A DNA stretch of 64,000 nt from Beroe forskalii (Eukaryota > Ctenophora > Nuda > Beroida > Beroidae), in assembly GCA_011033025.1 (NCBI GenBank), contig WFMF01000524.1:1-64000 (forward strand). Direction: 5' to 3'. A model generated the notes under the pieces. That model saw nothing but the letters and a program-made list of their open reading frames with translations, was not told the DNA's origin and made no database searches. The translations under genes were made by a program, and so were the position numbers. Every line of letters starts with the position of its first letter. Within the stretch, counting starts at the first letter, position 1. Shown here in pieces: positions 1 through 64,000 of this stretch.

Positions 1-130
1 TTTGCCCTGGAAAAGGGAAAAGGGTGCACCCAAAACTTGCTGGGAAAGAAAGGGGGAGCCCTTTTTCCAAAACCCCTTTTGCAAAAGTTTTTTTTTTAAC
101 CCGTCCGTCAGGCTTCCCCCGGGATGATCC
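1..130. other. Low-quality contig end
   Basis: The first ~130 bases are runs of doubled and tripled letters (stretches of A, G, C and T homopolymers) without codon or repeat structure. They look like the low-quality tail of a read or contig. A similar texture recurs at 19156-19260. I see no gene here. Confidence 0.55.
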
Positions 131-480
131 ACTGCTGGGAAACTGTGGTCTTTGCAACTCTCGATTGCAACTTCTTCAAAGACATCGAATTTCTTGAAAT
201 TTTCTATTTCAGCTTCTTTCTTCTCTCAACTTTATAAGCATATCTTAGTATCAGGGTGTTTTTGTGAAGAACACCCCTTCTTCTCCTTCAATGCATGTAA
301 CATTGTTGATTTTGTCAATAATATTTTTATTTGGAGGTTTTCTACTCTGTCAGCGAATATTGAGCTCTTTGTTCCTCCTGGGGACATTACATTTAGTTTT
401 AAACTTTACAACACTACTTTATACAATCAAATTTGAGGACCCTGAACTGTTGTTTACACTGCCACTTTATTAATGGATGA
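131..480. other. Unassigned AT-rich stretch upstream of the LINE
   Basis: About 350 bases with short open frames on both strands but no recognisable motif. It could be the 5' part of the LINE that follows or unrelated flank. Nothing in it decides between these. Confidence 0.3.
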
Positions 481-945
481 TTGCCACAGACTAGCTTTCA
501 CTTACCTTGGCTAGATCTTATTTTAATGTCAAATAGTAAAAGTGGCAATAAACGAACATCCGGGAGGGGGGCCTCAAATGTGTTTCAGTGTGATAATAAA
601 GAAAAGACCCATGGCAATATCAATGATAACATTTTGAAAGACCCCTCATCACCAATGGTGAATGAAAGATGTCCATTCAAGGAAATATTGGTAATGAAGT
701 TATTGTTTGTTCTTTATGCCGTAAATCATATCATGCACTGTGTAGAGATAAGAAAGGTGTTTATTCAGGGAATGCAATCTGTTCTAAAACCTTCTTTGAA
801 AATGTTTGGCCCTCTAGCAGCTCACTATAAACACAATTCGTCCAGGTGGGGACAGTTTTTGTTTATTTGCCAGAAATGCAACTCTCTTTATACCCTGGCT
901 TACTCCCTTGTTCAGACTCTGAATCTGATGAAATTGATGTTATAA
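481..945 (+). pseudogene. LINE ORF1, N-terminal PHD-like zinc finger (broken)
   Basis: This is the first recognisable part of the LINE ORF1. A cross-brace zinc finger can be read: C-x2-C at 708-719 (residues CSLC), then x4 and H-x2-C at 732-743 (SYHALC), and, after a frame change, a W followed by C-x2-C at 868-879 (FICQKC). That C2-HC-C2 spacing with a preceding Trp is PHD-like, a finger class known from ORF1 or ORF2 of CR1-group LINEs. A serine-, lysine- and asparagine-rich stretch precedes it. At least one frameshift separates the two halves, so the copy is dead. The ORF1 continues into the AlkB and SGNH domains at 1119-2420. The finger probably binds nucleic acid or protein in the RNP, which is inference. 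Confidence 0.55.
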
Positions 946-1118
946 GCACTCATTCACCTGTTAAACCCTAATTCTGAAAAAGGACTTCAAATGTTCTGAA
1001 ACTCAAACATTCATTTCTGGCAATTTAAAGGGCTATAATTCTGACAATGAAATACAACAGATAACATCTTCATCCTATTAAGCTTGAATCATGAAATAGT
1101 TAGATCGTATCAAAACTG

Positions 1119-1835
1119 TTGAAAAGCTATCTAGAAATCAATGATACCTTCAATAGTGAAGTCAATAAAGTTATCACTGAATTAAAATCCAATTTATTGC
1201 AGTTTGCTCTAATGTTCTCACCAGAAAATGGCAATGTAGCTAACACTCATGGCAGTGTAGCTAACACTCAGCCATGTTACAAGTTTAATCCAAGTACTTG
1301 TCAACCAACAAAAGACTATGTTGAGGATTACCTTAGTGAGACCAATATTCAGAAGTTTTTGATTTCCTAGAAAGTGTCCTGACCTCAAGACTATCAAGTC
1401 AGGTAGTGGAAGCAGAGATGTCTCATACTATGGTGAGTTTGATTATCGATATGGGCCATTCACCACAAGGCAAATCCAATTCCCAAGGTTTTAGAACCTA
1501 TCATTGAACATTTGTCTGTAAAATACCCAAATACCATTGTCAACTCTTGTCTCATCACTAAGTATAGAAATGGAGGTAATGTATGTCCAAAGCACAGTGA
1601 TAATGAGCCATTCATAGCTCCAGGTTCTGATATATTCACTCTGTCAATTGGTGCAGAAAGGTCTATGCAATTCACATCAACATCTGGGGATCTTAAGTCA
1701 ATCAATTTGGCAAATAACAGCCTTCTCTCATTCTCACGTGCATCACAACAGTTTTGGAAGCATGAAATACCAGCAATGGGTTGTTCCAGTGTTCGTTACA
1801 GTCTGACATTCAGACAGCTAGCACCATATTACCTT
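1119..1835 (+). pseudogene. LINE ORF1, AlkB-type 2OG-Fe(II) dioxygenase domain (frameshifted)
   Basis: The core AlkB signature is readable. YYGEFDYRYG lies near 1424-1455 in one frame. After a frameshift near 1460-1480 come a KYRNGG strand and H-x-D (His 1593, Asp 1599; HSDNE). Next are IFTLSIGAERSMQF, the distal metal His at 1761 (FWKHEIP), and the 2OG-binding R-x5-R at 1793-1814 (RYSLTFR). All three iron ligands and both arginines are present. AlkB enzymes oxidatively remove methyl groups from N1-methyladenine or N3-methylcytosine in DNA or RNA using iron, oxygen and 2-oxoglutarate. The segment 1119-1370 (83 codons) is an unassigned linker ending at a stop, after which the frame changes. 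No intron-like sites are needed to join the pieces; they look like decay frameshifts. The SGNH domain follows directly in the same frame, and the LINE ORF2 lies downstream. Confidence 0.75.
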
Positions 1836-2420
1836 AATTCAACTTTGATTTGTGGTGATTCAAATACTCAGAACCTCAAGTTTGGGGCAGGCCTTGAACA
1901 CATTTGGTGTTTGGATGCCTGGCTGAGAGTCAAGGCTGGAAGAATTGATGAGATTCCTGGACCTGATGAGCTGGATTATCCCTATCGTAACTTAGTAATA
2001 CACTGTGGGATAAATGATCTTAGAACCAATATCCATCTTCCCATTCCAGTCCTCATTGAAAAACTTGAGAACAAATGTCTTTTGCCCTTACATTCTAAAT
2101 TCCCAGAAATGAAAATTCTCATCAGTCTACTCCTTCCTACCAAGGATGCTGGTCTCAATTCAATTGTACATGAATTCAACAAGAGAATCTTCAACCTGGT
2201 CAGTAAGGAAATATGTGTACCATTTCACACCAAAATCTGGCAAATAGTAGAGGCTTATTGTCTCATGATTTAGGTCACACCATCAAGATGGAGCCAAGGT
2301 TTTTGACACTGTCCATCTGGGATCTAAAGGTGTTTCAATTTTCTGTTCAAATATCAAAAACAGCATCATCAAGAAGAAAACTGGACAGGAAGTCAAATGA
2401 TGGATATCAGAACTAATCAC
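1836..2420 (+). pseudogene. LINE ORF1, SGNH-hydrolase (esterase) domain (frameshifted)
   Basis: This domain is contiguous with the AlkB domain in one frame. The nucleophile block reads ICGDSN, with Ser at 1860. The oxyanion block reads HCGINDL, with Asn and Asp at 2013-2018. The catalytic D-x2-H (DTVHLGSKG, 2305-2316) is present but in another frame after a stop near 2271. The complete SGNH/GDSL set is therefore visible across one break. ORF1 esterase domains are known in CR1-clade LINEs, where they are thought to act in RNP or membrane association. Here the domain sits behind an AlkB domain, which is not an arrangement I recall as standard. The family call is firm. Any catalytic role in retrotransposition is inference. 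Confidence 0.75.
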
Positions 2421-2599
2421 CCTACACCAGTAAGTCAGTGAACACAGGTTACCAGTTTTGGAATCCCCACCCTGAATACAGACCCAGTAATCGCCCCTCT
2501 TGCAGCTCACCTTACCCATGGACAGGAAATCATCAAGATAGCTTTTTTCCTGGGAGGTCTTCAAAACTTTAAACCAAATGATTTGAACAATGGCTATCA

Positions 2600-3872
2600 A
2601 CCATAGTATAGCCATGACAACTAGACGTGAACCTTGGGAACTGCTGCAAAGAAATTTATACTCATCATAAAATCTTGACATGTTCATCATGCAACTTAAT
2701 TTTTACATTACAAGTGTGGCAAAAATTTTTGAATATGACCAAACAATTGATCAATGGCTCTGCCTGGACTGTCATGCAGGAAAATTGGTCACTTATTCTC
2801 CATTCAATTCTGAGTTTTAATAAATATAATCCTGATGACCCTGAAGTTTATGTAGAGATTGAGAAAATAAAAGCTTGTCTAAAAAGGATGCAAAAGTTAT
2901 TCCCAACAAATTAGCAAATAGTAAGAATTTTGGTTTGATAAAAAAGCCTTTTGGCCATTTTTTCCAACAACATTGACGGAATGTCACAAAATTTTGACAC
3001 CTTACCGGCTTATTATCCCTTCTTAGTAATCAATTTGACATTCTTGCAGTAACTGAAACCAATATCAACGAAATCCATAAAAACCTTTATAAAATTCCCG
3101 GCTATATGATTCCATTTTCAGTTCAAAATATCCAAATAAGCATAAAGGGAGTGGAATAGGCATTTATTTCAATAAAAGTTTTGCAGGAAATATTATTGAT
3201 GAGCTTACGATGATAGGCCCTGATATTGAAACACTTTTCTTAAAAATGTATCACAAAAGGTAAACAGTTCAACTTTGGTGCAGTCTAGACCTCCCAGTGG
3301 CAACTTAAAAAACTTTTACCAACAACTTGAAAGAATTTTTAATATGTTATCCAACAAAGCAGCAGATAACAATTCGATTGTATGGGAGACTTTAATGTTA
3401 ATTTGTTAAAAACGACTGTAACAAAACTAAATTTGAGAATGTATTTTTTTTGGCAACTGTTTCATACCAACTATATCACTTCCCACCCATGAAAAAACCT
3501 GGATGTGACCCTTCATGTATTGATAATATTTTTTTTGTTTCAGATGTTGATAATGTTCTAGGTTCTGGTTTGCTACCTGATGTTAAAGTGTCACACCATT
3601 ACCCAACTATTTGTTTTTATGACATATTTGACAATGATAATCATGCTGATAATGTCAATGATAGTGATAACTGTTCTCTGCCACATTATGACTATTGTGA
3701 AACTCATATCATTGAATTCAATTCCAAACTTTCTGAAAAGCTTTCTATGGACAATTTTAGTGCTGATGAATTAGGTTTTGAAAAATTTATTGATTGCATC
3801 AACAACACAATAGAAGACTGTTTCAAAGTAAATCCAATAAAGTTTGAAAAAAGTCAAAGCGTAATCGGATAG
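2600..3872 (+). pseudogene. LINE ORF2 N-terminus: PHD-like finger and AP-type endonuclease
   Basis: ORF2 opens with a second finger: C-x2-C (CSSC), then after a one-base shift H-x2-C (HYKC), then WLCLDC, between about 2677 and 2795. The endonuclease/exonuclease/phosphatase domain follows in pieces. These are FDILAVTETNIN near 3030, GSGIGIYFNKS near 3150, GDFNVN near 3387, then a longer open stretch 3450-3872 with PGCDPSCIDNIF and the catalytic VSHH at about 3588. AP-type endonucleases of this kind nick the target to prime reverse transcription. Several stops and frameshifts make this copy inactive. The order PHD finger, endonuclease, reverse transcriptase fits CR1/L2-like elements. Confidence 0.8.
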
Positions 3873-5636
3873 AGAATCCTTTGGATCACAAATGGCCTCA
3901 TTAACTCAATCAACTATAAAAAAATTTTCTTTTAATGAAAAATGGAGAAAAGTAAAAACAAGGGAAGTAAAATGGGGATTCTGAACTTTATGATAAATAC
4001 AAAACTACCGAAAGAAGTTAAGAACTTTAATCAAAGCTGCTAAACATATGTTTTATTCTAAGAAATTTGACAATTGCCATGGCAATAGTAAAAAAACATG
4101 GGAATTAATCAATGAACTCAGGGAAAAAGTATATCTAAATCCAAGTCCTCCTTTCTCGTTAATGGAGAATTGGTTAAGGATAGAAGAGTTATAGCAAATG
4201 AATTTAATAAATATTTTGCATCAGTTGCTCATGACTTGAATAAAAATGCTTTAAGACCAGAAAATCTTCCAATATCCCCTATTCCTGACTTCTCAACTTA
4301 TATCAGTGACAGAGTAAATGACAGCCTATTCTTTGAACCATGTTCACCAGTTGAAATAGAAAAAATCATTAACGAATTAGAAAATGGCAAAGCTAGTGAT
4401 ATACCTGTAAGAATTCTCAAGAATTGCATACTGTATCAATTATTAATCCCCATTTGACAAAATTCTACAACAATTTCATTGAATTAGGTACCTATATTTC
4501 CAAATATCCTCAAGATTGGCCACATAACTCCTGTGTTTAAAAAAGACAATATACAATTGTTCAAAAATTATAGGCCTGTTTCAATGCTACCTTGCTTTGG
4601 AAAAATTCTGGAGAAGATCATCTACTCTCGTTTATATAGTTTTGTTACCTCAAAAATATCTTATATGAAAACCAATATGGTTTCCGTAGTCACCACTCAA
4701 CCTCACATGCGGTGAACTACTCAGTTGATAAAATAAATGTTAACATAGAGAATAAAACCATGTACTTGGCATATTTATAGATCTAAGTAAAGCATTTGAT
4801 ACCATTTGTCATGATAAACTCCTTGTAAAACTGGAAAATTATGGCATCAGAGGTACACCACTGAATCTCTTAAAAAGTTACATGACTAATAGGCAACAAC
4901 TAACTAACTATGATTCTGTTAAATCTGATTTACTGCCTGTTATATATGGTGTCCTCAGTGATCTGTTCTAGGACCATTGCTTTTCATTCTTTATATAAAT
5001 GATATAGTCAATTGTACTAAACTTGGACACTTTGTAATGTTCGCTGATGATACAAAATATATTTGTTAGTGGAAGTACTGAAGAAGAAGCTTATTCCAAG
5101 GCCAATGAGGTGCTTAGAAATGTAAATTTGTATATGATAAGTAATCAAATGCATGTTAACATTGAAAAGTGTGTACATGCATTTTAGACCAAGGCTTAAT
5201 CACCATGAACAAAAAAACTTGTGCCAGAACCAAAATTAGTGGTTTTGATCACAAACTATTCCTGAACAATAACAAAATCAAAAAAACAAATAGAGCACGA
5301 TACCTAGGAGTTATCATAGATGAAAACTTGAATTGGGAAAGTCATCTTGAACATTTGGAACAAAAATTAAACAGTTCAATTATCACAATCAAAAGAATCA
5401 GAAAATTCATCCCCAAGAGCATTTCAATAAACTCTATCACTCACTCTTCATATCACACCTAACTTATGGGATATCAGCTTGGGGTTCTGTATCCAATAAT
5501 AAATTGAAGCCTATATTCAATATTCAAAAGAATATGTGCTAGAACATACCAAACCTCTATTCACAGAGTTAAAATTCCTAACTGTCCATAATCTACACAA
5601 ACTTTTCTTACTAAATGAAATTTTTAAAATTAGAAA
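3873..5636 (+). pseudogene. LINE ORF2 reverse transcriptase (broken; tail displaced by an insertion)
   Basis: RT motifs appear in order with frame changes between them. They are ENGKASDIPVRILKNC at ~4380, ITPVFKKDN then NYRPVSMLPCFGKILEKII at ~4525-4625, the FRS..ST block near 4682, FIDLSKAFDTICHDKL at ~4776, a damaged GVxxxSVLGPL block near 4949-4985, ILYINDIV near 4990 and the catalytic FADDT near 5040. The thumb region (RYLGVIIDENLNWESHL) follows at ~5300, then TYGISAWGS near 5465. The reading ends at NEIFKIRKY, where the 2.9-kb transposon at 5641 interrupts it. The C-terminal tail resumes at 8573. I place the family in the CR1/L2-like group from motif order; a phylogeny would settle this. 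Confidence 0.85.
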
Positions 5637-5640
5637 ATAT

Positions 5641-8572
5641 CGTCACCTTCAAATCAAAAGGTGATAACTTGAAAAGTATAGTTTTGAGATAATCGAAAAA
5701 AACTAATTTTCTTCAAAACTAATGGTCAAATGTTCTCAACTTATGGTTTTTTGAATAGTATGTAATAATGTAGTATGATCAGATAATGTTTTCACTCCTC
5801 CCGATGTCCACCCAATTAATTACAATTAATTAATTAATTGAAAAGTTGACAGTTATCACCTTTGGTCGAAACTTTAATTTTAAAAATGATTTGAAGAGGT
5901 GATATCTCTAATTATAACCTTTTGAATTACTTTTTCTCCTACTAAAGACAGCAGTATTATCACATATTATATTGAGTTATCACCTTATTGCCTTAAATTC
6001 CATAATTTCAAGATATCAAAATGTTCTTGAATTATTTAAAAACTGATATTTGAAGACGACATCCTTTTGTTATTTTCTTCGGTTCTTATTTTATTTTCAA
6101 AAACACTAAAATTATAAAGTTTCATGAAATTTAATGACATCATTACGAAATTTCACGATTTTTAGCGCCTTTGTAGTGATTTTAAGAAAAGAAAGCCCTA
6201 TTAATTTTCATTTAGCCCCTTTCATGATACTGTTCACAATTATTTTGTACCCTAAAATCCTTATTAAAGTATTAAGTTTCAACTCAAATTGTGGCTGCTA
6301 TTTAGCTATTTGTGTGAGTTCATCAAACTACTTTTCGGTAGTACTATGTACCATACTAGCATAAAGCTTTGACATGTCATGTCTGCTTGAAATTACATAT
6401 TTCAAACTATTCAGAAAGTATGGAAGTAGAAACACTAAACACCATCTAAATTAACAATATCATCATGACGTCTTGAGCAAACTCCGTGCTTTATTGAGGA
6501 TTTACACATTCCTTTTATCAGTCACAAAAATACCACTTTACATCTATCAAGTTTTACTTGTTACTTTGTTTTTGTGAAGAATGGCCAGAAATTAACATTT
6601 TATTTTATTTAACAAACTGACAACCATAGGGATAAAATCGTGTGTTTTTTCGGTCAGATATGTGGTTCTGATCATGGTTAATACCACTGTGGTCATCTTA
6701 TTATTACAACCTATATGTCATTCCAATTGATTAAATCAGAAAAAATCCTCCAAATCAGCAAATCATCCATTCATCGTAGAAATGAAATCGTGGCTCCTTG
6801 AATTTCCTATTAGTAATTTCCTAACTTGCAGATTCCAAATAAGGCAAAAAATATTTTAGTAATAGAGCAATAGTACCCTAATCATCAATCACTACAGCAT
6901 TGTTTACAGGTACTCAATTTTAAAACAAATGGGTGACATAATAATGGAAATAATTTGGAAAATGCATAACTATGTCATACTCCCAGTGGAATAATATGAG
7001 GAATGTTGGAGCGACAATCCCAGCCAAAATTTGTCCAAATCGAAGCAAAAAAGCCCATTTAGGTTGACAGAAACTTGATATTAATATTTGGCTATTTTTA
7101 CTACATGGCGCAATTATTATCATGGTCTCAACTCGCTAGTTTTGATAAAGGAGCAATTTCCAAACTGCGTCAGAATCCAATTAACGCGCACAAAACGCGC
7201 GTCATTCATTCCTAAAAAAAGCTACCAGGATCCTAATCTAGCCAAATATTCCCAAACTAGCTGCCAGACTCCAAAAGTAGCCAGGGACTCCTAAAATCCG
7301 CTGCAAGGATTCCATTGCTTGTTTATACATCCAGGAACTCATTATATCAACTTTTTTTTCGTGAAGCAGTGTTTTTGTGATTCATTGGAATGTGGGAACC
7401 TTATCAGCCATATGGCTCAATATGTTTCGAAATAATGTACTTAGCAATGTTGACTTCGAGGTCCCTGTTTGGATAGTGAAATCCCTTATGACGCAAAAAG
7501 GCATTTTTGCTACTTTATGACTCCATGATAGTATAAATTATAATGAATGTGCAGCTCTTTGCGTTATATCGCCCGAGTTCCAAGCTTAATTTAATGGATT
7601 GAGTAGTGTTCTTGCGCTGACGCGCGCAAACACACTCACTAATAACATTACTTGCTTTGCATACGAAGTAACCTCCGCAGAACTTCCATCTTTGCCTGAT
7701 ACATACTAATCGTATGCATAGTGAAAAGAAAGTGATTTCACATTATTCCATTTGTATCTGTTATTTCGTAACGTCATCGTCTCATGTTGCCTAGTGAAGA
7801 CATGTAATTCAACGCTATCGAGAATGAAATCATGACTGAAGTAGTCTTAGACACGCCGCTAGACAGAAAAAAAGCCGTTCTTCCCGCGAAATCCCCATTC
7901 CCAGCCACTTATAAAAATTATTCCACTGGGGTCATACTCCAAGTTGTCAAAAATGAACTGTTGGCACTGAAAAGAAATGTTTCACCTCGATACTTCTCTA
8001 TATTATTGCTGACCAATGCTCACGAAAGCACGTCAAAAACTTCCATATACTGTTAGTACCTACTCTGAAATTACTATAATAGGTATTTTTAGATTTCCTA
8101 GACGAATCTTTGATACAACAGAGGCACATTATAGTACTTAAAACATTCTTACAATTTCTTATTTCTCAAATTGAGAAACCTAAATATGTGAAAAATTACT
8201 TTCAAACTGGGTTATAACTCAAGTTATAACCTGAAAATTAATAGAAAAAGCAAACAATCTTTCAAAAATAGGGTTATAACTGGAGTTATAACCTTTTTTT
8301 CGGAATTTTGGACTGATTTATTCGTTACTAAAAGGTGATATGTTGAGTTATAGCCCTATAAAATTTATTTTATTATTTCAAATTATTTTTAGGAGGTAAT
8401 AACTCGGGTTATAACTTTTTGGCAAAACTTTCTAAAAAAATTTTGTTGCTGATTTTGCTCAAATCACTTCAAAATTTCACTCACGGGTGCGCAATGAGAT
8501 TCTGAATCACTTGGTAAGGTTTTTTTGAAAAGGTGATAACTCGAGTTATCACCTTTTGATTTGAAGGTGACG
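5641..8572. mobile_element. 2.9-kb DNA transposon inserted in LINE ORF2
   Basis: The two ends are inverted copies: CGTCACCTTCAAATCAAAAG at 5641 and its complement ending at 8572, with at least 28 matching bases. The flanks read ATAT on both sides (5637-5640 and 8573-8576). The duplication can equally be read as TA with TIRs one base longer (5640-8573). Removing the insert with one duplication copy puts the LINE tail back in frame (KIRKY then RYPIPLY), confirming the boundaries. No transposase is recognisable. The largest open frames, at 6134-6364 and 7832-8056, match nothing I know. It is probably non-autonomous. The region 8210-8556 repeats a GTTATAAC-type palindrome. Confidence 0.75.
8205..8556. 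repeat. Subterminal palindrome cluster of the 5641-8572 transposon
   Basis: Five imperfect palindromes of the form GGTTATAACTC/GAGTTATAACC occur near 8212, 8272, 8333, 8395 and 8532. The last has GGTGATAACTC as its half-site. Related half-sites (AGTTATCACC) occur near the left end at 5650, 5850 and 5972. Subterminal repeats of this kind are often transposase-binding sites; that role is inferred. Confidence 0.6.
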
Positions 8573-8883
8573 ATATAGATATCCAATTCCTTTATATACA
8601 CTACTCAAAAACTCACCCCAATCAACAAGAAATAATCGAAAAAATAGTATTGTTGTACCAGATTATAACCTTCATTCTTCTAGACAACAATTTCTGTACT
8701 TTGGCTCCCATGTATGGAATAAATTCAATGATAAAACTGCTCAGTGTGGTACAAACTTTCTCTCTGACCTCTCCACATCAACCTTTGTTGCAAAAGAAGT
8801 TCAAAAAATTTATTTTTGACCTTCAGTCATCAGGACATATTGAGCTCTGGGAGAATCGTAACCAAAATTTTGAATTGCTTTGA
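8573..8883 (+). pseudogene. LINE ORF2 C-terminal tail
   Basis: This is the C-terminal end of the reverse-transcriptase polypeptide, split from its body by the 5641-8572 insertion. It reads RQQFLYFGSHVWNKF, the usual F-x-Y-x-G-x2-W-N block at the end of CR1-like ORF2 proteins. A frameshift leads to FIFDLQSSGHIELW and a stop at about 8881. The downstream 3' tail is interrupted again by the foldback element at 8912. Confidence 0.75.
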
Positions 8884-8929
8884 TTCAACCTCAGTTCTTG
8901 TGACGTTAAAGCGTTGATACTAAAAGGTG

Positions 8930-9565
8930 GAACCACCCGAAACCACCCGAAACCACCCGAAACCACCCAACCCACCCGAAACCACCCCCGAAACCACCCA
9001 ATATAGCCCTGAAACCACCCGAAACCACCCGAAACCACCCGAAACCACCTGAAACCACCCGAAACCACCCAACCCACCCGAAACCACCCAACCCACCCGA
9101 AACCACCGAAACCACCCAACCCACCCGAAACCACCAAAAACATTGTTTTTACTATAACATTTTTGTCAAAAAATACGAAACCAGCCCGAAACCAGCCCGA
9201 AACCAGCCCGAAACCAGCTGATATTTAACTAAAATGTGGAACGACCCGAAACCACCTGAAACCACCCAACCCACCCGAAACCACCCAACCCACCAGAAAC
9301 CACCCAACCCACCCGAAACCACCCAACCCACCCGAAACCACCCAACCCACCCGAAACCACCCAACCCACCGAAACCACCTAACCCACCCGAAACCACCCA
9401 ACCCACCCGAAACCACCCAACCCACCCGAAACCACCCAAAACACCTTGAAACCACCCAAAACCACCGAATCCACCCGAAACCACCGAACCCACCTGAAAC
9501 CACTCAACCTTCCCGGAACCACCCAACCTTCCCAGAACCACCCAACCCACCCGAAACCACCCAGT
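8930..9565. repeat. GAAACCACCC/AACCCACCC minisatellite, left arm
   Basis: Tandem 10-bp GAAACCACCC units, some with an added AACCCACCC, occupy 8930-9140 and 9238-9565. The spacer between them contains four GAAACCAGCCC variants. The strand bias is extreme: C-runs on the plus strand, G-runs on the minus. Apparent glycine/tryptophan-rich open frames on the minus strand are by-products of the 10-bp unit. Confidence 0.9.
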
Positions 9566-9672
9566 TTCGACTGTTGATACTATTGCCTGTCAATAAATTT
9601 TTCAATTGGTCTGGATAAGGTTGGAAAATCTGATTATCGTCTAAAAGTGTAGCACCTCTGTTACAACATTTT

Positions 9673-9810
9673 TGTTGATACTAAAAGGTGGAACCACCCG
9701 AAACCACCCAACCCACCCGAAACCACCCAATATAGCCCCGAAACCAACCGAAACCACCCGAAACCACCTGAAACCACCCAACCCACCGAAACCATCCAAC
9801 CCACGTGAAT
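9673..9810. repeat. Internal copy of foldback terminus plus minisatellite
   Basis: GTTGATACTAAAAGGTGGAA recurs here in the same orientation as the left end at 8913, again leading into GAAACCACCC units with the CCAATATAGCCC variant. It may be an internal duplication or a nested second element. Confidence 0.7.
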
Positions 9811-11889
9811 CAACCCGATACACTGTGAATTCAAGGAAAGCCCATGGCAAAAGTTTCCAATTCGGATAGTATAACTGTAGTACAGTATCAGTAGCGTGAC
9901 TTCCATCCTCCAGCATGTTGCACAGTTGACACTGACATGGGCTATTTCACTTCGTGTGTGCAAGTAAGAATTGAGATTCCTCATGGATATGTCCAGTGTC
10001 CACGGCTCTGCTCAAATTCAGCGTGACCCAATCCATACGTGTATCAATAATATGTATAATACCTGGAGAGCGAATTTTGCGGCAGATTTTATATTCATGT
10101 GACACTGAATATAATAGTCTGGGCCAATGAATTGACTGTGATATATCCATTATCCAATACCTATCATTCTCGGGAGCTTATTTGAGAGATTTGCCCTTCT
10201 AGAAAGGAAATGTTGAAAGTTTGAGTATAAATCTTCAAAGAATTTTAAAACCAACAGAAAGTTCTTGTGGCAAAATACAACGACTATTCAATGCAAGAGC
10301 GAGGTTCGGAGAAATAACAGCATTATTATATTATCACTATTAACATGGGTTGAACACTGAGCTCGACTTAAAATCGTTAATCAGGAACAAGACGTGTATT
10401 GACTTATTGATGACCGTGGCAGCTTGAGCTACAAAGAACGAGCCCGACGGCCTAGCTCTTTATTGATATGTATCTTCATAAATCAAAGGTCAGAAGCATC
10501 AGATTGTAAAATAAGTTGAAAGGGTGAAATGGCTCACGAAAGATCCTCAGTGGCCGGGTAATTGCATATATGGTGGTTTTAATCTACAGAGAAATAGGTA
10601 GTTCTTGTAAAGAAAATCGTCCACACTGGGGCTGTAGTCTACGGCAAACCAAACGACCATTCAACGTTTGAGAAGTTTTACTGTAAAAGAGTAAAGGAGC
10701 AAAGGTGCTTTGAACTTTTGAAAACCATTTCTTAAAACAACACTATCACTTATGATGATTGCATCACTTTACTTGAGCCCGAGTGTGCAAATTCTGATTC
10801 ATTAAAACATTCAAAATATAATTCACAACGAAACATCTGACATTTGTTTGAAACGATGGAAGATTTTGCCGAGGGTAACATCGCGCACAAATAGTAAGTC
10901 CCAAACGAACAATATGCCCCTGACACTGTCAGTAAGAGTAACAATTCTTGCGCCTATTTTTCGCGCGCGACGAATAACATGCCCGGGCAAGTTCAGCGGC
11001 AGTTAGGGAAATATCGCGAATGTGTCATTGGTTGCATAAGATTCCTTCATTTCGTTGCATTACAGTACTTTCATTGCTCAGAAGGCCCGTGCACTTATAT
11101 TCACCTTTTTGCATGTAATTCGACCGTACGTTCATCTTATTCATCTTATTCACCTTTATGAAAATGTTCAAATACTACATTCCAACATTATATTTTGTTG
11201 TTCATGTTACTTGATATATAATCACGTGGGCGGTGGGACTATAGAAATCCCCACAATGTACACTTACAGACGTGTATCAAATGTTACTTGTGTATTGTGC
11301 AATGATAAGTTATTACAGGAAGCCCTTGAATTGTATGTCGGGTAATACGGACATGGTATCGAGGTTTTGGCAATTAACTAATTAAGAAACAGCGCATGTA
11401 ATTGTAACAAAATAAAAACTATACCTAACGAGTGGACGAGTTTGTGTGTGATATTTCATCTCTTTTGCAAGCCTCTCTTTGATTTTCAGCATGATCCAAT
11501 AACTTATATCGTACCTACAGCAAGCTGAATTTCAGCACGGCCGTTGATATAAATTTCGGATTTGATGTCTCACAATCTCTGGTCTATGACTACGTAATAT
11601 TTGAGAATTTGCAGAGCTTTATGCCACTACTTCCATGCAATTGTGCTCAGAACGTAATCCATGCACATTGCACGTGGCACATGATCAGTTCATGATTCAT
11701 CATTGCATGTTATCATTAAATTTCGGAAAGTTACCAAATTTCCTCATTTTATTTGGTAACAGAGCTATGCATCATTTAATGGAGATTGGAGTAATGGTAC
11801 CTACACACTAAGTTAACGTACATATCGGAGGAGAATGATTGATATGATCACAATTGCCAGTTTAGAAACCGTCAGTCCACCATAACCCA

Positions 11890-12676
11890 AAATTCATCGT
11901 TTGGGTGGTTTCGGATTGTTGTGGGTTGTTTCGGGCTGTTTCGAAACCATACGAAACAGCACAAAGTGCATAATTCATATTTTATGTGGAATCGGCTGGT
12001 TTCAGGTGGTTTGAATACCCCAATTCATAAAAAAATTTCGAAACTAGCGCAAAACGAACCAAAATTTTACTTAAATTTGAACTACCCCAAACCACCCGAA
12101 CCCACCCAGAATATGGATTTTGGATAGTTTCAGGTGGGTTGGGTCGTTTTGGGTCATTTTGGTGGTTAGAATTCCCCAATTTATGCAAAAATTTTGAAAC
12201 GAGCCAAAATTTTACCTTTGTTTGGAACTACCCGAAACGACCCAACCCACCGAACCAACCCGAAATATGAATTTTGGGTGGTTTCGGGTGGTTTCGGGTG
12301 GTTTCGGGTGGTTTTGGGTGGTTTCGGGTGGTTTCGGGTGGTTTCGGTGTTTTAAGTTCCCCAATTTATGCTAAAATTTCGAAACCATCCCGAAACCAGC
12401 CCGAAACCAGCCCGAAACGACCCAAAATTTTACTTAAATGTGAGTGACCCGAAACCACCCGAAACCACCCAACCCACCGTTGGCTGGGTTGGGTGGGTTG
12501 GGTGGTTTCGGGTGGTTGGGTGGTTTCGGGTGGTTTCGGATGGTTTCGGGTGGTTTCGGATGGTTTCGGGTGGTTTCGGGTGGTTTCGGAGTTATGTTGG
12601 GTGGTTTCGGGGGTGGTTTCGGGTGGGTTGGGTGGTTTCGGGTGGTTTCAGGTGGTTTCGGGTGGTTCCACCTTTT
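11890..12676. repeat. Right arm of the foldback element, inverted minisatellite
   Basis: GGGTGGTTTC units, the complement of the left arm, occupy about 12266-12350 and 12480-12676. Diverged copies lie at 11895-12260. Blocks related to the left-arm inner spacer (three CGAAACCAGCC-type units) occur at 12380-12425. Orientation and order mirror the left arm. Confidence 0.8.
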
Positions 12677-12696
12677 AGTATCAACGGACGTTAAAG

Positions 12697-13300
12697 TTGC
12701 TCAAATAAAGTAGAAACTCAAAAGATATAGGTATTATTTATACATTCTGCAGCAGTTCTTAGATGCCTTCACTTTTACCTCAAACCCAATATGGATTTAA
12801 AATATTCGTTATGATACACAGAATGAAAATTTTGAAATCTTACTAATGTTATCTTGCATAGAATGGACATGTATGTTATTTGTATTTTTAACTTATTAAT
12901 TGTAACTTATTAATTTCAACTAATATATTGATTTTATCAAAGTGAAATTGTTTTTGACTCACAGCAAGTAGGTAAATTTCTTTTTGTAAATTCTTATTGA
13001 ATCTATTGCTGTTGTACCAAGGGTGGTACCCAAGTACCCACAAGTATTTCCTGTAGCCGCAACAAAATCCAATTACCGTGATCAATTGCAATACATTTTT
13101 CCTTAGTTTTTATTCCTGCTTGGTTTGTTTTGTAATGGGTGTTTTTAATTAAATAGTATTTCACTATAATGGTTATGCAGCTTGTTAGGATATCCTGACT
13201 TTACTTTATTTTATTATTTCAGTTTTTAAATTATTATATCAGTATATTATGTTCATATTAATTTAATCTAAATCACAATTGTCATATGACCAGAAAGAAT
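12697..13300. other. AT-rich stretch with no recognised gene
   Basis: This follows the right target duplication of the foldback element and may include the LINE 3' tail. There are short AT-rich tracts and a GGGTGGTACCCAAGTACCC near-palindrome at ~13021. I see no coding or RNA signal. Confidence 0.35.
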
Positions 13301-13308
13301 TCAACTGT

Positions 13309-13788
13309 TCAAATTATGGTGTAATGTGCTACTAAATATAAACTTATTTGTTTTATTAAACTTATTTGTTTTATTACATTGTATCTGTCCTTGTTGACAC
13401 TGCTTTTACTTGTAATTCTTCCAGCATTTCCTAAGATAGTCACCTCTTTGTAATCATCTCTCTCTGTAGCCTTATATCTAACTTCATCTCCCTCTTTCAG
13501 GACGATTCTCTGCTTCTTAGGATCTGTCACCACATCTTTCCATGTCACACTACTACTAGCTTCTCTATCACTGACTCTTTCCTCTTGCTCCTCTACTGTG
13601 CCGGACACAGCTTCCTCGTTCAATCTCTGGGTGTCCTGGTCATCTCTCTGGTACTCATCTTCTGTATCACTATCTGAATCCGACTCAGAATCCCCGCTAG
13701 AACTTTTGTCATTCTCATCTCTTTCAGACCCCTCTTTGTCATCTGATTTTTTCAGCGTTGCAGTTAATTTCTCTATCTGCTTCCTCAC
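13309..13788 (-). pseudogene. Copia-order Pol: acidic linker after integrase, truncated before RT
   Basis: On the minus strand this 159-codon frame follows the integrase and overlaps its end in another frame. It begins with a strongly acidic, serine-rich stretch (DSESDSDSDTEDE), then a small module, GDEVRYKATERDDYKEVTIL. From my knowledge of related invertebrate elements, such a linker normally leads into a copia-class reverse transcriptase. Here the frame degenerates into ISLIKQISLYL and stops with no RT motif in any frame as far as 12.7 kb. The element is truncated or internally deleted. Confidence 0.55.
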
Positions 13789-14800
13789 TCAGTTTTATCC
13801 TTGAGGGATGAACTCTAACAAAGAGTCCTCCTGTTTTGATCAGCACCATCTTTTGGTATTGTCCGATAACAATACCGGGTCCTCTCCAGGATTTTCCAGT
13901 AGTTTTGTAGTATACTTTATCACCTGGGAAATATCTGGTTTCGTATGAACTGTACACTTTGTCCTTCATTGCCCGTTTAAGTCTGTCTGAGTTTTGTGCC
14001 ATGAGGAATGCTTGCCGTGACTCATGCAAAGCATTAATGTTGTCTGCAACCATTTTGCTGCAGGTTTCACTGTCCAGTTGACTTAGCTTAACTGTTTGAT
14101 CATCAAGTCCTGGAGGAGCTGAATTGTATCCAAGGACTAGTTGCTGAGGGGATAATCCGTAAGCATTACACATGTTGTTTTTTGCATTAACTGCCCAGCA
14201 TAGTGCGATTTCAGTGGAACACTTGGTATCTTCTTTGATTTTGTGAACCATTTCAGCAAGGAGACCATTGTGCCTTTCCACTACTCCATTGCTAAATGGA
14301 GAGAATGCTGCTGTTGTCATCGACTCAATATCCAGATGACGGCACATGTCCACAAAGGCTACACTGCAAAACTCTTTTCCATTGTCAAAGAGAGTCTTTT
14401 TTGGTCTACCAAAGATTGCTATCCAAGATTTGAAGAAATTCTCAATTATAACCTCACTTTCTTTGCTTCTTATCAGCACTGCTGTTGAAAATCTTGTCAG
14501 AAGATCAATACTGTGCAGTATTATCTCTTTGTCATCCAGAAATTTGAGGTCCATCGCTACTGTTTCATTGAACTTGTCAGCCATAGGCAGGCATGTCTTG
14601 GGCTTTGGTGTTTCCCTTCCATGCTTTTTGCACAAATCACAATCCAACTTCTTAAGCTCTTTGCTGATTTCATCCTTCTGATGATGGTCTGTCTTATTCA
14701 CGAATTTGATCAACCTGTCCTTATGTGCATGTCCAAAATATCTGTGAAGCTTAACTGCTATTTTGCAGCTTCTTTATCGTGAGTTTCACATTCTAAGAAT
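13739..14800 (-). pseudogene. LTR-retrotransposon integrase (D,D-35-E)
   Basis: This frame encodes a retroviral-type integrase. The N-terminal zinc-binding region reads KLHRYFGHAH, with the CDLC pair about 35 residues later. The first residues lie in another frame, because a one-base shift near 14758 separates them from the main frame. The catalytic core has D in VAMDLKFLDD, D in LFDNGKEF and E in SNGVVERHN. Exactly 35 residues lie between the last two acids. The C-terminal part, GDKVYYKTTGKSWRGPGIV with VHPSRI, is the DNA-binding tail. It inserts cDNA by strand transfer. It lies after the protease and before a truncated linker, which is the copia order. Confidence 0.85.
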
Positions 14801-14830
14801 ATTTCCTCAGCATCCTTTTTCAGGTCTTTC

Positions 14831-15700
14831 TCAGTCTTGGCAACTGGTATTGCCAGGTGTCCCGATGATGTTGTTATAAGGGTCTGTGGTTTCCCCCTGA
14901 ATTTCAAGGATCCCATGTTCAAAATTGAGATTGGCTTTAGCTTCAGACAGTGTATGTCTAGATATCAGCAGTGGTACATCATTCTCCACAATATTAGCTT
15001 TTATCTGAACTTTCTTTCCGCAGAGGTCTACTGGAATTACTTTCACAACATCTGATTTAACTGGCTTTGAGTCTCCAAACTTGAAATGACTTGTATTATT
15101 CTCCTCTCTGATTTTTCTCCTTTCCTGTTGTGGAAGACTGTTCTCATAGAACTCGAACCATTTCTTCCCACATACAGTTTTCGAAGCTACACTGTCTATC
15201 AGTGCTAGATTCTTTGTTTCACTTGCCAAGTAGATAAGTTGTTCGTCATCATCCATCATAACTGAATCAACTTTCAGAATGACTTCTGATTTATCTTCCT
15301 TCCTTTTCACTGGCTGGTTGATCTGTTCCTTGTATGGACATTCTCTTGCCCAGTGCATGATGCACTTGCAAATATGGCATCCTGAAACCTGTCCTGATGA
15401 TCTGTCAAAACTGTTTCTTCTTGGTGTGCTCCTGTGTATCTTAGGTTGGTCTCTATCAAAGTTAGGTCCTCTCTTTCTTCCTCTCTGATATTGAGATCCC
15501 CTTTGAGGGTGTCCATTCCTTTGACCTCTAGAATAGTTGTAATAAATCTCCCTACTCTCTGGTTCATTTTCATGCTCCTCTTGGCTGTGCATCTCTTGAG
15601 TATGATCTTCTTCCCAGTTTATACTGTTCTTGTAGCTATAATAGTCATCTTGATGACTTGAGTCTTCTTCAGGTTCATATTGCATGTGTTTTCCATACAA
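14831..15700 (-). pseudogene. Gag zinc knuckle and aspartic protease
   Basis: The frame starts with an acidic, basic and Arg/Gly-rich stretch. A retroviral zinc knuckle follows: C-x2-C-x4-H-x4-C, CHICKCIMHWAREC. Next is a pepsin-like protease whose active-site block reads ALIDSVASKTVCG. The usual D-S/T-G is D-S-V here, so activity is doubtful even without frameshifts. PLLISRHTLSEAKANL is the flap-distal region. A frameshift near 14890 separates the end from TSSGHLAIPVAK, which should continue toward the integrase. The gag frame at 15756-16394 precedes it after another frameshift near 15750. Confidence 0.75.
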
Positions 15701-15755
15701 GATCTCTATTGGTTCCTCTTTAACAACTTTGATTTTTGGCGTTACTGATTTTGAT

Positions 15756-16394
15756 TTACTTGATAACCACGTCTGAAGCCTTGAGTAATGTTTTCTTCAT
15801 TTCTTCTAGAGTCATATCTAAAACAGAAGTCCTCACAATCTTTTCATCCTCTCCCAATGCTGCTCCCTTTAGCAGTCTGTAAGAAAGAATTGCATCATTC
15901 ATTGTTACTCCATCTTCTGTGAGTTTCCGTAGAGATGATTCAAATTTGATAATGTACTCTTTCATTGACATAGATGGGTCTCGCTTGATATTCTCAAATT
16001 CTTCATAGTGTCTGAAGACCTTCTCTTCTTCATTCATCCCAAACTTACTTTCTAAGCTTTTTAGTATCAAAACTAGTCCTGGAACTGTCCTTATCCCTTT
16101 TGGACTAGCTGTCATTACTGGCTTTGTGTCTGCTTGAGAATTTGCTTCGCTTTTCCCAGATTCTTCCAATCGGCTCATGCCTGTGTCTGGGTACAGTTCA
16201 CTCTCATTTATATCGAGGACTATATCTAGAGCTCCATCTCTAGTTTGGGAAGCTGATAATCCCATGACCACAGCTCCAACAATTTCATCATCAGCTGCAT
16301 TGTTGGGTATAGTTCTCAGCCAGTTATTGATCAACTTCACCCATTTCTCAAAAGATATCTTTTCTGAGAAAATGGGACTTTTCAATTTGCCCAT
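15756..16394 (-). pseudogene. Gag (capsid) of copia-order LTR element
   Basis: This is a 212-codon frame just inside the LTR. It opens MGKLKSPIFSEKISFEKWV and contains the helical YIIKFESSLRKLTEDGV and ILSYRLLKGAAL blocks, typical of copia-type capsid proteins. It would form the particle that packages element RNA. It is the first coding region after the primer-binding site, as expected, and the chain breaks by frameshift before the zinc-knuckle part. The frame itself has no internal stop, so the copy is fairly young. Confidence 0.7.
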
Positions 16395-16441
16395 AGTAAT
16401 TGATCCTGAAAGAGACTGTTACTGTAGTGGATCGTGACACA

Positions 16442-16457
16442 CTGATTCCTGCTACCA
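16442..16457 (-). promoter_or_regulatory. Putative tRNA primer-binding site
   Basis: Read on the minus strand, TGGTAGCAGG lies two bases inside the LTR end and upstream of gag. Its first nine bases, TGGTAGCAG, complement the 3' end of a typical animal initiator-Met tRNA (CTGCTA plus CCA). The match weakens after that. Confidence 0.5.
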
Positions 16458-16458
16458 A

Positions 16459-17977
16459 TGTTTGTCCCACTTCCCGAATGATATCACCCCTACCCGATGT
16501 AGACAAATGATAAAACGGAGTTAAAGGGGAATAAACTAAATAGCAAATATGATACTTATAGAATAGTCTCAGATATCTCGCAGCTAGGATGTAGGAACTG
16601 AAGGTGTAGCTTGATTCTCTCAGGTAGGTGTAACTATATCATAAAGGGCATCCTATAGGGGATGTAGTCTGGTTAGTATCAGGTGAAACAGTATGCGCAA
16701 AAGCATGACATGATGCCAGCAGGGTAATGCAGGGGAGCGAGCGGGACCACCAGTCACGAGCACACCAGTTGAGAGGCAAATCACAGCACCTGAGAGGAAA
16801 AATGAGGCAAGAGGGGATAATTTGGGGTTTGAGACAATGATATATATAGGCATGAAAACGAGTTTAAAAGTGGCATTTCGACGAAAAATTTCAGAGTAAG
16901 TCCACAAAAAACTCACAGAGAAAGGCCACAAACAAACTGACGAACAGTTACGTGTGAGCTGATGTTAATGGAGAGGACAAGTGACTGAGTGATCATACAC
17001 CTGTCAAGGTGTCCAAAATTGGGGGCTTAAAATAGGGTAAAAAGGGGCAGGAGGGGAGCATCTCACAGCTTGCCAGAAAAAACAAATCTTATTATTCAAT
17101 CAGAAAGTAAAATGGTATTCTAAATGATTACCTAAGGGATGGATCGGAACTTAGACATAGTCACCAATACTGCTTCTTCAAAGTGCTCTAAGTAAAACAA
17201 AAAAGCTGGTCTGCTTGAGCAGAGCAAGAAAAACACATGAGAAAGAGAAGTGCAGGTAACAGGGCACATCGAAAGGGTGATGAATTCACTGCCATATCTT
17301 AGGCTATAAAGAAAATTACAGATAATTACAGATATGATATATGCTAATGGTCGAGCATTTCAAAGGGGTGATGATTTCACTGTCAATACTTTGGGACTGA
17401 ATATATAGTTTAGATAATGTGTATGCTATTGCACTCGTATTGGTGACTACATTGTATCCTTTTGGCCATCGTCAGATGAAACAGAACAGGACAAGAAACA
17501 TCAAACCAGGCTCAGAACTATGCTCTGGTATCAGGGAAACTATGATCAGACTAGTAAACTTAGCACTGATGTCAAATGAAGCAAAGACGGTATTGCAGTA
17601 CCTGGGTTGATACTGTTAAATAGATACTGGAATAAGTAGATAGATGACAAGCCATGAGATGCATTAAAATACTAACACACAAACCTTGAGAATGTCGGAG
17701 TGTTAGCTTGTCCGGGGGTCTTGGGGTTAGTTGGTGGAGTGAATGGATGTAGACATAATGCGTGTGGAGACAACACATTACACAACATCAAACTTAACTT
17801 GGTGGAAGTGTCATCTGCCAGTCTTCTGGTGTGCTCGTGGCGCCGGCCCCACCGTCCCCCGCATACACCGAGCTGATCAGGAAACTAGCATACCCGCGGA
17901 CAAGCTAACGACCTGGACATCTCAAGGCTTTGCTGCCTCTCGCCCCCTCTGTCACTACCCAGCTAGCGAGCTCCTAC
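16459..17977 (-). repeat. 5' LTR of the copia-order element (~1.5 kb)
   Basis: On the minus strand the segment starts TGAAGTAGGAGC and ends GGGACAAACA, i.e. TG...CA ends. It sits immediately outside the primer-binding site. An inverted copy of its first ~1.1 kb is present at 32165-33302, starting at exactly the same TGAAGTAGG, which fixes the outer boundary. No matching 3' LTR is seen near 12.7-13.3 kb. Confidence 0.65.
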
Positions 17978-18035
17978 TTCATCTTACTTCGACATCCTCA
18001 AATTTGATTGTATAAAGTAGTGTTGTAAAGTTTAA

Positions 18036-19155
18036 AACTTATTTCCTTGATATACTACAACATTCACTTATTTCCTTGATATACTACAACATTCACTTAT
18101 TTCCTTGATATACTACAACATTCACTTATTTCCTTGATATACTACAACATTCACTTATTTCCTTGATATACTACAACATTCACTTATTTCCTTGATATAC
18201 TACAACATTCACTTATTTCCTTGATATACTACAACATTCACTTATTTCCTTGATATACTACAACATTCACTTATTTCCTTGATATACTAACATTCACTTA
18301 TTTCCTTGATATACTACAACATTCACTTATTTCCTTGATATACTACAACATTCACTTATTTCCTTGATATACTACAACATTCACTTATTTCCTTGATATA
18401 CTACAACATTCACTTATTTCCTTGATATACTACAACATTCACTTATTTCCTTGATATACTACAACATTCACTTATTTCCTTGATATACTACAACATTCAC
18501 TTATTTCCTTGATATACTACAACATTCACTTATTTCCTTGATATACTACAACATTCACTTATTTCCTTGATATACTACAACATTCACTTATTTCCTTGAT
18601 ATACTACAACATTCACTTATTTCCTTGATATACTACAACATTCACTTATTTCCTTGATATACTACAACATTCACTTATTTCCTTGATATACTACAACATT
18701 CACTTATTTCCTTGATATACTACAACATTCACTTATTTCCTTGATATACTACAACATTCACTTATTTCCTTGATATACTACAACATTCACTTATTTCCTT
18801 GATATACTACAACATTCACTTATTTCCTTGATATACTACAACATTCACTTATTTCCTTGATATACTACAACATTCACTTATTTCCTTGATATACTACAAC
18901 ATTCACTTATTTCCTTGATATACTACAACATTCACTTATTTCCTTGATATACTACAACATTCACTTATTTCCTTGATATACTACAACATTCACTTATTTC
19001 CTTGATATACTACAACATTCACTTATTTCCTTGATATACTACAACAAATTTCACACTTATTTCCTTGATATACTACAACATTCACTTATTTCCTTGATAT
19101 ACTACAACATTCACTTATTTCCTTGATATACTACAACATTCACTTATTTCCTTGA
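18036..19155. repeat. 29-bp satellite, about 38 copies
   Basis: A 29-bp unit (core CTTGATATACTACAACATTC) is repeated head to tail almost without change from just outside the LTR. One unit near 18285 lacks three bases and one near 19045 carries extra bases. There are no spacers, so it is not a CRISPR array. The array ends in low-quality sequence at 19156. Confidence 0.95.
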
Positions 19156-19260
19156 AAAAAAAAATTCAACCCACCAGGGCCCCAAAAAGGGTTGGGAAAA
19201 ACCTTTTGGGAATTTTTGCCGGATCAAAAGGTCCTCAGAGGTGGGCCCCGGGGGGGTGTG
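19156..19260. other. Low-quality junction
   Basis: Homopolymer-rich nonsense sequence directly after the satellite looks like a read tail. The join between the satellite and 19261 onward should not be trusted. Confidence 0.5.
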
Positions 19261-19732
19261 CCTGCCTCTGACCGATTTTTAGAAGAAAAACCAGTATAAA
19301 TAGTGTCCCAGTATAGCGGGACACCAGAGAATGATTCGGTTAAATTTACGCACGATGGTGCATGAGTAGAAATGATTTTTCTCCTCGATGTTGTTACACC
19401 TACCACAAGTCTCCTGTTTTTACTTATTATTCAATGCTGTTGGTTATCATGAAACTTCAAACTAAGGTACCAGTGAAATGAAGAAACGATTGGAAAGTGG
19501 ATTTTGAAACTTTCAAAAGCACTTTAAACATGTCGAAACGGCTGAAGCAGTTATCATTACTTTTATATTCATACCTATATTACCTAATGTATAGTTATAG
19601 GTATACTGAATACTTGTACCCAATGTACCCCATATTTCAAATCGGAATTCGAGTATGATCACTGAGCTACCATTTTTTTACGGAAAAACAGAAAAATTAA
19701 CAGCAACTTCATCAGAAGATTTTGAAACATCA
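19261..19732. other. No recognised feature
   Basis: Ordinary AT-rich sequence with short open frames only. Confidence 0.3.
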
Positions 19733-19845
19733 GGGCGCTGGCAAGCGCCCGCAGCGCAAGAAAAAGAAAAAAAACGAGGGCATCTGCCCTCGGCCCGAAG
19801 GGCCGAGGGCATCAGCAGTCCCGGCCCGAAGGGCCGGGACTGCTG
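19733..19845. repeat. Three GC-rich perfect hairpins
   Basis: Hairpin 1 (19733-19750) has a 7-bp stem GGGCGCT/AGCGCCC. Hairpin 2 (19785-19811) has a 12-bp stem closing on a GAA loop. Hairpin 3 (19813-19845) has a 15-bp stem closing on the same GAA loop. Hairpins 2 and 3 share GGCCCGAAGGGCC at the tip, but their lower stems differ and are still fully paired. The surrounding DNA is AT-rich. Confidence 0.85.
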
Positions 19846-20189
19846 GTCAGACTCAAAGATGAGCCGTGGCTACATGTATTATAATAATAGAATAGGTAGC
19901 AAAAATCCTGTCTTTCAATTCTTGAAATGCCAGCGCCCACTATATAAAAATACAGCGATTTCAGAAAAGTCCGGTTTTCAAGTGGCAATTTAGACCTCTT
20001 ATTAACATAAGTTAGCCATGAAAATTTGCACAGGTGTAGTCCATTACATGATTAATATACCCTGAAAATTTCATCGAAATCGACCGCACCGTTTTCGTAG
20101 GAAAAATTATCAAAAAAATGCCTCAAATCACGAAAATTAGTGTTATCGTCGTCTCTCTCTCGAAACCACGACAGTTTTTATAAATCACT

Positions 20190-21090
20190 TTGCGAGAAAA
20201 CCAAAACAGATATCGTCGCAAGTCCATCGGTATCAGAAACTTTGGCATAGGGCACGTGTCGTAGGCTATATGTGAATTTTAAGATCAAATCGCTTAATTG
20301 GATAATTGGCCAATTAAACCAATTATCGCTTATATCTCGTCTCAGGAATATGGTATTGACTTCATTCTAACGCCATCGCAAACTTTGGCATGGATTGCGT
20401 GAAGTGAGCTGTGTAAAAATTTTATTGCAAATCGATTGATTGGATAATTGGCCAATTAAACCAATTATCGCTTATATCTCGTCTCAGGAATATAGAATCG
20501 ACTTCATTCCAACGCCATCGTAAACTTTGGCATAGTTTGCGTGAAGTGAGCTGTGTAAAAATTTTCATTTCAAATCGCTTAATTGGATAATTGGCCATTT
20601 AAACCAATTATCGCTTATATCTCGCTTCAGGAAAATGGTATCGACTTCATTCCAACGCCATCGTAAACTTTGGCATAGAATGCGTGATGTGAGCTATGTA
20701 AAAATTTTCATTACAAATCGCTTAATTGGATAATTGGCCAATTAAACCAATTATCGCTTATATCTCGCCTCAGTAAGATGGTATCGACTTCATTTCAACG
20801 CCATCGTTAACTTTGGCATGGATCGCGTGATAAAGCTATGTAAAAATTTTCATTGCAAATCGCTTAATTGGATAATTGGCCAATTAAACCAATTATCGCT
20901 TATATCTCGCCTCAGTAAGATGGTATCGACTTCATTTCAACGCCATCGTTAACTTTGGCATGGATCGCGTGATAAAGCTATGTAAAAATTTTCATTGCAA
21001 ATCGCTTAATTGGATAATTGGCCAATTAAATCAATTATCGCTTATATCTCGTCTCAGGAATATGGCGTTATGGTATTGACTTAGATCAAA
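20190..21090. repeat. 142-bp tandem repeat, about six copies
   Basis: CGCTTATATCTCG recurs near 20326, 20469, 20612, 20755, 20897 and 21039, a spacing of 142-143 bases. Each unit also has AATTGGATAATTGGCCAATT and AACTTTGGCAT. The AATTGGCCAATT core is palindromic. Copies are diverged, so the array is old. Confidence 0.85.
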
Positions 21091-21175
21091 CGGCATCGGA
21101 AATTTGAAATCACTATCATGAGTCATGTTGAATGAGATTGGTAATGCAGAATTTGTTCAACAAAAAGAATGATAT

Positions 21176-21504
21176 GGTATGACAAAAAACAATTGAAAGT
21201 TTTGTAGGTTCCGCAGCGCCCTTGTAAATTTTTGCGATTAAAAGAGGTGATATGAACTTTAATCGCAGCGCTGGTGTGGTGGTGGGCTGTAGTTGCAAGG
21301 AATATTTCAATTCATGGTATAAATTCAGTTGAATTCATTGATACATGAATGAAACTACTGAATTGATTAGCCTATATTCCTTGCACCAAACAGCCCAAAA
21401 ACACGCCAGCGCTGCGATTAAAGTTCATATCACCTCTTTTAATCGCAAAAATTTTCAAGGGCGCTGCGGAACCTACACAATTTTCAATTGTTTTTTGTCA
21501 TACC
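21176..21504. repeat. Foldback MITE, ~130-bp arms
   Basis: GGTATGACAAAAAACAATTG at 21176 is mirrored by CAATTGTTTTTTGTCATACC ending at 21504. The complementarity runs through CCGCAGCGCCC and TTAATCGCAGCGC to about 21304/21374. The central ~70 bp is unpaired. Confidence 0.8.
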
Positions 21505-22600
21505 TATACATACAGCTTTTTATACACAATTGAATAAGAAAAGATATCCTAAATCCTGGAAATCCTATTGATCGATCACCTTAGTGATATTGGCCTGTCT
21601 GAGTGTCTGATTTTTCCCAAAATTTTTTAACTTAAAAATTGATTTGGGGTTCGATATTTGGAGGTGCATTTTCGAGCTCACAAAATTTCGAAGACCAGAA
21701 ATTAAATTGTCTGATCGTACGGTATATAAATTTTGCTCCGACGCCCCGTTTAATGCTTTAATGGCATTTCTGAATCTAAAATCATATTCAACTTCATGGG
21801 CTTTAGTACAATAATTGCACCATGGGACTACACGCCCCCCCCCCCTTAGTGAAAATTAAAAAATGAAAATTTGCTTATCAAAATTTTGGCCCCCCTTAGT
21901 TTGCAAAAGGCCCCCATAGAAAAAAAATCTAGGGTGGGGTCTTGGCCCCCACTAGCTCGAAGAAGCGTGAAATGGCATGAATTGCAGGCACCTAAGAAAT
22001 CAAAAAATTCAACAAAACAAGCAAATGCACACAAAAAATCAGTAAAGCACAATAACTCATACACAAGCAAAGAGAAAAGCCAACATGCAGATAAAATAAT
22101 GTTCAGGACGTCCAGTGCATAGATGGGCGCTAGCATATTTTCTAAACGGGCATTATACACTAATGTATCTATACACTAATCTATACTCTAATCTATACTA
22201 TAATTACATATCTACGTTTAGGTCTGATACTGTATACGAATACAGTACGCAAGGTATATGTATGGTGTCAGCGTATGCAGATATGCATAAGCACACTATA
22301 CCACACATAAGAAGTACATACAACCAACAAGAATCGTGTAACGCTAAGCAACTCGAGCCTCAAGAAATAATGACTAAAAGTAAAAGTTAATATTTTTGCA
22401 TGTTCTCACACACACAAGCCAAGTTTCTAAATATATCTCTGAGTAAGCACACACACAGAGACAGACACACACTCGCATGTTAACATACATACCTTGCATG
22501 GTTACACGTATAATCGTTCATTTTTCATTGCCTTTTGTAACCCTGAGATATGGACTGATCGGACTACAGCACTTCTGTACTGTAGTTCATAGATTAAAAT
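21505..22600. other. Non-coding stretch with simple repeats
   Basis: It contains a C-run at 21835-21845 and a CA-rich tract around 22410-22475. The open frames at 21846-22160 and 22115-22390 have no recognisable motif. Confidence 0.4.
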
Positions 22601-22666
22601 ACATACATACATACATAGGTACATACATACATAGGTACATACATACATACATAGGTACATACATAC
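22600..22666. repeat. (CATA)n microsatellite
   Basis: CATA units with GGTA interruptions abut the palindrome that starts at 22663. Similar CATA tracts lie at 23173-23200 and 23315-23330. Confidence 0.9.
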
Positions 22667-23106
22667 GAGTAAAAATAAAACAATCTGTTCACCAACTCCG
22701 AGTTTCATGCAAAATATTGAAATTTTACAATTGTCAAGGTGCGATGACAAATTCGGCGAAAAATGACGAAAATGCAAACCCAGTTAAGCAGTTACTCCTT
22801 TATGAAACTACACTAACACTTTAAACTCGTAAAAATACTTAAAATCCTGGTATCCGCCTAAACATTAGAAGATCTGTACGCATCAAATGGTTGAAAATTT
22901 AAAATCTTCTAATGTTTAGGCGGATACCAGGATTTTAAATATTTTTACGAGTTTAAAGTGTTAGTGTAGTTTTATAAAGGCGTAACTGGGTTTGCATTTT
23001 CGTCATTTTTCGCCAAATTTGTCATCGCACCTTGACAATTGTAAAATTCCAATATTTTGCATGAAACTCGGAGTTGGTGAACAGATTGTTTTATTTCTAC
23101 TCGTAT
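22663..23106. repeat. 444-bp near-perfect palindrome (foldback MITE)
   Basis: The arms 22663-22873 and 22904-23106 are inverted copies, beginning ATACGAGTA and ending TACTCGTAT, with few mismatches over ~205 bp and a 30-bp loop. No coding content. It would extrude as a cruciform or fold as a long hairpin RNA if transcribed. Confidence 0.9.
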
Positions 23107-23541
23107 TCCGCTCCTTTCCACAGAGATAGTCGAGCACTGTGAGTGAAAGATTACCGAATCTTATTGTAGGTACTTACATACATACATACATACATACATA
23201 TGAGGAACAAAGTAAAACTGCGATGGTTCCCAACTTTAAGTTTCACGAAAAGTATGATGAGCTCCCGGATTTATCTGGTAGAGCACTGTTTGTGTGAAGA
23301 TCAACTGTCATTGTACATACATACATAAATACGCACGTTCCAGGAAGGAAGTGGGCGGTGAAAATGTCATCAATAAGCCACTTCGTGTTATGACAATGAC
23401 GTCATCTCAGATTTTAAGCTGCATCACGCATACACATGCTTACTACTTTACTAAACGATTAGATCGCCCTCATCCTCCCCTAATGTACTTATGTACAATA
23501 CGCATCACTCATCTAAGCATCATAATAGAAGGTAATATAAG

Positions 23542-24806
23542 TGGCAGATGCGCACCTTGCAATCAGCACCGATCAGCGTTGATCAGCGCCGACCCAACGC
23601 CGATCAGCGCTGATCGGCGCCGAGTTTGTGGGGGGGGGGGGGAGGGGCTTCTGTCCGGGAATCTTCCAGTTCATGAAATTGCCAAAACGGGACTATTGAA
23701 ATGCGCTGAGTGTAACGCATCGTGTTTTATTTGCATTCTGGAATTATGAATTGTATTTTAACTTTAAATGCTGGCAAACATCATCCACGGGTTTGAAAAA
23801 ACAAGGTTTTATTCAATCCTCCAACAAGTTTCAATAGCCCCTCCCACTTCTTATCCTATTGTTTCACGGAAATTTTTCATCACGAGCAAGAAAATTCAAG
23901 AAAAATACGAAAACAAGATTATTACAGTTAAAATGCGCTCAATACGTTTATACGCCTGGTGCTTGGTCTTGGAAGTATAGCCATAATTACCTAATTATAC
24001 GTGACTTAGAGACTGTAATTAGGTAATTAGGCATCTTGAAGTAGGTATAATATGATATACGTATATACCTTGTGCCCCAGGCAGACAATCCTGGACTGTA
24101 ATTGTAGGGCCATGCGACAAGTTTACAGCTTTTTCTAAGATAACTCCATAGGTGGTACAATATGGTGTATATTATATTTACCTGATTACGGAGTGAAACA
24201 CAAGGAAATAACTTTTAAGTTTTAATAGCCCGTCTAGACCATTTCATGATGAGTAGCACTTAATGTGGAGAGTGGAAGTGTGATTATTCCACCATTGCAG
24301 AGATGGAATGATGGTCGGTGACAATCACTGTATGTCCTACTCCTAGTCAGACACAGTACCATGAAAACTTCGAAAATGCAGTCGCATATTTTTGTAGAAA
24401 GGGAACACAGACTCCACCGCATAAGATGGGTCTAAAAGCTTATTTTTCTCCGCACTCTCATCAAAGAGCTAAATTTCAAATTCTCATTTCTCATCGGCGG
24501 TCGTCGGCGCTGATCAGCGCCGATCGACGATTAATCAGCGCTGATGGCCCAAAATCAGCGCCGACCAAAAAACCTGTATAAGAGCCTTTACAAGCGCCAC
24601 TTTCCTTCATCGGCGCCGATAAGCACCGATCAGCGCTGATTTTGGCCTTTGGGCCATCAGCGCTGATCGGCTTTGATTGATCGTCGATCGGCCCTGGTCA
24701 GCGCCGACGAAAAATCAAAATTTTTCTATCGGCGCTGATCAGCGCTGATCGGGCCCGATCAGTGCTGATCAGCGCCAATCGGCGCTGATTGCAAGTCAAC
24801 ATCTGC
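23542..24806. mobile_element. MITE-like element with GATCAGCGC-rich ends
   Basis: GGCAGATG with TTGCAATCAGC begins at 23542 and is mirrored by GCTGATTGCAA with CATCTGCC ending at 24806. Inside each end, and again at 24495-24560, are clusters of the palindrome GATCAGCGCTGATC and its variants. A G-run lies at 23628-23642. No transposase was recognised, and I could not define a target duplication. Confidence 0.65.
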
Positions 24807-25907
24807 CTTAAAGACAAGGTAAGCCCGAGTTGGGGCCATGAGTCATTTGCTGGTTGCGTGGAATACTTTCTGTCCTATTCAAACCACCGGATTTGGTATG
24901 GTTGGGGGGGGGGGGGCTTCTGGCCACATCCAGGCTGCTCCATAGTCTGCGGGAGATCGAGACAGAACCTCTGATGGTAAGAGCTTATCAGAGGGGTCCT
25001 GTTTTCTCGCGGGCAGATTGAGCATTTCAGATCTGACAGTGATTTTGCGACACTGAGGAATTAGAAAAATCTTGTACGGCATTTTGTTATCAGTCAGATC
25101 CGGTCGCTGGATGCAAGTTGCATTTAGCTATCATGAATCAAATTTCATCCTCCATACATGACTTAGGAATTGCAGAAGGCTTTTTTATAATATCATTTGC
25201 ATTAGACTAGCGCCAAAATGAAGCTCTGAACTTCTGAATATTCTACAGGCATGCGCTCCATCGAATTATAAAATAATGAATAATAAATAATAGATAATGA
25301 ATAATGATAAAAGAATATCCTAATATTTCGAGCAGTAGTGACTTTTGAACAGTTCGAATTCTCAGTGTTACTATTTGTGGAAAATTTTTGGGACCTGTTT
25401 TCCTGAAAAATCACAGAAGAGTCCAAAAGTAATTACACTTTTGAAATATTTTCTCATTGATGTAGATTTAATCCAATTCAAAGTTCTTTTTCTTATTTTT
25501 ATCTACATACTACAGTACGAAAGTGCTAATCATGATCAGCAATCATCCGTGTCTCTTATGAGTGAATTAGATTTTAATTTTCCGTTATCACATCATGATG
25601 ATTGTCAAATTCCAGCCGTTAAGATCATCACTCAATCCCAGCATACTTCTTGTCCAATAAGAGACGGAGAGGCCTCTTCCACGGACGCCCCATTTGGAGT
25701 GCAGGGTACCAGTGGAAGAGGCCCAAGGAACACTGCTCAAGGGAATCGTATAAATACTCCCAGAACTGCAGGTCTTTTTGTCAGTGCCCGGGGGAATCGA
25801 ATCATTTGAAAAAACCCCCATTAGTATCGATCCTTCTGTTATTCCTGTGCCTTTTTGCGATAAAATTTCAGTATTTAAACTATTAATATTACCTTAATAT
25901 TACCTTA
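24807..25907. other. No recognised gene
   Basis: Includes a G-run at 24904-24917. The frames at 25345-25809 and 25588-25886 overlap on opposite strands and show no motif. Confidence 0.35.
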
Positions 25908-26127
25908 AAAGTCGATATTTCGATAATTTTTCTTTCGTGTATTTGAACTCAATTGAAATTGCTGATTTTTGAAGCTGAAAATTTGACTCAAATTTACGCC
26001 AAATATTTAAATGAATAAATTCATTTAAATAATTGGCGTAAATTCGAGTCAAATTTTCAGCTTCAAAAATCAGCAATTTCAATTGAGTTCAAATACAAAA
26101 AAGAAAAATTATCGAAATATCGACTTT
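25908..26127. repeat. 220-bp palindrome
   Basis: AAAGTCGAT at 25908 is mirrored by ATCGACTTT ending at 26127. The arms run about 100 bases through AATTGAAATTGCTGA and AAATTTGACTC to a centre at about 26010. The TTAA-like flanks fit a MITE target, but this is not decisive. The right arm end is also present at 33303. Confidence 0.85.
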
Positions 26128-26600
26128 AAACCTTGAGTGGTCCTTGCTCCTTACCCTTATAATTTCAAATATTGAGGTATAAATTTGAAGTTATTTTGGG
26201 AAAAAATCTTAACTGGTAATTTTGAAATTTGATGGGAAAAATAAGTTTTGTCATTGATTGGGAACGAAAATGGAAGAAAATAATATTTTGAATTCTTATA
26301 TTCCTTTTCCATGGGCATGGAAGGAATATAAGATAGGTATACAATCAAAATATACGAACAAAATATACAAAATTTACTGCCTGCTCAGTCGATGCCTCTT
26401 TTTTGCAAAAAGGGGAAACCTGGAAAACACACTGAAACAACAGTGGAAAAGGGTTGCCAAAAATATAATTTGAGACTTATACACAATCCACTTGAACAAG
26501 TGTATCCCCTGAACTTGTATTAATTTGAGACTTAAATATATATACAGTTTGAGCTATATAATAATTACATGACACTACAGGAATTGACAAAGGAGTCATC

Positions 26601-26927
26601 ATGTCCGAACAAAATCATGTCACTAGTGCAAGTTTTGACAGCTCTTTTCCCTCGAAGAATAGACTGGGAATTTCAATAACGTTTGAAACCGGGAGAAAGA
26701 CACAACTGACGCTGCAAGGTCCATGTAAAGTTGAAGACGTGCATCTCTTGAAAGCGGACAACCTAAATCAGGATCCTATAACAGACGTTACTTTCTTGGC
26801 TTTCGACAAAACTAGGGATTTCAACTTGATCGATCCCCAGATGAATAGAAGCATTCGCTTCACAATTACCCCGTTGCCTCCTAGTAACTACACTGTTGTA
26901 CAAAGTATTGACGTAGCAAGAAGTTAA
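26601..26927 (+). CDS. Hypothetical protein, 108 aa (copy 1)
   Basis: An intact frame starting MSEQNHVTSASFDSSFPSKN and ending VQSIDVARS. A near-identical intact frame of 109 codons is at 33769-34098. I do not recognise the family. The protein has no signal peptide or membrane segment, alternates short hydrophobic strands with polar loops (LGISITFETG, IRFTITPLPPSNYTVV) and looks beta-rich. TATA-like ATATATATAC lies about 60 bases upstream. The two copies differ in one short block (FNLIDPQMN here, FPVPKSNSMN in the other) without breaking the frame. Frame conservation in two copies supports coding, but the duplication may be too young for that to mean much. It could also be an exon. Confidence 0.4.
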   Translation: MSEQNHVTSASFDSSFPSKNRLGISITFETGRKTQLTLQGPCKVEDVHLLKADNLNQDPITDVTFLAFDKTRDFNLIDPQMNRSIRFTITPLPPSNYTVVQSIDVARS

Positions 26928-27369
26928 CTCTCATATCGTCTGGAAGTGTCATTGAAGAACATTGATTGTACTAGGAGCTCTTCTTCGGCAGTAAATTATT
27001 AAGTAATCATTTTAATTTTTATACATTTTTGAACAAAAACTGGAGAAAATGTGAACAGTTATTATATATTAGAATTAGAAATTATCATATTATTTCCTTT
27101 TAATACTTTTTATTTTTTATCAGTAGTGTATCCTGATATAAGAAGTGTGCACTTTACAATTTATTAAGTAAATTCTTTCCAATTATAGATTTATAGTATA
27201 GCGTAATTATCAATTAATCCCAGCATTCATACATTTGTTTTCAATTGCCTCCCTCTAAGCTGAATGAAATGAATATCGGGAATTGGGAACATTGAGCTCA
27301 TCAAGGAATCTTTACCCCATGGACAAGGCAAGACCTTCATTTCCAAAATTATTGAAGCAATAAGTAAAA

Positions 27370-28162
27370 CCTTACGAGATAAAATTATAATTATATGCGG
27401 ACAATAATTCTGGGTATTGAAATTTTGGGGTACAAAAATTGTAGATATTTTGGCAAATGGGTACGTCAGCGCAAGGCTTAAATTTAATTAAGCTCAAATG
27501 AGCGCAAATTGGCGCAAATGGGCGCAATTATTTGCGCTCTAGACCCTGAAAATGACTGGTTGCTCATGAGCGCAAAAATTTTTGCGCCCAGCATCGTCCA
27601 TTTGCGCTAGTTTACACTCTTTTGCGCCCATTTAGCGCTCAAAGCGCAAATGGGCGCAAAATTCAAATACTGAAAAATCGGCGCAAATGAGCGCTTATTT
27701 TTTATGGGCGTAAAAATATTTGCGCTTTTTTCTGCTCAGTTCTGCTGAGCGCAAATTTACAAATTTGCGCTCAGTGGTGTTGAGCGCAAAACATGATTTC
27801 ATGGGTTAGGGTCTGGGTTATGGTTAGGGTCAAGGTTAAGGTGAGGGCAACTGCAAAGTGCGCAAATGAGCACAAATGATCGCATTTGAAATCAAAATTT
27901 GCGCTCATTTGAAATGAGCGCAAATGAGCCCAAGTGAGTGCTCAATTTTTCTGAGCTCAATTGGGCGCAATTGAGCGCAAAAATAAGAATTTTTCTTGAG
28001 TCACTTTTGCACTCTGAGCGCTCTGAGCGGTGACTGAACGCAAATTTGCGCTCAGACAAGCCTTGCGCTAAATAAGTACCCATTTACCGAATTTTTTTGG
28101 ATGGTGCTCATGTTGCTAGCATAAAATCCCCGAATTTCGGTCCCTATAAATATATCTCGTAA
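27370..28162. mobile_element. Nested MITEs: CCTTACGAGA-ended outer, GCGCAAAT-rich inner (copy 1)
   Basis: The outer element has ends CCTTACGAGATA (27370) and ATCTCGTAAG (to 28162) and shares GGTACAAAAATT and AATCCCCGAATTTCG blocks with the intact family member at 43730-43927. The inner element, about 27452-28090, has inverted ends GGGTAC..AGCGCAAGGCTT and AAGCCTTGCGCT..GTACCC. It is packed with GCGCAAATG words in both orientations. A second copy is at 34541-35369. Confidence 0.7.
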
Positions 28163-28215
28163 GCAGGCAAAAACTGTAAAATTCACTGAGTGAATAATGC
28201 CTGTTGTCTAAAGGT

Positions 28216-28358
28216 AATTGTAAACTATCCCGGCTCTCTAAAACCTTGCAGTGTTTATTCAGTTTGACGAAAGCTCTATTAAATCTTTTAAATCTTTCTA
28301 GTTTCTTCAAACTGAATAAACAGAGGGTTTTGAAGGGAGATCGGATAGTTTACAAATT
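28216..28358. repeat. Small inverted-repeat element
   Basis: AATTGTAAACTATCC at 28216 is mirrored by GGATAGTTTACAAATT ending at 28358. Inside it, GTGTTTATTCAGTTTG is mirrored by CAAACTGAATAAAC. The copy at ~35411-35540 has the same structure. Confidence 0.7.
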
Positions 28359-29626
28359 CTAAACTAAGAAACTGGTATGGTGAATGATTTAAATTGAGAT
28401 ATGAATTTAAAATGAATTGAATGTGAATGTTATCCAGTGAAAACTCTTGCGCCCAGAAATCCTTGAGTGGGCAAACACCTACTACTACACACATCCGTAG
28501 CCTCTGAGAAGCTATACGACATCAGACCAAATTCATTTGCAGCGTAGTTTAGACATATTATGTTCAGGTAAAAGAATATGGGCATATATCAAGGGGTTCA
28601 GGGGGCAGGGCTTTCTTAGGGAACACTTTGGGCAAAGCATATTAAACAGGATGGGTGTAAAAAATTGACAAATCAAAGCATAACCTGTAATTTAAGCAAA
28701 ATTTAAGCAATTCACGGTTATAAGTGGTGTTTTCAGTTCCTAGCTAATTATTCAAGAAGTATTTAGAAGTAGATCAGCAGGACCAAAATATGCCAGTCTC
28801 TACTCTCTCATGTATAAACGACGGCGACGGAAGAATTTACCACAAAAAGCAGCTCCACATATTGAACTTCAACAGATCAAGCTATAACGCCAATTTGATG
28901 AATACAATTATTAATATGCACCGTCAGGAGCACTAGTACTTGTGATAAATGGGGTAATGGGGTATAATATCGGCATTTTCGTTGCCAGACGTTGCCTGGC
29001 CCCCTCCAGAGAGTCTGGCAACATTTTTGCATATACTATATAAAAACCAATTTGGCAACATTGATGCAAAATGACTGAAAGTAATATAAAAAGGAAACGT
29101 AAGGAGCGAACAAATCCTTTGATTCCTATAATAATCGGCTGTAAGATATATTTTTGTGGGATGAAGGCTGAGGCAATAGACAAGGGAAAACTGTTTTAAC
29201 TACATTATCACTCTGATGAATGTGACAGGGTCTTAACAAGGTGCTCAATGATCATTCGCCACAATCTGAGTGAAAAAAAAGAAAAAAGTATGGCTATTGG
29301 CTGTTGGAATATAAGCATGAAGAAAATTAAAAAGCAAGAAAATATAAATTCATCATTCTAAAATACGAGACTGCTCGCTAAGGTTGGTACACATCAGATA
29401 ACAATTCAATGACTGAAGCTCATAGGATTGGTTATACTGCAGAGCCTGGAAGGAAATATATGTATTGATCATTATGATTAGGGTATAATACATTGTTGTA
29501 ACTGTGTAATAAATATGGACATAATTAATATTATAATTGCTTGATAACGATATAATCGCCAAAAATGGTGCTGCGGTGGAAAAAAGATCTTTCTCCACTC
29601 TCCGGGGTCAATCCCATTTTTGGTTT

Positions 29627-30246
29627 CCCCGCGCGACTTGCCCGCGCGACGCGCCCTGACCGCCGCCTTGCCCACCTGCCCCATGCTTACCCGACGCGCG
29701 CGACTCCCCCCCGGGGCCCAACGCGCCCAACCGGCCCCGCCGCCTTGCCGCCCCGCCGGGGAACCCCGCCGCCCCCGCGCCGCCGCGACCCGCGCCGCCC
29801 TTTCCCCAAACCCTTTTTTTTCAACCCGCCGCCGCCGCGCGCGCTTGCCCCGCCCCGCGCGCGCGCCGCGCGCCCGCGCGCCCCCCCCACCGGCCCTAAG
29901 TTCTGGGTTTCTTCCCGGGCTTCCCCACTTGCCTTCGCCGCCGCCTTTTTCTCGCCGCGGCCCTTTCCGCCGCGCGCCTTGCCCCTTTCTTGCCCTTGCC
30001 CCGCCCGCCGCCGCCGCCGCCACTTTCTTTACGCCCTTTCTGAAAATTTCTCTTTAACTTTCCGCCGCAAATTTCTAAGTTGCGCGCCGCAGGGGACTTG
30101 GACGCCGCGCTTCTGCCGCCTTTTGCTCGCGCCGCGCGCGCGCCCGGGGCGCGCGCGCGCGCGCCCTAAGTTCTTGCGCCTTGCCCCCGCGCGCGCGCCG
30201 CGCGCGCGCCGCTTGCCCGCGCCTTTCCGCCCCCGCCCGACTCGCG
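29627..30246. other. GC-rich corrupted sequence before gap
   Basis: About 620 bases of runs such as CCGCCGCCTTGCCC with no codon or repeat logic end at the N gap. In copy 2 the equivalent position (41945 onward) is an ACTT/ACTG tetranucleotide tract with CG runs. This block is probably a badly called version of that tract rather than a CpG island. The long proline/arginine/alanine-rich frames on both strands should not be annotated as genes. Confidence 0.6.
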
Positions 30247-30346
30247 NNNNNNNNNNNNNNNNNNNNNNNNNNNNNNNNNNNNNNNNNNNNNNNNNNNNNN
30301 NNNNNNNNNNNNNNNNNNNNNNNNNNNNNNNNNNNNNNNNNNNNNN
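30247..30346. other. Scaffold gap, 100 Ns
   Basis: Exactly 100 Ns, the conventional unknown-size gap. Order and distance across it are not established. Confidence 0.99.
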
Positions 30347-30356
30347 AAAAATTTTT

Positions 30357-32164
30357 GGGGTGATATTTTTCAATTCAAAACCAAGAAACTGGTATGGTGA
30401 ACGATTTAAATTGATTCATTTAAAATGAATTGAATGTGAATGTTATCCAGTGAAAACTCGTGCTTAAAATCCTTGAATGGGCAAACACCTACTATCTACA
30501 CTACACATCCGTCCCAGCCGGCACAAAAACGAAACCAAAAATAAACCAAGAAAAACGTTTTTCTTTGGTTTTATTTTAGTTTTTCATCAAACGTTATTTC
30601 TAAACGTTTTTAATACGTTTAAGAGACGGATCTGTAGAAACGTTTACAAAAACCAAAATTAAACCTTTCTGGATACTTTTATTTTTGGTTTATAATTATA
30701 TATAACGTTTTCTACAAAACATTAATAAACGTATGTGGAACGTTAAATTATGGTTTGAGAAAACTGATTTGTGGATTGAAGTTTCATTCCATAAAAACCT
30801 CAAGTAAACGTTCAAACTATGTATTTTTCGTTCGAAAACCTGTTTATCTAAGACACAAACCTCATGTAGCACCCGGCCAATAAAATTTAATCAGCACAAT
30901 AACCATGGAATCCTCCTGGACTCGCGACGGGAAGATCCAAGGAAACCACGAGTCCCAAACCGAGTTGGGACTCGACGGTACCCTGAATAACAACACTGGT
31001 CAGGAGGAAGTCTCTTCCAGTTCCCGTATCCATGTTGGCAACACCAATCTGCTCTCGGCATATTGGTCCTCCTGGGCAGGGGAGGCATGGATTCGTTTCC
31101 ATCCCAGCGGGAGGCCGGAGATCCGATGCTGGGGACTCAGCTTGGATCTCTTGACTGAGTAGACTACACTTGTCAAACTTCACTGCCGTCTTGCAGTACA
31201 GTTGACTTCGTCGGGCCACTTACTGTTAAACACAGCATTGAAAGTTCATATTTCCTCCGCCACACTGCAGATTTTCTAGCGAGAATTTAACGCGTGATCT
31301 TTGTACACTATATAACTATAATTATACCCCTCCCAAGCTTGATTTAGCGACCGTGTAAGTTCGGTTATACGGTTTTCACTGAATTACAGTGCGAAAAAGC
31401 TTAAAATTAAATTTGATTTTATAAAGGAGCACTCAAAAAATCTACTTAAGCCTTGAATCCGGACGAGGGTCGTCAGACCCGAGTGGGAAGAAATACTGTT
31501 GTTTGGCCGTAGAATAGACGGTCTCAGCTGTTTCCGGTCGGGGTATAATCCGGTTCCATGATCTCAGCTGTGACCGTATACCTACGATAATGAACTCGGC
31601 ACGCCTCGTCCATTATCCAACTTATAGTCTCGGCTGTCGCCTCGAGTATACGGTCACCACTTAGACATGTAACCGCTCAGTATACAAGGCCCAAAACTGC
31701 AAAAGAGTCGGCGCTGAATTACCTCCCTTAAAATTGGATGAGGCCGTTCAAACACATGCAACTCCTCCGAACACACTTCGGGTTCACGTAACTCATTATA
31801 TCGTAACGTTTAATGCCTGAATAAATCAAAAGTAGCGAGTTCAATAAGTTCTACAAAACGTCCGTGCTAACTCAGGTGCAAAATTGTAGCATTGGAACCT
31901 AATTTCACGCACATTAATCGTATTTGGACTTGTTTTAACAAAATCAAGTCGAAAATCTCATGTATATATTGATTTCTTGAAATGCCCTAATTTCTACAAA
32001 ACTTCCGCATGAACTCACGTGCAGCATAATTTCAACTCTTATTTTCCATCATTTTTGACTAATGGACACCAGTACACCATGACAAGGTCACTATAGCATA
32101 TCACTAAATGCGGTAGCAGAACGTTTTTTCGCCGAAAACCTATTTCAATCATTTTGCAGCTCAA
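30357..32164. repeat. Duplicated segment, partial copy (1b)
   Basis: It matches about 35525-37990 of copy 2, including the start of the CCCAGCCGGCAC-ended insertion (from 30513). It carries one copy of the ~300-bp block that is triplicated at 36576-37530. It stops at an LTR fragment at 32165. Open frames here on both strands, e.g. 30887-31219, carry no known motif. Confidence 0.85.
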
Positions 32165-33302
32165 TGAAGTAGGAGCTCGCTAGCTGGGTAGTGACAGAGG
32201 GGGCGAGAGGCAGCAAAGCCTTGAGATGTGCAGGTCGTTAGCTTGTCCGCGGGTATGCTAGTTTCCTGATCAGCTCGGTGTATGCGGGGGACGGTGGGGC
32301 CGGCGCCATGAGCACACCAGAAGACTGGCGGACGACACTCCAACCAAGTTAAGTTTGATGTTGTGTAATGTGTTGTCTCCACACGCATTATGTCTACATC
32401 CATTCACTCCACCAACTAACCCCAAGTACCCCCGGACAAGCTAACACTCCGACATTCTCAAGGTTTGTGTGTTAGTATTTTAATGCATCTCATGGCTTGC
32501 CATCTATCTACTTATTCCAGTATCTATTTAACACTATCAACCCAGATACTGCAATACCGTCTTTGCTTCCTTTGATATCAGTGCTAAGTTTACTAGTCTG
32601 ATCATAGTTTCCCTGATACCAGAGCATAGTTCTGAGCCTGGTTTGATGTTTCTTGTCCTGTTCTGTTTCATCTGACGATGGCCAAAAGGATACAATGTAG
32701 TCACCAATACGAGTGCAATAGCATATACATTATCTAAACTATATATTCAGTCCCAAAGTATTGACAGTGAAATCATCACCCCTTTGAAATGCTCGACCAT
32801 TAGCATATATCATATCTGTAATTATCTGTAATTTTCTTTATTGCCGAAGATATGGCAGTGAATTCATCACCCTTTCGTTGTGCCCTGTTACCTGCACTTC
32901 TCTTTCTCATGTGTTTTTCTTGCTCTGCTCAAGCAGACCAGCTTTTTTGTCTTACTTAGAGCACTTTGAAGAAGCAGTATTGGTGACTATGTCTAAGTTC
33001 CGATCCATCCCTTAGGTAATCATTTACTTTTAGAATACCATTTTACTTTCTGATTGAATAATAAGATTTGTTTTTTCTGGCAAGCTGTGAGATGCTCCCC
33101 TCCTGCCCCTTTTTACCCTATTTTAAGCCCCCAATTTTGGACACCTTGACAGGTGTATGATCACTCAGTCACTTGTCCTCTCCATTAACATCAGCTCACA
33201 CGTAACTGTTCGTCAGTTTGTTTGTGGCCTTTCTCTGTGAGTTTTTTTTTGTGGACTTACTCTGAAATTTTTCGTCGAAATGCCACTTTAAAACTCGTTT
33301 TC
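32165..33302 (+). repeat. Truncated copia-order LTR fragment
   Basis: This is the inverted copy of about 16855-17977, starting TGAAGTAGGAGC at the true LTR start but lacking the last ~400 bp of the LTR. The flank on the left is the duplicated segment. On the right it joins abruptly to the start of copy 2. The 3' truncation without a second LTR end suggests a deletion or a misjoin. Confidence 0.75.
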
Positions 33303-33768
33303 AATTTCCATTGAATTCATATACACAAAAGAAAAACTATCGAAATATTGACCTTAATCCTTAAACCTTATGTGAAGTTGGTCCTTTTCCTGGTAATTTC
33401 AAACTAACGATTCGAAGTTAATTTGGGAAAAATGGAAATTTTGAAATTTTAATGGGAAAATAAGTTTTGTCATTGATTGGGAACGAAAATGGAAGAAAAT
33501 AATATTTTGAATTCTTATATTCCTCTTCCATGGGCATGGAAAAGGAATATAAGATAGGTATACAATCAAAATATACAAACAAAATATACAAAATTTACTG
33601 TCTGCTCAGTCGATGCCTCTTTTTTGCAAAAAGGGGAAACCTGGAAAACACACTGAAACAACAGTGGAAAAGGGTTGCCAAAAATATAATTTGAGACTTA
33701 AATATATATATACAGTTTGAGCTATATAACAATTACATCAAATTTGAGGAATTGACAAAGGAGTCATC

Positions 33769-34098
33769 ATGTCCGAACAAAATCATGTCACTAGTGCAAG
33801 TTTTGACAGCTCTTTTCCCTCGAAGAATAGACTGGGAATTTCAATAACGTTTGAAACCGGGAGAAAGACACAACTGACGCTGCAAGGTGGATGTAAAGTT
33901 GAAGACGTGCATCTCTTGAAAGCGGACAACCTAAATCAGGATCCTATAACAGACGTTACTTTCTTGGCTTTCGACAAAACTAGGGATTTCCCGGTCCCCA
34001 AGAGTAACTCGATGAATAGAAGCATTCGCTTCACAATTACCCCGTTGCCTCCTAGTAACTACACTGTTGTACAAAGTATTGACGTAGCAAGAAGTTAA
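33769..34098 (+). CDS. Hypothetical protein, 109 aa (copy 2)
   Basis: Second intact copy of the small protein at 26601, with the same start context (GAGTCATC before ATG) and the same end. It differs in GGCKVED versus GPCKVED and in the block before MNRSIRF. Both versions keep the frame. No family is recognised; the same beta-rich pattern is visible. The upstream TATA-like tract is also conserved. Confidence 0.4.
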   Translation: MSEQNHVTSASFDSSFPSKNRLGISITFETGRKTQLTLQGGCKVEDVHLLKADNLNQDPITDVTFLAFDKTRDFPVPKSNSMNRSIRFTITPLPPSNYTVVQSIDVARS

Positions 34099-34540
34099 CT
34101 CTCATATCGTCTGGAAGTGTCATTGAAGAACATTGATTGTACTAGGAGCTCTTCTTCGGCAGTAAATTATTAAGTAATCATTTTAATTTTTATACATTTT
34201 TGAACAAAAACTGGAGAAAATGTGAACAGTTATTATATATTAGAATTAGAAATTATCATATTATTTCCTTTTAATACTTTTTATTTTTTATCAGTAGTGT
34301 ATCCTGATATAAGAAGTGTGCACTTTACAATTTATTAAGTAAATTCTTTCCAATTATAGATTTATAGTATAGCGTAATTATCAATTAATCCCAGCATTCA
34401 TACATTTGTTTTCAATTGCCTCTCTCTAAGTTGAATGAAATGAATATCGGGAATTGGGAACATTGAGCTCATCAAGGAATCTTTACCCCATGGGCAGGGG
34501 AACACCTTCATTTCCAAAATTATTGAAGCAATAAGTAAAA

Positions 34541-35369
34541 CCTTACGAGATAAAATTATACGCGGACAATATTTTTGGGTATTTAAATTTTGGGGTACGA
34601 AATTTGTAGATATTTTGGCAAATGGGTACGTTAGCGCAAGGCTTAATTGAGCTAAAATGAGCGCAAATGGACGCAATTAGGCGCACATGGGCACAATTAG
34701 TTGCGCTGTAGACCCTGAAAATGGCTGGTTGAAAATGAGCGCAATTAATTTAGCGTCCAACATCGCCCATTCGCGCTAAATTGCACTCATTTGCGCCCAT
34801 TTTGCGCTCAAAGCGCAAATAGGCGAAAAATTCAAATACATAAAAATCGGCGCAAATGGGCAGACGCGCGCGCCCGCCGAAGGCGAATGGGTCAGACAAC
34901 GTCTGACAAAGTTTTTATGGGCGCAAAAATATTTGCGCTTTTTCTGCTCAGTTCTGCTGAGCGCAAATTTACAAATTTGCGCTCAGTGGTGTTGAGCGCA
35001 AAACATGATTTCATGGGTTAGGGTCTGGGTTATGGTTAGGGTCAAGGTTAAGGTAAGGGCAACTGCATAGTGCGCAAATGAGCACAAATGATTGCATTTG
35101 AAATCAAAATTTGCGCTCATTTGAAATGAGCGCAAATGAGCCCAAGTGAGTGCTCAATTTTTCTGAGCTCAAATGGGCGTAATTGAGCGCAAAAATAAGA
35201 ATTTTTCTTGAGTCACTTTTGCACTCTGAGAGCTCTGAGCGGTGACTGAACGCAAATTTGCGCTCAGACAAGCCTTGCGCTAAATAAGTACCCATTTAAC
35301 GAATTTTTTTGGATGGTGCCCATGTTGCTAGCATAAAATCCCCGAATTTCGGTCCCCATAAATATATCT
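34541..35369. mobile_element. Nested MITEs, copy 2
   Basis: Same arrangement as 27370-28162: CCTTACGAGA outer end and GCGCAAAT-rich inner element at about 34622-35295. It carries a GC-rich interruption at ~34860-34910 (CAGACGCGCGCGCCCGCCG) that copy 1 lacks. Confidence 0.7.
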
Positions 35370-35678
35370 GTAGAATTCACTGAGTGAATAATGCCTGTTG
35401 TCTAAAGGTAATTGTAAACTATCCCGGCCCCTTGCAGTGTTTATTCAGTTTGACGAAAGTTCCATTAAATCTTTTAAATCTTTCTTCAAACTGAATAAAC
35501 ACAGGGTTTTGAAGGGAGATCGGATAGTTTACAAATTCTAAACTAAGAAACTGGTATGGTGAACGATTTAAATTGAGGTTATAAATTTAAAATGAATTGA
35601 ATGTGAATGTTATCCAGTGAAAACTCGTGCGCCCAAAATCCTTGAATGGGCAAACACCTACTATCTACACACATCCGT

Positions 35679-38600
35679 CCCAGCCGGCACAAAGAAACGA
35701 AACCAAAAATAAACCAAGAAAAACGTTTTTCTTTGGTTTAATTTTGGTTTTCGTCAAACGTTATTTCTAAACGTTTTTAATACGTTTAAGAGACGGATCT
35801 GTAGAAACGTTTACACCAAAACCAAAATTAAACCTTTCTGATACTTTTATTTTTGGTTTATAATTATATATAACGTTTTCTACAAAACATTAATAAACGT
35901 ATGTGGAACGTTAAATTATGGTTTACAGAAAACTGATTTGTGGATTGAAGTTTCGTTCCATAAAAACCTCAAGTAAACGTTCAAATTATGTGTATTTTTC
36001 GTTCACGAAAAACCTGTTTATCACAAGACACAAACCTCATGTGTAGCACCCGGCCAATAAAATTTAATCAGCACAATAACCATGGAATCCTCCTGGACTC
36101 GCGACGGGAAGATCCAAGGAAACCACGAGTCCCAAACCGAGTTGGGACTCGACGGTACCCCGGAATAACAACACTGGTCAGGAAGTCTCTTCCAGTTCCC
36201 GTATCCATGTTGGCAACACCAATCTGCTCTCGGCATATTGGTCCTCCTGGGGCTGGGGAGGTACGGGATTCGTTCCCATCCCAGCGGGAGGCCGGGAGAT
36301 CCCGTGCTGGGGACTCAGCTTGGATCTCTTGACTGAGTAGACTACACTTGTCAAACTTCATCACTGCCGTCTTGCAGTACAGTTGACTTCGTCGGGCCAC
36401 TTATTTACCAAACACAGCATTGAAAGTTCATATTTCCTCCGCCACACTGCAGATTTTCTAGCGAGAATTTAACGCGTGATCTTTGTACACTATATAACTT
36501 AAACTATAATTATACCCCTCCCAAGCTTGTTTTAGCGACCGTGTAAGTTTGGTTACACGGTTTTCACTGAATTACAGTGCGAAAAAGCTTAAAATTAAAT
36601 TTGATTTTATAAAGGAGCACTCAAAAAATCTACTTAAGCCTTGAATCCGGACGAGGGTCGTCAGACCCGAGTGGGAAGAAATACTGTTGTTTAGTCAGAA
36701 AATAGTAGGTCCCAGCTATTTCCGGTCGGGGTATAATCCGGTTCCATGATCTCAGCTGTGACCGTATACCTTCGATAATGAACTCGGCACGCCTCGTCCA
36801 TTATCCAACTTACACAGTCTCGGCTGTCGCCTCGACCATGTAAGTTGCGGTATACGGTCACCACTTCGACATGTAACCGCTTATTATACGGTCTCCACTG
36901 AGTTACTGTTCAAAAAAGCTTAAAATGAAATTCGATTTTATAAAGGAGCGCTCAAATATCTACTTAAGCGTTGAATCCGGACGAGGGGTGTCAGACCCGA
37001 GTGGGAAGATATACTGTTGTTTGGCCGGTCGGGGTATAATCCGGTTCCATGATCTCAGCTGTGACCGTATACCTTCGATAATGAACTCGGCACGCCTCGT
37101 CCATTATCCAACTTACACAGTCTCGGCTGTCGCCTCGACCATGTAAGTTGCGGTATACGGTCACCACTTCGACATGTAACCGCTTATTATACGGTCTCCA
37201 CTGAGTTACTGTTCAAAAAAGCTTAAAATGAAATTCGATTTTATAAAGGAGCGCTCAAATATCTACTTAAGCGTTGAATCCGGACGAGGGGTGTCAGACC
37301 CGAGTGGGAAGATATACTGTTGTTTGGCCGTAGAATAGACGGTCTCAGCTGTTTCCGGTCGGGGTATAATCCGGTTCCATGATCTCAGCTGTGACCGTAT
37401 ACCTACGATAATGAACTCGGCACGCCTCGTCCATTATCCAACTTATAGTCTCGGCTGTCGCCTCGACCATGTAAGTTGCGGTATACGGTCACCACTTCGA
37501 CATGTAACCGCTCAGTATACAAGGCCCAAAACCGCAAAAGAGTCGGCGCTAAATTACCTCCCTTAAAATTGTATGAGGCCGTTCAAACACATGCAACTCC
37601 TCCGAACACACTTCTCACGTAACTCATCATATCGTAACGTTTAATGCCTGAATAAATCAAAAGTAGCGATTTCAAAAGTTCTACAAAAGGTCCATGCTAA
37701 CTCAGGTGCAAAATTGTAGCATTGGAACCTAATTTCACGCACATTAATCGTATTTGGACTTGTTTTAACAAAATCAAGTCGAAAATCTCATGTATATATT
37801 GATTTCTTGAAATGCCCTAATTTCTACAAAACTTCCGCATGAACTCACGTGCAGCATAATTTCAACTCTTATTTTCCATCATTTTTGACTAATGGACATC
37901 AGTACACCATGACAAGGTCACTATAGCATCACTAAATGCGGTAGCAGAACGTTTTTTCGCCAAAAACCTATTTCAATCATTTTGCAGCTCAAATTTTAGG
38001 GGCTTCCAGAGGCCGCATTTAACATCTGATAGCCCTGAAAATTGTTTTATAGCTAAATCTTAAGGAACATAAGCAACTTACCAATTTAAAACATGATCCG
38101 ACGAAAACTGATTGAGGTATTTACATGTTCAAATTGGCGCTAAATAACATTTTAAACATGGTTCTACTCTCTATTTTTCCGCGGATTACCGCCTTGCCCA
38201 GGGCGTGAACTCGTGCCAGCTGTGGACAAAGGCTTGTGCTATATTTTGCAAATACGTTGCAATTTGCTGATGAGAAAATTGCTCAATCAACACGCACAAA
38301 AAACTGATAGATAGCAAATAAATAAGAAATAAACGAAAATAAACCAAAAATAAACCTTATCATAGAAACACAAGGAAACCTTTTACCCTTACAATTATAT
38401 CCCCCGTCCTGCTTCAGTCTGTAAATTGTGCCTTGCAAGGCAAATACTGTGGTTAATAACCCAGTTCTATTAATTTTATAAACCATGTGTGTACCGTTTA
38501 CTGTATACTCATGGTCGACGGAGGACTCATAGTCCAAGTCGAGATTGTCCTAGGGTTCTAGGACAGTAAAAAATAATTTAATGATGAAAAGTGATGGTTT

Positions 38601-38902
38601 ATTTATAGTTTCGAGGATACCAATCAGAAACGTTTTTTGAAAACGATTTATAAACCATAAATAAACGAAACCACAGGAACTAATTTTCGAGTGATTTTCC
38701 GTTTAATAACCGTTTCTGTTTGACGTTTAAGAAACGTTTCCCTGGAAACGTTTATAAAACGTAAATCATAAACCGAATGTATGCTCTAAAACGTTACGCG
38801 AAAAGACGTTTAATAAACGTTTATTAAACGTTATTTCGTTTTGTTAAGGTTTCCCAAAAAACGTGAAATAAACCTTTTTTAAACGTTTTTGTGTCGGCTG
38901 GG
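35679..38902. mobile_element. 3.2-kb element with CCCAGCCGGCAC termini
   Basis: It begins CCCAGCCGGCACAAA and ends TTTGTGTCGGCTGGG, near-perfect inverted ends. Copy 1 of the surrounding segment has an empty site (CATCCGTAGCC at 28493). Both subterminal regions are crowded with AAACGTTT words, an 8-bp palindrome. The target duplication is not clear: the filled site reads CCGT before and TAGCC after. No transposase was recognised; the frame at 36068-36400 on the minus strand matches nothing I know. A truncated copy starts at 30513. Confidence 0.7.
36576..37530. repeat. ~300-bp block in triplicate inside the 3.2-kb element
   Basis: AAAGCTTAAAAT followed by GATTTTATAAAGGAGC starts units near 36580, 36915 and 37219. 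Each contains GGACGAGG, CAGACCCGAGTGGGAAGA and CTCGGCTGTCGCCTCGA. The partial copy at 31390-31700 has one unit only. Confidence 0.85.
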
Positions 38903-39895
38903 GTAGCCACTGAGAAGCTATACGACATCTCAGACCAAATTCATTTGCAGCATAGTTTAGACATATTATGTTCAGGTAAAAGAATGGGCATATATCAAGG
39001 GGTTCAAGGGACAGGGCTTTCTTGGGGAACACTTTGGGTAAATTGAAAAATCAAAGCATAACCTGTAATTTAAGCAAAATTTAAGCAATTCACGGTTATA
39101 AGTGGTGTTTTCAGTTCCTAGCTAATTATGCGAGAAGTATTTAGAAGTAGATCAGCAGGACCAAAATATGCCAGTCTCTACTCTCTCATGTATAAACGAC
39201 GGCGACGGAAGAATTTACCACAAAAAGCAGCTCCACCAACATCAAGCTATAACGTCAATTTGATGAATACAATTATTAATATGCACCGTCAGGAGCACTA
39301 GTACTTGTGATAAATGGGGTGAAGGGGTATAATATCGGCATTTTCGTTGCCAGACGTTGCCGGCCCCCTCCAGAGAGTCTGGCAACATTTTTGCATATAC
39401 TTTATAAAAACCAATTTGGCAACATTGATGCAAAATGACTGAAAGTAATATAAAAAGGAAACGTATAAAGGAGCGAACAAATCCTTTGATTCCTATAATA
39501 ATCGGCTGTAAGATATATTTTTGTGGGATGAAGGCTGAGGCAATAGACAAGGGAAAACTGTTTTAACTACATTATCACTCTGATGAATGTGACAGGGTCT
39601 TAACAAGGTGCTCAATGATCATTCGCCACAATCTGAGTGAAAAAAGGAAAAAGTATGGCTGTTGGAATATAAGCATGAAGAAAATTAAAAAGCAAGAAGA
39701 TATAAATTCATCATTCACAAAATACAGGAGCTGCTCGCTAAGGTTGTACACATCAGATAACAATTCAATGAAGACTGAAGCTCATAGGATTGGTTATACT
39801 GCAAAGCCTGGAAGGAAATATATGTATTGATCATTATGATTAGGGTATAATACATTGTTGTAACTGTGTAATAAATATGGACATAATTAATATTA

Positions 39896-41701
39896 TTATT
39901 ACCCTGCAGTGTAATTACTTTTCGAATTTTTGAGCAATATTAATCATGTAATATCACCGTACCCAGCAGTTGAATTACTGTCAAGTGTGTAATTACTATA
40001 CCTCAACTGTTGAATTACTATTCAAGTGTTGAATTACTATTCCCAGCTGTTGAATTACTACTGTTGAGTTACTACCAATTTTCTGAAACGGCCATTCGCA
40101 TGATTCTAACCTATTTGCTATCTCTGTGCGGATGTAAATAGGAGAATAATAATCTCCCATGATATCTGTTATCGCACTTTTCATATTAAAAACGATTCGA
40201 TATAATCTATTCTTAACCGTATATATACTGTACTGTAAAACAAGATAAAATAGCGATAAGGAGCACATAATGTTCGGTACGATATATGTTATATTCTTAA
40301 ATATGGCACATTCGGTAGCACAAGATAAAGTAAATATGAGCACAATGTATAAAATACGATATATCTAAACGATATTATAGAGCAACACAAGATAAAGATA
40401 AAATAGATAGAAGGAAAACTATCGTATGCACCTAAATGGCGCCACCCAGACGGGCTTGATAACTCCATCCGTGCTTCAATGTTTATTTATCTAGTCTTAG
40501 AGATATAACGCAGACTTGTGGCGCCATATATAGGGTGTATTGCTCCGTTTTATCAAATTCAACTACATTATTTCTGTGCGCCGTCATTTCTATCTGTCAA
40601 TGTTCGTTACTTATTTTAGATCGGGATGAAGATAATGATTATGGCGCAAAACTTATTGTTCAACTGAGGAGTACATGCATACATTTTGATGCACTCTAAA
40701 GATTTAGCTGACTGCATTCACATATTTTGATCGTGTTTTTCTTTAAGGGCAGATTCTATACGAGATCCGCATAAGATTGCAGCTCTCGAGTCAGTTGTTA
40801 TTAATGTTTGTGATGTGAATTGTTTTGTTTTCGATTGAGTACTAAACTTTCATGGTTCATTTTTATGGCAATGAAAGGTCAAAAAATAAACATACACTAC
40901 GTCATACACTAACAGTATGTATCAATGCTGGGCGCTGGTTGTATCATTTGGACTTTTGAACTTATTCGCTGAATTGACCCCGATACGATGATGATGTGAT
41001 TCTGACTTATACAAATCACTGGCAAATTTGTTCAAAATTTTCGCCTGTTTCAATTATGATATAGTGTACCCATTATTCATAAAACATTAAGTTCGAATAC
41101 TTAAGTTTCAACGGGGGGGATCATGGATTAAGTGCAAGACACGAGGGGTACTAAGTGATTTTTTGCCCAATTTTGAAATACCACCCACCACCCCTTCAGA
41201 TAATCCCATGAACTAAGTGATATTTGGCACTATTTGTAGTGACCCACCCCAAAATTAGCATAAAAACCTATCCAAGCGGCAGATTGTCCCTGTACTAACT
41301 GATATTTGTCACTATTTGAAGGTACCCACCCTAAATGAGCATAAAACGCTGCAGATTGTCCCATGTACTAACTGAAATTTGTCATGTTTTGTAGGGACCC
41401 ACCCCAAAATGAGCAGTTTGTCCCGTGTACTAACTGAAATTTAATACAATTTGTGGGGACCCACCCCAAAATTATGACGTCATCTGGCAAAAAAGTGCCC
41501 AAATATGGAAAAATATGCTATTTGGACTAAGTGATTATGATTTTTCCATAAGGTGACCACCTCAGTTAGTACAGTGGACTAAGTGATTTCGCCAAGGGCC
41601 AAACACCACCCACCCCGGCCTCGTGTCTTGCACTTGGTCCCTGATCCCCCCCCGGTTTCAAACCGTCTACTTTGATTGATGCGTAATTTGCAGGGTAATA
41701 A
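39896..41701. mobile_element. 1.8-kb inverted-repeat element with TTGAATTACTA-rich left end
   Basis: TTATTACCCTGCA at 39896 is mirrored by TGCAGGGTAATAA ending at 41701, with TA on both outer sides. Copy 1 has the empty site near 29535. The left end holds several TGTTGAATTACTATTC-type units (39970-40065). No protein was recognised. It hosts the MITE at 41105-41663. Confidence 0.6.
41105..41663. mobile_element. MITE with ~42-bp inverted ends
   Basis: GTTTCAACGGGGGGGATCA at 41105, leading to GTGCAAGACACGAGG, is mirrored by CCTCGTGTCTTGCAC and TGATCCCCCCCCCGGTTTC to about 41663. The inside has four diverged units with CCCACCCCAAAAT and GTACTAACTGA. Confidence 0.7.
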
Positions 41702-41703
41702 TA

Positions 41704-41870
41704 CAGTAAATACACACTTGGGTGTGTAAATTACCATCGTAATTGCACTCGCAAGCTCGTGCAATTACTCCAATAAATGCACTCGCAAGCTCGTGCATTT
41801 ATTGCATGAATTCCACTCGCAAGCTCGTGGAATTAATGTGGTAATTACACACCCAAGTGTGTATTTACCG
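41704..41870. mobile_element. Hairpin MITE with three same-loop inner hairpins
   Basis: The outer arms GTAAATACACACTTGGGTGT and ACACCCAAGTGTGTATTTAC form a ~28-bp stem, flanked by TA. Inside are three hairpins at 41739-41768, 41771-41804 and about 41809-41834. All have the identical 10-base loop TCGCAAGCTC, on stems GTAATTGCAC, CAATAAATGCAC and AATTCCAC, each paired with its own complement. Confidence 0.85.
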
Positions 41871-41944
41871 TATATAATTGCTTGATAACGATATAATCAC
41901 TTAACAATAATGCTGCAGTAGCGAAATAACATGATCTTTCTCCA

Positions 41945-42180
41945 CTTTCTAGTGTCCAGTACTTATCTATTTAGTTTTACTTAATTACTGGCTTACTGAC
42001 TTACTGACTTACTTACTGACTTACTTACTTACTTACTTACTTACTGACTGACTGACTGACTGACTGACTGACTGACTGACTGACTTACTTACTTTACCCC
42101 TTGCGCGCGCGCGCGCGCACTTGCGCGCGCGCGTTTACTTGCTTTATTTGCCTTTTACTTGCCGCGCACTTGCTTACTTA
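41945..42180. repeat. (ACTT)n/(ACTG)n microsatellite with CG runs
   Basis: TTACTTAC and GACTGACT tracts are followed by two alternating CG runs at 42103-42133. Confidence 0.9.
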
Positions 42181-43727
42181 CTTTCTTACCAACTCAATGC
42201 CTAATGCCATCATTTTGGTCTGATTTAGGTCTGTATCGATTTTACAGACAATAATTTTTAGCGATATGTACAATTTTGCCTAATTCTGGATAATTCTGAG
42301 CTACGAAATTTTGTCAAATATTCCCAAAAATGAGGGTAACCTGGAAATTACATTGCAAATGCTCGTAAGTTTTAGAATTCAGACCAATACAGAGTTACAC
42401 GCAAGTCGAGATAATGCTCAATAAATGATCAAAATTAGCTACTACAAGCACGCCTGTAACAGGCATGCACATTTGAAATACCTCACATGCAGTGCTTACC
42501 GGTCAAAATGCAAATAAAGTAGATGAGAAATATATGATCTGAAGATGACGCGTGATTCTTACATTTCAATTTCTTCAATTTCCTGAATTTGATTTCATCA
42601 ATTCCGACAAAATTTTGTAGTTGTACGCCACGCTATAAGTTACTTAGTTAAAATTAATGGTTTTCCATCCGGCCAGGTTTCAATTTCAAAGTTTATATTA
42701 AAGATTATGCCACGGACAGTTTAAAACGTGAATTACAAATCTCAAAGACGTGAATGAAGAAATGAAGTAAAATAATAAGACAAACTCCGTATTTACAAAA
42801 CCAAACTAACAAAATATTCGTTAAATTAAAAGAAGAATCAGACATGAAAGATACTCGTAAATAACCAATGACTTAAACCTATAATATGCCTTACCCCGGG
42901 TAGAAAACAGGCGGTTCTGCTGCATCAACGCACTGAATTGCGCTATGATAATGACGTCATCTTAACCGCCTTTTTTCAAGTGGGCAATGGGCATATTATT
43001 AAACAGTATTACAACAAGAGGCGTTTACATCGCAACATTATACCAGAAGGTGTAGGGCTAACCCTGTACGGAGCCCTGCAGTTTCAGTTCCTTGTAAACC
43101 GAGCCGTTCAGCAAGGACATCCACCGCATTGAGCCAGGCAAGGCATGTGGGTTCTCTCCACTCCTCCATGGACATATAAGTTGCATTCTGGAGTTCAGTT
43201 GCGGTGCAGTACACCACGCTCATAGTATTAAACGGTAGAATTTCAGCTGGCGTATATAAAACTTACATAATATTATAAAAGCCTGATAACGACGCCATTT
43301 TCAATGGCATAATACACTCAGTTTTTTTTAATAAGAAACTTATTGAAACTTGCAACACGTCAAATCATAGCACCTTGCTCGTGGGTGACGAACAAGTATC
43401 AAACATAAACTAAAGCATAATTCTGTAGTTCAGTTACTTTTCAGTCCAAAATAAACCCAGGGGGTTCCAAACTCTTGAATTGAATATGAATTACTAGGAT
43501 CTGGGTTGGGTTTATTGTGAAGGGTTTAAGTCAAGGGTTTTGGTAAGGTTAGGGTCATGAAGTCAGGAGAAAGATATTAAGTGCCGTGTAGTAAAATGTC
43601 CGAGGTAAAAAGTACAAAGATGTACCCATTCGTCTCGAATTAGTACCCCGCTTCTTTGGTACCATCCACACATTATGGATGACAATTACTCTCCAGTGCC
43701 AAATAGAAGGGGGGGGGGGGGTTGAAA
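42181..43727. other. No recognised gene
   Basis: A small frame at 43038-43223 (minus) lacks any motif. There is a G-run at 43710-43721 and an ATGACGTCAT (CRE-like) site near 42951. Confidence 0.35.
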
Positions 43728-43729
43728 TA

Positions 43730-43927
43730 CCTTACGAGACAAATTTACGTGGAACAATAATTCCGGGGATCGAAATTTTGGGGGTACGAAATTTGGGGAT
43801 ATTTTTGGGAATATTTCGCATGTTAACGTATGATGATGACGTCATTTTGGAATTTTGTGGGGAACGAAATTATGGGGATTTTTTAATAATCCCCAAATTT
43901 CGTACCTTATAAATTTGTCTTGTAAGG
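43730..43927. mobile_element. MITE with TA target duplication
   Basis: CCTTACGAGACAAATTTA at 43730 is mirrored by TAAATTTGTCTTGTAAGG ending at 43927, with TA on each side (43728-43729, 43928-43929). This is compatible with a Tc1/mariner-type MITE. Relatives occur at 27370 and 34541, and a fragment at 63967-64000. Confidence 0.8.
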
Positions 43928-44154
43928 TAAACGTCTTTGGGTAGTGAATTAGCAAAATCACTGCAAACGGATGGGTCCCAAATAAACGGGCGGTGATGGG
44001 ATGGTGAGACTCCAGTCACAATATTATCAATTCAGAAGAGGAACGAAGCTGCAGGAAAAATATTTGCCTTATGATTACCATTGACACTATTTCATATAAG
44101 TATCTTATGTTTTGGTCAATTAAGTGTTCAAATCAGCTTTCAGAAACATTTATT

Positions 44155-44205
44155 TGAAAAATATGTTATTTAAAAAATATGTTATTTAAAAAATATGTTA
44201 TTTTA
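44155..44205. repeat. 16-bp tandem repeat, three copies
   Basis: AAAAATATGTTATTTA units in a row. Confidence 0.85.
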
Positions 44206-44902
44206 AAAAAGTAATAAGCGTCTTTAGCAGAAAAAATCAAGAATTTGCTGGTTACAGAACAATATCACAAGTAGGTACACGATCTAGCTCCAGCTTTTAT
44301 ACAACGTAACATCATGGCAAATAAACGCGCCTCGTCATGCGGAATAAAATAGAAAGGTTTTCCTCTGAAGAACCCTGAAATCATGAGATATATTCACAAA
44401 ATGTTATAAACCAAATATTATTACACGCTCTATGTTGCTCCAAGTAAAATACATAAAATCTGTGTATATATGCGAAAAACAGGTGATTTAACGTCATCAA
44501 CACACTTCTTTGAGCTCTGATAATGACGTCATCAAAGCCACCGATTACTCGTTTACACAGTGCACGAGATCCTCTTATTAATTCTCAAAACACAACGATA
44601 CATTAAGGTATACGGTGAGTGGTCATAGTAAAGACGGAGATGAGAGAGTTCAGTTGCCATGGTTACAGTTCTGAAATTTACGTCACACATCGACTAATAC
44701 ATTACGTCAAATAAGTGCTGTCAAATAATCTGATCAATATTATTTGTAACTTTGTGATTTCACATCATATTTATGTATCGGATAAGATAACACAGCCAAT
44801 CAAGTCCTAAGCACTTATAAGAGGGCAGTCTTGGGCAATTCTGACACAACTGGCCACCCATGCGGTAGTTTGGAGTTGTTCACGACTGTCCTCTTAGGGT
44901 TT

Positions 44903-45062
44903 TCATGGTCTCATGACATGGTCTCATGACATGGTCTCATGACATGGTCTTATGACATGGTCTCATGACATGGTCTCATGACATGGTCTCATGTCATGGT
45001 CTCATGACATGGTCTCATAAGTCATACTGTCATGACATGGTCTCATGACATGATCTCATGAC
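44903..45062. repeat. 13-bp tandem repeat (GGTCTCATGACAT)
   Basis: About twelve units with a few substitutions; the TCATGA core is palindromic. It lies in otherwise featureless sequence. Confidence 0.9.
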
Positions 45063-45065
45063 CAG

Positions 45066-46105
45066 TTTCAGCAACAATAAAAATAAAATCAACATGTCAA
45101 CATAAGTGATTGGGAATGGAGTATACGACCCTTTCACTCCGTCCAAGGGGCAAATCGACCAAAAAGCAATTAAAAAAGTGGTTAATCGTTAAAAAGCGTC
45201 CAATAATGGTAACATTAGCAATGACCCCTGGTTGACATCTGAGTCAGACGTATAACTCGTGTGACCCGCACTGAGCTGATTGATTGATTGATTGAGGATA
45301 AACGCTTTTACGGGCAAAAAAACAAATCAAGTCAATGGCCTGGTCGGAATGAAATGGGTCTAGGGATATAATATGATGAGCTGATGACGGAATTACCTTT
45401 GAAAGTGCTTTTTAAAATCAGCAGAGCTGTAGTGTGTTGTCAGATGTCATGAATAAAATCCTGCCAACGAGAAATAAAGAATGACTTCAACTTGTGTTCC
45501 TATATTACGTCATAGATTCAACCTTTTGACACTTAAAAAAGTCAAACCTAGGTCAAAATCAATTCTGCAGGAAAATCAGTAAAAATATACCTCTGAACAA
45601 ACGAAATACAACTGTACAAATAAGAGTGTCTTGTTTATACAAGCGATACTGGTCCTCCTGATTGGATAAGAGTTTCTATTCAGCCTCCTGATTGGATTAG
45701 AGTTTCTGATGCAATGTACGTAGGAAAGTAGGAAGACGATTATTAATATATGTCACTGTTCGCTTTGATATTCTCTAGATTATTTGTCATGATACTTGTC
45801 TGTGTTCGGATAACCTTCATTTCGAAGAAATAACTTGAATAGCACCGACTTTGGCTGAAATGGGAAACGGTAGAGGATTCGCAGTGCACGGTTTCACGGA
45901 AATTAATAGAAATTCGGAATTCCTCAACTTGGAATGGTAAAACTGATTGGCAATGTCAATGAGATGCTGCTGATTAACTAGCAATGTGCCAAAAGATGCT
46001 GCTGTCTACCTGTCGTGTGGCGCTGTCTTGACGCAGACCGAGCTGAACTCGCTACACTCTCGTTGTCTGACGTCATGCCTTGAGACCCTTGTGAGCGCGA
46101 GGATC
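45066..46105. other. No recognised gene
   Basis: Mixed-composition non-coding sequence with a short GATT repeat near 45281. Nothing else supported. Confidence 0.3.
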
Positions 46106-46114
46106 TGTGGCACG

Positions 46115-46210
46115 TAGGGTTACCATGGTAACCATGAACCAGTTACCAAGTAGAGGTGCCATGGTAACCATGAACCAGTTACCAAGTAGAGTTACCATGG
46201 TAACAATGAA
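46115..46210. promoter_or_regulatory. X-box-like motif cluster in a 38-bp repeat
   Basis: GTTACCATGGTAAC occurs at 46119-46132 and 46191-46204, with a weaker version (GGTGCCATGGTAAC) at 46155-46168, in a ~36-38-bp repeat unit. The motif fits the RFX X-box consensus (GTNRCC, short spacer, RGYAAC). RFX factors control ciliary genes. It lies ~480 bp downstream of the AHI1-like stop codon, so any target is unknown and the match may simply follow from the repeat. Confidence 0.45.
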
Positions 46211-46693
46211 ACCAGTTAATAGATTTGCCACGGTTACTGGTATCAATAAGGGTTTATCATGGTACCCATATCAAGTTTGAACCTTACGACAGTGACACTG
46301 TCAGAAAGTCAGTCCGTCTACCAGTCCATTTCACGCTTCTACTGCACGGAACCCATTGGCCGATAATTCCAACCAATAACATGCGAATTGAAAAATCACA
46401 TGAAAATTACATAAGACAACAACAGGTGACAACAACAGAAGCAACAACAGAAGCAACGACAACAACAAAACTCACAATGCATTAGAGTCAATGGTTTGCC
46501 ACTCCCTTTCTCCATTCGTCATTGACATGTTGAAATCAATCCCTGGAGTGAGAGAGTCAGATTTAAGTCAAAATATCTCGAATCAGATGCATTAAAAATT
46601 ATAGTGGGTCTAAATCACAGAAAAAAGTGAGAAGTGCAGACTTTCATTTTTTGCGTCAACCACAAACAGCCTGCGAGGTTTTGGTTCAATCAG

Positions 46694-46886
46694 TTAAAAT
46701 TTGGCTCGCTCTACTGTCCTAACCACGAGAGTAGGGTCTTTGGAGCACTTACTGCGTTTAGTACGAGGCGTGTTGAGGGTCTGGTTGAGGGAGCGGAAAG
46801 TCAGGGATTGAGCAGCAGTGGGTTGCTCCACGTAGTTTGAGGGGAAGTAGCCCCGCTCCCCCTCACTGTTCTCTCCCACCCACCAA
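46694..46886 (-). CDS. AHI1: AHI1-like terminal exon: SH3 second half and C-terminus
   Basis: Read on the minus strand, an acceptor CTCAG at 46887-46891 is followed by T-TGG-TGG. This completes the GG left by the preceding SH3 exon as Gly, then WWVGENSEGERGYFPSNYV. These are the conserved WW, the G-x-FP-x-NYV and the last strands of an SH3 domain. Unlike every other unit of the satellite, this one does not continue into FPHPTPKLPHS. It goes on to SLTFRSLNQTLN and a basic tail, VVRTVERAKF, ending in TAA at 46694-46696. A consensus 5' splice site, GTAAGT, lies at 46752-46747, so the exon might instead end at 46753 and splice onward. I take this as the ancestral terminal exon because only it has unique sequence. 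Confidence 0.7.
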
Positions 46887-47639
46887 CTGAGGGGGAAGGG
46901 GATTTGGTATGTGGGAATGTGGGAGTTTGGGAGTGGGATGTGGGAAAGTCAGGGATTGGGCAGCAGTGGGTTGCTCCACGTAGTTTGAGGGGAAGTAGCC
47001 CCGCTCCCCCTCACTGTTCTCTCCCACCCACCAACTGAGGGGGAAGGGGATTTGGTATGTGGGAATGTGGGAGTTTGGGAGTGGGATGTGGGAAAGTCAG
47101 GGATTGGGCAGCAGTGGGTTGCTCCACGTAGTTTGAGGGGAAGTAGCCCCGCTCCCCCTCACTGTTCTCTCCCACCCACCAACTGAGGGGGAAGGGGATT
47201 TGGTATGTGGGAATGTGGGAGTTTGGGAGTGGGATGTGGGAAAGTCAGGAATTGGGCAGCAGTGGGTTGCTCCACGTAGTTTGAGGGGGAGTACCCCCGC
47301 TCCCCCTCACTGTTCTCTCCCACCCACCAACTGAGGGGGAAGGGGATTTGGTATGTGGGAATGTGGGAGTTTGGGAGTGGGATGTGGGAAAGTCAGGGAT
47401 TGAGCTGGCAGTGGGTTGCTCCACGTAGTTTGAGGGGAAGTAGCCCCGCTCCCCTCACTGTTCTCTCCCACCCACCAACTGAGGGGAAGGGATTTGGTAT
47501 GTGGGAATGTGGGAGTTTGGGAATGGGATGTGGGAAAGTCAGGGATTGAGCAGCAGTGGGTTGCTCCATGTAGTTTGAGGGGAAGTACCCCGCTCCCCTC
47601 ACAGTTCTCTCCCACCCACCAACTACAGGGGAATACCTT

Positions 47640-47960
47640 TGCAGCAGAAACTTGGGAGTTTGGGAGGGATGGAGGGAAAGAGGGATTGAGCAGCAGTGGG
47701 TTGCACGTATCAATTTTATGACGCACGTTTCAAATTTCCGCTCTTTTCTGATAATTTCTCTCCCCGTCCCTGAGTTGAGGTGGTTTGGCAAGGGTGGTTC
47801 CTCCCTTAGTGGATGGGTCCGAGGGCTCCCCTATTTCTTTCCCACCCACCAACTGATAGGGGGTTTGGAATTGGAAAGAGGTTTTTGGGATGTGGAGGGG
47901 AGTGGTCAGTGGAAAACACAGTGGCAGCTGCTTTCTATACACCTTAAAAGTAGGTTTCCC
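47640..47960 (-). repeat. Diverged interruption of the satellite
   Basis: Here the array gives way to sequence that keeps only the acceptor and WWVGK start (near 47850), then a different open frame ending LRDGERNYQKRAEI (minus, to 47730). Either an old unit fused to other DNA or an insertion. Normal units resume at about 47965. Confidence 0.5.
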
Positions 47961-50900
47961 ACGCGCAGTGGGTTGCTCCACGTAGTTTGAGGGGAAGTAG
48001 CCCCGCTCCCCCTCACTGTTCTCTCCCACCCACCAACTGAGGGGGAAGGGGATTTGGTATGTGGGAATGTGGGAGTTTGGGAGTGGGATGTGGGAAAGTC
48101 AGGGATTGGGCAGCAGTGGGTTGCTCCACGTAGTTTGAGGGGAAGTAGCCCCGCTCCCCCTCACTGTTCTCTCCCACCCACCAACTGAGGGGAAGGGGAT
48201 TTGGTATGTGGGAATGTGGGAGTTTGGGAGTGGGATGTGGGAAAGTCAGGGATTGAGCAGCAGTGGGTTGCTCCACGTAGTTTGAGGGGAAGTAGCCCCG
48301 CTCCCCTCACTGTTCTCTCCCACCCACCAACTGAGGGGGAAGGGATTTGGTATGTGGGAATGTGGGAGTTTGGGAGTGGGATGTGGGAAAGTCAGGGATT
48401 GGGCAGCAGTGGGTTGCTCCACGTAGTTTGAGGGGAAGTAGCCCCGCTCCCCTCACTGTTCTCTCCCACCCACCAACTGAGGGGAAGGGATTTGGTATGT
48501 GGGAATGTGGGAGTTTGGGAGTGGGATGTGGGAAAGTCAGGGATTGAGCAGCAGTGGGTTGCTCCACGTAGTTTGAGGGGAAGTAGCCCCGCTCCCCTCA
48601 CTGTTCTCTCCCACCCACCAACTGAGGGGGAAGGGATTTGGTATGTGGGAATGTGGGAGTTTGGGAGTGGGATGTGGGAAAGTCAGGGATTGAGCAGCAG
48701 TGGGTTGCTCCACGTAGTTTGAGGGGAAGTAGCCCCGCTCCCCTCACTGTTCTCTCCCACCCACCAACTGAGGGGAAGGGGATTTGGTATGTGGGAATGT
48801 GGGAGTTTGGGAGTGGGATGTGGGAAAGTCAGGGATTGAGCAGCAGTGGGTTGCTCCACGTAGTTTGAGGGGAAGTAGCCCCGCTCCCCCTCACTGTTCT
48901 CTCCCACCCACCAACTGAGGGGGAAGGGGATTTGGTATGTGGGAATGTGGGAGTTTGGGAGTGGGATGTGGGAAAGTCAGGGATTGAGCAGCAGTGGGTT
49001 GCTCCACGTAGTTTGAGGGGAAGTAGCCCCGCTCCCCCTCACTGTTCTCTCCCACCCACCAACTGAGGGGGAAGGGGATTTGGTATGTGGGAATGTGGGA
49101 GTTTGGGAGTGGGATGTGGGAAAGTCAGGGATTGAGCAGCAGTGGGTTGCTCCACGTAGTTTGAGGGGAAGTAGCCCCGCTCCCCTCACTGTTCTCTCCC
49201 ACCCACCAACTGAGGGGGAAGGGATTTGGTATGTGGGAATGTGGGAGTTTGGGAGTGGGATGTGGGAAAGTCAGGGATTGAGCAGCAGTGGGTTGCTCCA
49301 CGTAGTTTGAGGGGAAGTAGCCCCGCTCCCCCTCACTGTTCTCTCCCACCCACCAACTGAGGGGAAGGGGATTTGGTATGTGGGAATGTGGGAGTTTGGG
49401 AGTGGGATGTGGGAAAGTCAGGGATTGAGCAGCAGTGGGTTGCTCCACGTAGTTTGAGGGGAAGTAGCCCCGCTCCCCCTCACTGTTCTCTCCCACCCAC
49501 CAACTGAGGGGGAAGGGATTTGGTATGTGGGAATGTGGGAGTTTGGGAGTGGGATGTGGGAAAGTCAGGGATTGAGCAGCAGTGGGTTGCTCCACGTAGT
49601 TTGAGGGGAAATAGCCCCGCTCCCCCTCACTGTTCTCTCCCACCCACCAACTGAGGGGAAGGGATTTGGTATGTGGGAATGTGGGAGTTTGGGAGTGGGA
49701 TGTGGGAAAGTCAGGGATTGAGCAGCAGTGGGTTCCACGTAGTTTGAGGGGAAGTAGCCCCGCTCCCCTCACTGTTCTCTCCCACCCACCAACTGAGGGG
49801 GAAGGGGATTTGGTATGTGGGAATGTGGGAGTTTGGGAGTGGGATGTGGGAAAGTCAGGGATTGAGCAGCAGTGGGTTGCTCCACGTAGTTTGAGGGGAA
49901 GTAGCCCCGCTCCCCCTCACTGTTCTCTCCCACCCACCAACTGAGGGGGAAGGGGATTTGGTATGTGGGAATGTGGGAGTTTGGGAGTGGGATGTGGGAA
50001 AGTCAGGGATTGAGCAGCAGTGGGTTGCTCCACGTAGTTTGAGGGGAAGTAGCCCCGCCCCCTCACTGTTCTCTCCCACCCACCAACTGAGGGGAAGGGA
50101 TTTGGTATGTGGGAATGTGGGAGTTTGGGAGTGGGATGTGGGAAAGTCAGGGATTGAGCGGCAGTGGGTTGCTCCACGTAGTTTGAGGGGAAGTAGCCCC
50201 GCTCCCCCTCACTGTTCTCTCCCACCCACCAACTGAGGGGAAGGGGATTTGGTATGTGGGAATGTGGGAGTTTGGGAGTGGGATGTGGCAAAGTCAGGGA
50301 TTGAGCAGCAGTGGGTTGCTCCACGTAGTTTGAGGGGAAGTAGCCCCGCTCCCCTCACTGTTCTCTCCCACCCACCAACTGAGGGGGAAGGGGATTTGGT
50401 ATGTGGGAATGTGGGAGTTTGGGAGTGGGATGTGGGAAAGTCAGGGATTGAGCAGCAGTGGGTTGCTCCACGTAGTTTGAGGGGAAGTAGCCCCGCTCCC
50501 CCTCACTGTTCTCTCCCACCCACCAACTGGGGGGGAAGGGATTTGGTATGTGGGAATGTGGGAGTTTGGGAGTGGGATGTGGGAAAGTCAGGGATTGAGC
50601 AGCAGTGGGTTGCTCCACGTAGTTTGAGGGGAAGTAGCCCCGCTCCCCCTCACTGTTCTCTCCCACCCACCAACTGAGGGGGAAGGGGATTTGGTATGTG
50701 GGAATGTGGGAGTGGGATGTGGGAAAGTCAGGGATTGAGCAGCAGTGGGTTGCTCCACGTAGTTTGAGGGAAGTAGCCTCCCCTCACTGTTCTCTCCCAC
50801 CCACCAACTGAGGGGAAGGGGATTTGGTATGTGGGAATGTGGGAGTTTGGGAGTGGGATGTGGGAAAGTCAGGGATTGAGCTGCAGTGGGTTGCTCCACG

Positions 50901-53900
50901 TAGTTTGAGGGGAAGTAGCCCCGCTCCCCTCACTGTTCTCTCCCCACCCACCAACTGAGGGGAAGGGATTTGGTATGTGGGAATGTGGGAGTTTGGGAGT
51001 GGGATGTGGGAAAGTCAGGGATTGAGCAGCAGTGGGTTGCTCCACGTAGTTTGAGGGGAAGTAGCCCGCTCCCCTCACTGTTCTCTCCCACCCACCAACT
51101 GAGGGGGAAGGGGATTTGGTATGTGGGAATGTGGGAGTTTGGGAGTGGGATGTGGGAAAGTCAGGGATTGAGCAGCAGTGGGTTGCTCCACGTAGTTTGA
51201 GGGGAAGTAGCCCCGCTCCCCCTCACTGTTCTCTCCCACCCACCAACTGAGGGGAAGGGATTTGGTATGTGGGAATGTGGGAGTTTGGGAGTGGGATGTG
51301 GGAAAGTCAGGGATTGAGCAGCAGTGGGTTGCTCCACGTAGTTTGAGGGGAAGTAGCCCCGCTCCCCCTCACTGTTCTCTCCCACCCACCAACTGAGGGG
51401 AAGGGATTTGGTATGTGGGAATGTGGGAGTTTGGGAGTGGGATGTGGGAAAGTCAGGGATTGAGCAGCAGTGGGTTGCTCCACGTAGTTTGAGGGGAAGT
51501 AGCCCCGCTCCCCCTCACTGTTCTCTCCCACCCACCAACTGAGGGGAAGGGATTTGGTATGTGGGAATGTGGGAGTTTGGGAGTGGGATGTGGGAAAGTC
51601 AGGGATTGAGCAGCAGTGGGTTGCTCCACGTAGTTTGAGGGAAGTAGCCCGCTCCCCTCACTGTTCTCTCCCACCCACCAACTGAGGGGGAAGGGATTTG
51701 GTATGTGGGAATGTGGGAGTTTGGGAGTGGGATGTGGGAAAGTCAGGGATTGAGCAGCAGTGGGTTGCTCCACGTAGTTTGAGGGGAAGTAGCCCCGCTC
51801 CCCCTCACTGTTCTCTCCCACCCACCAACTGAGGGGAAGGGGATTTGGTATGTGGAATGTGGGAGTTTGGGAGTGGGATGTGGGAAAGTCAGGGATTGAG
51901 CAGCAGTGGGTTGCTCCACGTAGTTTGGGGGAAGTAGCCCCGCTCCCCCTCACTGTTCTCTCCCACCCACCAACTGAGGGGGGGATTTGGTATGTGGGAA
52001 TGTGGGAGTTTGGGAGTGGGATGTGGGGAAAGTCAGGGATTGAGCAGCAGTGGGTTGCTCCACGTAGTTTGGGGAAGTAGCCCCGCTCCCCCTCACTGTT
52101 CTCTCCCACCCACCAACTGAGGGGAAGGGATTTGGTATGTGGGAATGTGGGAGTTTGGGAGTGGGATGTGGGAAAGTCAGGGATTGAGCAGCAGTGGGTT
52201 GCTCCACGTAGTTTGAGGGGAAGTAGCCCCGCTCCCCCCTCACTGTTCTCTCCCACCCACCAACTGAGGGGAAGGGATTTGGTATGTGTGGGAATGTGGG
52301 AGTTTGGGAGTGGGATGTGGGAAAGTCAGGGATTGAGCAGCAGTGGGTTGCTCCACGTAGTTTGAGGGGAAGTAGCCCCGCTCCCCTCACTGTTCTCTCC
52401 CACCCACCAACTGAGGGGAAGGGGATTTGGTATGTGGGAATGTGGGAGTTTGGGAGTGGGATGTGGGAAAGTCAGGGATTGAGCAGCAGTGGGTTGCTCC
52501 ACGTAGTTTGAGGGGAAGTAGCCCCGCTCCCCTCACTGTTCTCCCACCCACCAACTGAGGGGAAGGGGATTTGGTATGTGGGAATGTGGGAGTTTGGGAG
52601 TGGGATGTGGGAAAGTCAGGGATTGAGCTGCAGTGGGTTGAGGGGAAGTAGCCCCGCTCCCCTCACTGTTCTCTCCCACCCACCAACTGAGGGGAAGGGA
52701 TTTGGTATGTGGGAATGTGGAGTTTGGGAGTGGGATGTGGGAAAGTCAGGATTGAGCAGCAGTGGGTTGCTCCACGTAGTTTGAGGGGAAGTAGCCCCGC
52801 TCCCCCTCACTGTTCTCTCCCACCCACCAACTGAGGGGAAGGGATTTGGTATGTGGGAATGTGGGAGTTTGGGAGTGGGATGTGGGAAAGTCAGGGATTG
52901 AGCAGCAGTGGGTTGCTCCACGTAGTTTGAGGGGAAGTAGCCCCGCTCCCCCTCACTGTTCTCTCCCACCCACCAACTGAGGGGAAGGGATTTGGTATGT
53001 GGGAATGTGGGAGTTTGGGAGTGGGATGTGGGAAAGTCAGGATTGAGCAGCAGTGGGTTGCTCCACGTAGTTTGAGGGGAAGTAGCCCGCTCCCCCCTCA
53101 CTGTTCTCTCCCACCCACCAACTGAGGGGAAGGGATTTGGTATGTGGGAATGTGGGAGTTTGGGAGTGGGATGTGGGAAAGTCAGGGATTGAGCAGCAGT
53201 GGGTTGCTCCACGTAGTTTGAGGGGGAAGTAGCCCCGCTCCCCTCACTGTTCTCTCCCACCCACCAACTGAGGGGAAGGGATTTGGTATGTGGGAATGTG
53301 GAGTTTGGGAGTGGGATGTGGAAAGTCAGGGATTGGGCAGCAGTGGGTTGCTCCACGTAGTTTGAGGGGAAGTAGCCCCGCTCCCCCTCACTGTTCTCTC
53401 CCACCCACCAACTGAGGGGGAAGGGATTTGGTATGTGGAATGTGGGAGTTTGGGAGTGGGATGTGGGAAAGTCAGGGATTGAGCGGCAGTGGGTTGCTCC
53501 ACGTAGTTTGAGGGGAAGTAGCCCCTGCTCCCCTCACTGTTCTCTCTCCCACCCACCAACTGAGGGGGAAGGATTTGGTATGTGGGAATGTGGGAGTTTG
53601 GGAGTGGGATGTGGGAAAGTCAGGGATTGAGCAGCAGTGGGTTGTCTAATGTAGTTTGAGGGGAAGTAGCCCTGCCCCCCCTCATTGTTCTCTCCCACCC
53701 ACCAACTGAGGGGAAGGGATTTTGCATGTGGGAGTGTGGGAGCTTGGGAGTGGGATGTGGGAAAGTCAGGGATTGAGCTGCAGTGGGTTGCTCCACGTAG
53801 TTTGAGGGGAAGTAGCCCTGCCCCCCTCACTGTTCTCTCCCACCCACCAACTGAGGGGAAGGGATTTGGTATGTGGGAATGTGGGAGTTTGGGAGTGGGA

Positions 53901-56900
53901 TGTGGGAAAGTCAGGGATTGAGCAGCAGTGGGTTGCTCCACGTAGTTTGAGGGGAAGTACCCCCGCTCCCCCTCATTGTTCTCTCCCCACCCACCAACTG
54001 AGGGGGAAGGGGATTTGGTATGTGGGAATGTGGGAGTTTGGGAGTGGGATGTGGGAAAGTCAGGGATTGAGCAGCAGTGGGCTGCTCCACGTAGTTTGAG
54101 GGGAAGTAGCCCCTGCCCCCCTCACTGTTCTCTCCCACCCACCAACTGAGGGGGGAAGGGGACGGTATGGGAATGTGGGAGTTTGGGAGTGGGATGTGGG
54201 AAAGTCAGGGATTGAGCAGCAGTGGGTTGCTCCACGTAGTTTGAGGGAAAGTAGCCCCGCTCCCCCTCACTGTTCTCTCCCACCCACCAACTGAGGGGGG
54301 AAGGGACGGGTATGTGGAATGTGGTTTGGGAGGGGATGTGGAAAGTCAGGGATTGAGCCGCAGTGGGTTCATGTAGTTTGAGGGGAAGTAGTTCTCTCCC
54401 ACCCACCAACTGGGAGGGGGAAGGATTTGGCATGGGAATGTGGGATGGCTTGGGAGTGGAAAGTCAGATTGGCAGCAGTGGGTTGCCCAATGTAGTTTGA
54501 GGGGGAAGTAGCCCTGCCCCTCACTGTTCTCCTCCCACCCACCAACTGAGGGGAAGGGACGGTATGTGGGAATGGGAGTTTGGGAGGGATGTGGGAAAGT
54601 CAGGGATTGAGCTGCAGTGGGTTGCTCCACGTAGTTTGAGGGGGAAGTAGCCCGCCCCCTCATTGTTCTCTTCCCACCCACCAACTGAGGGGGAAGGGAT
54701 TGGTGTGGGAATGTGGGAGTTTGGGAGGGATGTGGAAAGTCAGGGATTGAGCAGCAGTGGGCTGCTCCAATGTAGTTTGAGGGGAAGTAGCCCCTGCCCC
54801 CTCATTGTTGTTCTCTCCCACCCACCAACTGAGGGGAAGGGATTATGTGGGAATGGGAGTTTGGGGAGTGGGATGAAAGTCAGGGATTGAGCAGCAGTGG
54901 GGTTGCCCAATGTAGTTTGAGGGGAGAAAGCCCCCTGCCTCATCATTGTTCTCTCCCCACCCACCAACCGAGGGGAAGGGGATTTGGTATGTGGGAATGT
55001 GGGTTTGGGAGTGGGATGGGAAAGTCAGGGATTGGGCAGTGGGTTGCCCACGCAGTTTGAGGGGGAAGTAGCCCTGCCCCCCCTCACTGTTTCCCTCCCC
55101 ACCCACCAACTGAGGGGGAAGGATTTGGGTATGTGGGAATGTGGAGTTTGGGAGTGGGATGGGAAAGTCAGGGATTGAGCTGCAGTGGGCTGCTCCACGT
55201 AGTTTGAGGGGAAGTAGCCCCGCTCCCCCCTCATTGTTCTCTCCCACCCACCAACTGAGGGGGAAGGATTTGGTATGGGAATGTGGGAGTTTGGGAGTGG
55301 GATGTGGGAAAGTCAGGGATTGAGCAGTGGGTTGCTCCACGTAGTTTGAGGGGGGAAGCCCTGCCCCTCACTGTTCTCTCTCCCACCCACCAACTGAGGG
55401 GAAGGGATTTGGTATGTGGGAATGGGAGTTTGGGAGGGATGTGGGAAAGTCAGGGTTTGAGCAGCAGGGTTGCTCCACGTAGTTTGAGGGGAAGTAGCCC
55501 TGCCCCCCTCGACTGTTCTCCCACCCACCAACTGAGGGGGAAGGGGATTTGGTATGGGAATGTGGGAGTTTGGGAGGATGGGAAAGTCAGGGATTGAGCT
55601 GCAGTGGCTGCCCAATGCAGCTTGAGGGGAAGTAGCCCTGCCCCTCATTGTTCTCTCCTCCCCACCCACCAACTGAGGGGGAAGGGACGGGTATGGGAAT
55701 GTGGAGTTTGGGAGTGGGAGGGAAAGTCAGGGATTGAGCAGCAGTGGGTTGCTCCACGTAGTTTGAGGGAAGTAGGCCCCTGCCCCTCATTGCTCCTCCC
55801 CCACCCACCAACTGAGGGGGAAGGGATTTAGTATGTGGGAAATGTGGGAGTTTGGGAGGGATGTGGGAAAGTCAGGATTGGACAGCAGTGGTTGCTCCAA
55901 TAGTCGAGGGGAAGTAAGCCCCGCTCCCCTCACTGTTCTCTCCCACCCACCAACTGAGGGGGAAGGGCAGTGTGGGAATGTGGGAGTTTGGGGAGGGATG
56001 AGGGAAAGTCAGGGATTGAGCTGCAGTGGTTGTCTAATGTAGTTTGAGGGGAAGTAGCCCTGCCCCCTCACTGTTCCCTCCCACCCACCAACTGAGGGGA
56101 AGGACGGGTATGTGGGAATGTGGGAGTTTGGGAGGGATGGGAAAGTCAGGGGATTGAGCAGCAGTGGGGTTGCCCCAATGTAGTTTGAGGGGAAGTAGCC
56201 CTGCCCCTCATTGTTCTCCCCACCCACCAACTGAGGGGAAGGGGATTTGGTATGTGGAATGTGGGAGTTTGGGGAGGGATGTGGGAAAGTCAGGATTGAG
56301 CAGCAGTGGGTTGCTCTACGTAGTTTGAGGGGAAGTAAACTCGCTCCCCTCACATTGTTCTCTCCCACCCACCAACTGAGGGGAAGGGGATTTGGCATGT
56401 GGGAATGTATTTGGGGTGGGATGGGAAAAGTCAGGGATTGAGCAGCAGTGGGTTGCTCCACGTAGTTTGAGGGGAAGTAGCCCTGCTCCCCCCTCATTGT
56501 TCTCCCACCCACCAACTGAGGGGGACGGTATGTGGAATGTGGGAGTTTGGTGGGACATGGGAAAGCCAGGATTGAGCTGCAGTGGGTTGCTCCACGTAGT
56601 TTGAGGGGAAGTAGCCCTGCCCCCTCACTGTTCTCTCCCCACCCACCAACTGGAAGGGGAAGGGATTGGCATGTGGGAATGTGGGAGTTTGGGAGGGGAT
56701 GGGAAAGTCAGGGATTGAGCTGCAGTGGGTTGTCTGCACGTAGTTTGAGGGGGAGCAGCCCGCCCCCCTCACTGTTCCTCCCTACCCACCAACTGAGGGG
56801 GAAGGGATTTGGTATGTGGGAAATGTGGAGTTTGGGAGTGGATGTGGGAAAGTCAGGATTGAGCGGCAGTGGGTTGCTCCACGAAGTTTGAGGGGAAGTA

Positions 56901-59024
56901 GCCCCGGCCCCCTCACTGTTCTCCCACCCACCAACTGAGGGGAAGGATTGGTATGTGGGAATGTGGGAGTTTGGGAGTGGGATGTGGGAAAAAGTCAGGG
57001 ATTGAGCAGCAGTGGGTTGGGTTCCAATGTAGTTTGAGGGGAAGTAGCCCTGCCCCTCACTGCCCCTCCCCACCCACCAACTGAGGGGAAGGGACGGTAT
57101 GTGGGAGTGTGGGAGTTTGGGAGTGGGATGTGGGAAAGTCAGGGATTGAGCAGCAGTGGGCTCCACGTAGTTTGAGGGGGAAGTAGCCCTGCCCCCTCAT
57201 TTCTCCCACCCACCAACTGAGGGGAAGGGATTATGTGGGAATGTGGGAGTTTGGGAGGGGGATGGGAAACAGGGATTGAGCAGCAGTGGGTTACACGTAG
57301 TTTGAGGGAAGTAGCCCTGCCCCCACATTGTTCTCTCCTACCCACCAACTGAGGGGAAGGGGATTTGGCAATGTGGGAATGTGGGAGTTTGGGAGGATGG
57401 GAAAGTCAGGGATTGAGCAGCAGTGGGCTGTCTAATGGGCCGCAGGGGAAGTAGCCCTGCCCCTCACTGTTCTCTCCCACCCACCAACTGAGGGGAAGGG
57501 ATTTGGTATGTGGAATGTGGGAGTTGGGGGAGGATGGGAAAGTCAGGATTGAGCAGGGTTGTTCAATCGGCGTTTGAGGGGGTACCCCCCTGCCCCCTCA
57601 CTGTTCTCTCCCACCCACCAACTGAGGGGGGAAGGGATTTGGGTATGTGGGAATGTGGGTGGGATGTGGGAAAAGTCAGGATTGAGCAGCAGTGGGTTGC
57701 TCCACGTAGTTTGAGGGAAGTTCCTGCCCCTCTCATTGTTCTCTCCCACCCACCAACTTGAGGGGGGAAGGGATTTGGTATGGGAATGTGGAGTTGGGGA
57801 GTGGGATGTGGGAAAGCTAGGGATTGAGCAGCAGTGGGTTGCTCCACGTAGTTTGAGGGGAAGTAGCCCTGCTCCCCTCACTGTTCTCTCCCACCCACCA
57901 ACTGAGGGGGAAGGGATTTGGTATGTGGGGAATGTGGGAGTTTGGGAGTGGGATGGGAAAGTCAGATTGGGCAGCAGTGGGTTGGCTCCACGTAGTTTGA
58001 GGGGAAGTAGCCCTGCTCCCCTCTGTTCCTCTCCTACCCACCAACTGGGGAAGGGATTTGGTATGTGGGAAATGTGGAGTTTGGGAGGGGATGTGGGAAA
58101 GTCAGGAATTGAGCTGCAGTGGGTTGCTCCACGTAGCTTTGAGGGGAAGTAGCCCCGCTCCCCTCACTGCTCTCTCCCACCCACCAACTGAGGGGGGAAG
58201 GGATTTGGTATGGGAATGGGAGTTTGGGAGTGGGATGGTGGTCAGGATTGAGCAGCAGGGTTGCTCCACGTAGTTTGAGGGGAAGTAGCCCCTGCCCCTC
58301 ATTGTTCTCCCTCCCTACCCACCAACTTGAGGGGAAGGGTATTTGGTATGTGGGAATGTGGGAGTTTGGGAGGGATGTGGGAAAGCCAGGGATTGAGCAG
58401 CAGTGGGTTGCTCCACGTAGTTTGAGGGGGAAGTAGCCCCTGCTCCCCCTCATTACTGCTCTCCCACCCACCAACTGAGGGGAAGGACGGTATGTGGGAA
58501 TGTGGGAGTTTGGGGCGGGATGGGAAAAGTCAGGGATTGAGCAGCAGTGGGTTGCTCCACGTAGTTTGAGGGGAAGTAGCCCTGCCCCCTCACTGTTCTC
58601 TCTCCCACCCACCAACTGAGGGGAAGGGACGATTTGGCATGGGAATGTGGGTGTTTGGGAGGGATGAGGGAAAGTCAGGATTGAGCAGCAGTGGGTTGCT
58701 CCACGTAGTTTGAGGGGAAGTAGCCCTGCCCCCCCCACTGTCTTCCCACCCACCAACTGAGGGGCTTTGGCATGTGAATGTGGAGTTTGGGAGTGGGATG
58801 TGGGAAAGTCAGGGATTGAGCAGCAGTGGGTTGCTCCACGAAGTTTGAGGGGAAGTAGCCCTGCCCTCACTGTTCTCTCCCCACCCACCAACTGAGGGGG
58901 GATTTGGTATGTGGGAAATGTGGGAGTTTTTGGGAGGATGTGGGTCAGGGATTGGGGCAGCAGGTTGCCCTGACGTAGTTTGAGGGGAAGTACCCCCGCT
59001 CCCCCTCACTGTTCTCTCCCACCC

Positions 59025-59652
59025 TCATTCGCAATATGTCTACTAGAATGTTCAAAAATTGAACGAACAATACTTAGGTAAAATACTCTCTTTTGTTTTC
59101 TATCCAATGTAAAATGGCATGTACGCATTAACAACCCTAGCTTTTAGACCGAAGTTAGCAACAAGCTTTATCACAGTGATCCTTCCATGAGAGTTTCCCA
59201 TTAACATATACCCCAGATCCTTCTTGAGAGTCGATATAATCAATAAAAAACACGACCGAGTTTTATAATTAAATACTGTACATGGGAGATTATGGTAGGA
59301 TATTGATTTTGTTTTGTAGACTGATAGGCTTACATTTTAAGGGTGAATTTCATCTTGTTTTTGGTGGCCCAAGCCTGGAGGTTATCTATATCAGTCTGGA
59401 GAGCAAAAATGATCATCCGATGTGATGATTTCCATATTTTAGAAGGTGTCGTCAGCGTACAAAACAATTTGGGTTCCCCAGAGATACAGGAAAACATGTC
59501 GTTAATAAATAATACAATAGATGGGCCGAGGATGGAACCGCGGCACACTCTGAATCTATATACTGAGGGGTCGATGTGGCCTCCTAAGACTACTTGCTGC
59601 AGCCGACCTTCCAGATAAGACTTATGAACCCTAAGCCCAATTAAACCCAATT
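59025..59652 (-). mobile_element. 5'-truncated LINE inside the satellite
   Basis: A minus-strand reverse-transcriptase fragment (SYLEGRLQQVVLGG, RGSILGP, LFINDMFSCISG, LQTDIDNLQAWATKNKMKF) carries the C-terminal part of an RT; its catalytic ADD is damaged. It is flanked by the 5-bp duplication CACCC at 59020-59024 and 59653-59657, which is satellite sequence. The insertion therefore postdates the array. The coding remnant spans about 59330-59652. The rest is the degenerate 3' part. Confidence 0.75.
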
Positions 59653-60201
59653 CACCCACCAACTGAGGGGAAGGGATTTGGTATGTGGGAATGTGGGAGT
59701 TTGGGAGTGGGATGTGGGAAAGTCAGGGATTGGCAGCAGTGGGTTGCTCTACGTAGTTTGGGGAAGTAGCCCTGCCCCCTCACTGTTCTCTCCCACCCAC
59801 CAACTGAGGGGAAGGGATTTGGCATGGGAAATGTGAGTTTGGGAGTGGGATGTGGAAAGTCAGGGATGAGCAGCAGTGGGTTGCTCCCACGAGGGAAGTA
59901 GCCCGCCTCCCTCACTGTTCTCTCCCACCCACCAACTGAGGGGAAGGGATTTGGTATGTGGGAATGGGAGTTTGGGAGTGGGATGTGGGAAAGTCAGGAT
60001 TGAGCGGCAGTGGGTTGCTCCACGTAGTTTGAGGGGAAGTAGCCCTGCTCCCTCACTGTTCTCACCCACCAACTGAGGAAGAGGGATTGTGGGAATGTGG
60101 GAGTTTGGGAGTGGGATGTGGGAAAGTCAGGGATTGAGCTCAGTGGGTTCCTTTTCGCTTATTTGGCGTTGGAAATAAACCCGTAATTAGTAGTTAATTA
60201 C

Positions 60202-60296
60202 CCGTCAGTGTCGATGTAAATCAGCTTCACGTATTTGCCTGCCATCAGTGATATCTCGTCACTTCTTTGAGAGGCGTAATCGTGCAGTATCTGCAG
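60202..60296 (-). CDS. AHI1: AHI1-like exon: SH3 first half
   Basis: A 95-base exon on the minus strand with acceptor GTTCAG and donor GG|GTAATT. It reads LQI then LHDYASQRSDEISLMAGKYV and KLIYIDTDG. This is the ALYDY motif (here LHDY), the RT-loop acids (SDE) and the start of the n-Src loop of an SH3 domain. It begins in phase 0, matching the donor phase of the exon at 60504. It ends with two bases, GG, that need a T to make Gly; the satellite unit begins with exactly that T followed by WW. The SH3 domain is thus split across two exons, and the second half is the amplified one. Confidence 0.8.
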
Positions 60297-60503
60297 CTGA
60301 ACGGGGTTTCAAGTGTTACTAAGTCAAGTGTTTTTAAGTGATTTAAGTGTTAGTTATAAACTTAGTTTTGACTTTTGATCTAAGTTCCGTCCAGAATATA
60401 CCCCAAGTACCTTAAATTTGATTATCCAAAGCTTTCTTGGATATAACCCACCTTTTTTCGTGTTGTGGAACTGGGCAATAACAGTGTTTACTATGTAACC
60501 CAC

Positions 60504-60697
60504 CTTGACATAGTTAGCGGATGAGATGCCGGTGACTTGAGCCGCTCCAGGCGTCAGAGTGATGTTCATACCTCCTCCCCCTCCTCCCAGGGTGGCAGTG
60601 TTAAGTGGCAGTGTGGCGGCGTTAAGTGGCAGTGTGGCGGCGTTAAGTGGCGTGCTGCCCAGCAGACCACTGTTCAGCGGGGGCAGCCGCAGCCTTC
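60504..60697 (-). CDS. AHI1: AHI1-like exon: linker between WD40 and SH3
   Basis: A 194-base exon, acceptor CATTCAG, donor AAG|GTGGGT. It reads LPPLNSGLLGSTPLN, then a small internal repeat of LPLNAAT (three tandem 21-base copies, ending LPLNTAT), a run of glycines, MNITLTPGAAQVTG and ISSANYVK. It starts by completing a codon after one base from the exon at 61048 (G+GA) and ends in phase 0 before the SH3 exon. The low-complexity composition fits an inter-domain linker, as between the WD40 and SH3 domains of jouberin. Confidence 0.7.
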
Positions 60698-61047
60698 CTG
60701 AATGATTTAAAGTGATTTCGCCTTTTCTGGAATATCCTCTTCGTGAGTCAATGCTTCATTGAGTTTCAGTGGGATCATTTCATTAGTTCAACTGCTGTGC
60801 AAAGCATTCTTTGAAATGCCACTTTTCAGTCAATCCATGATACACTGACATAAAAAATGGCGATTCGCTGATTCGTCTAGATCGCATAATATAATGGCCA
60901 TATATGGCAATGAATGAAAATGAATAAAAACCACCGGTTTCATCTAATAATGAAAAAATCCCGGGTTTCATTTGAAAATAGATAAAATCACCGGACCCAT
61001 TTGCAAATGAATAGGATCACCGTTTCAAAACATTGCCGTATAAGCAC

Positions 61048-61152
61048 CTGCAGTTCCTGAGACGAGGGGAGTGGGGGAGCGGGAGGAGGGGGATCTGGAG
61101 GGGGAAACAGTGAGGAGCTTCTCTTTGATGGCGTCCATCTGCACTGTTCCTT
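61048..61152 (-). CDS. AHI1: AHI1-like exon: linker (the exon next to the VNTR)
   Basis: A 105-base exon, acceptor CTCGCAG, donor GCAG|GTGCTT. It reads EGTVQMDAIKEKLLTVSP then a Ser/Arg/Pro-rich end, SRSPTPLVSGTA. Phase is consistent on both sides: one base arrives from the exon at 63191 and one base leaves to the exon at 60504. The acceptor lies at the very edge of the 28-bp minisatellite, and a second copy of most of this exon sits at 61207-61306. Confidence 0.7.
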
Positions 61153-62550
61153 CTGCGAGGGGTGTTGTCAAGGGGGGGGGTGTCATTTGAGAGGGGGTTG
61201 TCAAGGGTTCCTGAGACGAGGGGAGTGGGGGAGCGGGAGGAGGGGGATCTGGAGGGGGACACAGTGAGGAGCTTCTCTTTGATGGCGTCCATCTGCACTG
61301 TCCCTTCTGCGAGGGGGGCTGTCAAGGGGGGGGTGTCATTTGAGAGGGGGTTGTCAAGGGGTGTGATTTGAGAGGGGTTGTAAAGGGGTGTGATTTGAGA
61401 GGGGGGTTGTCAAGGGGTTTGATTTGAGAGGGGTTTTTCAAGGGGGGGGGGTGTGATTTGAGAGGGGGTTGTAAAGGGGTGTGATTTGAGAGGGGGTTTG
61501 TAAAGGGGTGTGATTTGAGAGGGGTTTGTCAAGGGGTGTGATTTGAGGGGGTGTCAAGGAGGTGATTTGAGAGGGGGGTATGTCAAGGGGTGTGATTTGA
61601 GAAGGGGTTGTCAAGGGGTTTGATTTGAGAGGGGGTATGTCAAGGGGTGTGATTTGAGAGGGGGGTTGTCAAGGGGTGTGATTTGAGAGGGGCTGTCAAG
61701 GGGTGTGATTTGAGAGGGGGTTGTCAAGGGGTGTGATTTGAGAGGGGGTGTCAAGGAGGGTGATTTGAGAGGGGGGTTGTCAAGGGGTGTGATTTGAGAG
61801 GGGGGTTTGTCAATGGGTTTGATTTGAGAGGGGGTTGTCAAGGGGTGTGATTTGAGAGGGGAGTTGTAAAGGGGTGTGATTTGAGAGGGGGTTTGTCAAG
61901 GGGTGGGGTTTGTCAAGGGTGTGATTTGAGAGGGGGTTGTCAAGGGTGTGATTTGAGAGGGGGTTGTCAAGGGGTGTGATTTGAGAGGGGTTGTCAAGGG
62001 GTGTGATTTGAGAGGGGGGCTGTCAAGGGGTGTGATTTGAGAGGGGGGTTGTCAAGGGGTGTGATTTGAGAGGGGGTGTCAAGGGGTGTGATTTGAGAGG
62101 GGGCTGTCAAGGGGTGTGGTTTGAGAGGGGGGTTGTCAAGGGGTGTGATTTGAGAGGGGGCTGTCAAGGGGTGTGATTTGAGAGGGGGCTGTCAAGGGGT
62201 TTGATTTGAGAGGGGGGTTGTCAAGGAGTGTGATTTGAGGGGGGTTGTCAAGGGGTCTGATTTGAGAGGGGGTTGTAAAGGGGTGTGATTTGAGAGGGGG
62301 GTTGTCAAGGGGTGTGATTTGAGAGGGGGTGTCAAGGAGGGTGATTTGAGAGGGGGTATGTAAAGGGGTGTGATTTGAGAGGAGGGCTGTCAAGGGGTTT
62401 GATTTGAGAGGGGGTTTGTCAAGGGGTGTGATTTGAGAGGGGGTTGTCAAGGGGTTTGATTTGAGAGGGGGGTTGTCAAGGGGTTTGATTTGAGAGGGGT
62501 ATGTCAAAGGGTGTCGTTTGAGGGGGGGAGGTTGTCAAGGGGTGGTGTCA
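61153..62550. repeat. 28-bp VNTR in the AHI1-like intron, ~48 units
   Basis: Units of the form GGGGTGTGATTTGAGAGGGG followed by a short TTGTCAA spacer, with length changes mainly in the G-runs. It surrounds the duplicated exon on both sides and starts at the acceptor of the functional exon. It is strongly G-rich on the plus strand, i.e. pyrimidine-rich in the transcript. Confidence 0.95.
61207..61306 (-). pseudogene. Partial duplicate of the 61048-61152 exon, no donor
   Basis: About 100 bases nearly identical to the neighbouring exon, including the CTCGCAG acceptor. After GTCTCAGGAAC the sequence runs into the minisatellite (CCTTGACAACCCC), losing the GCAG|GT donor. If its acceptor were used, the reading would continue into minisatellite sequence. 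Confidence 0.75.
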
Positions 62551-62664
62551 TTTCGGATGTGTTTTGAGATTTATAATCTCAAATCCGTTAAAGAAGCTTT
62601 CTAAATAGAGATGTAAATTTGCTTCTTTTTAGTAGATTTTGTGCTGACATGACATAATGAACTT

Positions 62665-62720
62665 ATGAAGTGAGATATGAAGTGAGATATGAAGTGAGAT
62701 ATGAAGTGAGATATGAAGTG
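62665..62720. repeat. 12-bp tandem repeat (GAAGTGAGATAT)
   Basis: Four to five copies immediately before the tRNA-derived SINE. Confidence 0.9.
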
Positions 62721-62965
62721 TCAGTGGTGTAGTGGTATCGAGTTGAGCACAGGATCGAAAGATCCTGGGTTCGATTTCCGGCCAGCGCTACTGAGCTAAG
62801 GGTGAGAGATTCATCTTGAGCCTATATTGACAGTTCACTCAGCCGAGCGTACAAGAAACTGTGCGGGAGGGTTAGAAAGTATGGATTACACTTCCTTAAC
62901 CGTCACTGGCTTTATTTCACTTGAATACCTGGAGTATTTATTGTTGGAATAGAAGTAAAACCTTC
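62719..62965 (+). mobile_element. tRNA-derived SINE-like element
   Basis: A box A (TGGTGTAGTGG, 62725-62735) and box B (GGTTCGATTTC, 62768-62778) are spaced as in a Pol III promoter. The acceptor and anticodon arms do not fold as a real tRNA: AGGATC and GATCCT pair over a GAAA loop. The body runs ~180 bases to an A-rich tail (AAAATAAAAAAAATG). It lies in the AHI1-like intron. No target duplication was resolved. Confidence 0.6.
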
Positions 62966-63190
62966 AAAATAAAAAAAATGATGAATTGTCACAAAATCAC
63001 CCTCTCGCAATATGGCGATTTTACTGATGGTTCGTTAGCACAGAGACCTTCGATATGAATATTGACAATTAACAAACATAAAGCAATCAACCACAGCACC
63101 ATGGACTGACAGTTCTACGTCATCAATAAACTACATTTAACTATTCCAATTGATGACGTCATCTCAATAAACCCACACACCCCCTCATAC

Positions 63191-63352
63191 CTGGCAGCTT
63201 TGCAGTATCTTGCTTCTTCCCCTCCCTCCTGTAAACCACAACAGGCTGCGCGGACCCGAAGGCTGCTACCGCTGCAAAGTTATCATGCGGGTGGAACTTA
63301 ACATCCGAGGTGCTGTGAGGAATTCCTGTCTTGTACGTATACGTTACTTCGC
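63191..63352 (-). CDS. AHI1: AHI1-like exon: end of WD40 propeller
   Basis: A 162-base exon, acceptor CCTTCAG, donor CCAG|GTATGA. It reads GEVTYTYKTGIPHSTSDV, then KFHPHDNFAAVAAFG, SAQPVVVYRREGKKQ and DTAKLP. The H-P-x-x-N-x-x-A-x-x-A-F-G-x-x-x-P-V-x-V-Y pattern is what I know from the last WD40 blade of AHI1/jouberin. It joins the 63544 exon by completing Gly in ETG-EV and leaves one base for the 61048 exon. AHI1 acts at the ciliary transition zone. Identification rests on WD40 plus SH3 in this order. Confidence 0.75.
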
Positions 63353-63543
63353 CTGAAGGATGGTCGACGGTTAAATTAATGATTTGAATTAATCAATTAG
63401 TCGAATAAATTAGTCAAATTAATTGGTCAAATCGATGAAATTCGATGCATAGATTTGAATAAATTTGTAGTCGCATTAATTATCATTTGCTAACAATCCA
63501 ACTTCTATGAAACCTCGTTAATTCCTGAGCATTTTCTAGTTAC

Positions 63544-63622
63544 CTGTTTCTACCAGCCACACGTACACATCGCCGTCCTCACTGGCAGATAACACGTACG
63601 TCCCACAGGGAGACACTGAACA
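63544..63622 (-). CDS. AHI1: AHI1-like exon: WD40 repeat
   Basis: A 79-base exon with a strong acceptor (CCCTCCCTCCCCAG) and donor CAG|GTAACT. It reads SPCGTYVLSASEDGDVYVW then LVETG, a textbook WD40 blade (S-x-S-x-D-G-x-V-x-V-W). It starts in phase 0 and ends with one base. The upstream exons of the gene would lie beyond 64000; no further exon is evident in 63623-64000. Confidence 0.8.
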
Positions 63623-64000
63623 CTGGGGAGGGAGGGGGTGTTATCACAGGCTGCAATTGCTCAGACCTCGGGTGGAAATTATAACAGATCTGGTATGAGC
63701 CAAGACTGCAAGCGGTAAAACTGTAGAAGTTTAAACGAATCGATACTTCAAGCAGGAACTAGCTGAATCAAGCCGGAAGCAAAATATTTGTTTTCTTGAC
63801 AAGCGCAACAAGCCAAAACAATTGCAAAAAAGCGAAACAACTCGGGTTAGGGTTAGGGTGTGGTTTGATTCGGTTTGATTTGCTTGTTTCGGGTTGATCT
63901 GCTTGTTTCTGACCGTTGTTTCCGATCGTTTCAGCTTGTTTCAGCTTGTTTGATAAATTTTCATCAATAAATTCCGGGGATCGAATTTTTGGGGGATATT
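63623..64000. other. Intron sequence with TTAGGG run and MITE fragment
   Basis: GGGTTAGGGTTAGGG at ~63845 is a short telomere-like run. 63830-63960 repeats TTGTTTCGG/CAAGC words in an inverted arrangement. From about 63967 the ATTCCGGGGATCGAATTTTTGGGG block belongs to the CCTTACGAGA-ended MITE family seen at 43730. The element continues past the window. Confidence 0.5.

Follow-up and report, generated by a model that had tools for sequence, protein, structure and literature searches.

A giant boundary minisatellite between the two SH3 half-exons of an AHI1 (jouberin) gene in the ctenophore Beroe forskalii

In a 64,000-nucleotide stretch of the Beroe forskalii genome (assembly GCA_011033025.1, contig WFMF01000524.1, positions 1 to 64,000; hereafter the window), two exons encoding the halves of one SH3 domain are separated by about 13 kb of tandem repeats. 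The array lies downstream of the first half-exon on the minus strand and comprises about 88 units of about 147 bp, each a copy of the 3' splice site and the start of the exon that completes the domain. The units nearest the true exon are the younger ones, and copies of exon boundaries recur at other exons of the same gene and at other loci. We consider it probable that the array is a giant mirage, i.e., a boundary minisatellite that has grown beside the true AHI1 exon, with the last acceptor being chosen since most decoys have no donor. The relevant features of the window are listed below.

46694–46886, minus strand: X14, true distal copy, coding for the second SH3 half and then a unique C-terminus with its stop; candidate terminal exon
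46887–60149, minus strand: array of units made of intron end and exon start, delimited by TRF, site counts and a profile
60202–60296, minus strand: X13, AHI1 exon coding for the first SH3 half; its donor is ACGG|gtaatt
60504–60697, minus strand: X12, AHI1 exon, boundary copies not found
61048–61152, minus strand: X11, AHI1 exon
61207–61306, minus strand: decoy of X11 with the acceptor and 100 of the 105 exon nucleotides, without a donor
61330–62544, minus strand: 28-bp minisatellite resembling the intron end at the X11 acceptor
63192–63352, minus strand: X10, AHI1 exon, WD40, boundary copies not found
63544–63622, minus strand: X9, AHI1 exon, WD40, boundary copies not found

The array unit consists of about 91 nt matching the start of the distal exon and about 54 nt matching the end of the intron, in agreement with the original prediction that a 3' splice site and the beginning of a domain-completing exon had been amplified. 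The coordinates given there for an exon ending in the middle of the domain (60202–60296), followed on the same strand by the array, were also right. TRF reports repeats at 46795–47704, 47965–59024 (146 bp × 77.5) and 59653–60149, the array being broken at about 59025–59652 and 47705–47964 by two stretches unlike the unit. Exact CAG|TTGGTGG sites number 84 on the minus strand, AG|TTGGTGG sites on the same strand number 87 with the true exon counted in, and of the 90 units matched in a profile search 88 cover at least 100 of the 148 positions; the predicted copy number was about 85. A search of the 216-Mb assembly with the DNA of one unit returned 10 matches, all at the AHI1 locus (common words were skipped and few candidates scored), and no second array was found elsewhere within this limited candidate set.

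By eye, the interruption at 59025–59652 resembles a fragment of a non-LTR reverse transcriptase, and Pfam gave no match to this partly misread piece. Open frames at 13309–16418 (minus strand) contain an integrase core (rve) above the Pfam threshold together with a weak match to copia-type gag, as in a copia-like retroelement. An open frame at 1443–2273 (plus strand) carries a 2OG-Fe(II) oxygenase (AlkB-like) domain with 54.6 bits, and a GC-rich region with long overlapping open frames at 29478–30428 includes a 100-N assembly gap (30247–30346).

Joining X13 (60202–60296) to X14 (46886–46694) yields a complete SH3 domain (Pfam SH3_9, 44.6 bits with a cut-off of 30). Its best match in the PDB is neutrophil cytosol factor 1 (3.8e-13), and the SH3 domain of jouberin (4ESR) ranks sixth (6.4e-12). 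We mapped 13 AHI1 exons between 86210 and 46694 of the contig (C608), and at least one further WD40 exon was not found. The spliced model has 657 residues, in which Pfam recognizes WD40 followed by SH3, both over the cut-off. A protein search with this model passed 198 proteins; among the best 120 of the 198, the first (4.9e-97) bears a name other than jouberin and the second is the jouberin of Spea bombifrons (7.7e-97, 33% identity over 93% of the query). The jouberins found by this search and the order of WD40 and SH3 bear out the predicted AHI1-like gene. No other AHI1 copy was detected in the assembly, an 80-residue WD40 piece matching only the AHI1 locus among the six candidates scored. 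Judged by its sequence, the gene is the AHI1 (jouberin) orthologue, a cilia gene. COX1 of the assembly, translated with code 4, matches COX1 of Beroe forskalii at 100% identity across a 500-residue query, which marks the source as a ctenophore and very probably as this species.

The amplification took place between two neighboring exons, as predicted, and the distal copy is a candidate last exon. A terminal X14 would have to be defined through 3'-end processing, but neither AATAAA nor ATTAAA occurs from 46694 to 46300 (within 390 nt), the next such signal being at 44154. X14 contains a GTAAGT at 46752 (after 46753), which scores 0.02 on a small donor model owing to the preceding A, and an open 67-nt exon candidate at 46542–46476 has a good acceptor and would keep the frame. 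With this GTAAGT and this exon candidate, the gene may continue past X14.

The distal copy (46886–46694) is the sole unit that reaches unique coding sequence, with its own C-terminus and stop, as had been claimed. The related claim that every intact unit completes the SH3 domain does not hold, the C-terminal half being open in frame at 28 of the 87 AG|TTGGTGG sites (true exon counted in). The out-of-frame units are broken by small indels, many having one G fewer in the G run. Among codon positions in the units the third varies least, and there is thus no sign of coding constraint on the decoys. We rejected amplification of the coding sequence for its own sake on these grounds, most units being out of frame and without codon-position constraint.

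The array is strongly structured by age. Relative to the consensus, substitutions in the exon part amount to 1.0% among 47 distal units and to 7.6% among 30 proximal units, which also have more indels; the comparison was restricted to regularly spaced units (77 of 84), picked by exact CAGTTGGTGG. The place of a unit in the array correlates with how closely it matches the distal-most full unit (Spearman coefficient −0.84 over the 77 units), and within either half of the array identity is independent of distance. CpG decay gives no clear mark of age, with G>A in 26 of 66 cases and C>T in 0 of 64. In 38 proximal units we counted 210 transitions and 98 transversions and, with one selected reference as the baseline, 528 deleted versus 48 inserted positions.

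Some of these features could also arise if part of the array, chiefly its diverged proximal part, were an artefact of assembly or of consensus calling, which would fit both the abundance of proximal indels and a unit identity that is alike at every distance. The transition excess favours real mutation and the deletion excess leaves room for consensus error. Variants recur in several units, however, and divergence changes gradually; moreover, the mapped exons of the contig are open and unrelated loci show a like design, and we regard an artefact as very unlikely.

The splice junction does not share in the decay of the proximal units. The junction 10-mer G|TTGGTGGGT is identical in 37 proximal units, compared with a mean of 0.85 over the unit, and it is unchanged also in 38 proximal profile units that were selected without a splice-site requirement. 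The adjacent window AGTTGGTGGG shows 1 distinct change against 17.4 expected (Poisson 5e-7; 7e-5 over 139 windows), where the expectation is the site mean and assumes that sites mutate alike. Plain drift is no explanation for an unchanged junction in old units. It is possible that the decoy acceptors are functional, as alternative exon starts or as a reservoir that slows or regulates splicing, and that selection keeps their junctions. The constancy of the 10-mer and the units that complete SH3 in frame would agree with such a role, but the exon parts have no codon-position constraint, most units are out of frame, and an array at an unrelated locus (C177, see below) has its most conserved run inside the exon part rather than at the junction. 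A function of this kind appears quite unlikely.

Boundary amplification is not peculiar to the SH3 exon. We compared each exon with 30 nt on either side to the contig by BLAST (E 1e-4, at least 10 nt of exon) and found upstream copies of the exon's own 3' splice site and start at 6 of the 13 AHI1 exons (X1, X3, X7, X8, X11 and X14). X14 has 91 upstream matches with pieces counted in, X8 has 31, X3 has 19, and X11 has one, covering 100 of 105 nt. One of the three matches of X1 spans the acceptor (89 nt, 95.5%), and the other two are exon pieces. X7 has two matches at the BLAST threshold, and TRF reports a 34-bp unit repeated 57 times, which includes the X7 acceptor and the first 16 nt of the exon. 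The same comparison with the contig gave no upstream boundary match for X2, X4, X5, X9, X10, X12 and X13. Downstream copies with exon end and donor occur at X3 only (12 matches), and the acceptor side does not differ significantly from the donor side (6 of 13 versus 1 of 12; P = 0.073).

Tandem repeats make up 57% of the contig between 46.6 and 94 kb. The coding exon X12 itself holds a 21-bp tandem repeat (window 60588–60651). In antisense within an AHI1 intron lies the end of a calmodulin-like EF-hand gene (C608 78500–79269, equivalent to L018 4500–5269), with the Pfam EF-hand found on a translation made by eye, and a 33-bp array of 14 copies at this place begins with copies of that gene's C-terminal codons and stop. 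Upstream of X1 (L019 4552–9235 and 2200–4600; C608 86.2–93.3 kb) there is a 32-bp array of about 146 copies with short X1 pieces scattered between.

The survey was extended to 18 stretches of 10 kb taken from 47 SH3 matches in the genome and chosen before their arrays were inspected; two of them (L037 and L038) encode an identical SH3 peptide and perhaps represent a single gene present twice. Upstream decoys of the exon's own acceptor and start are present at 2 of the 18 sampled SH3 exons, with two decoys of CAG|CGATGTTTGA at L041 and two of CTCAG|GAAGTACCGCCCCC at L028, and no downstream decoys were found at the 18 exons. Another array at L028 (1971–2542, 73 bp × 7.8) has a last copy that runs into an open exon ending HATALFEFEAEIDDELDFK, followed by a GTGAGTG donor. 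This exon resembles the beginning of an SH3 domain, and Pfam gave no match to it. A further case is the 52-bp array with 72 near-full units at C177 (354577–350782), where the exon was predicted from the acceptor-like motif of the array and then found by fetching further sequence. The final copy leads into 212 open nucleotides that encode VLFERVSMSPSELREC..., followed by the donor GG|GTTAGT and, behind it, by more open exon candidates. The C177 exon has no match in Pfam or PDB and is called coding because of its open frame and splice sites. Boundary amplification thus affects five more AHI1 exons and, outside AHI1, four exons at three loci (two exons at L028, one at L041 and one at C177).

Several other candidates were set aside. 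The self-matches at L026 and L034 lie inside an open frame, and that at L031 comes from a related exon about 7 kb away. At L027 the array stops at the acceptor of the SH3 exon, but its units have no clear exon sequence; it is an irregular array of CCCTCTGTAG-type sequence (4126–4862, reverse strand). Arrays with units of at least 15 bp occupy 7% of the sampled 180 kb. In the 56 arrays of the 18 SH3 loci the better acceptor-like site is on the sense strand in 31, on the antisense strand in 18, and 7 are ties, a weak trend in a set where a minority of the arrays are shown to be boundary arrays.

Conservation in these other arrays bears on the unchanged junction of X14. Of the 10-mers in the X3 array (23 units), the best conserved lies across the junction; in the X7 array (53 units) the best one stops at the acceptor's A, and in the X8 array (30 units) the junction 10-mer comes second (0.993 versus 0.997). 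All three arrays have short and homopolymer-rich units. At C177 the longest invariant run falls within the exon part instead of the junction, which argues against junction invariance as a general rule. The junction core could be a hot spot of recombination or conversion, so that its invariance would reflect the copying of the array and not splicing. The invariant core is indeed G-rich (GTTGGTGGGT), as the cores of hypervariable minisatellites often are, but the conserved stretches of the X3, X7 and X8 arrays have little in common beyond the acceptor CAG, and we think this explanation unlikely. A broader idea, that the 3' splice junction itself is the multiplying unit, also seems doubtful; introns genome-wide would then grow by copies of their own acceptors, with junctions kept for reasons related to splicing (selection or boundary-tied copying), and dozens of rival acceptors would be normal.

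With so many copies in the intron, one must ask how splicing tells the true exon from its decoys; donor-like sites may provide the distinction. The best recurrent donor-like scores in the decoys are 4.1 for X14, −0.8 for X7 and −0.3 for X8, whereas the 12 AHI1 donors, which also trained the score, reach 7.3–10.4. Single donor-like sites scoring at least 5 number 7 in the X14 array and 3 in the X7 array. The X3 decoys are an exception to the explanation by donor-less decoys: their CAG|GTGTCT, with a score of 9.5, falls among the real donors. Recursive splicing was considered and rejected, AG|GT being present at the junction in X3 decoys but not in those of X14, X7 and X8.

These results lead us to propose that units multiply beside the true exon through slippage or unequal exchange, and that older units would drift away into the intron, which would lengthen while the message is largely spared. 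The decoys would present an acceptor and, in three of the four scored acceptor arrays, no recurrent donor close to a real one. Exon definition could then pick the last acceptor, which is backed by a donor or a 3' end, and the resulting protein would be an ordinary jouberin. Boundary minisatellites may be tolerated because most decoys have no donor.

The original prediction held the phenomenon to be undescribed, and in this it was mistaken, as amphioxus mirages are already in print (PMC3087553, PMC3902484). They are described as minisatellite-like tandem duplications spanning an intron–exon boundary, where either boundary of the exon can be duplicated (PMC3087553). The BflGb6 mirage has 6 and 3 units of 150–160 bp in two haplotypes; splicing appeared regular, and Adh3 was somatically unstable (PMC3087553). 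Further lancelet mirages, in troponin C and PGBD5, are mentioned in PMC3902484. Within the open-licence PMC literature, we found mirages only for amphioxus.

As in amphioxus, the Beroe unit lies across the boundary, copying can affect both kinds of boundary, the true exon stands apart and splice signals are kept. At AHI1 the tandem duplication crosses the boundary with AG retained at 87 units, and copies lie upstream of six exons and downstream of X3 alone. The Beroe case differs in occurring in a ctenophore, in having about 88 units over 13 kb versus 6 and 3 in BflGb6, and in affecting six exons of one gene. It is larger and denser than the published mirage examples compared. The kind of structure is thus already published, if little studied; what is new is the phylum, the scale, the density and a junction 10-mer that stays constant in 37 decayed units.

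Two other systems are partly alike. Intron gain in potato RdRp (PMC4974935) also involves tandem duplication of a splice site inside a gene, but it creates an intron, whereas the Beroe array lengthens an existing one. Internal tandem repeats in human segmental duplications (PMC2812944) likewise lie at exon–intron boundaries and may change gene structure; many of them alter coding sequence, whereas the Beroe copies are presumably intronic. Among ctenophores, the Hormiphora genome paper gives a tandem-repeat content of 13% and describes genes nested in introns as well as trans-spliced leaders (PMC8527503), and the words 'tandem', 'intron' and 'splice' are absent from the main text of the Beroe ovata genome paper (PMC11184263).

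The locus offers a natural competition experiment in which one donor faces about 90 near-identical acceptors and the farthest is expected to be used. This would allow direct tests, in a ctenophore, of how exons are defined, how acceptors are scanned and where cryptic splicing reaches its limits; of all the features, the constancy of the decoy junctions most deserves further study. Intron growth of this kind may go unnoticed after repeat masking and in short-read assemblies. Ctenophores are often placed as the sister group of other animals. With boundary minisatellites now seen in a phylum distant from amphioxus, such arrays may represent a general route of intron growth.
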